Source: Tachypleus tridentatus
Lineage: Eukaryota > Arthropoda > Merostomata > Xiphosura > Limulidae
Assembly: GCF_004210375.1 (NCBI RefSeq)
Contig: NC_134837.1
Location: 160,249,310 to 160,313,309, forward strand
Direction of reading: 5' to 3'
DNA length: 64,000 nucleotides
Every line of letters begins with the position of its first letter. Positions within the stretch are counted from its first letter, which is position 1. Position numbers and translations under genes: made by a program. Under the pieces are notes generated by a model. That model did not search any database, was not told where the DNA came from, and worked only from the letters and a program-made list of their open reading frames with translations. This document shows positions 1-64,000 of the stretch, piece after piece.

Positions 1-1943
1 CTCATTTTGTGATTCATTTAATTTTGGATCCTATGTAAGTTTTTTGTAAATCTAAAGGAACTAAAAGTAGGCTATTTTCAGTTTCCCTATTTTCTTAATA
101 TTAATCACTACAGTAAGTAGTAAGAAGAGACAAGTTTCTTCTTAACAGTCTTATTGAATTAAAATGAATTCAAACGAACTGTAATTATACCTGAATTCGC
201 TACTCAAATGTAAAGCGACAAAAGTTTCTGGATTATGCAAGATCAAGCAAATCTCTGAGAATGTCAGACAGTGACAGTGTCATAAAGGTGAATATTTGAA
301 GGAAAGGCCAGTGTTGTAAATTGCAATAAGACTGTTATTTTAAAATTCATCTGATTTCATAAATTATTACCAGTGTATTTTTAATCTTCGAGAAAAGAGA
401 CGCTTAATAGGATCAGAAATCGTTTACCGAAGCCTGCCAAAAGAAATAGATAAACTTATAAAAATAAAAAGTTTATAATACATATAATGCTTGATACTGT
501 AAATAGTATTTAAATAGTAAGCTTCACAACAGACTAACAGTATTCTTCTTACTGTGGGTGTCGAAACCATAAACTTTCTACAGCGTCACAGGGGGACCAT
601 TGTTAGGTTTTTGATATTTTCAACCTGAACCGAACCTTATGTGACACGTGCTGAACGTTTAAGTCAGAACATAACCATTATTTAATTTAGAACTGCTGTC
701 TAGTGAAAGGATAAAATGCAATAGGATCACTTACTACCCTTCAGGGTTATAACGATTTCATAGCTAAAAGTGAGGAGCGCGTTCAACAGCATATCGCGGT
801 TCCAACCTCTCACCTTCTGTTTCACACCCAGACACACTAACTACTCGACCATGCCCAGCTGAATATTTACTAGTTACAAGCAACTTTAGTTGAATTAAAA
901 TATAGTGTTTTGTAATGTCCTAAATAATTACACGTTTTGTCCTGCGAGTAAAATACAAAACTCTTCAGAAGGTTGGTGTTGGTGTATTGATTGTTTGCTG
1001 GGAATTTAAGTTTGTACCATGTTTTTTTATGTTTCACTATGTCTTCGATTCTTATAAATACGGTCTTTTAGTTCTTATTGTATAAAACTTCATTCTTGTA
1101 TGCTTTTGTACGTCCTACTAATTTAAAATACTTTATAACAGATTAACACTGAGAGATTTTTATCAGATGGTCCCAAATAATACGTTTAATTAAGAAAATA
1201 TATTTTATTAAAATAAAGTATAACGTTGGGAAGGTAAAATACTGTAAGTAATTCAATTAGAACTTATAACAGAAAATGGACCTTATTTTTTGGAAAAGAA
1301 TTTATAGAAGAAAACACTGAAGTAGTTATGTATGTTCTATAAGACTATATACTTTTCAAAACAGTCTTAAGTGAGATAGAATCCAACAACGTTGACGAGT
1401 ATTTGAAGCATGAAAAATAATTGTTAACCAGGCCTACAACCAATAAATGATAATGTACCGTTACTAACAATTCTTAGCACTTAAAATCGTACAGTTGGCT
1501 AACCATCATTATTGGGTACGAAAATTAATAGAGCAAGATGTTTTGGAAAGAAAAGAAACAAGAATTCCTGTTAAAAGTCGCATGAACCAAAGTATTTAGT
1601 TTATTTATATATGAAATATTTCTAGTTATCAACTTATAATCTAATTGCAGATATAAAGCTTCAAATACTATTATCAAATTATGGTTAACTAATAGGCTTA
1701 ACTCTCAATTAAATGATATCAAATTGTATAGGTAGATTTGTAACTTGTGCTTGAATTACTAGATTTAAACTGACTCGTTAAGCAGTGTTCAAAGCACATT
1801 TTTTTTAGATGATAAATAATTGACTGTTTGTTCAGATCATTATTGCAAGTTGCGAACAACCAAATGCACTTTTTTTCACTACTGAGTTAATAGAAACTTT
1901 AAACACTGAATGTTTATCTACAGGTCCTGCATTTTTGCAGATT
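1..1943. other. Upstream region of the chitinase gene; no gene seen
   Basis: AT-rich sequence without a convincing coding frame or repeat. Immediately before the chitinase start codon there is a pyrimidine-rich stretch ending in tttttgcag (to 1940), which reads like a 3' splice site, so the true first exon may be a non-coding 5' UTR exon somewhere in this region. A TATA-like ttataaatac lies near 1053, but I cannot tie it to a transcription start. Confidence 0.4.
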
Positions 1944-1995
1944 ATGTTGTCGTTACTACTTCTGGGCTGGTTTGTGACAGTGGCAAATACACAAG
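1944..1995 (+). CDS. Chitinase exon 1: signal peptide
   Basis: Encodes [17 protein letters not shown] plus one base (phase 1 donor, acaag/gtagtg). The hydrophobic leader [10 protein letters not shown] followed by a small-residue cleavage region is a classical secretion signal. This ATG is the only one that feeds exon 2 in frame. Confidence 0.85.
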
Positions 1996-4900
1996 GTAGT
2001 GTACACTAGAAAATTTTTGTTTTAGGACACTTTGGCAGAAAGATTTTAGTTCTAATTGTTTGTGTATAAATGTTAAGTTATGTGTTTCGTGTCAATTCAT
2101 TTTAAATGTGACTTTAAACTACCACGTTTAAATATCCTTCTATTTATAGCTACAGCCAATATTTGTTAATATTATGTATAGATAACGTGTAAACAAAAGC
2201 TATAAGTTTAGTTTTTATCTATTTAATGAACTACGTTTTTTAAGATAATATATTTCAAACCTCGAATAATTCTAGCATGATTCTAACTGCATTAGTTTTT
2301 CTGCGTCTTATTTTGGTTTGGTTTGTTTTGAATTTCACGCAAAGCTACACGAGGGCTATCTGCTCTAGCAGTCCCTAATTTAGCAGTGTAAGACTAGAGG
2401 GAAGGCAGCTAGTCATCACCACCAACCGGCAACTCTTGGGCTACTCTTTTGCCAACGAATAGTGGGATTTACCGTCATATTATACACCCCCGTCATATAG
2501 TGAATATTTACACTATTCATTGGTAAAGAGTAGCCCAAGAGTTGGCGGTGTGTGGTGATGACTAGCTGCCTTCCCTCTAGTCTTACACTGCTAAATTAGG
2601 GACGGCTAGCACAGATAGCCCTCGAGCAGCTTTGTACGAAATTCAGAAACAAAAAACAAAAAACAAACTGGTAGAATAATAACATAATTATTCGAATAGA
2701 TTTTGTTGTTTTTTTTTACTCGAGGACATTCTGCAATACATGTTTTAATTTATAAATCATAGATAAGAGGGAAGGTAACTAGTCAACAACACGCCGCCAA
2801 TTTTTAGACTACTCTTTTTACCAACGAAAAGTGTAACTAACGGTCACATTACAATGTAATTATTGAAAGCTGTGTGTATTGAGCATTGAATAAGGGGAGA
2901 CCTATGAGCACGACACCACTGACTAAGGTTATTTAATGTTGTTATATTTCGATCTCTGCCATCCATGGTTCGCCAGTTCTTGTGAATGGTGGTAACATTA
3001 ATTCAAGTAAAAGCAGTCTTACTATAATGGACGTAGCGTGTATGTCAATATATATGTATGTTGCCAAAACTCCTTTGTCATCTACTAAAAACAGCACAAA
3101 TAAAAATTCATAAAAAAATCCACACTTTGTATATTCAAGATTCAGACAGTTATAAAAACAACTGTGGCATGTACAAGAACCATTTCTTTATAATAGAACA
3201 TAACTTTAAATAAAAGTGCGTTTCTTACAACACGAACACGACATTCGTTAGGACTGTATGTGAGGTTCCAGCTGCTTTGTGCCATAAAACACCAAATCAA
3301 CCGTATATGAGGATTTGGCTATTTATTTATTGATGTAATTTTTAAATGTAGTAGTGAGAAAAGCTATTAAAATTATTAAATTTTTAATATATAAACCCTT
3401 GTGCAAATTAATTGAAACAAGACGGAAAATTACGATTTTTTTCAATTGTTTGCGTATTATTTCTGAGAATCCAAAAATTACACACAAATTGATACATGAT
3501 ATAACCGCCTTTATTTTTCAGAAGATCATTAATCCGCTTTGGCATCGAGTCCACGAGTTGACTGCAATCTTTACTAATTTTTGGATCACGATACCACACC
3601 TCAATTATGGCCTCAGTTAGCTTATCTTTCGTAGTACAGTCTTTTTCCCGAAGTCTTTCTTTACAAATCGCCCAAAGAATTTCAATAGGATTTAAGTCCG
3701 GAGAGTTTCCAGGCCAGTCCAGCACCTTTATTTGCGTTGTAGTTATAAAATTCTTCACAAATTTCGATGTGCGGCACAGAGCCAGATCTTCCTGAAAAAT
3801 GACAGATTCACCTGGAAATCTTTTTTCAATTCTGGAACGACTCTTCTCTGCAAAACTTCGATGTACTGTGGTCCTCGCATCATACCTTCTACGATATGTA
3901 AGCCTCCGACGCCATAGTAGCTGAAAAAGCCCAAAACATCTTCTTCAAGGGATGTTTTACGAACTGATTGATGTGAGATTCTCGAAGTTTCTCACCTGAA
4001 GATCTGCAAACATGCAGACTTCTTTGACCCTGTAAGAAGAAATGAGTCTCGTCACTGAATAACACCTTCTTCCATTGTTCTTGCGTCCAGTTCTTGTATT
4101 TCAGATCCCATTGATACTGTTTTTTCTTCATTGAGTTGGTAAGAAGTTGTTTTTTGACTGGTCTCCTTGCCCTTCTAACGCAATTTTCAATGATGTAATA
4201 TTCCTCAAAATTTCGTCATATATCCCAAAAATAGATCGACCGTACTGCAAAACACAGCTAATGACGCCGTCTGTGTGAAAAAATGACTATTAAAGGAAAT
4301 CAGCTGGTCCAGCGAGCCTACACCGGCCTCCATGCTGAAAATATTGTGAAATGACCATTTGTTTCAATTTATTTGCACAAGGGTGAAGAAATATTAAAGT
4401 TTATATCAGTAAAACTTATGAAATTTTGAGCTCTGTACATTGAATCATTTTGATGCAATTGGCTGCACATGACTTAAAAGCACAATCCAAACGTTTTTCT
4501 GTGTGGTCCATCACAGAAAAATAAATTATTTTTTAGAAAATATTTACTTTTTTTTTTTTACAATGAGGTATGAATATCAGGATTCAATAAACAGCCGTTC
4601 ACAAAGCGACGTTTCTGTTAGTAATAGATAATTGGTATTAGAAACATATAAATAAAATTATGATTTAGGAGATATAGTGGGTTTTATATGTTCTCACGCA
4701 TTATTTTTGCTTTCACATTTACTCATAAGTTATTAACATATTATTCATATGCTGGTTCTTGTATCTTAATACTTGTTGTGAACAGGAGTTGTATTAAGAA
4801 ATGAATAATTTCGAATGAATAAATTACGTAAAGTAATAACAGTTCAGAAACATTATTATTGAAGTAACTTAAATTAAAAGATTAACCAATTGACTGTTAC

Positions 4901-7900
4901 CATATTCTTTAGCGACCTATTGGTAATACATATATACACGGAAATGATAATTGCTTTGCTCTTTCCATGAAAGTCATGCTTTTGTGCATGATAGGCCCTC
5001 GATATATCTCTGTTCACCACTAATGTGGAAAATGCTGTTGCTATTGAACGAAGTGAATCGTTTAAGTTTATAACACAACAGTATGAAATCGGTCCTGCAC
5101 CGAACAATAATAAGTTTTAAACAGGTATGTGCAGAACTAAGAGGGTGTGATCGCTTTCCCTCGCCTATGCACATGAAAATGATATATTGAATCAACACTG
5201 TTACGTTAATTAAAATACACAACCTCTTTGTTATATAGATGTATTCAAATATCAAAAAAGTAATTCATCTAATTTAGTTCCTAGCGTCAGAATATTTACA
5301 GTTGTGTTAATATAATATGTCAATTTTAATAAAACACACTCTGATATCACCTTAGGTACGGTCAATGATTCCAAAAAAATTGTGTGTTACTACACCAACT
5401 GGTCGCAGTATCGACCGTCGATCGGGAAGTTTACCCCCGACGACATCAACCCTTTTCTATGTACTCATATCATATTTGCTTTTGGCTCGATGAAAGACAA
5501 CCAGCTGATAGCTTACGATGCTTCTGATGAATCTCAAGGTGAGAAGAAAGGTCTTTACGAAAGAGTGACGGACTTGAAAGAAGTAAATCCATCTCTGAAG
5601 GTGCTTCTAGCTGTTGGTAAGAAAAGATGGTTAAGTTTGAAATACACGTGTTTTACTATTATTTATATGATTAACTCACTGAACACATTTTTAAAACGTC
5701 GAAGGGGTGGAATTTATTAGTATAGTTTAAGATAATAGCTTGATAGCTGGTGGTTAATGCATTTTATGAAGAGTAGTTATTATCCAACTAGATTTCCTTT
5801 AATTAGGTCTCATCTAACCTTTAAAATAAGTCATTCAGTATTTTTAACTTCTGGAATTTTCTAATGTATGATTTTTTTCCCAGGTGGCTGGTCCTTTGGT
5901 ACTCGTAAATTTAAAGCTATGTCTTCTAATAGTTTCAACCGAAGACGTTTCATTTTCAGCGCTTTGGAGTACCTTCGTCAAAGAAACTTTGACGGTTTGG
6001 AACTGGATTGGGAATTTCCCAATAACGATATAGACAAGAAAAACTTTCTGGAACTACTGAAGGTGAGTCTATCGTGGTGTAATATTAAATTGTATTTTTT
6101 TAGTTTCTGCCTGATATAGCTTGACAAACACAGAAATATGTGATATAGCTTGACAAACAGAGAAATATATGATATAGCTTGATAAACACAAAAATATGTA
6201 ATATAGCTTGATAAACACAGAAATATGTGATATAGCTTGACAAACACAGAAAGATGTGATATAGCTTGATAAACACAGAAATATGTGATATAGCTTGATA
6301 AACACGGAAATATGTGATATAGCTTGATAAACACAGAAATATGTAATATAGCTTGATAAACACAGAAATATGTAATATGGCTTGACAAATACAGAAATAT
6401 GTGATATAGCTTGACAAACACAGAAATATGTGATATAGCTTGATAAACACAGAAATATGTAATATAGCTTGATAAACACAGAAATATGTGATATAGCTTG
6501 ATAAACACGGAAATATGTGATATAGCTTGACAAACACAGAAATATGTGATATAGCTTGACAAACACAGAAATATGTGGTATAGCTTGATAAACACAGAAA
6601 TATGTGATATAGCTTGACAAACACAGAAATATGTGATATAGCTTGACAAACAGAGAAATATGTGATATAGCTTGATAAACACAGAAATATGTGATATAGC
6701 TTGATAAACACGGAAATATGTGATATAGCTTGATAAACACGAAAATATGTGATATAGCGTGACAAACACAGAAATATGTGATATAGCTTGACAAACACAG
6801 AAATATATGATATAGCTTGATAAATACAGAAATATGTGATATAGCTTGATAAACACAGAAATATATTATGCAGGAATTAAGAGAAACATTCGAGTCCGAA
6901 GCTACAGAGAACAATCTGCCAAAGTTGTTGTTGACTGCTGCTGTTTCTCCTGTAGTGTCAACTATCAACAGCAGTTATGACGTACCAACCATGATTAAGT
7001 AAGTATGTTTTACCACTAACTTCTAAACTATATATCAGCACCACCCATTTAACGCGGTTAACGAGTTCTTGAAAAACGCTGTGGAAAATGAAAATAAATT
7101 TACCATAAAATCAAATAATAAGAGGAAAATGCGTTCATGATAAAAAAAATTTCGGGTGATAGGAACTTTTAAATGTGTTTTACGGCATTAATTAAGTACT
7201 CAAACATTGGTTTGGTTTGTTTTGAATTTTGCGCAAACCTACCCAAGAGCTATCGGCGATAGCCGCCTAATTTAGCAGTGTAAGACTAGAGGGAAGGCAA
7301 CTAATCATCACCACACACCGCCAACTCTTGGGCTACTCTTTTACCAACGGATAGTGGGATTGATCGTAACTTTATAACGCCTCACGGCTGAAAGGGCGAG
7401 CATGTTTAGTGTAACGGGAATTTGAACCCGCGACCCTCAAATTACGAGTCGAGTGCCTTAACCACCTGGTCATACCGGGCCAGCTCGTGTTTGTCTCTGG
7501 GCACTCCGTAATAGCATCGTACTACAGAACTACAAGTATTATTCGTATTAATTGGGCTTAATACAAAATCAATTACATTGTAGTGTACTAAGTATTTATA
7601 TACCGTATATCGAAAGCATTATTCAAATGTAAATTAGAGCTGTAAAGTAATTATGCTTAATATACAAATATTGTTTTAGTCTGTCGATTGCATATTTCAA
7701 CTTTAATAACTTTTATTTAATGTGATGTCATAACAGTGTACAATATCACAATTTCACAAAATGAAAACTTGCAAAATGAAGCATAGTATAGCTTGAAACG
7801 TGAGTTATGTGTGAATCATTGCATACGCTATACAAGTAGGCTTATGCTACATTACTTTATGATCTGTATGTCGATATGCTCTTATTTTCAGTTTTGTTTA

Positions 7901-10900
7901 ATTTAATTACCAACTATAGCAAAGAAACAAAATATATCATCTGTATTTTGCTGGTTAATTTTATAAACTTGAGAGGAAGGTTTCCAGAATTTCCAGCTAA
8001 GGTAACAATATTGGTAATCACTAGTATTTACTTAACACACGTGGTACATTGTTCATTCTTACACCAGAGGATATTCTACAGCTTTAGTGAATAGATAGGA
8101 ATTTTGCAATACAGATTTAACAATACAAGTTACATGCATTTCTAAATATAAATATATGTACATTTATTTAACGGAAAGAAACATTGATTTTAAAATAAAT
8201 ATACAATAGTAACTCGTTACAGTGAAAAGATTTTAAAACAACATTAAATGTTTATTTCGCTCAAGTTTCATGAATAGGTGAAGCTAAAAACAAAACCGTC
8301 AAAATATTTTTCAGATTCAACTTCTCAAATTTGAGTACCTTGTAGTTATAGTGTGTTAATAAGCCATTTAGAAATCAACTAAACAGTAATCTCTTTGTTC
8401 ATGAAGAGGAACAATGAACAAACAATTTTGAACAATTAAACATTCGTGATTGTAATGAAATATTCTCAGGTTCACTGATTTCCCTTCGAGTAATCGGAAA
8501 TAATGTACAAGATATTGGGAGGTTAGACAGTAAATGTTTAATAGGAATACATGTGATTTATTTCGGTTTTGACTAAATTGTGAAAAAGAGATGAGACTGG
8601 ACAAAATGTGAAAACAATCTTTATTGAATAAAAACCAAAAACAGAAACACAATTAACATGGAGAACGTTGCTTTATTAGAGGTCGGGAGGTCTCAGTAGG
8701 TACCACTAGATCAATCAGTACAAAATGTCGCTATTTACTTTTACGTGAGCGCAGATAGCCCTCGAGTAGCATTGCGCGAAATTCAAAACAAACAAACTTC
8801 TACGTGACGCACTTCACAGCAATCTTTCCCACGAGAAAACGTATGTGATATCATAGAAGAATGATCTAGAACGAAACTTAACTTGTGTGAAAGGAATTTA
8901 ACCACTTCCTCAACCAGTTCTACTTTAAACTTACAAACACTTATATAAATGAAAAAAAGATTGTAGAAAATACCTAATAGGCTGCTAGATGATAAAGTTC
9001 AAATTTTGGGTTTCATGTTGTTCAGCTAAATTATTGTTGTCTAGACAAGTATATCTTAAATGCCTTAAATTAAAACCAAATGTAATCAAATGATTATTTT
9101 GTCCAACCATATACTTTATATTGTTAGAAAATTTTTCAACAGTTTCAGAAATTAGAGCTTTAAATTTTTTGGCAAAATTTCAGTAAATCTAATAATAAAT
9201 TCACTTCACACAGAAGATTTCCTATGTACATGTTTAACTCAATATGGTGCATCTATATATAAATACATATGTAATATCGTGTATTTTCTGAAATATATTT
9301 ATTTCCCTTATCTTAACACAGAGGCGTTGCTAGTTACTTAAAAGATTCGGGGCTTGGGTCCATGGACGCAGAAATTTTCGACTTTTCAGTATTGTCAAGT
9401 ATAATTAAGGCACGTAACTCATGTGCCAGTGCCTAACAATGCCTGTGTCTTTACAAATAATTCATTTAATTTGTTTTTGCTGGATGTATTTGTCAGGTAC
9501 CTGGATTTCGTAAACATAATGACATATGATTTTCACGGAAAGTGGGAGACTAAGACCGGACATCACAGTCCTTTGTATCCTCGAAAAAACGAGACTGAAT
9601 TATCAATGCAATTATGTGTGGTACGTTGTATAAGCTTGGGCATTTTGATTGTTTTAGCACATAAGCTATCAGCCTATTAAAGGCTTATTTCAATAAATAT
9701 TCATAAAACTAATTGAAGCCATAGAAATTATGAAAATCATCCTCATGGGTGTTTTTTGGGAATATTTATCTTTTACTGAACTACAGGAAAGAAATAAAAA
9801 TAAATAAATAATATAGAAATAATAAATAAATAAATAATATAGAAATAATAAATAAATAAATAATGTAGAAATAATAAGTAAATAAATAATATAGAAATAA
9901 TAAATAAATAAATAAAAAATATAGAAATAATAAATAAATAAATAAATAATATAGAAATAAGATGAGATCGATTTTTATATACAGCATGATAACTGTTTCA
10001 TAGAATTTGTTTCCATTTAGGATTTTTCAGCCAAGGTTTGGGAAGATTATGGTGCCCCCAAAAACAAAATTGTAGTCGGCATGGTAACCTACGGTCGCAG
10101 CTTCACCCTTGCAGACAAGAATAAGAATGGTCTAAATGCCTCCACGGTTGGAGGAGGAAGTCCTGGCGAGTACACAAAGGAAGAAGGTTTTCTGGCTTAC
10201 TATGAGGTATAATTCAGGATTTTGTGTAACGAAACACTTTATATCGCCAAGCTTGAAAATTATACTTTTTATTTTAACAAGTATGTTTTTACTATTAGTC
10301 CAGTAGATAGGTGTAAAAATAAACTTAGTAAATAACCTTGATCATTTCAATGAGAATGCTAATGATTAGATTTAGTATTTTAACACGTTTCACGAAAATT
10401 AGTTAGAATGACTGAACTTTAAACAAAGCAAACCACACTGTGGGCTATTTCATACTGGAAGACCATATTTATTTTACGTTTACTAATTTAAAATTGATTT
10501 TTCATTGCCCACGCTAGTACAGCGGTATGTCTCCGGATTTACAACGCTACAATCAGGGGTTCGATTTCCCTGGGTGGGCTGAGCAGATAGCCCTATGTGG
10601 CTTTACTATAAAAAAAAAACGCACAAACACTGATTTTTCATCACCGAATCTACTATAATTTTGTTGCAACTTCAGAGACAGTAATGTTCATTTTAATACA
10701 CACTAATAACACTTGTATTTTCAATAAAGTTACAGCCATGGTATTATTATCAAAGTATTGGAATAGACACTCTCAGCTAGTAATGGGCTCATTTCACGTC
10801 GCACTGCTAAGGAGGCCAACACTGTCAAAGTCAGATAATTATAAACATAAAGGAAAGAGTTCCCAAAAATCCAGAGGAATGGTTATTGAGTAAACTATTT

Positions 10901-13900
10901 GTATGAGTGAAAGAAATATATACCCATACTCAGCTTAACTTTGATTAAGCACAATGAGAACATAGACGTATCATACATAAACATAAGCTTTACAGCCCAC
11001 AACTATACACTTCTTGGTTCGTGCTAATTTTGAGATTAATTGTGAAATGAAACGACAAACATTGAGAACTTTAATAAGGAAATTAAAACTGCATGCAAGT
11101 TGTTCCATTTTCTGCAAGGAGTTTGATGTCAACAGATTTTAGAAATATAAGCTAACTACAAACGGGTGAATGAAAATCGCCGACTCTGATGGTCATCTCA
11201 CCGCCTTAAGTGCGGGTGGAAATAACATCAGCAATCGAATCTGTCATAAATATCCGAGAATCCCGCTATTTTTCCGGCTATATAAGCCAGTGAGCGTGAT
11301 GGTAACCTTGAAAATGCTTTGATACGAATGTGAAAGGCAGTTAATATTATAATTGTGTGACCCTGTTTTAACTGACTCGGATTTGATACTACGACAGAGC
11401 TGCACTGTTATATTGAAGTAATTCTGTAAGGAAGGACGATACCTCTTTTAGCGTGTAAATGCCCCGTATCTACTAATGTAAGTAAAAGCTATTATCTATC
11501 TTGGCCAATCCAAAATCCAAACTTATACCATTTGAGGGATTGATCGGACAGAACACATCTGATCTAATCTGTAAGAAAAATGGTTTTATCACCCATTTGG
11601 TGGTAACTGTTAGTAACAGAGTCTAGCTAAGATTAACGAATCTTGTATGATATTTATGGATTATTCAACATAGGCGTATCTTATTACTTTTTAGTTAAAT
11701 GTTTATATTCTAGTCGTTGTTCGCTTTGTTTAGATTAGAAAGAGAGCTCACAGTATAAAGAAACATTGTTGCATATAACGGTAGTCTTTTTACGTTTAAG
11801 CTATGATCTGGAAATCTCTCTTTTAGGGTTTTAATTCTGAGCTATGGTTTTGGTAATTTTTGTTGTGTGTTGTTAAACAATATCTGCTTTAAGAATAACT
11901 TCATTATTAGTTTAAAACTCAAAGGCAATTAATATTCTACTTTATATTTTTGCCCAGATTTGTCAAATGCTACAAAAAGGTGCTACTTACGTTTGGGATG
12001 AAGAAATGAAAGTTCCGTACGCTTTTCTCGGAGATCAATGGATTGGTTTTGATGACGAAAGAAGTCTCAGACTAAAGGTTAGTGTGCAACTTGTATAAAT
12101 AAGGATCAGGCTTAATAGACTGTATGGGAACAAGATAAGTATGATAGGCGATTAAAAAATAACATAAAATATTAACATGGATAAGAACTGTAAAAGTAAA
12201 TCATTTTGTGCGATCAGTAGATAGTTTTAATATCTGCAGTATTAAGTAGACAGCTGGGTAAAGCTAGAGTAAATATGATGTTTAACCAATAATTTACTAC
12301 GATAGAAAAAAAATATTAATCCTCGTGAAGGTTTAAAATACATTACTTCATCGAAATTACGTTCCGATTTGTTTTATTTTGTAGATGATGTGGTTGAAGA
12401 AGAACAATTATGCTGGAGTCATGATTTGGGCTATCGATTTAGATGATTTTAAAGGTTCTTGTAGTTCATTTCCCTTCCCACTTACTAGTATCATAGCAGA
12501 GGAACTATTGAAGAAACCCACAAAGTCATATTTTTCCAACATTGAACAAGCCTTACCTTCAGCTTCAGAAACCTCGTTGTCTGATGATAAAACTGGTGTT
12601 ACTAATAAGACAGTTTCACAGTTTTTTACACTTATGGAAGAGGAAAAACAGAATAATCTAGGTAACCAGTATTATCATGTTGAAGCTTTATGTGTAACCA
12701 GTATTATCATGTTGAAGCTTTATGTAAAGTTTTTTTTTTACAGGTACCATTTTCATTGTTTTTCTCTTTATGATTTGATACAAATATTTTCATTTAATTT
12801 CTGAGACAAATTAATAATATATTAAAGTTGGTAAACAGTTTATCAAGTTCCTAATCACAGCTTTCTTACTGTTTGCAGAATCCAATGCTCGAATAATTTG
12901 TGCTTTTACCAACTGGTCAACTAAACGTCAAGGAATTGCTAAATTTACACCTGACTTAATCGACCCAAATCTATGTACACACATTATCTATGCTTTTGGT
13001 GGGATCAACGATTTTGAGTTAACACCGTTTTATGAAACAGATATAACACATAATTCAGAGATTGAACTGTACGACGAGGTTTTAGCACTCAAAAAGAAGA
13101 ACGAGAGACTACAAGTGTTGCTGAGTGTTGGTGGTTGGAGAACAGGTTCTGAACCTTTCATAGAAATGACAAAAAACTTGTACAGGTGAGAAGAATTACA
13201 TTGAATAGTTAGTATAAAAATACCCTCAATGCAAAAATACCACGTTTTTTTTTACCAATTCTATAGTTATTCCACTCGTGTTTGACGAATGAAAAATACT
13301 TCAGAGAGATTTTATAAATAAGAGTTTTTAACTTTTTTTTCCTTTAGTCTCTATCTCACTTTTTATTTTCTATCAGTTGCTCTCGTACACACATTGTCTC
13401 GGAATGACCAGACGATTTGGGCACTCCACTCGCAATATTCTGGTCGTGGATAAGAATCTCTGCCTCACCAAATATGCTCGCCCTTTCAGTGGTGGGGGAG
13501 TTATAATGTAACAGTCAATCACTCTATTCGTTGGTGAAAGAGTAGCTCAAGAATTGACAGTTGGTGGTGATGACTGGCTGCTTTCCCTATCCTCTTTCAT
13601 TGCTAAATTATGGAAGGCCAGCGCAGATAGCTCTCATGTAGTTTTGTTCGAAATTCATAACAAACTAAGATGCACACGCATACAGTATATAGTACTAATT
13701 AACATACATAATATTAATTCAACAGCATCATGTGTAAGCGAGACTAAGTTATTAGCGCAACGAAAGAATGAAGTAGAAAATTATCCAAATGCGTAAGGAC
13801 AAAGCATACAAAAATAAATTTCAAAAAAATCAGTGAAGTCATAAGTGGTGTATAGGGGTATTCAAATGGTGTTAAAAACGTTCATCTATACAGCTATAAA

Positions 13901-16900
13901 TTAATGTGTTTGAAAAATCGCAGTACAAAAGACGGAAAGGTTTAAATTATTAGAGGCCCAGTATCAGCTGTTTGTTCCTGTAATGTCCTAAACTAACTGC
14001 ACATTAGCTGTCTTCAGCCGCGTATAAGGGATATGTTGTTTAATAATATAATCAATAAAGAGTCAATATTTGTTTTGAATTTCGCACAAAGCTACTGAGG
14101 GCTATATGTAGTAGCCGTCCCTAATTTAGCAGTGTAAGACTAGAGGGAAGGCAGCTAGTCATCACCAACCACCGCCAACTCTTGGGCTACTCTTTTACCA
14201 ACGAATAGTGGGATTGACAGAAACATTATAACGCCACCACGGCTGAAAGAGCTAGCATGTTTGGTGCGACTAGGATTCAAACCCGCGACCCGCGGATTAC
14301 GAGTCGAACGCCTTAATACACTTGGCCATACCGGGCCTAAAGAGTAAATAACCCAACCGCGAGTAAATCTAAAGAGGTCATATATATATTTTAAAATAAA
14401 ATGATAATATCAGAGACGTAAAATACGAAATAAAGTACAGCTAAATAAAGTAAAAATAAAAAGGATAATGTTACCCAACAATACATACATGTATATATGT
14501 GGGTTTTAATTCTTCAGTCAACTCTTAACCTTAGAGTACTTTAATATCCCACATTATAGTCTGTACCGTGGTGATTCTTTCAATTTGTGCAGCGTTTCTG
14601 TTTCTAAGAAAAAAAAATATATATATTGTGAAATATATCTGACTGAATAGTAATTAAGAAAACATACTGTTTACAGGAAATCTCGATTCATCTTCAGTAC
14701 CATCGAATTTCTTCGTCTATATGGGTTTGACGGGTTGAATGTCGATTGGGAATTTCCTAGAGGACTTTTAGAAAAAATAAGATTTACTGAGCTCATAAAG
14801 GTAAGTGTAGGTTCACGCTGCTTTTAAAATAATGTAAGATTCTTGCTTTACGTAGTAAAGTTTAAAGGTAATAATCGGTTTATTAGTAGTTTTGTTCATA
14901 CTCTTGTTCGTTTTTGTTCATTTTCAATCAAGAGCTATACACTACGTGACTGTATAATAATAAAAAACGGACCATGGTTTTGCCTTTAACATTATTATAT
15001 AACGTAAGACTTCTGTACATAAATCTGAATAACTGAACCAAGTAGAAACAAAAAGTATCACTCACGTTATGTTGAGTATTAGCGCTTAATTAACATCCCA
15101 TTTTAACTAGAATAAAAAAGTTTAAATAAATATTTTCACACAAAGAAAAGTGAAAGGAGGGGGACAAATCAAGGCATTTTGTGGACATTTCTTGTTGTTC
15201 CGAAAGAGAAACAGAAGTAAGTTAAGTAAAGCTTTCTATTCTTCTGTACGAGGCGCTTTACTAAACTTGTTAAGATTCTCGAGTGTGATTTTATTTTTAA
15301 AAACAAATTATTTTAAACGGCCTTCTTCTCCAACGTATATCTCAAAGTAATAATCTACCGTATTAATGTAAGTTGGATTTTTTAATATTAATTGTGACAG
15401 CTCTGTTAAAAACGTAACAAAATAACAAAACCAACATAAATTTACATTCTGACAATACAGAGCACAATATGACAGCCATGTTGCTAGTGTATTGGAAACA
15501 CTGGACAAGTTAAACTATGCTAAACTAATCATTGTAGATGTGTTATGAACACATTCTCCACAGCTGAAATTCCAAGAATGACAAGAAGTTATCAACAATT
15601 GCCTATTTGTCGAAATGGCATGAAGTGACTGTGGTAAAAAATAACGCCTGTTTAAACATTCGAATTTAATTTCTGTTTATTACTCTTTTTTTTTATAACA
15701 CCAGGCTATATGAATAATTACCTTCAGGTAAGCTTATGCGAGTCGCATTCTTTCATGAAAGTTTTAAGGTACTCTATCGAATTTCGTCGTGTGTATTAGG
15801 TTGATCTGTGACACGAATTCATGAGTGTGTGTGTGTATTTTCTTATAATAAAGCCACATTGGGCTATCTGCTGAGTCCGAGGGGAATTGAACCTCTGATT
15901 TTAGCGTTGTAAATCATCAGACTTACCGCTGTACAGGCGGGGAATGCGAATTAATGTAAAGTAACACTGAAAGAATGGTGAGGTATCTAAGAAGATGGTG
16001 GTTCTTGTGAATATCTTTTACTTCTATTCACCGCCTTGCTAAACGCATAACGTCTGCTTATAGTATACTTTTACTTCTATACATCGCCTTGCTAAACGCA
16101 GCACTTCTATTCACCGACTTGCTAAACGAACCACGCGTACATTTGCCCTTTGTCTATGACAGTGGTTCCCAAACATTTTCAGCTTGTTACCCAATTTAAC
16201 ATGCCACATTAAGCATGTTACCCCTTTCACAAAATGTTTTCAACATTGATATATATGGCTAAATCAAACTAGAGATATATTGCACTTTATTTATTACACT
16301 TTATTTATTTACAATTTATTTATATAATTTATTTACACTGAATTACACTTTTAATTATTGTATTTGATCATTGTGCATTTCTAATGAATATTGCCAAAGA
16401 TGTCAAGAACATCAGTGGGATGGATGGAGTTGCATACTTGAAGCTAGTTTAGGAATTCTTGGCTTTGTGGTTGAAAGTGCCAGCATGGCATCGTTTGCAA
16501 CATTCAAGCGAGTCCTCTTTTTTGTTTTCATCCCCAGCACGGTTGAGAACCCCTTCTCGCACAGATACGTTGTTGAGGATGATGCCAACAACTTCAAGGC
16601 TCTCTTGGACAGAGTTGGCGAGTCAGCTAGTTGTGAAATCCAAAAGGAATCTGCATTTTGGTTTTGGAATTTGACTTTCAAGGCTTCATTTGCTCACATT
16701 GTGATCCACTTCTCCTTTGCAGGGAAATCATCATCATGAATGGCCTCATCAGGTACAGAAAAGGGATGAATGATCCAATGAAGACTGGTTGTTTTTAGGT
16801 CACTCTCTGGAAAGTAGTGCTGCATGCTTGTTTCAAGCCCCTTCAAATGGTCGCTCATCTCTTTGTTGATGGTCTGTAAAAGTGATACAGTATCATAACT

Positions 16901-19900
16901 ATTCTCCTCAACAAACTGGTCTAGGGTGGGAAACTGAGCGATCACTCCTTTCTCCAAGCATCGAATCCAGAGTCTCAGTTTTCCCAGAAATGCAGTCACA
17001 GGGTGATGGGCATCAATGACAGTCGTGTTTTGGCCCTGGAGTTGCAGATTATCACTGTTCAGCTCCGCAAATATGTCAGCCAAGTAACAAAGTCGAACAA
17101 GCCACTCCTTATCAGTGAACTTGGTAGGAAAAGGAGATTCTTCTTGTTTCAGAAATTCCCGAAGAGCCGTTCGGAGCTCAATGACTCGACGTACAACCTT
17201 GCCTCGTGACAACCAGCGAATATCGGTGTGGTAGAGCAGAACTTGATACTGCTCTCCCATTTCCTTGTACAGCTCCCTGAATATGTGTGAATTCACATCC
17301 CTAGACTTGATGAAATTGACGATTTTCAACACATCTTCAAACACTAATTTCAGATTACCAGGCAGGCTTTTTGATCCAAGAGAGTACCGATGAATGATGC
17401 AATGATTTACAGAAATTTCTGGATTCACACCTTGTATGAGGCCCCGTAATCCACGATTACGACCCATCATCGACGGTGCTCCATCGACGGAGACCTAGAT
17501 TAAAAAAGAAAAACTATTATAGATTGCGTCAGTTAGTCATTCTTACTTATCTTTTGCATTATAATTATATGGTTTTAATTTAATTTAATTTAATTTATTT
17601 TGGTACTTTAGTATTTCAGTACGACAGGCACGATACTTTTTTGTGAATTATGTATAAAATATTAGCTACACTACAGCTACTTGTACAATAAATAAAACTA
17701 TATGACTATATGCCATGTAATTCATTGTATTTATACTAATCTAGACTTTATATAAACATCTCTCCCTACCTGTTGAACGCTGTTCCAATCCAATCCATTC
17801 GTGGTAAAGAAACTGTTGATGATATTGAAGATATCTTCTCCCTTCGTGGTTGTCAGCAGATCTTCGCATAATAGGAACTCTTCTTTGATCTTTTCCTGGT
17901 GGACGTAACGAACGAACCCAAGGAGAACAGCACAACTGGCTACGTCACACGATTCATCAAATTGCAAGGAGAATTTGCTATATGAGCTTTCCTTGATCTC
18001 TGTTGTAACTTGGGACAGAATATCTGATGCCATGTCATCGACTCGTCGGCGGATTGTGTTGTTTGATAGAGATATGACACTCAGTTTCTTCGCTTGATCC
18101 TCCCCACATACCTTGCTTACCATCTCGTATGCACAAGGTATAATCAGATTCTCTGCAATGGTGTGGCATTTTTGTTGTTTGGCAACTTTATGTGCAACAA
18201 AGTACGATGCTTCGACCGCAGCTTGAAGCTTTTGGGCTTGAATTCCAGATGAACCGAACTGGATATTCTTCAGTGCTACAGCCCGGCACTGTAAATAAGC
18301 CTGATCCTCATTTTGAAGATTTGGATGGCACTTCTGGAGGTGAGCTGAGAGTTTTGATGGCTTGAGGCTTTCATTTGTCAACACTTTGTGACATACTACA
18401 CATTGTGGCCGATCCTCTCCACCAGAAGGTACATTCACAAAGCCATAGTGAAGAAAGGCGTCAGAGTAGGTGCGCTTTTTAGACATTTTATTGTTTAATC
18501 TGCAGAAAAAGAAAAAGAAAAACTGCATAAAAAAGTTTGAACAATGTGAACTTATTATTTATTTTTTCATGGCATTCTAGATAGCATTAAAAGAGCTTAT
18601 TCAGCATAGGAATGATGTAATAGTAGGTAAATACTAACTATACTGCACAGGGCAGTACACATACATACCAGGTTTTGTCTACCTCGGCTGATGCTCACAT
18701 AGAAACTGACAGTGTGAAATAGAGGCAACCTCAGGCAGTGAGTGACGCGTACTGGACACGTCGATGAGTCATCAGGGTTACTGAGTGACTTGTGTTCTGA
18801 AGCATACTTGTCAAAATACTTTTAGGTTACCACACACTTAGATACATATTTTTTCTTTTCTACTACTGTATATTAGTTTTTTGTGTTTATTGTTATTTGG
18901 TTTAACTTTATTACATACTTAAAATACGTTTAATTTACAACTTTACATACTAAGACTAAGTTAACATTACTCCTAATACCAGCTACCTCAATGTTTTCTT
19001 GATTTTCAGAATTTTAACTTTTTTTCTGTCACCCCTCCATTACCCCCGATAAATTGTTAAATTATCCCCAGGGGGTAATTTACTCCCAGTTTGGGAACCA
19101 CTGGTCTATGACAATGTTTTCAAAACTGTGCTACGTAGAACTGAATCTTCTTTTTGTTATAGATACGATCCAAGGCTACAGTTTTGCAATTTTCATGTTT
19201 TCATACACACACGACAGCAGAATTCTGCTTAAGAAAATTATATATAAACATAAACACATCAAGTCATAATAGGGGGAATACACATAACAACGAGAACCTC
19301 TACTTTGGAGCACATAAAGTAATTTAATTGCTAAAATATATTGGTCATTCTCATTGAATTATAAATGGAAAGAAACCTATCCAGCTTGTCTGAATTTAAA
19401 GAAAAATAGCATGGTTGATAAACGTTATAGTGATAGAGAGATTTTATTAAGAAAGTATATAGATAGTTATGAGTGCAATTATAAGTGTGAACTTGCAGGT
19501 GGACACTGTGTTTGTCAGCTGGTCATAATACGGGTAAGTATGAGCTGGCAGGTGGTCCCTGTGTTTGACAGCAAGTCATAATACGGATAAGTGTGAATTT
19601 GTAGGAAGACACTGTGTTTGTCAGCTAGTCATAATACGGATAAGCGTGAACTTGCAGGTGGACACTGTGTTTGTCAGCTAGTCGTAATATAATACGGATT
19701 TTTATAATAATATAAACTGGTATGCTTCTTGTTATTAAACGTTTCCCTTCAACACAAACTAACAAGTATCAGTTCTAAATAAATACACATGTACACTTAT
19801 GGGACGTGGATCCAATTGATTTTCTAATAGGTTTCTACTCTTCAGAATTTTTATATGGTTTTACATTAGTATATTTCTGTGATTCTGATAAGATTATCAT

Positions 19901-22900
19901 TTGGTTTCCTTACTCTTGCATTTCATAATATATCTAAATATAGATCTTGTCTAAATGCTGTCAGTCTGTGTCCCCAAATGAATTTAATATTATTATTACA
20001 CCTCTGATTTGTAAAGTATATAAATCTGGTTTCTCAACAATTATTATTTTGTATTGCCAACAGGACTTAAAAGAAGTTTTTGAAGGAGAAGCCAGAGCTT
20101 CAAAGAAACCACGTTTATTACTCTCTGCCAGTGTACCTGGAAATTTTGAAGCCATCAATGCTGGATACGACGTGGAAGAACTTGATAAGTAACATTGAAG
20201 TTTCTATTTTGTTTTAAAGACTAAATTTTTATATTACCTCTAGTGACTCGGTGTTAAACTTTGAACGATTGTAACGCAAATATTTTGGTTTCGATTGTTT
20301 CGTTGGACACAGAAAAGACTGCCCATTTTAGATGTGGTTAAATATAGTTTATTTTCCAAATGAAAAAAAGAAATACTTAACTCATCTAAATCTCTAATAC
20401 GTTTTGAAATCAAGTGTCATGAAGAAAATGTTAAGTTAAGAAACACTAACAGATTAACTCGAACAATACATTTGTTTTTCACTTTACTATCCAATTAACT
20501 TCTCAGATAATTAGTACCTCAAAGGTTGTAACCAACTATTTTTGCAGAAAAGTATGTGGTCTCAGTGGTAAGTCTGAGAGTTTATAACTCTAACATTTTG
20601 GACTTCATTCCTGTGGCGAACAGGACGGTTCACTCTTTAGGGAACAGAAAGGTCTGTACATTACGACAAAAATTTTAGAATGAATCGTGACTATGTGTTT
20701 AGTTTCCTAGATTTTGATATAAGATACAAAAACCTGATAAATAAATGTTTCATCACTCTTTTTAGATATTTAGACATTTTCAATGTGATGACATACGACT
20801 TTCATGGAGCTTGGGAACACGAAGTCGGTCACAACAGCCCTTTACACTCATTAAAGGGCAAAAGCAAATATTCAAGTAAACTTACAGTGGTAAGTGTTTA
20901 AGACTACCCATAATTCAGTATTCTGAAGCAGTATATATTCATAAGTAATAAGTGAACTAGCTTATTACATTAAATTTTAAATGTAAAGGTTCTTTTCCAG
21001 AACATTTTGAGAAAGACTAATTTTGCAAATGTCATTCTAAATTAATGTGAACTGTATTTAATTGCATTTAAGCAACGCGTAAACAATAATACATTCTATA
21101 TATATTCCTGTGTGTTCATATGATTGTAAGCTTATGTTTTTTCTTTTACTTCATATTTAAGGTTGCTATGTTTCAGGTGAATAATTTAAAGAAATTATTT
21201 CCGCGTAGCTTAAGAAATATGAAAAAGTAACACGAACAGAGGCCACTCCATCCTTGTAAATTTTATAATTTTTTGTTAATTAACCTTAGTCTTTGAAAAT
21301 GCCGTCATCTTATCGTGCTGTTTTGAAGAGGGCTTTGCTAAATCAACATTTATTTTTCCCACTAAATAACTACAACATAGTATTAATATTTTTCGAATGT
21401 TCTTTAAAGGATTATGGGGCCAAAGAATGGGTGAAGAAGGGCGCCTCCAAGGAAAAGTTAATTATCGGGATTCCAACATATGGCCGTTCTTACACCCTAC
21501 AGAAAGAGTCCTTGACTGACATTGGTGCTCCAGCCATTGGTGGTGGTCAGGAAGGAAACTATACTAGAGAATCCGGTTTCATGGCTTTTTATGAGGTAAT
21601 AATAATTCTTACGTATTGAAAAGAGGTTTTAATAAACAATATTTTTTATTAGATATTCTATCTCTCACTCGTTTAATACAAGACAACGCTTAGAAAAAAA
21701 CGAATGAGTGTTCGGAAATAATCGGAATTATCTTGTCCGTATGCTTGGCCTGACTGAATTATTTTTGACAGATTTTTCAAGTTCATACATAAGAATTCGG
21801 TCACTAGCAGCGCAACGTGTTTTGTTTCTATACTAAATTTGAAGAACATGCTCTGATGACGTTCCTAACCCTGATCTTGCACCATATAACTTTTTTGTCC
21901 TTCTGAAGGCATGGACTAAATTCAAAGACAACATTATTTGTTTGTTTGTTTTGGAATTTCGCACAAAGCTACTCGATGGCTATCTGTGCTAGCCGTCCCT
22001 AATTTAGCAGTGTAAGACTAGAGGGAAGGCAGCTAGTCATCACCACCCACCGCCAACTCTTGGGCTACTCTTTTACCAACGAATAGTGGGAGACAACATT
22101 GTACTTGATGTAGTGAAAGAGAACAGGATTTGTACCATTATGATTTGAATTAACGACGTTATTGTGATGAATATCAAAGAATGATGGAAGAAATGTACTG
22201 TACTTTACGGAGTCTGCATGAAAAATGATATCCGGTTGGCAATATCCTCAACATCATTGATGTATTTGTTCGTTTTAATATGATATATATTGACTTATAG
22301 GATATGAATGAGCTCCTTATATAAAACCCAGTAAATTTGGTCACTGGAGAGAATCTCATCCAAATTTATCCAGTAATGTGATTTACTTTTGTTTTTCTAA
22401 GCTCAAGTTTGAAAGTTCGAATTAAATCAGAAAGTATTCTTGAATACTAAAAAAATAATTTAGGTGTTATACTACATGACATATGTGAGTGATATAACGC
22501 TGGTTAGATAGCTTAACATATGCTTTTAATAGTTAAAATATCACATCTAAATGTTACTGGACCATTGAAATATTTAATCGTTGTGTTGTGTAAAGAAGCT
22601 CGTATTTCTAACAATATAAGTGTCTCCAGATGGCTTTGCAGTTGCTTATATCGTTGTAGTTCAAGGTTCGATACACACGACATATACAGTGAAGGTATGG
22701 CTGTGCTAAAACAAACGGATGAAATATATGAATGTAATGAATATATGTTTGTACTATTGAGTAAAAACCGTGTTTACAAACTATTTGAAAATATCCACTA
22801 ACATTTTTACATTTCATATTTTTATAAATATATACAGTGTATATATATATTTTCGATGGATGCTGTAGTAACGGAAACATTATTTTACAATATAGTCAGT

Positions 22901-24669
22901 CATCAGGAAATAGTTTAATATGATAGTCTGAAATTTGTATATTTTAAAATAATGTTTGAAATATCAAATAAGCCTTAAGTTACCTTCCTGGCTTAAACAG
23001 ATTCACTGAAAATGTCATGACACGCCAAATTATTTCTTATTGCAGATATTTTTGTAAATATATGAGAGAGTTATCTGTGTTAACTGTTCTTAACTTTTAA
23101 CGTATGGACTAAAGGGAAGGCAGCTAATCAACACCCTCATCACAAATTATTTGGATACTCTAAACCAATAGTGTAATCTGACCGCCACTCTTATAACGTT
23201 ATTATAACATGAAAATGTGAAACACAATTGTGCCAAAACAGGACGTAAACCATAGATCTTCTGATTGACAGTGCTGCATCTTAATCACTAGACCATCCTC
23301 AACCTGAAAAAAATACAACAAAAAACCTTTTAAACTGCTGATTTCAGCCATATGATTTTAATTATGATTTTTGTTTTTCTTAAGGCAGAAAAATAAAATG
23401 AATAGTATTTATTTTAATAGTAGTTGTTTTTTCTTCATTACTTTGATACCTTCATTAAACGGAATAATTCTAGTGTTCCTAACATTAAAAAAGCTACACC
23501 TCCAAACAATTAACAAAAAACATTTTAATTGCTGAAAGTAAGTGTTGTATGTAAACGTTTGTTTAGGTGTGTGATTTTATCAAATCTGGAGCCACTCTTA
23601 TCTGGGACAATGAGCAGATGGTGCCATACGCGTATAAAGGAAACCAGTGGGTTGGTTTTGATGATATTAGAAGCGTCAAGACTAAGGTGAGTTGAAAAAG
23701 ACTATCAGTGTTTTGTTTTGAAGACATTAGAAGTTCTAAAGCTAAGGTTTGTTCAAAGTAAGATTAGTATATTGGATTTTCGTGAAAGGGCCTGTTTAAA
23801 CTCAACTGCACTTTTCTTTGAAGCCTATACGTTATGTTGTGTTAACCATGAACAAAACTCATTTGATACCTTATCAAAGTAAAAGATAGTCAAATATAAA
23901 AGTAGCAAACTAAAATGTACGTTTGCCTTGACTGATAAAACAGATCCAGTGGCTAAAGCAAGCTGGCTTTGGTGGAGTGATGATTTGGTCCTTGGATTTA
24001 GATGATTTCCTTGGTTCTTGCATGGGACATCCTTATCCTCTCTTAAAGACAGTGAAAAATGAACTGAGAGGATATATGGTAGCCAACCTGGAGGTTTTGG
24101 ATAGTAGACTTTATAACCCTCTTGGTAAGTTGTTTGATTGGTGCTTTTACACATTGTTAAGTTTTTATTAATTTATAGATTACACTGAAAAACACCGAGT
24201 ATGGGTTTGAGGTCAAAATCCATAAATACTTTTTATGTTTAATTCAATTATATAATACTCATTCTAATAATTAATTGATACGAGTATGATCGAGCTGAAA
24301 GGTATAAATTTCAGGGATATTTTTGTTAAATAGGGTTCGTTATTTGATAAAAGATATTTCATATGTCTAAACATCCATAATTCTCAAAATTAAAGGATTT
24401 ACAATGTTAGTTTCAAAATGGTATTGAATTAAAGGATTAGAGGCTTTAAAACTTTGAGCAATTTCCTTTCAGGAGAAAGAGAATTAGTTTGTGAAGAACA
24501 AGATGGGACCATCTATTACCATCAAGACAAAAAAGATTGTTCAAAGTATTATATTTGCCACAATCAGCAGCTTCATCACATGTCATGCCCAGCGAATCTG
24601 GTTTTCAACCTTGATGTTAACCTCTGCGACTGGCCAGAAAATGTGAAATCATGTCTATCAAAGACATGA
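1944..24669 (+). CDS. Secreted two-domain chitinase (GH18-GH18-CBM14), 16 coding exons
   Basis: Endo-acting GH18 chitinases hydrolyse beta-1,4 links of chitin, and CBM14 (peritrophin-A) binds it. Exons: 1944-1995, 5356-5616, 5884-6062, 6874-6998, 9497-9620, 10021-10206, 11958-12077, 12385-12661, 12879-13185, 14677-14800, 20064-20188, 20766-20889, 21410-21595, 23567-23686, 23944-24124, 24473-24669. All junctions are GT-AG and phases match; the sum is 2688 nt, or 895 residues plus TGA. Residues 1-17 are a signal peptide. GH18-1 spans about 24-385, with DGLELDWE at 141-148 (acid E148), MTYDFHG at 214-220 and W364. GH18-2 spans about 446-805, with DGLNVDWE at 562-569 (acid E569), MTYDFHG at 635-641 and W785. 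CBM14 has six cysteines between C837 and C891. The Ser/Thr-rich linker lies at 390-440. Two GH18 plus one CBM14 resembles insect Cht7 (group III), but here a cleavable signal replaces the membrane anchor. The family call is firm; orthology is open. Confidence 0.95.
2321..2668. repeat. Inverted pair of SINE-A fragments (large hairpin)
   Basis: Left arm 2321-2466 is a minus-strand 3' part of SINE-A; right arm 2510-2668 is a plus-strand 3' part of the same family. They are tail-outward around a loop of about 45 bp, so the arms can pair over roughly 145 bp. The pair lies in chitinase intron 1. Confidence 0.85.
2764..2860 (-). repeat. SINE-A fragment, old
   Basis: Diverged copy of the SINE-A middle region (agagggaaggtaactagtca and accaacgaaaagtgtaac), recognisable only by comparison with younger copies. 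Confidence 0.6.
3264..3302 (+). repeat. Short SINE tail fragment
   Basis: Contains gctgctttgtgccataaaac followed by accaaatcaacc, resembling the 3' tail of a SINE subfamily. A similar tail lies at 29103-29161. Confidence 0.35.
3394..4385 (-). mobile_element. Tc1-type DNA transposon (Tc1/mariner), inactivated
   Basis: A ~990 bp element in chitinase intron 1. Terminal inverted repeats of about 25 bp are visible: cccttgtgcaaattaattga from 3396 and its near-perfect complement ending at 4383. The minus strand encodes Tc1 transposase parts. The flanking TA duplication is no longer clear, so the copy is not recent. Confidence 0.9.
3408..4131 (-). pseudogene. Tc1 transposase relic (DD34E)
   Basis: The minus strand holds transposase blocks in two frames. 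The upstream block (3889-4131) has [16 protein letters not shown] with the first catalytic Asp. The block before 3760 reads [17 protein letters not shown] (second Asp; the usual His after it is lost). The downstream block has [16 protein letters not shown] with the catalytic Glu. Exactly 34 residues separate the second Asp and the Glu, the Tc1 spacing. A frameshift between about 3760 and 3890 and loss of the N-terminal DNA-binding part make it non-functional. Confidence 0.88.
4386..5355. other. Rest of chitinase intron 1; nothing recognised
   Basis: AT-rich intron sequence. Short open frames on the minus strand (4874-5255) show no family similarity that I recognise. Confidence 0.4.
5356..5616 (+). 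CDS. Chitinase exon 2: start of GH18 domain 1
   Basis: Encodes the first strand [14 protein letters not shown] and the second conserved block [11 protein letters not shown], both typical of the start of a GH18 barrel. It ends with KVLLAV and a phase 1 donor (ctgttg/gtaaga) in the middle of the conserved xxGGW motif. Confidence 0.93.
5884..6062 (+). CDS. Chitinase exon 3: catalytic motif of domain 1
   Basis: Completes the GGW substrate-binding motif and carries [11 protein letters not shown]. The catalytic acid is E148 with D146 beside it. The position two before D146, usually Asp, is Glu here (E144). The exon ends at phase 0 before gtgagt. Confidence 0.93.
6106..6866. repeat. 29-bp minisatellite filling chitinase intron 3
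   Basis: About 26 head-to-tail copies of a 29-bp unit (gatatagcttgacaaacaca + gaaatatgt) with a few alternating variants (gac/gat, cac/cag/cgg). It begins about 45 bp after the exon 3 donor and runs into the exon 4 acceptor, so the intron is almost pure repeat. Because 29 is not a multiple of 3 and the minus strand of the unit has no stop in any frame, all three minus frames stay open for 230-300 codons; these are not genes. Confidence 0.95.
6874..6998 (+). CDS. Chitinase exon 4
   Basis: Encodes [20 protein letters not shown] and the conserved TAAVSP block, then YDVPTMI before a phase 2 donor. The 3' splice site (tatgcag) directly follows the 29-bp minisatellite. Its length (125 nt) equals that of exon 11. 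Confidence 0.92.
7211..7481 (-). repeat. SINE-A, near full length
   Basis: tRNA-derived SINE on the minus strand with tail at 7211 and tRNA head (ccgggcc complement) at 7481. B box gaatttgaacccgcg (complement of GGTTCAAATTC) and the CTCGTAA anticodon-loop equivalent are visible. Lies in chitinase intron 4. Confidence 0.85.
7482..9496. other. Rest of chitinase intron 4; only a SINE scrap seen
   Basis: AT-rich intron. The only feature recognised is the SINE-A tail at 8748-8797; open frames near 7876 and 8368 are short and unlike known families. Confidence 0.4.
8748..8797 (+). repeat. SINE-A 3' fragment
   Basis: Just the last ~50 bp of SINE-A (gcagatagccctcgagtagc ... cgaaattcaaaacaaacaaa). 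Confidence 0.7.
9497..9620 (+). CDS. Chitinase exon 5: MTYDFHG block of domain 1
   Basis: Encodes [17 protein letters not shown], the conserved GH18 motif whose Tyr-Asp pair orients the substrate, followed by TGHHSPLYP. Its length (124 nt) equals that of exon 12. The donor is tgtg/gtacgt. Confidence 0.93.
9785..9961. repeat. AT-rich tandem repeat, ~26-bp unit
   Basis: About seven copies of a unit built from atagaaataataaataaata + aataat with varying numbers of AAAT steps, in chitinase intron 5, ending 60 bp before exon 6. Confidence 0.85.
10021..10206 (+). CDS. Chitinase exon 6
   Basis: Encodes [14 protein letters not shown], the YGRSFTL barrel strand common to arthropod and vertebrate chitinases, then [19 protein letters not shown] from the alpha+beta insertion. 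Its length (186 nt) equals that of exon 13, and it sits at phase 0 on both sides. Confidence 0.94.
10508..10630 (+). repeat. SINE-B copy (short tRNA-derived SINE)
   Basis: Second SINE family of ~120 bp: head with tagtacagcggtatgtctcc, B box ggggttcgatttccctg, body gcagatagccctatgtggct, A-rich tail with cacaaacac. In chitinase intron 6. Confidence 0.75.
10631..11957. other. Rest of chitinase intron 6
   Basis: No gene recognised. A locally GC-richer patch at about 11160-11340 contains ggctatataagccagtgagc, a TATA-like context that stands out from the AT-rich intron; see findings. Confidence 0.35.
11958..12077 (+). CDS. Chitinase exon 7
   Basis: Encodes [20 protein letters not shown] and then [11 protein letters not shown], matching the conserved W-IGFDD(xxS) region near the end of the barrel. 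Its length (120 nt) equals that of exon 14. Confidence 0.93.
12385..12661 (+). CDS. Chitinase exon 8: end of domain 1 and linker
   Basis: Encodes the last barrel strand [16 protein letters not shown], with W364 at the floor of the active site, then a Ser/Thr/Glu-rich linker of about 50 residues that joins the two catalytic domains. It ends at phase 1 (ctag/gtaacc). A copy of the donor lies 33 bp downstream; see findings. Confidence 0.92.
12662..12727 (+). repeat. 33-bp tandem duplication of the exon 8 splice donor
   Basis: Two identical copies of a 33-bp unit starting gtaaccagtattatcatgtt (12662-12694 and 12695-12727). The first copy begins at the exon 8 donor, so the donor GTAACC is present twice. 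Confidence 0.9.
12879..13185 (+). CDS. Chitinase exon 9: start of GH18 domain 2
   Basis: Encodes [27 protein letters not shown] and [10 protein letters not shown] in one uninterrupted exon. Domain 1 has an intron inside the GGW motif; domain 2 lacks it and instead splits 17 residues later, at LYR, phase 2. Confidence 0.93.
13398..13666 (+). repeat. SINE-A, full length but diverged
   Basis: Plus-strand copy in chitinase intron 9 with altered tRNA head and well preserved body (atgctcgccctttcagtggt ... gcgcagatagctctcatgta). An open frame across it (13554-13796) is an artefact. Confidence 0.75.
14069..14337 (-). repeat. SINE-A, full length
   Basis: Minus-strand copy with tail at 14069 and head ending ccgggcc at 14337, in chitinase intron 9. 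Confidence 0.85.
14677..14800 (+). CDS. Chitinase exon 10: catalytic motif of domain 2
   Basis: Encodes [20 protein letters not shown] and DWEFPRG. The catalytic acid is E569 with D567. The usual Asp two before D567 is Asn (N565). Confidence 0.93.
14801..16151. other. First part of chitinase intron 10; one SINE-B
   Basis: No coding sequence recognised. Open frames at 15150-15508 are short and featureless. At 16015-16140 a phrase of the type 'ttcaccgccttgctaaacgc' recurs three times, a small local tandem duplication. Confidence 0.4.
15824..15942 (-). repeat. SINE-B copy
   Basis: Minus-strand copy: GT-rich tail complement, aagccacattgggctatctg, B-box complement gaattgaacctc, and head ending cttaccgctgtacaggcgg. 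Confidence 0.75.
16160..19103 (-). mobile_element. hAT DNA transposon (Charlie/ZBED5-like), nearly intact
   Basis: A 2944-bp element in chitinase intron 10. Ends are inverted: CAGTGGTTCCCAAAC at 16160 and GTTTGGGAACCACTG ending at 19103. A perfect 8-bp target duplication gtctatga flanks it (16152-16159 and 19104-19111), which is diagnostic of hAT. The minus strand encodes an almost complete transposase. A clean duplication and near-intact frame argue for a fairly recent insertion. Confidence 0.95.
16412..18486 (-). pseudogene. hAT transposase with BED zinc finger, one in-frame stop
   Basis: Start chosen at [11 protein letters not shown] (18486). Exon 1 (17770-18486) has a BED-type finger (CVVCHKVL ... 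HLQKCHP) and [10 protein letters not shown] with the first catalytic Asp. A likely 275-bp intron (17495-17769; donor CAG/GTAGGG, acceptor aatctag) joins exon 2 at [12 protein letters not shown], which holds the second Asp. The end has [10 protein letters not shown] and RTRLNVAND, the hAT dimerisation region. About 599 codons. A single TGA after KWITM (16694-16696) interrupts an otherwise open frame, so the copy as sequenced would be truncated by about 94 residues. The alternative is a gene domesticated from hAT, but the ends and target duplication show a plain transposon copy. Confidence 0.88.
19482..19693. repeat. 53-bp tandem repeat, four copies
   Basis: The phrase cactgtgtttgtcagctagt recurs at exact 53-bp steps (gtgtttg at 19508, 19561, 19614, 19667) with modest divergence. 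In chitinase intron 10, downstream of the hAT copy. An open frame through it is a repeat artefact. Confidence 0.9.
20064..20188 (+). CDS. Chitinase exon 11
   Basis: Encodes [20 protein letters not shown] and [20 protein letters not shown], the counterpart of exon 4 with the same length (125 nt) and phases (0 in, 2 out). It lies after the 5.3 kb intron that holds the hAT transposon and the 53-bp repeat. Confidence 0.93.
20554..20660 (+). repeat. Possible SINE-B copy, degraded
   Basis: The order gtctcagtggtaagtctgag, tataactctaacattttgga, ttcattcctgtgg follows the head of SINE-B, but the body is unclear. Confidence 0.4.
20766..20889 (+). CDS. Chitinase exon 12: MTYDFHG block of domain 2
   Basis: Encodes [17 protein letters not shown] and VGHNSPLH, the counterpart of exon 5 with identical length (124 nt) and phases. 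Confidence 0.93.
21410..21595 (+). CDS. Chitinase exon 13
   Basis: Encodes [17 protein letters not shown] and [20 protein letters not shown], the counterpart of exon 6 (186 nt). The acceptor is tctttaaag, which is weak but gives the only frame that matches domain 1. Confidence 0.92.
21937..22090 (-). repeat. SINE-A, 5'-truncated, with target duplication
   Basis: Minus-strand copy lacking the tRNA head. The 10-bp sequence agacaacatt flanks it on both sides, so it inserted already truncated. In chitinase intron 13. Confidence 0.85.
23060..23303 (-). repeat. Old SINE related to SINE-A
   Basis: Minus-strand copy with shared body (actaaagggaaggcagctaa) but a different head (cttaatcactagaccatcct), so probably another subfamily with a different tRNA part. 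Confidence 0.6.
23567..23686 (+). CDS. Chitinase exon 14
   Basis: Encodes [20 protein letters not shown] and [11 protein letters not shown], the counterpart of exon 7 (120 nt). Confidence 0.93.
23944..24124 (+). CDS. Chitinase exon 15: end of domain 2
   Basis: Encodes [19 protein letters not shown], with W785 on the active-site floor, then [13 protein letters not shown] and a short spacer. It ends at phase 1 (cttg/gtaagt). Confidence 0.93.
24473..24669 (+). CDS. Chitinase exon 16: CBM14 chitin-binding domain and stop
   Basis: Encodes a peritrophin-A type domain with six cysteines ([36 protein letters not shown]) and the usual Tyr/Trp positions, then stops at TGA four residues after the last cysteine. 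A candidate AATAAA lies at 25161, about 490 bp downstream. Confidence 0.95.
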
Positions 24670-25399
24670 GAAGTTCAACAGTTTTATTTACTTTTATTTG
24701 AAACTTGAATGTATTAACATCTTCAGGGATGGAACTCTGTATATAATGGTAACCAAAGATATTTTATGAGTTTTTATTTGTAATTTCATGACAATTCGTC
24801 CCATTTCTTGATATAGTTACAATATTAGTAAAAACTGTTATTTTAAAAAGAGGGAATAGGGATCGTCAAAAAAGTACAAAACAGGTTAAATCAAAATGCA
24901 AATATTATATTTTCAAGCATGACTACAGTACTTATAAATGTTAGTGGAGTCAAAATAATGATTATAAGTTTGAGGAAATAATGTAGAGACTATTTCTAAT
25001 TTCGTTTGTTTACTTTTTGGAGTTCATATGGTTCATAGGTGTGAAAATATAATCTACGTATTTTAAGTCTATTAGCTTATGTATTTTTTTTCCCTTACCC
25101 TCTTCTAAATGAATATTTTTTATTAATCTTGTTTCTTAATTTTTATGTCCATTTATGGAGAATAAATTTCAAGCTACATACGTGCAAATGTGTTCAATTG
25201 AATGTTGCATATTTTTCAACACTTTACTTACATTGGCTTTTTCTCCACCTAACCACCAGACTGAACTTATTCAAAATATATAACAAATGTGCAGCAAAGA
25301 TTAAAAACACTTACATGTATATAATTCCAACAAACAAAATATCAGTTATTTTCAAAGGACAATGTTGAAGGCAAAGATTGTATCACCACAGATTTAAAT

Positions 25400-25611
25400 G
25401 TTTGTTTTGAATTTCGCACAAAGCTACTCGAGGGCTATCTGTGCTAGCCGTCCCTAATTTAGCAGTGTAAGACTAGAGGAAAGGTAGCTAGTCATCACCA
25501 CCCACCGCCAACTCTTGGGCTACTCTTTTACCACCGAATAGTGGGATTGACCGTCACATTATAACGCCCCCACGGCTGGGAGAGTGAGCATGTTTGGCAC
25601 GAAGAGGATGC
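25400..25611 (-). repeat. SINE-A, 5'-truncated, with 11-bp target duplication
   Basis: Minus-strand copy; cacagatttaa occurs at 25387-25397 and 25613-25623. The tRNA head is missing, as in the 21937 copy. Confidence 0.87.
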
Positions 25612-26502
25612 GCACAGATTTAATGACCAGCTTCTATCAATATCACGATGTAATGCAGCAAAAGGAGAACAGTAAAGAGTCATCTCATCAGAACAGAATA
25701 ATGTTTATTTTAAGATAATACAATGTAAATAGATGCAGTAATATGCTTATCTCGTAAAGTATATTTTGTATGCATTATTTGTGTCATCTTATCTTAGCAA
25801 ACACTTGTCAACAGCACTACCTTGAAGAACAAATATAAGTATCGTGTCACTTATCGATTACATTTAGAAAAGCTGCTTTAACACCAATTATTTAAAAATA
25901 GAAATAGCTACATACGTATGTTATGGTAATAAATACTGAACACACTCATGATTACAGGGAAGTATAAGAAAGAATAGAAAGAATCACCACCAGTGTATAA
26001 GTAGGATAATTTATTATGATAATTGTTCACTGTTAAAAGCTTACTGAAATATAGTAATGATGAACAACTGCGAATTGAGTAATGATATGCAACAGTAGCA
26101 TCGAAAACCTTTCACGTGGAAGTTTACAACTAAGGTGCTAGAAAACGTACGAGGTGTAGTTTCTAACTAATGCGCACTTTAGGAAAACATCGGACTTTTT
26201 GATGATGGAAGGTGTAGGACTTAGAAAACTTTACAGTATGACAGAATTGGGGAGGTGTAATTAAGTTTTAAACTTTTGTACGACGCCACACTACGTTAGA
26301 TATTAGTTGTAATCATTTTATAGTGGAATCAGAATAGAAATTTTTAGTTTGAGAAAACTCTAAGCAGTGAATCTCCAACCTTTTTCGTGATCCGTATTCG
26401 TAGATTTTACATTATCATGTGTGTTGTTATTTTTATTGTACAGCAATTGGCAATATATGTCTAGAGTAAGACATAACCCTCAGCATTTTACCAGTTGAAA
26501 TG

Positions 26503-26630
26503 CAAACATGCTCGTCCATTCAGCCGTGATGGCTTTACAAAGTCACTGTCAATCCCACTATTCGTTGGTAAAAAAGAGTTGGCGGTGAGTGGTGATGACT
26601 AGTTGCCTTTTCTCTAGTCTTACACTGCTA
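26503..26630 (+). repeat. SINE-A internal fragment
   Basis: Plus-strand middle part from atgctcgtcc to tcttacactgcta, cut off exactly where a second copy starts. Confidence 0.75.
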
Positions 26631-26885
26631 TACGAGGAATGGCAGATGGTTAGAGCATTTGACTCGTAATCTGAGGGTCGCGGGTTCGATTCCCGTCACA
26701 TCAAACATGCTCGCCCTTTCAGCCATGGGGGCGTTATAATTTTACGGTCAATCTTACTATTCGTTGGTAAAAGAGTTGTCGGTGGGTGGTAATGACAAGC
26801 TGCCTTCCCTCTAGTCTTACTCTACTAAATTAGGGACGGCTAGCGTAGATAGCCCTCTTGTAGCTTTGCACGAAATTCATAAAAG
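26631..26885 (+). repeat. SINE-A, full length, abutting or inserted in another copy
   Basis: Plus-strand copy with head tggcagatggttagagcatt, B box gggttcgattcccgtc and tail ending cacgaaattcataaaag. It takes over inside the 3' part of the upstream copy. Confidence 0.8.
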
Positions 26886-28004
26886 AAAAATAAAGAAAAA
26901 GTCACCAGCTATCCAATAAAAAAGCTACAATTTTTAAGAAGTATGTGGATGTTGTTCTGATGCATCACTTTCTATTAATCGATAATTTCTAGAAATATGT
27001 TCGTAACTTTTTCATGTTAGTTATACGTCGTGAGGAAAATCACAATCGAAATGTAAACATTTTATAAACGTGATAAATGATAGTATCGGCGCTAGATGGG
27101 GGAAGGAAGGCAAAAAAGACATTTGCCCACTCAGAATATTCAAAGGGATTGAAAAATTCAGTCAAAATTACAAAATATGTAGCTATGCCAAAATATGTTG
27201 AGTTATTTTATTAACTAAAAGGGGGTAGCACTCAGTGCCACTCCCCACGCCCATAACAATGAAACCATAGAACCGCACCTCGTAAATGTAAATCATTTTT
27301 GTTTCATGGAACCATTAAAACTTTAATTTCTATTTAACTTTATAGAAAAATATGTTATTGCATTGTCAGAAGCTAGTTTTATTCATTTTTACTACATTAA
27401 AAGTAATAACGTGTGCGAATTCAGACACTGATCTTATCTGGAAAGCTTTGTAAGCTGAGTGTTTTTTAGTTTAATTGGCCATAACTTTTCCTTCATGATG
27501 CCAAAAAAACACGTAGGTTCAAGATGTCTTTATGTGAAATGATTATAACCCGAGCGATTTCGAATAGTGGACCTATCTTTATCGGGGCCAAACTCCACAA
27601 ATCGGTTCTGTAAGGTTAATAGATATACCTGTATTTTAAGAACACTTTTTGCAGAAATACATAACATATAAACAAATACTTAATGTTAAACTTTCAGTTT
27701 TACCACAATCAATAAAACTCTTAGCGTAGCCACGCGTTGAACTTATGGCACATTTATTTTACTTAGAACAATATAACCGTGTGTTTGATTTCGGGAAGAA
27801 CGTCGGCCAATTTCTTTATCTTCCTCCAAATCTCAATACAGTAAATTACCTCTCTGTGGTAACTGATTCTTCTATCTCGAGGCAAAAGTTTAGTTTGAAA
27901 GTTTTTTACATTAACAATTAACTTTTTAACAAGATGCCAATGTACCTACGTGTAACATACCGAAGTAATTTAAATATTTAGAGAAACGAAAAATTATGAC
28001 ACGA

Positions 28005-28679
28005 CTAATGATGGTTACTTTTAATGAACCGTTTGTTTTCGTAGTTGTCCCGTAGAAATGATGTTTTGAAGACTGGTCTAATTAGCTCCTCTTGAACATT
28101 TATATCATCTTGGCAAGATGATGGAGAGTGCAAGTAGAGAGAAAATGAACGTTTTGATATGAAACGAACATCGGATGAATTAGAGACGATAGATTGTCTC
28201 TCAGAATCTCTTATACATTTAGATAAAGCAGCATTTCTTCCATACTCGTATGTACCAGTTATTCCAGTAGTTTTAAAACAGGAACCATTATTAACACCTG
28301 TCATTACCGAACTCCGATTAACATTATCAAAGCACTGCGTGGAAGGAGTTGTAAACTGATAAGTAGGTTTTTTTTCTAGAGAGGTGTTGTAGTTAAAGAT
28401 TGGGACTGGATGAATGTTCTTTGTAACTTTCAACGTGTTATCGCTTTTTGCGTAGTTTGAACTTAAGCAGTATTTTTCTTGAGGTGAATTGTCTACTGTT
28501 ACAGGATGTGGAAGCTTAGGAACTGCTTGCAAGTTTTTCTTGGAAGAGAATAACGTGGGTACATCAATTAGAATTTTATCGTTGTCTGGATGGCCACATT
28601 CAATGATATCCACAGAATATTGATGTGGTGATTTTATCTCTGTACAATAGCTTTCAGATATTTCAGTCATGTCCAGCTT
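28005..28679 (-). CDS. FH3 gene exon 9: C-terminal tail and stop
   Basis: 224 residues from KLDMTEISESYC to FIKSNHH, then TAG. The tail is rich in Ser, Asn and Thr with no domain that I recognise; no polyproline FH1 and no FH2. Acceptor atatttgacag. A possible donor (AAAA/GTAACC) sits about 14 bp before the stop, so a longer isoform cannot be excluded, but no FH2 exon is seen downstream in the window. Confidence 0.72.
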   Translation of the reverse strand, partial: KLDMTEISESYCTEIKSPHQYSVDIIECGHPDNDKILIDVPTLFSSKKNLQAVPKLPHPVTVDNSPQEKYCLSSNYAKSDNTLKVTKNIHPVPIFNYNTSLEKKPTYQFTTPSTQCFDNVNRSSVMTGVNNGSCFKTTGITGTYEYGRNAALSKCIRDSERQSIVSNSSDVRFISKRSFSLYLHSPSSCQDDINVQEELIRPVFKTSFLRDNYENKRFIKSNHH

Positions 28680-31600
28680 CTGTCAAATATAACATCGAAA
28701 CGTAGAAATTTTAGTATTCATTTCAAGGTGCATAATTCTTTACTTCATTATGAGCAAATGACTAACTTAAAATATTATATTTTTAACGTTCATATTTTGT
28801 AGAGCTTGACCTAGAATTTTCCAAAAACTTAACTTTTAATTTAAATAAAAACGTTGACAGCGTAGAACATATAAAATTATTGCAGTTGCAAGCTGATAAA
28901 AGGGTGTGTCTGCGTGCGTGTTTGTGTGACCGCCATAATTCCAAGAGGAAGGAACCTGGAAACCTGAAATTTTGCAACCTTACTAAGTAAACCCTGGGGA
29001 TGTTCACTTGGGTATTACATACCCAGACGCATGCGCATCTTTCTAATGAGGAAAATTAGCGCAAAACCGCATAGAAAAAAAAAAAAGGTTTCTTATATTA
29101 AAATGGCGCAGATAGCCTAGTTGCTTTGCGCCATGAATACACCAAACCAACCAACCAACCATATCACAAACAGACAAGTACGCGGGCATGTGCGCGCATG
29201 CATGTACGAATCTTTAATGAGGCAAACTAGCGTAAAACACCGAAAAAATATTTCTTATATAGTAACTTCTATTATATAGAAAAGCCAGTGTGAGTATTAG
29301 TAACAATGTGTTCCAAAATGGATTTTATGTCATGTTACTAAGCAACAAAGGTATGTAGGATATACTAATAACCTGAGTGAAGCCGGGTTTTTCGTTAGTA
29401 TTTCATAAATGCCTATGTTATACGTTATTAACAATCAAAATTCTATATCATTTTCTAGACCTTGTTTCTTTGTCGTTTAGCAATTACTATATTAATAGCA
29501 TTAAGACTTTCTGTAACGCTTAACCAGTCGGAAATTATTAAAGGGAGACAAAAAGGTAAGAATAATTCTTTTCAATTCTGCTAGATGCTAAAACATATTA
29601 TGCATTTAGTGGAAGAAAAAAATCTATGTAAGTCGTTCTTATTTTATAATGTAAACGGACATTTTTCTGATCAGAAGTGTCAAATTATTAGAATGTTTTT
29701 TCAAACCATCCAGCAAACAACTTTCTTAGTGATGCCAAACATGTTCGTAGGTTATTAACAATCTGATGTTAACAAATGAAACGAAAGCAATCAGTAAAAG
29801 GCAAAACATATTTAACCTTTTAATGTTCAAGACGAGCTAATGAATTAATATGAAGGAAATGACAGGATTAAGGTTTTGAATTGTTTTTTGTTGCGATATT
29901 TTCAATTTGTTCAGATATTTATATCTCTGATGATAGTTACAAAAAATAAAATTTAAACATGGAGTATTTATTAATATGATACTTTTTAAACCAAGGTTAT
30001 CAAAGACTGTTATCATGTTGTACCAAGTTTAACAGTGTCCCTGATCCTTCCTTTGTATCACGCTGTCAAAATAATTGTAACCATAAAAAGTAAAGCACTT
30101 ATAATTCACAAAAATACCACAATATTTTATTATTAACTATTTAATTATAATTTTCATAAAGCTCTTACTTTTATTTCAGCGCGCATCAAACTTCTTTTCT
30201 GAGTTTCCAGTTTCTAAAAATAAAAATATGTACAAAACTGAAATAACCAAAGATATCTAATTGTTAAGAGATCGATGATTATATGTTTACTGTTTGAAAG
30301 CAAAACCATAAAATATATGCACTAAATTAAACATAACTGGTTTGAATCTAACGATAATAACACTATGTAAAAAAACTTTTACTTTTCTTGTTCCTGGGCA
30401 AAAAGTGTTATTTCCCACTTGCTTATGCCTAAACTAAATGGAAAAGACCTATATTTCTCTTCAAATTTTGCTTTTGTGACCTGTGTAATTAAATTTTCAA
30501 ATCTACCCACTTTCCAGAACATTCCAAATAGATTCAGTGCTGAGTAGCTGATAGAGAATTTTCTCGAACTTACAAGAATTTTCAAGAACTTTCTAGAATG
30601 TTGTAGAACTTACAAGAATTTTCTAGAATTTTCCATAGTAATATATATATATATACAGGAGCCTACCACTCACCACTTCATTTTAGTTCTAGCTGCGACG
30701 CATTCTGCTATGTATGTGGCCAGTTTATCAAGACAAAAGGGACAAAGTACTGTGTGACAGCATTTGCTAAAATGTGGAAAACATACAAGACATATTTCAG
30801 CATGCCTGTCGGGGATCAAGACAAACCCTGGGCACCTCATTTTACCTGTGAGTACTGCAAAAAACTCTAGAAGGTAAGACGGACAATTTTTGCTTGCTTG
30901 TGGAGAAAGTAAATTTATTCTTCATAATAACAATTTTATTTTGCTCTTTTGCAGGATGGTACAGAGGGAAAAAAAAATATGAAGTTTGCTATTCCAAGAA
31001 TTTGGTGTGAGCCCACTGACCACTCAATCAATTGCTACTTCTACATGGTGGACCCTTCCAAACGTCGGGCTGGCAAGAATGCACCTGTTATCATCTATCC
31101 GCCCCAGTGCCACACTGCCATGAACTCCCTGTACCCAATCCGCCAGAGAGAAAGCAGCCATCCTCAGAAGAGAGCAACACAAATCAGCAGAGGAGATAGA
31201 TGTTGAAGATCCAGATTACAGTTTCAGAGGTGCAGCTGGCGAGAGACACTCATACTACCCCAACCAAAGAGACCTCAATGACTTGATCAGAGATCTTGGT
31301 CTAAAAAAGTCGAATGCCGAACTTTTGACATCTAGGCTTAAGGAGTGGGATTTGTTAGATGAAAGTGTGAAAGTCGCAAGTCAGAGGAAGCGTCACCGAC
31401 ATTTTTCAAGCTTTTTCACTCGTCAAGATGGGCTCTGCTTCTGCCACAATGTATCCAATGCGTGCAAAACAATTGGAATTGCTTGTAACCCAAACGAGTT
31501 ACATTGATAGCTCATCCAGAAGCCTCAAAGCTGTGCTGCTCCATAACGGGAATAAGTATCCGTCTTTTCTCCTGGCTCATTCGGTGCACCTCAAAGAAGA

Positions 31601-34600
31601 ATACAACAGCGTCAAGACTTTGCTAGAAGCCTTGAAGTATGATGAATATGGCTGGGAGGTTATCGGAGACTTCAAAATGGTGGCATTTCTGATGGGTCTC
31701 CAAGGAGACTTTACCAAGTTTCCATGCTATATTTGCCTTTGGGACAGCAGGGACACTGCAGTGCACTACAACAGGAAGCACTGGCCACAATGGACCGAGT
31801 TCTCTGTGGGTAGCCACAATGTCAAGTGTGAGCCACTAGTAGACCTCGAGAAGGTGTTGTACCCACAATTGAAAATAAAATTATTTATGAAATTATTTGT
31901 TACAGCTCTTTATTAGGAGTCTGCAGCCTTCAAGTACTTTAGATATTTCTTCCCTAAGCTGTCTGAGGGAAAGGTCAAAGCTGGTGTCTTCGTAGGACTA
32001 CAAATACAGAATATCCTGGAGTGCACAGAATTTCCCAAGAATCTCAGTAGGAAGTAAAAATAAGCTTGGGGCAGCTTTGTGGTAGTGATCCGGGGCTTTT
32101 GAGCAATTACAAGGCCGAAAATTATGTAAAACTGGTTGAGACTGTGGTGAAGAACTACGGCAAAATGGGCTGCAGGATGTCTCTGAAAGTCCATATCCTT
32201 AACATCCATCTTGATAATTTCAAGGAGAACGTAGGAGCATACTCAAAGGAGCAAGACGAACGCTTCCACCAAGATATACTGGACTTTGAACGCCACTACC
32301 AAGGAGCGTATAACGAAAACATGATGAAAGACGATATTTGGGGGCGGTCCGGCCAGGTGGATTAAGGCGTTCGACTCGTAATCTGAGGGTGGCACGTTCA
32401 AATCCCCGTCGCACCAAACATGCTCGCCCTTTCAGCCGTGGGGGCGTTATAATGTGACAGTCAATCCCACCATTCGTTGGTAAAAGAGTAGCCTAAGAGT
32501 TGGCGGTGGGTGGCGATGACTAGCTGCCTTCCTTTTAGTCTTACACTGCTAAATTAGGGACGGCTAGCGCAGATAGCCCTCGAGTAGCTTTGCGCGAAAT
32601 TCAAAAAACGTACAATATTTGGGGACTAATACGAGAAAGTGATTTACATTACAGCCCCAAATCTAAAAAAACTACTCACTTCTAAACATTTTTTTGTATA
32701 ATGTTAGTATAAATACATGTAAATCTTGATTCATATGTTGTTTTATTCTGACCGTATGTAAATGAAAATGTGTAAATTTGCTTATTTTTTTCAAAATAAT
32801 TTCAAAATTTCATTATCCAGGTCCCAAAAGCAAAGTTTGAGGGGAATAATGGCCATTTTCTGTACTTTTACAACATAAACAATTAAGAAATAACACATAC
32901 TATCCAGGAATAAAATTTGTGTTACATAGTGTAATCAACACATTAGTAAATGATGATTTACATGAATTACATCTTATCTTAATTTCTAAACCTAAATGTA
33001 AAAAATCGTTGTTAGAGTATAACAGTATCGTGTTGCTTTAAATTAAATATTTTATAGATGGTTCAATACAGAGATTGTGTTTTCTATTAGTGAGTCAAAC
33101 TTAACTATAATATATAGTGATAATTAGATTACATTTTTATACGCACATTACATGTTTTAATTACAATTAAAATCAGAATAAAATTAATGTCGCTATTGTG
33201 AAAATAACACAACTGTATTATTCAATCAGATAACGTGCCACCTCTATGAAAGTTTAAAATGTTGTAATACATGTGTACGAAATAAATTAGTGTTGAATGA
33301 TAAGTGAACAAAAATAGAATATGCATTTTAATAAAACATTCAAAGTTTAATAAATAAAACGATTTAATTACTCCGAATAAATTTAGCTAGATATTGGTGT
33401 GATCACTCCTGTGTACTCCTACAGTCCATAACTGAAGTGGAGAATTTTCACTAAACTATTCACTTGTGAAATGTGCGTTACTGAAAACATATTCACTGTG
33501 CTTTAATAAAGGTAAGGTTAAATAAATTTGAAGAAAAACATGTCAGTCAGCGAATCTTATGTTTTTACCACTTGTATAGCTTTGAAGTATCACACCACTA
33601 AATACTAAATATACAATTAGTTAGAAATAATGACCAAATATACACAAATGATTCATTTGAGAGATAAATTGTATTAAAGTGTTTCGCAAGAAAAGCTGTG
33701 TGAGACCCATTTGTGTGAGAAAAAACATTATATCGACAGTGGCGCCATAGCATTTGGATTACTTTATAAACAAATTAAGCTTTTTGGAACAATATTCTAT
33801 GAATAATTACTACATGACTATGAGTTATTAAGCACTACTCACTTCATTCACTTCGTGGAGATGCTTGACCTAAAATTAAAACCATAAAATATGCTTGTAT
33901 TACAAAATGGTTACAAAAACACAGCTAATTTAATAACAATTAGATGATGCAAACGTTATTTACAATAGTTACACGTGTGGTGTCAAATGTATTAGGTATT
34001 CCATGAGTGTGAAACCATGGAGAAAATAGACATTATATTCTTAAAATTGAACAAACTTATTTCTGATGTCAGATGTATATATTCCAGGAAAGAAAATACC
34101 TTGATGGCACAGGAAACCACGAATGTAGATGTAAAAGATTGTTAATGGCGTGCAATTCGATTAATTAACATGTAAAGAATTAATTGTGTATTTTTTCTAT
34201 GGGTCCAGACTTGTGGTACTCTTTGTACTGTATTTTTACATCTATAGAGTTACTGGAATGGTATAAAATTACTCTGATGCTTAAAATAATAGCAAAAGAG
34301 AAGAAACAAACACGTTGTAGGCAAGACGCGCTAAAAGTTCTAGAAATTAAGTTTTTAATTTTTTCAGTACATTTTAAGTTATATATACAAACTTGTGAAC
34401 TATAAATGAGTCGATATCCCTGTTAGTGCTCCTTGTGTGACATATTATGTTTATTTCTTCATTAACGTGATTAATACTGTAATAACTGAACGCGCTGAAG
34501 AACATTTTATCTTTTAAAAGATTTTTAATGAAACGACGTGGTTGAAAATAAGACTTCAATTAATTAAGAAAGTTTTACGTATATACAGGCCCGGCATGGC

Positions 34601-37600
34601 CAGGTGGTTAAGGCACACGACTCGTAATCTGAGGGTCGCGGGTTTGAATCCTCGTCGCACCAAACATGCTCGCCCTTTCAGCCGTGGGGCGTTATAACGT
34701 GACGGTCAATCCCACTATTTATTGGCAAAACAGTAGCCCAAGAATTGGTGGTGGGTAGTGATGACTAGCTGCCTTCCCTCTAGTCTCACACTGCTAAATT
34801 AGGGACGGCAAGCGCAGATAGCACTTATGTAGCTTTACGTGAAATTCAAAACAAGCCAAACTAATTCATGTATATACAATTATGGTATAAACTATGGGTG
34901 ATTTTATCCATTTTACCACGGGCTTTAAGCCGCTGGTTGATATATTGTGAAACAACGTTGAAATAAGTTGAGATACCTTCCAATACTTTATACATCGTTT
35001 ACACATTGATAATAATACCTTTGATACTGAACGTGAGGTTAATCTTGTGATTTTACACGCAAAAAAAAAAAAAAAATCAGTTCTCTTACAATAGCAGGAC
35101 AATGTTTTTATATATTTACATTTGACATTTCATTTTTTTCTCACGTAAATTTTAACTAATTAATTAATTACCTCATTTTTTAATACTTTAATTTGAGACA
35201 CCATCTTTTGGCTCTCGCTCATTATATTTTCGACGTTCAGATATCTTTCTTTCCACTTTGATATTTCTTTCCAAATGCCATCATTACCTGGCATCGTTTT
35301 TTCAAATAATTCCTGATAAAAGAGAAAAAAAAAAGCAGCTATAAAAACTGACACACACTTCAAATACAAACCAAAATTACTTTAAAACTTTAATACCGAT
35401 AACAGCGAAAGCTGTTTGAAGAAGACAGCCCAATGTTCTGTCGAAACATGTAGCATGTTCTCCCAATAATAAATAGTTGTTCGCCAACTTAATATTATAT
35501 TAGTGTAATATACTTCCTCACTCACGCTAAAGAAAGAGACACAAACAACTTCTCACCTCTTCAAGTTTCGAAATATTTAATCCTGCTTTCTTAAACTCAC
35601 ATTGTAGGCGGACTTTCTGGTTCAAGTCACGAGTTCTCAGAATAATCGTGTTGATTAACACAAGGACTGCGAACTAGGAGAAACAAATTACCATTTAGAG
35701 AACTTGGTTGTATTGAACAAACATATAGTCAACAAATACACTCACAACCTCCTGAGCAGTATAAAAACAGGCGATCTTTCAGTGGAAAGATTCGAAACGG
35801 GAAACAAACGTTCATAATAAAATAAGTTTTCTTACTTTAAAATCCGCTGAATTACGTGTTTCCGTCTTCAACATTGACACCATGAACTTAAATCTCACTG
35901 ATTCACCATAAGCCAGTTGTAGAGATGTCATAGCTTCAAGAACCATTTCGTTACCGTCAAAAGAAGCCTGACAGACAGTTGTCAGTAACTAAGTAAAAAA
36001 GTGTTTACAAATGAAAAACCAATGTTTGTTTAAAATGAACAATATCATTAATAGATCATTAACTTTATTGTTATAAAATTTGTTTTCGCTTGCGACTTGA
36101 GAAGTTCAATGAAAAACTAATATTATAAAGTTTCAAAGAATTTGCAATTGTTTAATGTGTAAATATATCAAAATAAATATTTTAAGGCGTAACCTTATAA
36201 ACTTAATTAGCATATTGTGAATATAATTTATCGCTTAACTGTTTTAAAGCGTTTGTAGTCGTCTTTTCCTTGCGTTTTTAAACAATTCATTTACTACTGT
36301 TGTTTATTATCATTTGTTGCTGTAACATTGTTAAGATACCTATGAAGCTTAAATTACATTTATTTAATTGCTTGCAATAAAATTAATAATACGTACGAGA
36401 CGGCATCTATCGGTTCTTTTAAATAATTAAACTTGTAAAATTTCATTGAACATCATCTCGTGACAGCAAAATGACAAACAGAGATTTAAAAAAATAATGA
36501 AGTGGTTTTATTTTAAGGAGCATTTTAATTTATTTTACAGAAAATTAGTCTGTCTTTTAAGGAGAACTAAACAACTTTCTTCTTAGAAAACAGACCAAAG
36601 CATGTCGAAATATGAAGCATGTTCTCCAAAATAAAACCATATCATCTTGCTGATAAATTGTTGTTTGTCAATTAACTATTATATCGGAGTAATTGGTTTC
36701 CATACAAAAGACATTTAGTAATGTTATAAGAGCCTGTACGCATTCTTACAATCGTTAAAAGTTTGACAAAAGGAGTATTTATTAATTACAAGGAGATCTT
36801 CAAAATACTGTGATTGAAATGTATAGTTAGGTGATGTGGAATTCATAAATTATAATTTCGTTTATCAATAAAATGCATATTTATTAACTTGTCAATGGTG
36901 ATTGTTTAAGCACAAACAAATATACACGTTGACACATCTAAACAATATTTACTTGTTTGTTAAAAGTTTACTCGTGCCGAGTAATTTAGAAATTGTCTGC
37001 CTTGCAGATGTAACAGATAATAACTGGAGTAACGTAATTTAATATTAAAATGTTTTTAAATATATACGTGTGTAAATTATATATTATTTTATTCAATTAT
37101 CCAATCATTCTTACCTGCAATGCCAGCAAACGAGATTTTCTGCTATTACTCATTATGCAAAATGCTAAAGTGGAAACTCCATTAGAATGTTTCATAACCA
37201 TGGTAACAGCCTCCTAAAATATTAAACCAGTTTTGTAGAATTTGTAAAGGCGATTTTACTATACAAGCTTCTTGTGTTTTATAATGACATTCATTAAATA
37301 GAACTACAATATCTGTTTAAGCCGGCAGAGAAATAAGCAACATGTGACTACTATACTTACTATGTATCAACTCATGCAGACAGGAATTATGTGGTTAAAG
37401 TGTATTTGTATATATTTATATCTTTAGTTATGTGATAATTATAAAACACTACCGCTTAAAATGTAGTTTGCGCATGCAGCTATTAAGTAAAAATTACTAT
37501 ATTACTTTTTATATCTTTTGGTGCACGTAAGAACAAAAACTACTTTTCAAATTACACCCGACCAAGATAAAAATAATCATTTAGGGGTTTGGGAAAGTTA

Positions 37601-40600
37601 TTAACTCAAGCTTTTTTTTTGTTTTTGAACGAAGCTAAGGTGAAAAGTTTATCGGTAATCATTCGAATCGAAAATTGGATGACAAAAGTTTTGTTGTTAA
37701 ATAGAGATTTCTTTTATTTTCAGCCAGAAAGCGTTTTTTCGCACTCACACTATAACGGTGATAATGGATAACACTTACGATATGTCTGAAGTACATAATG
37801 CATTCCTTACTAGAGTTTCAGCCACATTATATAATACTCTTTGAATCATCAAATGAAATAAGTAGCCGATCAACTGTATTCCAGTTTAAAGTAAATGCCA
37901 GCAACCACTTTATGATCTTGTCCCAATAATAGTCATTTTCTACCTTACAGGTCCCATTAAATGACATCTGGGAAGCTGATTCTGCCTAGTCTTTCAAAAG
38001 CACTCGCATTTTAACTAAGATAAGAATAATAAACTGATAAAATGCAAACATAATATACAATATACGTTTGGTGTGAACAGAAACTCAAACCATATTACAA
38101 TTGGCAGATGGAGGTAGGAAGAACCAGTATAAAACAAAACGAAACACATTTGCGAATATATTTTGGACATGTTAAAAATAAAAGGAAGGAAGTTGGTTTA
38201 AAAACTGTTTGAAAGTAGTTGCAAAAATATAGAAAACAGCAAGAAATGAGGATAGGAAATGAACAATAAATTTTCTGAGAGTGGAAACCCTGAAATAATT
38301 GGAAGAAAAACCGAAAGAAAGCAAGTTATAATGATTGAAAAAACATTAATGAGGCGGTAATGAAAACAATGAGTTATACTTACTCAATATTGGAGTAGGA
38401 TTGAAAAGTCTGTACAATGAACTTGTTATAAAAATATAAAACAAGGAGATGACGGTTTTGTTTTAGACATTCGTGCAAAGTTCTCAAGAGCCGTTCGCAT
38501 TAGTCATCCTTAACTTTTAACTTATATACTAGCCCTCGTGTGGCTTTGCGCAAAATTCACAAAAAAAAACAACAACATACCTTTAATGTCATGCAGTTCT
38601 TCAAACATAAAAGACATTCGTGTTCTTCCCGCTGAGAAAAACAAACCAAAACTGAAATAGTTTGAAGCAATACCACAGTTTATAGACTACCATAATCTGA
38701 TTCACCTCATCTAGATACAATCGGGGTAATTACGGACATTAGTCCTTATCAAGCTTTACTAAATCCTGAAGACATCACGAATTCAATAAAAATTGTTTAA
38801 ATAACATAAATAATGCATAACAAGTTGAACTATTCTTTTCACACCATAACACCAAAAATATGTCATAGTGATGTTTAAAGGTACCCTGTGTGACGTATAA
38901 GTTCAGCACTCTTAACCAATCCATCAGTTCGCTCTATTAATCATTCGAGCACTCAGAGCCAACTTCGAGTTGATGCTCTGAGCCAACGCACTGCCCATGG
39001 TGCGACCTTGTAACATGCAACTTATTTGTTTGTTTTGTTGTTAAGAACAAAGCTATATAATGAGTTAGCTGTGCTGTGTTGATCACTGGAATTGAACCTG
39101 GTTCCTCGCGTTATAAGCTTTTAAATTTACCGCTGACCATTGGGAGGCTAGATTATTTGTATTACCTAAATTGTACCTTCAAACTTATAATTTGGATTTG
39201 GTGCAATTAGCATTACTCCAAAGTATTAAAGAAACGTTACTTTATAGTTAAATTATTTCTCAACCAAGTAAACAATAGTAGATTTTAGAAATATCTTTTG
39301 TTTACTGAATACAATTAATATACCAGTTTCATTGCCAATGTATAATTTGTTATAACCATTGAAACGTAACTAACCCTAAACTTGAAATATTGAATTATCC
39401 AAAATTAGGTCTAGCTAAATCAACCTGAAAGAGTCATGCCTGTTAAACAAGGGAAAAAATATACTTATTAATGAGTGTTCAAATACCTACTCTTCTCCAA
39501 CACTTGATTCAATGCAATCTTTTCTTGTGAAGAGCTTATTTTTGACCTAGTTGCAGACGGTTTTATAGAATTTGACAGTCATTACAATGTCAATTATGAT
39601 GTTTTCTGAAGGATTGAAATATTGATTTAACCAATTTTCCAGCTGATTTAAATTAGCATTTATTGCTAGCTAATCTAAGACTCAAAGAAGCTTATCATAA
39701 TTCCAACAGTATGCCATCTAACATCACCCCATATTAGAACAAATTGTAGTCAAATTACGCACGAGACAGATTTTATAGCTTGAAATAAATACCACAGATG
39801 TCACTGAAGAGTACATCGGCTACTCATAAGTTGAGTAAGATCTATACATTTGTTCACATTTATGCCTCACCAAACAATAGCAGAATCACCAACGAAAAGG
39901 TATTAAAGTACTTGAAAACGGCATTCTTATCAACTCCGGCGATTTCGACAAAAATTAACGACAAATGCGACAGATTGCAGGACTTAAATAGACTAATGTA
40001 CATCTTCTAACTTAAAGTTAAAAGCGTGAAGTCTGTAATTCACAGTTTGGTCATTCATATTCACTCCACTTTCTCCTAAAGTTCATGCTTACTTCTTACA
40101 ATGTGTACTGGTGTTTTCTTTTGGCCATAATTTGCAGATAACGGTCATTAATAGGGCCCAGTTGACCTTCTATGAGTTTATTTAGGTAATTCAGTGTATA
40201 CATTAGTTGTCTGATATATTGCCACAACTTTCTCGCACCAGAATTATCTGTTATTTGTTTCTATACTTATTTCATTTCTAACATTGAAATAGTTACGGTT
40301 GCTTCTACTTACATTAGAAATTTCCAACTGTCACTTCATGTAACATTGTCACAAACGTTACATGGGAATATTAAATAAAACCGAAATGGTTACTAAAATA
40401 GCAGTGGCCCGGCATGGCCAAGCGTGTTAAGGCGTGCGACTCGTAATCTGAGGGTTGCGGGTTCGCATCCCAGTCGCGCCAAACATGCTCGCCCTTTCAG
40501 CCGTGGGGGCGTTATAATGTGACGGTCAATCCCACTATTCGTTGGTAAAAGAGTAGCCCAAGAGTTGGCGGTGGGTGGTGATGACTAGCTGCCTTCCCTC

Positions 40601-43600
40601 TATTCTTACACTGCTAAATTAGGGACGGCTAGCACAGATAGCCCTCGAGTAGCTTTGTGCGAAATTCAAAAAAACAAACAAACACTAAAATAGCAAGCAG
40701 TAAATAATTAGATAAACAAGTTTTATTCCACTTAAGGTTGGGTTAACTAACAGAAACAAATATTAATATAATTAATATTATCTTTTAATAAAAGTAAGCA
40801 ACTTTTATGGCTCAAAATTAAATAAATGTGTCAATAAGCAATGTTTTCCAACCAGTATATTATATAGACTTTCATATACAAACAAATGGTTTCTTCTCTT
40901 GTTAGTCTCATTTCTATAATCTTACTTTTACTACATACGACCGTTGTTATAATATTAAACTGCATATACGGATTAACGTCGAAACTTCATTAAACTTTTT
41001 CTGTTATTAATTAGAAATTCAGGTGAACATACGTTTATAACTTCTTTGTGATACGAATAACGGGATATAATATAGAAATTCAAATATTTCTCTACGAATC
41101 TAATATAATAACAATAGTACACTGCGAGTTCGAAACTTGAAGATAATTTCAACAGCTTGCTTATCCGATAAAGGAAATGAAATTCTAAAACGGGAACTTA
41201 CACCAGAGAGAAGTCAACACTACCCTTACCAAAGCGTTTTTCAGCAAAAACTGCCTTTTAGAATCACGAATCCAGTTTAGCTTCTGATCAATTTGTATTT
41301 TCCAGCAACTGTTCAGAAGATCTAGAACTGATCTAACTCCATTCTGAGGCTCGGCTACAAACTCCTGGAGAAACCTTCACATAAATTGGTGAATCAATTA
41401 CAACATATTAATTTACAAATAAAGTAACGAAGAATTGAAAACAAACAACAACAAAAACTTCAGTAAAACAAACAACTCTACATCTTTTAAATATTTTTCT
41501 GGTTTGAAATTTCTCTTTCAGTTTTGACAGCAACATACAAGGAATTATTGAACACCAAAATACCAAAGTTATTTGGGATATAATACAGCATAAAAACAAT
41601 GGAAAATTAAAATAAATATTAAACGAACTTTGTATTGGCGGTTTGCAAATCTTCTTTCAATTTTTGTAGCATATAACATAAACTTGGAAATTCCAAGGTC
41701 ACATCATTGTCCTCAGATTTTCTTTTATTCTTTGACATAACTTCATCAATTAGTGTTACCTGGCGTCGCAAATAGTAAGCGTAGTATCTAGGATCAATGT
41801 ATGGAATAGGGCGTTTGTACTGTAAGATTAAAATACATTTAGCAAAACCATGTAAATACATAAGGAACTATTAAAAGAAATATATATATATATATATATG
41901 CAACAAATTTTATGAATCTTACGTTTCAGTTTCCCGATGGGTCAGCAGCAGGTGTACGTATTTAAACTGTTGAAATTTGGGTTTTCCTTCTCCGCAGTGG
42001 ACAGACGACTGTGTTATAAGTTTGTAAGAAGTATTAAAAATATTAATTTCAAAATTAATTGTAACATTTTCAAATGAATATTGACGTTTATTATAGGTTA
42101 ACATGGATCTTTTTAACTGCCACTGTAGTAAACTAAATTAAAAGAGCGCATGTCGACGTATACAGAACATTCACTCTAGACCTGAAAAGTGAGATATTCA
42201 GTAAATGTTATGATAAATCAATTTATAATTTAATGTTTAGAGACATATTTTTTGATCAGTGGTGAATTAAGAGCTCTTCAGGCTCAGTATGGTCAAGTAG
42301 TGAAGGCGCTCGACTCATACTCTGAGGGTTCGAATACCTGTCGCACCAAAATGCTCGCACTCTCAGCCGTTGGGGCGTTATAATGTGACGGTCAATCTCA
42401 TTATTCGTTGGTAAAAAGAGTAGCTTAAGGGGTGGCGGTGGGTGGTGACGACTAGCTGCCTTCCCTCTAGCCTTACAATGCTAAATTAGGGACGTCTAGC
42501 GCAGATAGCCTTCAAGTACCTTTGCGCGAATTTGAAAAAAACGAACAAACAAAAACAGATGAGAGCTCATCCATTTGCCATAGATTTTTTCAGTGACAAT
42601 AAATAACTTAACTTTCGTTAGTAAACAAAATAAATCAAATTAACTGCAAATGCTTTTCCACATTTCCATCACTTGTCCATTGTGACTCAAGGTCGGAGGT
42701 ATATAAAAACAGCTTTTAAGATTTATCTTTTGTCTCTCACAAGTCACTTCCCAAGAAATTTTATTCTTTAATACCACAACTTACTAGTTGGGATGAACGA
42801 TGAGAGACAAAGATTTTAATGTCGATGAGTGAAATGCCATTTATAATTGCAGTATAACACCTTAAAATTTACGGTTTGAACGTCCAAATCTTTTAAACTG
42901 TTGAAAACCAATAAGCTTAAAAGAAAGTTATAAACTTCCAAGTTTTATAACGGTTTAAGCTTGTTGGTTTCAAATAGTTCACAGGCTATTGAGGATTAAG
43001 CCGTAAGTTTGAAGATTTTAAAAACATATAAGTAAAAAAATGGTAAAGAGAAATATAATGTGATTCAAAAAATTGAATTTTTTTGCATAACGAGGCCTAG
43101 TATAACCTAATGGAATGGACAAAAAATATGTCCACCTTTTTAGCTGTCATGGAATTGACATATTGGGGGCAGGAATGCTAAATTCAAGAGCTACGTTTTA
43201 TCTTACTTACCCCTAAATGGAAGTACCTTATTTCCATTATTATTTATTTATTATTTTTCATCTTTTTATGTTTATCTTCTTATTATTCTAATTTGGGAGG
43301 CCAGTCATCTTCCCACAAACTGTCTGCAGGCAGTGAAGGGTGATATAGATGTGGGAGTTGTGAACTTGAGCACCCGCATCTCGCTCTCTTAATTTATATT
43401 TTTTTTATGTGAGACCAGAGAATTGAAGATTAAGACTGATAAATAGTGTATCTCCACCGCAATGTTGGTCCTGCTTCCGCAGTCACCTCCAAAACCTAAG
43501 ATACATTTTATAATCCCACGTTGTAGCTTGTACTATAGGATCCCTTTAAAAAAAAATGTGCAGCGTGTTTAAATTTTTTTAATTAGAAAAATTCATGTTA

Positions 43601-44318
43601 ATGTGTTTTGGTTTGTAGCTTGAATATTTTATTGTCATAATCTATACACACACACACACACACACATATACACATACCTTTTGACATATTCAGAATAATT
43701 TCTAGTTGATTAAACGGTATTTGACAGATAAATGTAAAACCTAGTAAAATTTAAAAAGATAAATAAAAATACAAACAAACTTCTCTCAAATTATAGTTGG
43801 ATACTATAATATTATATTGGTAAACTGAAACAGTTGTACGGCAATTTGTAAGAATATTTTGGCATGGTGTAACAATATACTAGACCACTGTAACAATGTA
43901 ATAATAAACTATTTAGCCATGTGAATTTAACTGGACTTGTACTCCAAACGAAACATGTACTTTTTATCACTGAGGTGACAGCATCACACACACATACACA
44001 AACAGTTGCCTTTATCGTCAAGCTATTGTGCATGCGGCATGCAGTAGTCAAATTACCATTAGAACAAAACAAAAAAAACATTGTTTTTTCTTCTATAGTA
44101 CATTAATACATATCTATCAAAGTAACACCAAATCAATATAAAACTTTCTAGTTTCACTCCTTTGACTATTAGCAATATACATAACTATAATGAGAAATAT
44201 TTCCTGAACTTTCAACAAACATACAATTACCCATATTTATAGGCGGACGTACCTGAGCTGAACTACGAAGACTTCGTCTAAAAAACACTTCAAGTTGGTC
44301 GCTTCCGGGAGTGGACAT
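28005..44318 (-). CDS. FH3-only formin-like protein (Multiple wing hairs type), 9 coding exons
   Basis: Exons (minus): 44253-44318, 41625-41819, 41230-41364, 37115-37213, 35836-35988, 35557-35673, 35172-35312, 33843-33869, 28005-28679; all phase 0, about 535 residues. Residues ~23-310 match the GTPase-binding/FH3 armadillo fold of formins: DPRYYAYYLRRQ and LQKLKEDLQTANTKF (GBD), EFVAEPQNGVRSVLDLL, HSNGVSTLAFCIMSNSRKSR, LLTTVCQASFDGNEMVLEAM, then VLVLINTII with VRLQCEFKKAGL. Residues ~290-325 form a coiled coil. The last 220 residues are Ser/Asn-rich and unlike FH1 or FH2. Known biology: FH3 domains mediate autoinhibition and Rho-type GTPase binding; Drosophila Mwh has GBD-FH3 without FH2 and limits actin prehair formation. 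The FH3 call is strong. Orthology to Mwh is inferred from architecture. A short or decayed formin is the alternative. Confidence 0.82.
29103..29161 (+). repeat. SINE tail fragment
   Basis: gcgcagatagcctagttgct followed by gcgccatgaatacacc and repeated aacc. It is the 3' end of a SINE-A relative. Confidence 0.5.
30370..32900 (+). mobile_element. Broken element of an unnamed repetitive protein family
   Basis: Plus-strand relic in the last intron of the FH3 gene (opposite strand). The protein has an N-terminal Cys-rich part (CYVCGQF, HFTCEYCKK, 30700-30870), then KFAIPRIWCEPTDHS, DPSKRRAGKNAP, LIRDLGLKKSNAELLTSRLK, FFTRQDGLCFCHN, SSSRSLKAVLLHNGNKYPS, DEYGWEVIGDFKMVAFLMGL and GCRMSLKVHILNIHLDNF. 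I recall near-identical proteins repeated across arthropod and cnidarian genomes, usually labelled uncharacterised; I cannot name the class or its ends. The coding region carries several breaks and is split by a SINE-A at 32341. The flanking AT-rich non-coding parts are included tentatively. Confidence 0.6.
32341..32608 (+). repeat. SINE-A inserted in the 30.4-32.9 kb element
   Basis: Full-length plus-strand copy with a near-perfect target duplication (acgatatttgggg before, acaatatttgggg after). The host coding text resumes directly behind it (IWGLIRESDLHYSPKS), so the SINE came after the element. Confidence 0.9.
32901..33842. other. FH3 intron sequence; nothing recognised
   Basis: AT-rich sequence without a coding frame, SINE or tandem repeat that I can identify. 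Confidence 0.4.
33843..33869 (-). CDS. FH3 gene exon 8: 27-nt microexon
   Basis: Encodes VKHLHEVNE, flanked by acceptor ttttaattttag and donor GAA/GTGAGT, phase 0 on both sides. It continues the heptads of exon 7 (I-KVLKNEV-KHLHEVN-EKLDM), which is the reason I accept so short an exon. Confidence 0.6.
33870..34587. other. FH3 intron sequence; nothing recognised
   Basis: AT-rich; short open frames at 34184 and 34374 show no family signature. Confidence 0.4.
34588..34861 (+). repeat. SINE-A, full length
   Basis: Head ggcccggcatggccaggtgg, B box gggtttgaatcctcg, tail acaagccaaac. The flanks cgtataTaca and tgtatataca act as target duplication. Confidence 0.88.
35172..35312 (-). CDS. FH3 gene exon 7
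   Basis: 47 residues, ELFEKTMPGNDGIWKEISKW then a helix running into IKVLKNE. It closes the FH3 region and starts a coiled coil. Donor GAG/GTAATT. Confidence 0.8.
35395..35515. repeat. Dispersed repeat, copy 1 (Penelope-end-like)
   Basis: Contains agaagacagcccaatgttct then gtcgaaacatgtagcatgtt, similar to 36560-36690. The text with GUCGAAAC resembles terminal repeats of Penelope-like elements, but this is a guess. Confidence 0.35.
35557..35673 (-). CDS. FH3 gene exon 6
   Basis: 39 residues, FAVLVLINTIILRTRDLNQK then VRLQCEFKKAGLNISKLEE. Matches the FH3 helix '..FIN.VL....L..RV.LQ.EF...GL...L'. Confidence 0.9.
35836..35988 (-). CDS. FH3 gene exon 5
   Basis: 51 residues, LLTTVCQASFDGNEMVLEAM then SVRFKFMVSMLKTE. 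This is the most diagnostic formin block ('LLAAVC..P.GHE.VLEA......ERFRF..L...L'). Confidence 0.9.
35989..37114. other. FH3 intron 4; one dispersed repeat copy
   Basis: AT-rich; holds the second copy of the dispersed repeat at 36560-36690 and no gene. Confidence 0.4.
36560..36690. repeat. Dispersed repeat, copy 2 (Penelope-end-like)
   Basis: Contains gaccaaagcatgtcgaaata and gaagcatgttctcc followed by 'ttgctgataaattgttgttt', paralleling 35395-35515. Confidence 0.35.
37115..37213 (-). CDS. FH3 gene exon 4
   Basis: 33 residues, EAVTMVMKHSNGVSTLAFCI ... RKSRLLALQ. Matches the FH3 pattern 'VM.HP.GV..IA.SL...N.R.R.LALELL'. Acceptor aatattttag, donor CAG/GTAAGA. Confidence 0.87.
38528..38576 (+). 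repeat. SINE-A 3' fragment
   Basis: ctagccctcgtgtggctttg then cgcaaaattcac and an A/C-rich tail. Confidence 0.6.
39024..39150 (-). repeat. SINE-B copy, diverged
   Basis: Minus strand: tttgttgttaagaacaaagc, B-box complement ggaattgaacctggttcc, head aaatttaccgctgaccattg. Confidence 0.65.
40406..40683 (+). repeat. SINE-A, young full-length copy
   Basis: Close to the family consensus, with A box (tggccaagcgtg), B box (gggttcgcatccc), tail caaaaaaacaaacaaac, and a perfect 12-bp target duplication actaaaatagca (40392-40403 and 40684-40695). The best single reference copy here. Confidence 0.93.
41230..41364 (-). CDS. FH3 gene exon 3
   Basis: 45 residues starting EFVAEPQNGVRSVLDLLNSC, the first armadillo-like helix pair of FH3 (formins have 'EFL...GL..LL'). 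Acceptor tttctccag, donor TTG/GTAAGG. Confidence 0.8.
41625..41819 (-). CDS. FH3 gene exon 2: GTPase-binding region
   Basis: 65 residues, YKRPIPYIDPRYYAYYLRRQ to LKEDLQTANTKF, aligning with the formin GBD pattern (PDYY...L, then a helix ending before the first FH3 repeat). The acceptor aatcttacag is good; the donor TTC/GTTTAA is weak. A stronger internal donor (CAG/GTAACA after LRRQ) would give a short in-frame form lacking 45 residues. Confidence 0.7.
42280..42550 (+). repeat. SINE-A, full length, diverged head
   Basis: Head aggctcagtatggtcaagta, body normal, tail acgaacaaacaaaaac. A short gagctc repeat at both flanks may be a target duplication. Confidence 0.8.
43648..43667. repeat. (CA)n microsatellite
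   Basis: About nine to ten CA units (cacacacacacacacaca), with a further interrupted CA/TA part to 43676. Confidence 0.85.
44253..44318 (-). CDS. FH3 gene exon 1: N-terminus
   Basis: MSTPGSDQLEVFFRRSLRSS plus AQ, then donor cag/gtacgt, phase 0. This ATG has a purine at -3 and is the frame that joins exon 2. A longer open frame over the same DNA (44237-44488) leaves the donor in phase 2 and hits a stop in exon 2, so I reject it. Confidence 0.65.
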
Positions 44319-46179
44319 TGCTGAAACTGCACGTCTGTTGTGATTGTTGTTCTATAGCTAAGTAAAGTATCACACCTTTCTCTGGGTATTAAAAGAATAG
44401 CAGAAGTGCTTTTACGTTCCTGATTTCGTTTCTTACCAGGAACAGTAGTTAGTAAAAAGATAACAAATATAGCTATCAATTCTGTCATTGGTACTTGACA
44501 GAATACCTCGTCAGCTCTGATTTAGCAACTACAGTGTGGTTGACATATTATTAAACATTCTACTTTACGTTTACTCAGAAATTATTATTCACAATTATTA
44601 ATCTAACTCAGAAAATTAATTCCGTTACTGTACAACAACAATGCAAAGCTAAAATATAACTTAGTTGAGTTAATGACATAATCATGTTTAAATATTTGAA
44701 GTTCTTGTACGTGATCAACACTGATTAATTATACACTTTTCTTTTTAACTCTAGTATATGCATTCTGAATTATCACTTCAAATGTATCAAACGAATAAGC
44801 AAAGAACTAAATAAACACTGACTAATTGAATTAATAGTTGAATTGCTATTAATAAAACACAATCCGGGTGAAACACCTTCAAAACTTCTAATGCTAAACA
44901 AACACTTCACTTAAACGACGGTACAAGTTCTCAGAAAGACATGCGTTATTGAAAAAGAGAAATAGTTCGAGTCAGTATTTCTATAAATGGCTTAAGTAAG
45001 GAAGCCTACCTTATGAACATCGATTTAAAGTCAACATCAATTCCACAAAGCAGATTATGTTGGACTTTTTCACATCGATTCAGAAGAACACTACAGCCGA
45101 GCCAAACTCTAAACTATAGCAGTAACAATGTTAAAAGGTGTTTATTTATTGTTTTAGTTGACTTATTTTGTAGTATTATTCATGCATCTGGGAACAGAAG
45201 CATGACATGATTGCAAAGTCTTTCAGCGTAAATTTCATGGTTTTGCTTTAAAAGAGCCTTTCTTCTTTCGAAACTAAAGCAACTGTTGTGATATCTTAAC
45301 GAAATTTGCATTTCCGGGTGAATCATTTGACCGTTGAAATCAGTCAACCAAACATTCGATGTTGAGCTGAGATAAAAACAAAGTGTTTATGAATATTGTA
45401 AATATACATGGCGTATGCACATACTGATGATATACCAAGCTAAGTTAATAATAAAAGGGAAAGTGGATAATATCACTTGACGATGAAGTAGTTTCCTGAA
45501 TTAAGATGTTTGCTAGATTAAGGTAATACACAGTGAGAAATATACTATAAAATTTTATTCGTAACTGGTTGAGATAAAAGGATTTGGCGCTGAATTTTAA
45601 CAGACACGTACTCTTCAGTATGAATTCTGCACATGTGTGTTTGTCTATAAAAATAGGTTTACATGTATAGTTCAATTTCAACTTAACAGTATTCTTTCTT
45701 ACGTGATATTCCTACAAGCCTGTTAAAGACAGCTTGTAGTACTACTTTTGTAAGTGAATACTTATAATGTTTAAATTGTAGAAGTAAATTAGCTAATATT
45801 ATATTTAATATAATATCACAATATTTATAATGTTGCATGTTACGCAGCTTAACACAAGAATTCACTGACCGTTGTTGTTTACAACTACTACAGCACCGAA
45901 TACGTATCGTGTGCATCCATGCAATATCATATAAAAGAAAGGACACTGACTTTAGCATCAACAGCCTTTGGTTCTTACTTCCTGCGAGAGTTATTGCTGC
46001 AGGAAAAGTTTTATAATTTCAAACATATTTGGTGAGCCAAAAGGTCTTTTAGTAGACAAACATAGCTATATAAATAATAAAGTTAAACTTTACATAAAAA
46101 AGTAAAATTATTAACAGCTGTTAAAATTTATTATTAGACTAATGATTTTTTTTTTTTCAGATTGAATAGTGAAATCTCA

Positions 46180-46302
46180 ATCAGTGGGATGAACAACACT
46201 TCTGCAGACTTACAACGCTAGAAAGCAGGTTTCGATACTAGTACAGGGCAGAGCACTGATAGTCCATTGTGTAGCTTTGGGGTACTTACAAATAAACAAG
46301 TT
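46180..46302 (+). repeat. SINE-B copy
   Basis: Head cagtgggatgaacaacactt, then gcagacttacaacgctagaa, B box aggtttcgatactag, body gcactgatagtccattgtgt. Confidence 0.7.
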
Positions 46303-46818
46303 AATTCATTTTATGATAAACGAAAACTGTTCAAGAAAAAGGAAATTAATGGATTCCCATCAGGAGATTTCTTTGGAAATGTGTAAATTTTCAAGGTAAC
46401 GTATAACTTGAAACTGTGAGCTCAACTTCCAAACTTATTAATCTTACAGATAATAAAATAATCCAAGCCTTTCTAGTCTGTTTTATCGATGCTAAATTTA
46501 TCACCAGCAAGCTTCAAAGAAAAAAAATTATTAATTATTATATATTCTTAACAGTTTTGATGTAACTCTTACAAACGATTTAAAGAGGCAAAACTATGCT
46601 TTTTAGTGCATGATCTAGATTCAGTTGGTCTGATTTCAAATGACAACAATATTAGTAAAAGTAAAAGAGACTGAATTTTGTTTAGACTAACAAGTTCGTC
46701 TAATTTGTCCGAACTATTTCATAAATATATAATTTGGCAAGTATATCTTATAAGAATGGCTTTCTCCATTTTCATTATAGGTGACCATTACAGACAACTT
46801 TTTGGCACTTTAAACTCT

Positions 46819-46915
46819 CCAGCGGCTCAACGCTAAATACTGAGCTTTGGTACTTGTAGTGGGCACAGCAGATATAGCCTATCGTGTAACTTTGTGTTTA
46901 ACAATAAAAAAATAA
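46819..46915 (+). repeat. SINE-B copy, partial
   Basis: ccagcggctcaacgctaaat, then a decayed B box, then gcacagcagatatagcctat and an A-rich tail. Confidence 0.65.
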
Positions 46916-47112
46916 AGGCTGTTTAAATTCAAATTTCTTTGTATATTTTAAGCTTAAGCATACCCAAGAAACTTAACATCTATAAGGTTAATAAATTAAT
47001 AAAAAAACGTCCCCAGTGGCAATTACAGTGTATTAATTGTGTAATTATTTTAATTTTAATTTTTTTCAATTGTGTGACCATTTTGATAAACTAATTATTT
47101 TAACTGTACATC

Positions 47113-47195
47113 CCCCCCTTCGGTGGAACAATGGCATCTCTGCGAACTTACAACGCCAGAAACCGGGTTTCGATACCCGTGGTGGTAGAACTGTG
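47113..47195 (+). repeat. SINE-B copy, 5' part
   Basis: ccccttcggtggaacaatgg, ctgcgaacttacaacgccag, B box gggtttcgatacccgtgg. The B box is nearly perfect; the tail is lost. Confidence 0.7.
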
Positions 47196-48039
47196 TAGAA
47201 TTCTTATACAGTCTGATTATTTTTCATCAAGCAATTGTGAGTAATGTCCAAATATGGAGAAGAAAAATGGCCAGACAATTAGTTCAAAGGTAGATGGCAC
47301 TATTACCAAACATCTACACCTGCTTCTGCATTTTGAGACAACGTACATATAAATATAAATAACAGTGTTTGCCATGAAAGATCGGATGGAAAACGTTTTT
47401 AAAACTAATCTCCACAGGAAGGGTGTTAATACAAATAACACTGTTTGCCTTGAAGAACAAATGAAAAGTCTGTTACTGTCATCAGGATTGAGGACGTTGA
47501 ACCGTATGTCTTCGAAATTCTTCTAAGGTGAGTTACGTGAGTTTTATAAAAACTGTTAAGTAACGAACTGAGAGGAAATTCTGTTGAGGAACACAACACA
47601 TTAAACGATATGAGGTTAAGGAAGTTTTTTTAAAAACTAGAACAAATATGTTACGCTCGTTTGTATTTATTAAAAACACACACGAGATAACACAATAATG
47701 TTAACTCTGGAAGAATTTTTAATAAGAAAGAATATTCAAGAAACAATAGTAATACGAATGAGAGAGAAAATGATTGATTTTATGTATTGGTACCAATGGT
47801 AATAAAAGGCAATTTTTGGTAAACTTTATTGATTGGATAAATGTATTGATGTATATTATTTCTCACATTATTGAATATGTACTTATTGTCTACTAGACCC
47901 AAGGAGAATAAAATATCCTTTGTTTTGTGCTAAACGTTATTCTCTAATTATTGTAAGTTTGAAATTTAGGATTGTTGTTTGATTTTTCTTCTTTCAGGCA
48001 TGTTTTTCTTGAAGCAGATGAGGTGTAACTTAATTCGGA

Positions 48040-48660
48040 TTAGACAACAATACAGCTGTTTATCGCGTCCAAAAAATATCTGCTAGAGGAGCTGTCTACC
48101 AGCTGCCTCGAGTACCTGTGTGATATTGTGACAAAGAAAAATGTCCTTGGGATATAAAGTTATTTGAAAAGATTGTCAGGTAGCAACGGTCATGATGAAG
48201 GGCAAAATCTGCAAAACGAACTGTTAAATAAATGTGACTCTATGATTGGTGCTCACAATGATCACGTGCTACTCAGTGGCGATTTTGAGAACGTGGAGAA
48301 AGAGTTGCTCAGGGTACCATCCAAGTACATTCAGAACTAACAGTTTTTAACTTTCTGGTGAACGGGGCTTGCCAAGAATGTAAACGCCAGAAAATTGAAC
48401 TTACTTCTATGAACAAGAGGACAGTTTTAGGAAAACGCTTGTATTATGTTCGGTATTTGGTGATAAGTTTGAAGGTGTTTTGTTCGGGACCAGCCATCTC
48501 TGAAGCCCTTAGTGATGAGGAGAAAAATAGCTTGATAAAACATCTTAAGGGTAAAAGCCTTCGTCCTCTACCCGATCAATTGAGCGGGAGGCGACAAACA
48601 ATCAAGCAGCAAGGCACTGCAGTTTCCGCTACCCCATAGCCGCCCTGTAAAACAATGAAA
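48040..48660 (+). pseudogene. Coding-looking relic of unknown origin, possible retrocopy
   Basis: Locally higher GC and protein-like text in more than one plus frame, such as YLLEELSTSCLEYLCDIVTK, KCDSMIGAHNDHVLLSGDFE, SEALSDEEKNSLIKHLKGKS and LRPLPDQLSG, with an A-rich run (48657-48668) just after the last block. It looks like a broken intron-less copy of a gene. I do not recognise the parent. Confidence 0.35.
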
Positions 48661-50064
48661 AAAAAAAGCCACCCAGAAGCTGATCGAAGGATTAGGCGGC
48701 TTCTTTATTTATGCTATCAAGCCACTAGACTGATTAATCATGCCAGTTGGCATTATTACGACAGTTTATATTAAAATTGGTTTTGTAAAAATATACCTAT
48801 GTTAAACCAGTATTTCACACTTTATTGGTCATGGAAGCATTTTGAAACTTAAGCTGAAAACTAACTACGTTTGGAACGATCATACATAGCAGGAGTTTAC
48901 ATGGAGCCTTACGTCTTATCGTTAGTTTGGATTTGTTGGCATTAAACTCGTTTATAAGTGATCATGGTTTTCAAATACGAGAAAAGAATCACATAATGAT
49001 CTGTATGAAAAAGCCACATGAAAATCAAGGTAGTTAACAACGCTACATGGAAATCCAGGTCTTTGTGAAAATCACACATGTTGATTTACGTCTTTACGAA
49101 AACCCTACATAGAAATCTATATCATTACAAACCTTCAACACCAGACGATATATTATTATTACTTGTTATGACTGAATAAATAGTACAGTTTTTTTTTTTT
49201 TTTAGTTTAAATGCTTTCCAAGTACCACTAATACAAGCTTTTACTCGACTTAAAAGATGCAGGTATAAAACTGTGAAAAGGAAGAACACTTTAATAACCA
49301 TGTCTTCAGTCCTAAGATACAGAACACACAATAGATAGTAGTATGAATATGTTAGATTTATAATAAAAATTGTGCTATGGAAACGTAAGGTGGAAAATAT
49401 TAATATAAACTTTTATTACAATGAAAGAAGCTACATCTAATTTTATATGTTGTACGATAGAATAGTAATTTTTACCGTATTGAAACTACGAACTGTATTC
49501 AATTTATCGGTAGTTTTGGCTATTGCAACACCTGTTGTACAAAACTAGTAATAAATAATATTACCTGTGTGACAATTTATTTTAAACCAAAACTGATACC
49601 TTAAGAATTGGTTATATAAATTTAAAATAGAGCTTAAGTTTATTATGGAATTTTACTTATTAGGTGAAAATGCTAACGTGACAAGATTGTAGTAATTGAA
49701 CAAGATTCACTTGAAAAAAATGTGATTGTCAGAATATTTACACTCATTACTGATAATCACACTCATTACTGATATTCTGTTAGTTTAAAACAAGTAAATG
49801 TTTTGTATGATTTTTAGATTTCAAATTAATATACTGCTTTTACGTCATGAACTTAAAACGTGTTTTAACTTGTTAGTTTGAATTTATCTAGGCTCAGTAG
49901 ATAGATAAATTACTACTAAAGAAACACGAGAGCCTAAACACTATGTTTCTGTAAGTTACACTATTGTGAATATACTCTCGAATTGACTTTCCTTAGGTAA
50001 GGTGCATTAGTTTAACAAAGGTTAGAGCTAGTGTAGAGGCTGAAAAGTTTATAGACGACTTAAT
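48661..50064. other. Intergenic; nothing recognised
   Basis: AT-rich, with a T11 run near 49190 and a small duplicated phrase 'cactcattactgat' near 49740-49770. Confidence 0.4.
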
Positions 50065-50330
50065 TGGTTTGTTTTGAATTTCGCGCAAAGATACACGAGG
50101 GCTATCTGCAATTAGCCGTCCCTAATTTAGCAGTGTAAGAGTAGAGGGAAGGTAACTAGTCATCACCACCCACCGCCAACTCATGGGCTACTCTTTTATC
50201 AACGAATAGTGGGATTGACCGTCACATTATAACGCCCTTACGGTTAAATGAGCGAGCATATTTCATGCGACGGGGATTCGAACCCGTGAATTACGAGTCA
50301 AGCGCCTTAACCACCTGGCCATGCCGGGCC
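50065..50330 (-). repeat. SINE-A, full length, with target duplication
   Basis: Minus-strand copy ending atgccgggcc; acgacttaat occurs directly on both sides. Confidence 0.9.
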
Positions 50331-50874
50331 AACGACTTAATAGATAATATTTTATGTTGTAATTACAGCTTAAGCTGTGGAAAGAAATAGATAATACTTT
50401 ATATGTGATTCTTATCTCACAAGTAAACATGAAAAACGTTGATTTGGGGTGAACAGCTAATACACGATCCCCAATGAACTGTCTACAACGTAATTCGGGA
50501 TCGCTGCCACTTAAGTTAACAAAGCAGCCTTACCATAAATTTGTTGTACTTTAATCATGCACTTTGTTAACTAATATTTCATTTGGATCAGTTGTTTTCG
50601 TGAACAGGCTGAATGTTCATTAGAAGTTGGTTGTTTGTGATCATGTGAGTTCGATGATTGGCTTTGTAATATGTTAGTGATGTAACTTTAATAGTGAGTG
50701 ATGGTTTGGTATATCAAATTTTACACTCGTAGGCTGTAAACAACTGTGTAGATTGTAGTGTGTGTATGTATATATTTAGTTGTTATTCGAGCGTTCGCAA
50801 TCACCGCTGCGTTGTATTTTGATCATACCATTTCGTGATGGTGAGTTAAGCGCATGCAGATTCTCTTCACACTG

Positions 50875-51113
50875 GGGGCCTGGTGTGGCCTAGCAACAGT
50901 TTATGAGTCCGAAGGTTTATGGTTGGCGTCTCGTTGTTACAAAATTCGTGTTTATAAGAGTGAGAGTCAAATCCAACTATTCGATTAGAGTAGCTCAAGA
51001 GGTTGCGGTGGATACTATTAATTATCTGCCTTTCTTCTTAGTTGATTAATTCAAAATTAGGCAAGGCTAGCGCAGATAGTCTTCGTGAAGCTTTGCGCGA
51101 GAACCCGAAACAA
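50875..51113 (+). repeat. SINE-A relative, old
   Basis: Head gggcctggtgtggcctagca, no clear B box, body gctagcgcagatagtcttcg, end ctttgcgcgagaacc. Strongly diverged. Confidence 0.65.
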
Positions 51114-51957
51114 ATAGATTTCACGGTGGAACAATATTTAAGTCCAAACATTTTCAAGTTGAGTCACGGAACATTAAGTGGCAAGTATTTTAGTAGTGCA
51201 GCAGTCATGTGAATAACCAGTACAATAATACAGCACTTTATATAAAATAAATGTGGAACGTGACTTGTATCTCAACAAACATAAAGTGTTTGTGCTAGCC
51301 ATTATCTGTCAAACATTTTTATCCACATAAAAATATTTTTCCAGTAGTTTTTCCTGTTGAAAACGTAATGTAGAAGTATAATAAAAGTTTTTTACTTTTT
51401 TTAATTTACTGGTACTTATTAGCAAGAGAGATTTAAATTTTGTAAATTTTACTGCGGCGGGTCGTTTACTTTATTGTTGTAGTTTTGATTTGTAACTTTT
51501 ATGCATTTTATAAACGAAAGCAACAACTTCTTAAAGCGAGATATATGTAAAATTATTTACCAAGTTATTACTTGCTTAGGCCTGATCTACGTAGTTAGCT
51601 TGCTTCATCAGGAATTTTCGCTGATTTCGGTGGACGTTGCTTCATCTGTTGTAAATCGATATCGGTGAAAACTACATATCAAAATAAACTTCTGAAGATG
51701 TAATACCGTAACGTGAAAATAGTTTTATTTCATATAAATCAAAAGCATGTTTTAACGAAACGTAATTTGGGTCGTGTTATACAATACGATTTAACGAGCA
51801 CTTCCCATTCTCGGGTTCCCAACTTGTTATATCTTCTTCAGTCCTGCTTACAAGTGTTTACGTTAGCTTGCTACACCCACACTCGTAATGATACCACTTC
51901 TAATGTTTCGTAGAATTCTGCAGATCGTATTGGAACAAAGAAAGTAATAGTTATAAT

Positions 51958-52229
51958 TGTTTGTTTGTTTTTGAATTTCGCGCAAAGCCACACGAGGGCT
52001 ATATGCCCTAGCCGTCCTTAATTTAGCAGTGGGACTAGAGGGAAAGCTAGTCATCACCACCCACCGCCAACTCTTGGGCTACTCTTTTACCAACAAATAG
52101 TGAGATTAACCGTAACATTATAACGCTCCCACGGCTGAAAGGGGGAGCATGTTTGGTGCGAAGGGGATGCGAACCTGGGAACCTCGGATTACGAGTCGAA
52201 CGTCTTAACCCACCTGGCCATACCAGGCC
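51958..52229 (-). repeat. SINE-A, full length, with target duplication
   Basis: Minus strand; taatagttata flanks both sides. An internal deletion of about 10 bp lies in the gggactagagggaaagctag region. Confidence 0.88.
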
Positions 52230-53299
52230 TAATAGTTATAAAGAACTATAATTTGTCTAATATTCTGTACTTGCAAAAAACACAACACAATACAAAAGAA
52301 ATGTGATGAAATAATGTTTGGTATAATAACAAACTTAGACAGTTGTACGATTTGATGATGTTTTAGAACTGAATCTGGTATTCGCATGTTATCGTACAGG
52401 AGACAGGGGTTAAAAAATACAAACATTTTGAAAATAATTGCATCCTACCTCAGCCAGGAGAGAGATAAAGTGCATGTTCGAACATATTACTATATTCAAA
52501 AGGTTGTAACAGAAATAATATAAGTTATAGAATCTAGGTTTTAAACTTGCAGATTGTGAGCTACCGCTTTGTCCCCGACATTGACTTGTTAGTAAATTAT
52601 AAGTACAGGCTTGACAACGTTCAGTTTTATGTAAATTCTGTTTATTTTATTTGTATACAAATACTACGCTGAGAAGTTTAATTTTCAAGCTTTGAAGCGT
52701 TGTAAAGATATATTACCTTGATACTGTTTTGTGGTTGTTACTTGAACCAAATTAGAAATTTTTATCCTTTATTATATGTTAAAAATAATCGTTAAAAGTG
52801 ATTGAATGATATTTATAAATTTTCTTTGACATATTTGTATAAAAATATATTTTTATATTTCGTTTGCGATGCCTTGTTATATCTATATGGATGTGCTGGT
52901 TGAAGCAAGAACTTAATTTTTGTTCATAATACTAGAATAACTTTTAGCTTATTGTTGGCTGAATGGTCTTTCTTTATTTTGGATAAAACAAATACAGCAA
53001 AAGCAAAGCTCGAAAACGAAGAACTAGCCAACAAAGAACCACATTTTCTAGCAGTGTGTATACATAGTTGACTTATTGTTCCTTCGTAATATGTCGTTGT
53101 TATATGCATGCTACTGCAGCAAGTGCAAGTCGGTGAATACAAAGAAAGTTGCAGAAAAATTCCTGTTTGTCTTAGATTTTATGAATGTTAGAGTTGATAG
53201 TTTTGATTGTTTTATGTTTCACGATCCAAAATAATGGTTGAACGTTAAATGTTCTTGTTTATTAAATATAATTTATTGTATTTAATATTTTTTTTACTA
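52230..53299. other. Intergenic; nothing recognised
   Basis: AT-rich. Short minus frames at 52229-52426 and 52924-53142 show no known motif. Confidence 0.4.
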
Positions 53300-54065
53300 A
53301 GCTCTAACCAGTGCATTAAATATTTCTGCTTACTAAACTACATCCACGGTATTTAATATTTCTGCTTACTAAACTACATTCACTGTATTTAATATTTCTG
53401 TTTACAAAATTCCATTCAGTGTATTTAATATTTCTGTTTACAAAATTCCATTCAGTGTATTTAATATTTCTGTTTACAAAATTCCATTCAGTGTATTTAA
53501 TATTTCTGTTTACAAAATTACTTTCAGTGTATTTAATATTTCTGTTTACAAAATTCCTTTCAGTGTATTTAATATTTCTGTTTACAAAATTCCTTTTAGT
53601 GTATTTAATATTTCTGTTTACAAAATTTCATTCAGTGTATTTAATATTTCTGTTTATAAAATTCCATTCAGTGTATTTAATATTTCTGTTTACAAAATTC
53701 CATTCAGTGTATTTAATATTTCTGTTTACAAAATTCCATTCAGTGTATTTAATATTTTTGTTTATAAAATTCCATTCAGTGTATTTAATATTTCTCTTTA
53801 TAAAATTCCATTCAGTGTATTTAATATTTCTGTTTATAAAATTCCATTCAGTGTATTTAATATTTCTGTTTACAAAACTCCATTCATCGTATTTAATATT
53901 TCTGTTTACAAAATTCCATTCAGTGTATTTAATATTTCTGTTTATAAAATTCCATTCAGTGTATTTAATATTTCTGTTTATAAAACTCCATTCATCGTAT
54001 TTAATATTTCTGTTTACAAAACTCTATTCATCGTATTTAATATTTCTGTTTACAAAATTCCATTT
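53300..54065. repeat. 36-bp minisatellite, about 21 copies
   Basis: Unit tgtatttaatatttctgttt + acaaaattccattcag, with few variants. Because 36 is a multiple of 3, one plus frame stays open for over 220 codons as a repeating VYLIFLFTKFHS peptide (53419-54102). Absence of a proper start context and the hydrophobic low-complexity translation argue that this is not a gene. Confidence 0.95.
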
Positions 54066-54150
54066 GGTCTCCAGTAGTAAACTTACAGACTTACAACACT
54101 AAACTTCGGTTTCGATTCCAAACAGGGAGCTATACACAGCTGAATATAAG
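54066..54150 (+). repeat. Possible SINE-B 5' part
   Basis: acttacagacttacaacact and cggtttcgattcc follow the SINE-B head and B box directly after the minisatellite. Confidence 0.5.
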
Positions 54151-55050
54151 TAGTTGACTAAAAATGTATTACACAAAATATACAAAACTGCAGAAAATCT
54201 CATAAATATTCATATTATTGGTGATTTAGAAAATGATACTAGGATGAAATATGAGGTTGCATATATATAACGTACAATGAGCAACCATTTTTCAGAAATG
54301 TGTCCAATGACAACCATCACCCACCAGTTATTAGTCTGCATATTAACATTTTAATGAATTAATTCGTTCATTTTACAGTAATTTCTAGTCTCTAGTCTTA
54401 ATAGTCGTGATATATATAAAATCAAGATGGACTGCATACGCTTTCAACTTCTTTTCTATCTTTCAAAAATGAAACGTTAAATTTTATGTTCAGAAATTTT
54501 AAAAGGAAAAAAAGCGTTGGGGATGAATACATGTCCACTTTCATGATATAACTGAAATCTACTTTATCATGATCATATCTTTGATGTTACATGTCTGTTG
54601 TGCTTGAAAAGTTGAAATATCTAGAATGTTATAAAGCTAGTAGTAAAAACAATTTGAGGTATACAAACTCTGTTTTAAGATGTTTTAAATAGGCTTAATA
54701 ATACTTCTTGCACATTATTAGGTTTTATTTTCAATTTATCTTTTCTGTCTTAATCTTGTGTTACTTCCTAAACCGAATAATGTACTATGCAACTTTCTCT
54801 AGTTTGGAAATGGATATCAAAACTGAACGATCAGAAAATAATGTTCTTTAAACGTATTTTAAGAGAATTAATTAATTATTTAATTTAATGAGCACCTAAA
54901 AGTTAAAGCTAAACAAACAGTATTGTCATAAGAAATAATAAAGAGAACCTTGGAATGATGTTTAACAATAAATCTATTTATTATTAACATACTTGAAACT
55001 CATTATTACAATATTTATAATTTACTTAATTGCGAAATACACAAACGTTG
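54151..55050. other. Intergenic; nothing recognised
   Basis: AT-rich, no gene or repeat identified. Confidence 0.4.
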
Positions 55051-55180
55051 TTGCTTGTTCTTGTTTTGAATTAAGGACAAAGCTACACGATGGGCTATCT
55101 GTGCTTGCCCACCACGGGTATCGAAACCCGTATTTTAGCGTTGGAAGTCTGCAAACATATCGCTGCGCCACTGGGGGTTA
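55051..55180 (-). repeat. SINE-B copy, first of a tandem pair
   Basis: Minus strand: cttgttttgaattaaggaca, B-box complement gggtatcgaaacccgt, head end ctgcgccactggggg. Confidence 0.8.
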
Positions 55181-55185
55181 GTGCC

Positions 55186-55304
55186 TTTTTTTGAATTAAG
55201 CAGAAAACTACACAATGGACTATCTGTGCTCTGCCCACCATGGGTATCGAAACCCGGATTTTAGCGTTGTAAGTCCGCAGATATACCGCTGAGCCACTGG
55301 GGTG
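55186..55304 (-). repeat. SINE-B copy, second of a tandem pair
   Basis: Same orientation and ends as the previous copy (ttttttgaattaagcagaaa ... cgctgagccactgggg), separated by about 5 bp. Confidence 0.8.
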
Positions 55305-56705
55305 CTAATACAGAAATATATTTGGTGTTACACCAGTAAGAATACAATTTAAATTTGATTACAACTTTTCTATGATATGAGAGAAAAATGTAGAGCGAAT
55401 AGAAGAAACAAAAAATATTTGGTTATTTTTCTATTGAGGGAGTTTAAAGTTGTACTTTTAATATGAAGTTATGTTTCTGAGACCAAATGAAATCAGAAAA
55501 TGCAACCAACATTTCAGATATAAATCACCATTATGTTTTATTACTACTTCAGAATGTAACTTGAAAGTTAATTGAACCTACGTGGGTTTAAATGGTAGCC
55601 TTTATGCGACTCTCATGATTAAAACACAGCAATGAGATAAAATTGGCAGAGATGTAATATGAAAGTTTATCCGTGTAATTTTTTAGAAAAATAAATATTT
55701 AATATACGAGATGAAAGAAAAACGTCGAAAAAAGACGTGAAATAACTATTTTATATAATTATTATTACGTATTTTACTTGATCTCGGACGATTCTCCGAT
55801 TTATTATGTTACGTACGGCACATTACGATTTTAAATAATGGGAATTTTTCATTTGTATTTAAAAATTACTTGAACGTCGATTTGTATTGAATTTATATTT
55901 ACCAAAAGATGGATACACACAATTTATATAATTTACCAAAAGATGGATACACACAATTTTCTTACTTCACACAAATATATTTTACTATACAAATAATAAT
56001 ACAATTGATAATAATGGTTATTACAAATAACGTTTTATATACAGCAGTTTTACAAATTTACAGACATTAATGAGCCTTTTATCTGGTCTGGAACTGAATC
56101 TTTTATAGACGCTTCACGGAGAGCGAATTTGTTCTGATTCATATGCAAAGTTTTTATAAACTTACAAATAATATTGAGACTTCTACCCGGTCTTGAACTG
56201 AATACTTTGTCGACCGTTCACGATGCGCAAATTACGTTTGTGTCGATTCACAGATACACTTCACTTGACGAGAATGCTAACTAGCTTTATTCTTCACACG
56301 CGAGTTTTTTCCGGCAAAAATATCTAATATCCTGGTAGAAATACTAAAGTTTGTAATGTTCGAAATCTATAAACGTTCCTGGTCAAATATATGTAGGTTT
56401 CAGATTAATAAAGTTATTTGAAATCATATTTTTTTTCTGGATCTCAGGAGGATAAACAAAAGTAGAGAACAAATGATCCTAATATCAATACGCAAGTGCA
56501 GATGAAGCAAAAAAATATACTTTTCTTCTGATTTAAGCCTAACATTTGGATAAATATAATTTAATTAAATATAAAGAGAACTATCGTGTGTTCTCTATTG
56601 GAAAATGATAAAAAATATCATCGAAACATATACATTAACACTTTATAGTTAATATAATATCGTTCAGGAGCTAGGAGCAAAGCAAGAACTTCCACATGAA
56701 TGTGT
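55305..56705. other. Intergenic; one short duplication
   Basis: AT-rich. At 55899-55961 accaaaagatggatacacac occurs twice with a ~35-bp step. No gene. Confidence 0.45.
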
Positions 56706-56826
56706 CTCCCGTTGGAACAGCGGTAAGTCTACGGATTTACAATACCAAAATCAGGGGTTCGATTCCCTTCGGTGGACACAGCAGATAATTCGATGTGACT
56801 TTGATATAACAAGAACACATACACGC
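56706..56826 (+). repeat. SINE-B, best-preserved copy
   Basis: Full text: ccgttggaacagcggtaagt, ctacggatttacaataccaa, B box ggggttcgattcccttcgg, gacacagcagataattcgat, tail with agaacacatacac. Confidence 0.8.
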
Positions 56827-57860
56827 TCCATATATGAAAATAACTTTCCCATTAAATACAAAATAAAATTGCTTTGTGTCGAATATCTAAGCGAAATAGA
56901 GGTTTCGTAAACACTTTAATAACCCAGTAATTATCATTTAAAACACGTTCAGCACTTACCTAAATTACTTAGTTAGAAAGTATATTTCTAAATGAGCTCA
57001 ATATCAAATATAACACAATAAAACGGCTACATCAAATTTTACTTTCTTTAGTGTAATTTAATTTCTTTGCAAAATATTTCATAAAATCAACTTAACGACC
57101 AGGTTTTTTTTCTTTTGAATTACAATAAACAACATTTAAGACAATGTATATTGGACGGTTCTTATTATGTATCTTCAAACCATTATGTCGAATATCACAG
57201 TGTTTACTAGCAGAAGGAACCATATTATAAGCTTCTAAAATTACTTAGTTTTTCAACAAATATACCTACAATTTAATTTGTCATTGATTGTTTGGATCAA
57301 ACTATAAAGCTTTAAATTTAGCGCAATCTGATAAAACTCAGAATTCGTTTAAAAATCATCAGTAACCTCATTTCTTAGTTTGAGAAAATAAAATTTTACA
57401 ATAAATCTAAATGCTACGAGGCTTTATAACCTTTATAACCTTTGCATAATTTGTTGTTAGATAATTTAGAGTTATAAGAGTAAAATTAAAAGAGCTACTC
57501 CAGACTACCAAAATATCAATAATTAATTTTCGTTTCTGGATTATTTATCTCTACATAAATGACACTCATTACCATTTAGAAAACACTTAGGAATAAGAAA
57601 GGACTGTGCAAACCTGATTAATTCAAAATACGCGGGAACGATCGAACCAATCCATAGATAAAGAAGAATGGATCATTAGCAGTATGGCACACCAAGCTCA
57701 TCTGCTTAATGTGTTAAGTATTTCTTATACTTGTTTTAGACGGAATGAAATATTTTTACTAAAAAGGGTATACCTTATTGTCCCACCGACAAACTTAATC
57801 AATTAGAAATAGAATAGTATGTAAATAATTTTATTAGATGAATTACACTTAGAAGTTTTA
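56827..57860. other. Intergenic; nothing recognised
   Basis: AT-rich, without a gene or identifiable repeat. Confidence 0.4.
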
Positions 57861-59700
57861 TACACGAAAAGTTCAAACTCATAACCAAGATGATGTCATT
57901 TTACAGCTCATATAGCTGAGGTTACACCTTAGACATGTAAATTTACATATGACGTAAGAGCGATGCATTATAGGAATTCTGTGTTTATATTTAAAATAAT
58001 TAATTAAATGAGACATTGGTTTAAAGACAATTTTATATTTAGTATGTTGGTAAAATTTATTATTCAAAACAGGTTTGATATGTTTCCATAATTTTATAGA
58101 ATAATTACCAGTAAATGGTAGAACGCAATGAATTAATTATTGTTTTCATAAATCACTGAATTGTGCAGGGGTAAAACAAGTAGCTATGTTGGCCCGGCAT
58201 GCCCTGGTAGATAAGACACTCGACTCGTAATCTGAAGGTCGCGGGTTCAAATCCCGTCACATCAAATATGTTCGTTCTTTAAGCCGTAGGGCGTTATAAT
58301 ATGACGGTCAATATCACTATTCATTGGTAAAAGAGTAGCTCAAGAGTTGGTGGTGGGTGGTGATGGCTAGCTACCTTTCCTCTAGTCTTATACTACTAAA
58401 TTAAGGTCGGCTAACGCAGATAATTCTCGTATAGCTTTGCGCGAAATTAAAAAACAAGCAACTGGCTATGTTATAAGCCGATGAATTGGGTTATTTTTAA
58501 ATTCAAAAGATAAAAACTATGAACACGAAAATATTTTTATGAAAAATTTACCTTATGATAGCACTTAGTGTTAAAACCTCTATCTAAGTTAACAGTATTG
58601 GTATCTAAGAAAGGTAAACTGTTAGCTGTTTATGTTTTCAAATGTAAGTCTAGTATTAATACGTTGGTTGTTAAGATAATTTTGAAATTATTGAATATCA
58701 GGTTTATTCTTAAAAACTACAAAGTATCATTAACATATCTTCTAGTGTATAATGGTTTAAACCTTTCTAGACAATTTTAACCACTTTTCTTCATAATAAG
58801 TTAAAAACAAATTAGTCAAACATGGTGCGAAACTTGAACCCGTAGACATTCCATCGAGTTGTTCGTAATGACAACCACAGAAATATTGAGTCTTTGGTGA
58901 CAAATTCTAATATTTTTAGAAATAAAGAATTATGAAAATTAAACTATTACTTAACCCAATTATTTCATTTAACGGTATAAATTTGCATATAAGGAATCAA
59001 TGTAAAGACTGGAAATATAGATAGATTCGTAAAAAAAAAACAGATTATATATAACTTTGGAAAATTCAAAACTATTTTACCCTTAAATTCATTAGTTACA
59101 TGAAATTCAAAAACCTACTAGCTTATAAGTAAGGGTACGTATACTTAACACAACTAGTCTAACGGGACACTTTAATTTATATATTATAGATAACCCATAA
59201 AATATTCTATAATAAGAAACAACTGGTCTAATTTCATTATAAATGATATCATATACCAAATCTTCCTTTTAAATTTTAACAAATAAATTTGTAGATGTCT
59301 TTCTATTTTTACTGTAGGATCTAACTCTAATCTCATAAATTTAATGCAATCATTTAAAGTAGTTAAAAGCTATGTATATATTTTATTTTCATTCAAAATT
59401 ACTCCACCACTACCTCTATCAGGTTTAAGAATTATTAAGTTATCAAGTGAGATAAAATGTTTTAAGACAAATATTCTTCTTTACGTAAGTTCTTTTGAAC
59501 TTTCTTTGGGTGAAAGCTGCAGCATTTTGAAAGTGCTAAGCCTGAAACACTGTACCTATATTATCAAATTGTCATTTTCTTAACCTATTAGTATGCATTG
59601 CAATCTTTGTTGTAACTTCTTAAAACTATAAAAAAATATTCTGCATAATTCAGTTTATAGGGATAATTAAAAACTAAATCTCGTGATAATACCTTTTCTT
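57861..59700 (-). mobile_element. Penelope-like retroelement, broken
   Basis: Reading the minus strand from about 59.7 kb downward: NLIILKPDRGSGVVILN (the Penelope 'KPDKG.GVVI' block, ~59400-59460), QLDGMSTGSSFAPCLTNLFL (the reverse-transcriptase 'DG..MGS.L.P...N' block, ~58800-58870), then after a SINE FKYKHRIPIMHRSYVICKFT and CLRCNLSYM (the link to a GIY-YIG-type endonuclease, ~57890-58030). Order and strand fit a Penelope-like element. It has many breaks and is an old fossil; ends are not defined. Confidence 0.75.
58191..58463 (+). repeat. SINE-A inserted in the Penelope-like fossil
   Basis: Plus-strand copy, head ggcccggcatgccctggtag, tail aaaaaacaagcaac; gctatgtt flanks both sides as a short target duplication. 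Confidence 0.85.
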
Positions 59701-59969
59701 CTGCTTGAGTTATCTGAAAATCTGAGAGATTATAAAGGACCTGTGGGTATATAAGATGCGTTCTGAATTAAATGTTAATCAAACAGCTTTATCTTTGACC
59801 CTAAAGTAAATCAAGAATAAACTCAAAGCTTTATCCAAATTTTAATTTTGCTTTGTTTCTTGACATTAATTTTCTTGTTAACTTATTGGAGTTATGTTCA
59901 CATTTAAGGTTTAACATAACACATATGAATTTCATACCCGAACTTGTGGTTCATTTCACTGTTCTCGCA

Positions 59970-60230
59970 TGCCCGGCATAGCCAGGTGGGTTAAGACATT
60001 CGACTCGTAATCTGAGGGTCGCGGGTTGGAATCCAGGTTGCACCAAACATGCTCGCCCTTTCAGCCGTGGGGGCGTTATAGTGTGACAGTCAATCCCACT
60101 ATTCGTTGGTAAAAGAGTAGCCCAAGAGTTGGCGGTGTGTGGTGATGACTAGCTGCCTTTGCACTGCAAAATTAGGGACAAGATAGCCCTCGTGTAGCTT
60201 TGCGCAAAATTCAAAATAAACCAAACCAAA
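59970..60230 (+). repeat. SINE-A, nearly full length
   Basis: Head gcccggcatagccaggtggg; tail ataaaccaaaccaaa. Target duplication tttcactg(t/c)tctcgc on both sides. A deletion removes the ctctagtcttaca part of the body. Confidence 0.88.
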
Positions 60231-61020
60231 CTTTCACTGCTCTCGCTAATTCTGTACACCCACGACATACTTTTCTTTTTGTTTTGTATTGTTGTGCATT
60301 GTTTCATTGTACTGTGTTTTGATGTTAAAGAAGCGTTTGCATTAACATTTGCATTTGAGTCTTATCTGATTAGTTGTACAACTAATGAGTTTGTAGATGA
60401 GAAAGGAAGTGAAACAAATTCTAAAATTTGTTATCTTAGAACAGGACTAATAGCTTACTTCTGCGAGTATAAAAATACCACAAATATAAGTTAATACAAG
60501 AGCTTTTAAGAAGCAATTGATAGGCTTCTAGTAGAGTATATCTCGTACAACTCTAATAATGATTATGTACAACTCTAATAATGATTATGATAATTGCCTT
60601 CCCTCTATATTTCACAAGAGAAGGTCAAAATTACAACTATCTCTATAGAGAATGATTTACTGAGCTAAGACGTAACTACTACGAAAAGGAATTATATAAC
60701 GTTCAGTATGAAATTCCGCATGATGGCGCTGTACCACTCATGTTTAAATGACAGACATTTAAGCTGATCCAAGGAGTGTAAAAAAGTATTTCTTTAAATA
60801 AGCTAAGATGATATAATAAAATGTGTTTAAGTTAAAGCACCATTCCTAAAGTGTATTTAATTTAGAGTAAAAATGTATTTGGTTAAAAGTATATTCGAGT
60901 AAAAAAGTAGAAAGTAACATCCCATAGTGGATATAACCGATGAACTTTATTAGCAAAACATTTTATATGCTTTAGCAGTAGTTGGTCTTCAAAGGTTTTT
61001 TCTGTACAGTTTTACTTGCT
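60231..61020. other. Intergenic; short duplications only
   Basis: At 60547-60595 gtacaactctaataatgatt occurs twice in tandem. A phrase acaactatctctatagagaa at about 60630 recurs at about 61620. No gene. Confidence 0.45.
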
Positions 61021-61274
61021 TTAAGTAATTCGACTCGTAATCTGAGGGTCGCAGGTTCGAATCCCGGTCGCACCAAACATGCTCGCCCTTTCAGCCGTGG
61101 GGGCGTTATAGTGTGATATCAATCTCACTATTCGTTGGTAAAAGAGTAGCCCAAGAGTTGGCGGTGGGTGGTGATGACTAGCTGCCTTCCCTCTAGTCTT
61201 ACACTGCTAAATTAGGGACGGCTAGCACTGATAGTCCTCGAGTAGCTTTGTGCGCAATTCCAAAACAAACAAAG
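61021..61274 (+). repeat. SINE-A, slightly 5'-truncated
   Basis: Starts inside the tRNA part (ttaagtaattcgactcgtaa), perfect B box ggttcgaatcccggtcg, tail caaaacaaacaaag. Body close to consensus. Confidence 0.85.
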
Positions 61275-63030
61275 ACTACCACTCGAGGAAATTGTTTCAA
61301 TTAGTCAAAATATCTGTATTTTTCTTCAAACCTAATGATCGTTTGAATTACTTACATTTCTTCGTGCGAAATTAAAAAAAAAATACTTGCTTTAAACTGA
61401 CAATCAATGCAACAACACTAAACAGTTGTTCATAGGCAGCAGAGCCAGGCAGTAGTGTATTCGTTCGTAAGAATATGTCCAGAAGGAACGGAAAAGACTT
61501 AACCATATTCGTACTACTGTTAATTGAATTGGATAAGTTTAAAATGTCTGCCTAATGTAATATAAACTAAATTTAGGTATTTGTTCAGTAAACAATTATT
61601 TCCAAGATATATATATATTACAACTATCTCTATAGAGAATGGTTTACTAAGCTAAAGATATACATAAAACTTTACTATTATTTAAGAACTTAAAAGTAAT
61701 GATTCTACATATTTAGTCGTTTAGAGAATATGTCAGCGTTCAGGGAACTACAATATTTTTCGCTATAAACCTCAACAGGAAAAATACATATTTTCTGTTC
61801 ACATTAAGAATGAAAATAAAAAGTAACAAGTCGCTGTCTTCAATTGCATTCAGCTCTCTCTATTAGCCATATATGTCTCAAGTAGAAGACATACTCCATT
61901 AACAACATACTTTAGCAATAACATTATTGAAGTCACCATACAGCGTACAGTTGTCAAACATTGTAGTAATATTTCAATAACAATGCAACTTAGTAGTGGC
62001 GACGTCTTTACACTTCATAACATACATTTCTAATCGCTGTAAATATTCCGGTAGCATAAACGGGTGGACAGTACTATACATCTGAAAAGGTATATTTACC
62101 TTTGAATACAAACCTAGTATATTTATTTAACAGTTTTTCTGTTTGATGGGGCTATTATAAAGGTTTACCATTATAGCTTTGTGTTCGTATAGTGTACAAC
62201 ATATATATATATCTGAGTGTGACACTGTCACTTTAGAGCATTTCTTACCTTAGTACCATCTTTAACGCGTTCTATAGCAACCATACATTCATTAACATTA
62301 TTAATTGTTTCTTCTACACAAGTTTATATATGATAGATATCCTTTGAAATAAAATTATTTCACTTATATTCAGATTACATATACTCGCTTGTATATAAAT
62401 AATAATGAAGATGGTAAAATATTAATAGAAACTAAATGTTATCCATTGTTCTACATCCCGGAAACAAAGAACACACATCCTGTGAAAAAGCAGGAAGGAA
62501 ATTTCCTTTGTCTTTGTAATGAAGGTTTTATATCCAGAACCCTCTCTTTCTCAGGGTAAACGAGAAATTTCTTTCCTTCAGACAGGTTGTCTTAACTTTA
62601 CCTCTCACGGTAATATTTCTATTTAGTTTTTCAGTCAAAACCTCCGTCAAGCTCTTTATAAAATTGGAAAAATGATTTTAGTAACAAAAAGACTGACATT
62701 GACAAAATGTTCTAACTAAAGAGCATGTTATTTTTTGTTTAGGAGTAATCAACTTTTAAAGTTTAAGTGATCGTGAAAAATTAACCGAAGACACGTGTCT
62801 CTTCTTAATCGTCAAATGCTTGGTCGACATCAGTCAACTCAGAGAAAAGGTTTTGATGTATAATCTATTCAACTGTAACTAAGATGCATTACCAAGTTGA
62901 GATGTAAAATTAATTATATAAGTAAGGCGTGTTAGTAGAAAACACATGAAATTGGATTAGTTTCTTAATAAGATTTTACAGGTATGTATTTTGAATAATT
63001 TATTTTTAAGATCAGTTTGTTTATACAGAG
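61275..63030. other. Region upstream of the 63.0 kb secreted gene
   Basis: AT-rich without a coding frame. The text just before the ATG (tttgtttatacagag) reads as a 3' splice site, so a non-coding first exon may lie in this stretch. Confidence 0.4.
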
Positions 63031-63103
63031 ATGAAGCTCATAACAGCTCTTGTGGTTTTGGTCATCTGCTGTGAGATGCCAGTGACAGAACAAAGCAAGA
63101 CAA
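63031..63103 (+). CDS. First coding exon of a secreted protein (signal peptide); gene runs off the window
   Basis: ATG opens MKLITALVVLVICCEMPVTE then QSKT and one base, followed by a strong donor (acaa/gtaagt), phase 1. The hydrophobic core LITALVVLVICC and the polar region after it form a classical signal peptide. A 3' splice-like tttatacag sits 2 bp before the ATG. No further exon is visible in the last 900 bp. The layout (acceptor, ATG, short leader, phase 1 donor) repeats that of chitinase exon 1, so a tandem chitinase relative is possible; phase 1 introns after signal peptides are common, so this is weak evidence. Confidence 0.6.
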
Positions 63104-63384
63104 GTAAGTTTATATTGTGGTGTTTTGTCTGTAAAGAAACGGTTTTATAATTAAAATTTGAGCATGAAAAATACTACTATCTTATGAATTATGTATGTGC
63201 GTGTGTCTAAATATGTATATATGTTTTTTTACTTAATTAAGACAATTCACATTTATATTAATTAGAAGCTATGATCAAAATCCTAAGCATTTACATTAAA
63301 CAAAATATTCAATAATAAAAAATTATCGTTATTAATCAAAACTGTTAATTATACGCTCAATACCTTCTTGCGTTTGCTCTCTAG

Positions 63385-63715
63385 AGTCCTGTTTATGCAG
63401 GTGGTTATCGCGCTCGACTCGTTATCTGAGAGTCGCGGCTTCAAATCCCTATATGTGTGTGTCACATCAGGCTATCTGTTGTTTCCATCATGAGGAATCG
63501 CTGTTACACTAAACATACACGCTCTTTCAGCGGTGGAAGTGTTGTCATATGATGATCAATCCTATTTGTTGGTAAAAGAGTAGCCTAAGAGTTGGCGGAA
63601 GGTGTTGATGACTAGCTGCCTTCATTCTAGTCTTACACTGCTAAATTAGGGACGACTAACGTAGATAGCCCTCGTGAAGCTTTGCGCGAAAAACCCCCCA
63701 ACAACAAACAAAAAC
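63385..63715 (+). repeat. SINE-A with an internal extra segment
   Basis: Plus-strand copy (head gtttatgcaggtggttatcg, tail aacaacaaacaaaaac). Between B box and body lies an extra ~60 bp (gtgtgtgtcacatcaggcta to gaggaatcg) that resembles a reversed SINE-B. Confidence 0.75.
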
Positions 63716-63914
63716 AGTTTATTTTGTAAGTTAAGTTTATCTAGTGTTTAATCAAATAATTTTAGGTTAATAAACTAAGGTAACTTACTTGCCTTGTACA
63801 CACGGTCTCACGGCTCATTCCTATTGATGATGGAAGACGCAACAAATTGGAAGCATCTTTGTGACAGCGTAACAGAAATTTACCAATGATTTAAGTTATT
63901 TTGGAATGAAACGT

Positions 63915-63940
63915 CTGTATATATATATATATATATATAT
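63915..63940. repeat. (TA)n microsatellite
   Basis: About 12 TA units near the window end. Confidence 0.85.
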
Positions 63941-64000
63941 CATCTGGTTTGCATTTTTCTGTTATCTCACATAAATAACACAATTTTTGATAACCTTCCA

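Follow-up and report, generated by a model that had tools for sequence, protein, structure and literature searches.

What kind of protein is encoded by a formin-like gene that carries GBD and FH3 blocks and then stops short of the actin-assembling FH2 domain? The question is raised by a minus-strand locus in the window, the whole stretch of 64,000 nucleotides of Tachypleus tridentatus DNA analysed here. Two coagulogen exons from the same genome fit this species: from HFKSECPV to the end they are identical to the solved coagulogen 1AOC, of Tachypleus tridentatus, except for two letters produced where the exons were joined, and coagulogen is a protein of horseshoe crabs. The initial annotation, made from the letters alone, proposed nine exons encoding about 535 residues with a tail ending in a stop codon, and it nominated Multiple wing hairs (MWH) as the family. 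The count of nine exons holds: running from 44318 to 28005, they are separated by eight GT-AG introns, every join is in frame, and together they encode 545 residues in a reading frame that is open across 1,638 nt with zero frame breaks and closes, as proposed, with a stop (Table 1). The start methionine lines up with the methionines chosen in the two paralogs on C7 and C9, and a further exon upstream is possible. Two splice sites look weak, the donor of exon 2 (gttcgt) and the acceptor of exon 3 (gtgaag), and intron 8 spans 6.5 kb. The short exon 4 was recognised through comparison with the paralogs, and the lengths of exons 4 to 8 (51, 99, 153, 117 and 141 nt), together with their phases, are equal in all three genes.

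Table 1. Exons of the FH3 gene and the convergent chitinase region, in window positions
Feature	Position	Strand	Details
Exon 1	44253..44318	-	66 nt; start Met (MSTPGSDQLEV...)
Exon 2	41629..41819	-	191 nt; C7 counterpart 182 nt, C9 counterpart 191 nt
Exon 3	41230..41374	-	145 nt, phase 2 (FLQEFVAEPQNG); C7 and C9 counterparts 148 nt
Exon 4	38581..38631	-	51 nt (REEHECLLCLKNCMTLK); DID
Exon 5	37115..37213	-	99 nt; DID
Exon 6	35836..35988	-	153 nt; DID; T aligned to mDia1 A256, Q to I259
Exon 7	35557..35673	-	117 nt; Drf_FH3 match
Exon 8	35172..35312	-	141 nt; Drf_FH3 match runs on, to residue 322
Exon 9	28005..28679	-	675 nt; 224-aa tail with islands ILIDVPT and EELIRPVFKT; TAG at 28005
Chitinase gene(s), convergent	5316..24669	+	GH18 exons, the last exon being CBM14

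The proposed GBD and FH3 blocks were borne out by a Pfam search with the 545-residue protein, in which both profiles passed their cut-offs: Drf_FH3 with 48.0 bits (cut-off 27, E 1.7e-12) and Drf_GBD with 36.1 bits (cut-off 30.1, E 6.1e-9). The latter match owes its significance to exon 4, without which it reaches only 16.7 bits, and a third profile, FH3_FHOD1-3, is borderline (27.6 bits against a cut-off of 27.4). Because the Drf_GBD alignment covers the profile only from position 73 onward, it leaves the initial portion of the GTPase-binding region unmatched; Drosophila MWH is itself predicted to have a DID and a DD without a G-domain (PMC5047451). Among proteins in the PDB the best match is FMNL2 (E 8.9e-18, or 1.8e-13 without exon 4), followed by FMNL1 (8e-15), mDia1 (best E 1.6e-8) and INF2 (best E 1.9e-7). 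A genome-wide search with the Drf_FH3 profile placed none of its 20 matches on the exons of the window, to which it is blind because it was run exon by exon. The strength of the Drf_FH3 match to the spliced protein, and the exon lengths and phases that recur in the paralogs, identify a real protein-coding gene beyond chance.

Three loci of this kind are present in the genome: the window gene on C13, one on C7 and one on C9. They emerged from a genome search with a draft of the protein, whose 11 matches comprise eight in the window gene and three elsewhere, one on C7 and one in each of two C9 copies. A 528-residue model lacking exon 4 served, along with the paralogs or parts of them, for the larger tree and for the tail, motif, coil-exon and FMNL comparisons described below. 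On C7 the gene comprises ten exons that encode 844 residues. On C9, the copy at 8.84-8.86 Mb covers exons 1 to 9 (348 residues), whereas an inverted copy at 8.24 Mb supplies an open tail of 484 residues; the two are 98.3% identical over their longest match, and exon 1, present in one copy, has a GC donor. Decay of the C9 gene was considered on account of tail frameshifts in the 8.86 Mb copy and was rejected: the tail at 8.24 Mb is open over 484 residues, so the frameshifts are confined to one copy, where they are perhaps assembly errors. Identity between the C7 and C9 proteins is 66.5% over 322 residues, against only 39.6% between the window protein and C7 and 39.3% between it and C9; the window protein hence split off earlier or has evolved faster.

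The three proteins form a group of their own. In a 12-row tree built with the 528-residue model, the window, C7 and C9 proteins cluster apart from FMNL, DIA1 and INF2 with support of 100/100, and the same cluster returns in a 9-row tree with the 545-residue model (99/98), where both trees carry a long-branch warning, include some partial rows and contain no insect MWH or MWHF rows. Thus the window protein is closest to FMNL among the Drf formins in the PDB ranking, yet falls into a separate cluster in the trees. The combination of GBD and FH3 (DID-DD), no FH2 match nearby and a separate group with C7 and C9 supports the MWH identity proposed at the outset. We consider the window gene very probably a member of the MWH family, its orthology being argued from the domain design, the published family and the paralogs.

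The window copy differs from its paralogs chiefly in its tail, and the question arises of whether it is a divergent duplicate whose function is largely or wholly gone. Its tail of 224 residues is about 275 residues shorter than that of C7 (499). A coil-like exon of 69 nt found in C7 and C9 was not recovered on scanning intron 8 of the window gene, where the best score, -4, was matched by nine of ten shuffled introns. The motif ISxLVHxEITxAVKExxGWL, common to the C-termini of C7 and C9, is absent from the window tail, for which 1,700 and 1,361 of 2,000 shuffles score equally well. Likewise, alignment of the whole tail with that of C7 is not significant, with a score of 52 against a mean of 40 and a maximum of 69 in 500 shuffles. 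What the window tail has kept is an island, ILID(V/I)PT, whose scores against C7 and C9 are matched by two and none of 2,000 shuffles, respectively; the other island, around IRPV, is less convincing, with 64 and 18 shuffles of 2,000 doing as well. Against a loss of function stand the unbroken frame, the GT-AG borders of every intron and the distribution of substitutions. Over 318 codons compared with C7, identity at codon positions one, two and three is 53.8, 65.7 and 35.8%, respectively, with a chance expectation of 26% at the third. This pattern points to a constrained protein, as an unconstrained gene would be expected to have broken before its third positions had diverged so far. Loss of function is accordingly improbable in our estimation, and the window copy is, as judged from its sequence, a divergent short member of the MWH family.

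Less probable still is that a conventional formin, FMNL or another, has recently lost its FH2 half by decay and that the window holds a dying gene. The top solved matches, FMNL2 and FMNL1, would agree with such an origin. However, the genome possesses six FMNL loci, including a near-identical pair, with 67-79% identity to FMNL1 (4ydh) over the matched segments, and the window gene is therefore not simply the horseshoe crab FMNL; the FMNL loci on C6, C12, C10 and C3 have FH2 matches nearby. Rather than joining these loci, it clusters with C7 and C9, at which FH2 matches are lacking too, and its nine exons are open although third positions have diverged to 35.8% identity against the 26% expected by chance. 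A decayed conventional formin, the outcome that would have argued against the first reading, is thus not what the comparisons reveal, and we regard it as very unlikely.

The other outcome of that kind would be FH1-FH2 exons joined to the gene outside the window. A genome search for FH2 yielded 46 exon matches among the best candidates scored, the search proceeding exon by exon so that a too divergent FH2 exon would escape it; C7 and C9 have none of the 46, and C13 has four, the closest of which lies 70 Mb from the window gene. The 20 FH3 matches mentioned above served as a control: they correspond to 12 loci elsewhere, and all 12 have a same-strand FH2 match no more than 36 kb away. Together with the stop at 28005, these distances agree with the initial statement that little room is left for FH1-FH2, and no FH2 exon within reach of the gene was matched in the genome search. 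That the exons represent the first half of a longer formin, with FH1-FH2 spliced in alternatively or from beyond the window, could draw on the 6.5 kb of intron 8, but has very little to recommend it in view of the stop codon, the plus-strand chitinase that terminates 3.3 kb further on, the FH2 distance of 70 Mb compared with at most 36 kb at the 12 other FH3 loci, and the lack of FH2 matches at C7 and C9 alike.

As a member of the MWH family, the window gene joins a group with a published history. MWH has been reported from Limulus, Daphnia and some nematodes and is placed in the MWHF subtype adjoining FMNL; its origin is traced to loss of the C-terminus from an MWHF formin in an ecdysozoan ancestor (Pruyne 2016, PMC5047451). 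The MWH proteins of Limulus polyphemus, Daphnia pulex and Drosophila likewise have a Drf-type DID-DD, lack FH1-FH2 and lie near FMNL, and horseshoe crab MWH is named in the legend of Figure 3 of that paper (PMC5047451). The idea that finding the gene in a chelicerate would put a new date on the system is not supported, as the Limulus gene was already published in 2016, and the question of age is largely answered by the Limulus and nematode reports (PMC5047451). The MWHF formins of molluscs, annelids, echinoderms and sponges have a related DID-DD, with no DAD or WH2-like motif reported; they retain FH1-FH2 and are set apart by this published description from the window gene, which has no FH2 match (PMC5047451). 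FMNL formins differ from it in the same respect, as their FH2 is present. While the MWH family is known from horseshoe crabs already, our analysis adds a short-tailed copy beside two longer ones. Compared with the published MWH proteins, there are three loci in a single genome here, and one tail measures only 224 residues; no mention of a three-copy set, of a short-tailed copy or of the pocket changes described next came up in the sections and passages of PMC5047451 that were consulted.

How might such a protein act? The GBD-FH3 part of Drosophila Mwh (residues 60-491) directly pulls down a Dia fragment, 448-1029 (CC-FH1-FH2), that lacks the DD; Dia and Mwh co-immunoprecipitate weakly from wing discs, and the authors termed the structural basis of the interaction unknown in 2015 (PMC4346269). 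The DID of formins is the binding partner of the DAD, and mDia1 A256D serves as an active variant, as does FMNL2 A272E by analogy (PMC5364437). At the positions aligned with mDia1 N217, A256 and I259 the window protein has T, T and Q, C7 has Q, K and K, and C9 has Q, K and D; among the mDia1, INF2 and FMNL rows with letters there, alanine is found in six of six, isoleucine or leucine in six of six and asparagine in four of four. The mDia1 numbering takes residue 69 as the first of chain B of 1z2c, which puts an alanine at 256 in keeping with the mutant name A256D, and N217 and I259 are residues that we take to be DAD contacts. The Dia fragment 448-1029 reportedly lacks the DAD as well. FMNL formins, in contrast to the window protein with its T and Q, carry a DAD together with Ala and Leu in the DAD pocket. 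Because the positions of A256 and I259 are changed, capture of a formin DAD is unlikely to be the way in which MWH acts, and a contact elsewhere on the formin seems the more plausible guess.

By homology with Drosophila Mwh, the window protein, if expressed as predicted, would most likely form dimers through its DD and would most likely bind a conventional formin such as Dia. With no FH1-FH2 of its own it is not expected to assemble actin; instead, its binding would hold back local actin assembly by the formin wherever planar polarity cues place the protein, and the changes in the DAD pocket argue that the formin would be contacted via a surface other than the DAD. It is conceivable, if on balance somewhat doubtful, that the MWH DID gave up DAD binding altogether and restrains formins by another surface, and that the window copy, split off by duplication, is a natural near-minimal version consisting of DID-DD and ILID-PT. 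Were this true, it would show which parts of the MWH tail are dispensable. The DAD-pocket changes amount to a concrete prediction of how a formin relative without FH2 restrains Dia, and one short and two long tails with one motif in common, all in one animal, allow a test of the role of the Mwh tail. As for the reading from letters alone, it located a real nine-exon gene and appears to have named its family correctly.

The convergent gene that had been noted downstream is also genuine: a plus-strand chitinase faces the MWH tail. Three ORFs of this region were tested against Pfam, of which two are GH18 and the last, ending at 24669, is CBM14, leaving 3.3 kb to the MWH stop at 28005. The region contains at least two GH18 starts, at 5.4 kb and 12.9 kb. 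On each of C13, C7 and C9, plus-strand chitinase exons (at 11380029-11397618 on C7 and 8205211-8233779 on C9) point towards the MWH tail, and this arrangement at all three loci is the pattern expected of copies from a whole-genome duplication. The simplest account is that the three MWH genes date from whole-genome duplication in a horseshoe crab. On C9, chitinase and MWH each occur twice (7.60-7.62, 8.21-8.26 and 8.84-8.86 Mb), the MWH copies being inverted and about 98% identical. The genome search gave no MWH match adjoining the second chitinase copy at 7.60-7.62 Mb and no GH18 match adjoining the second MWH copy at 8.84-8.86 Mb. Either the assembly contains a haplotype duplication here or the inverted repeat is real.

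The remainder of the window holds several minor features. Within intron 8, on the plus strand at 30607-32365, several ORFs in differing frames resemble one broken gene, one of which (31371-31916) had no match in a Pfam search. The same holds for an ORF of 116 residues at 48289-48639 on the plus strand. Repetitive sequence at 5978-6974 (minus strand) and 53316-54102 can be read as ORFs in several frames. Finally, transposon-like ORFs are found on the minus strand at 17731-18558 and 3408-3944; in Pfam, their matches to BED and C2H2-type zinc fingers are below the cut-offs, and a match to the DDE_3 endonuclease is above its cut-off.
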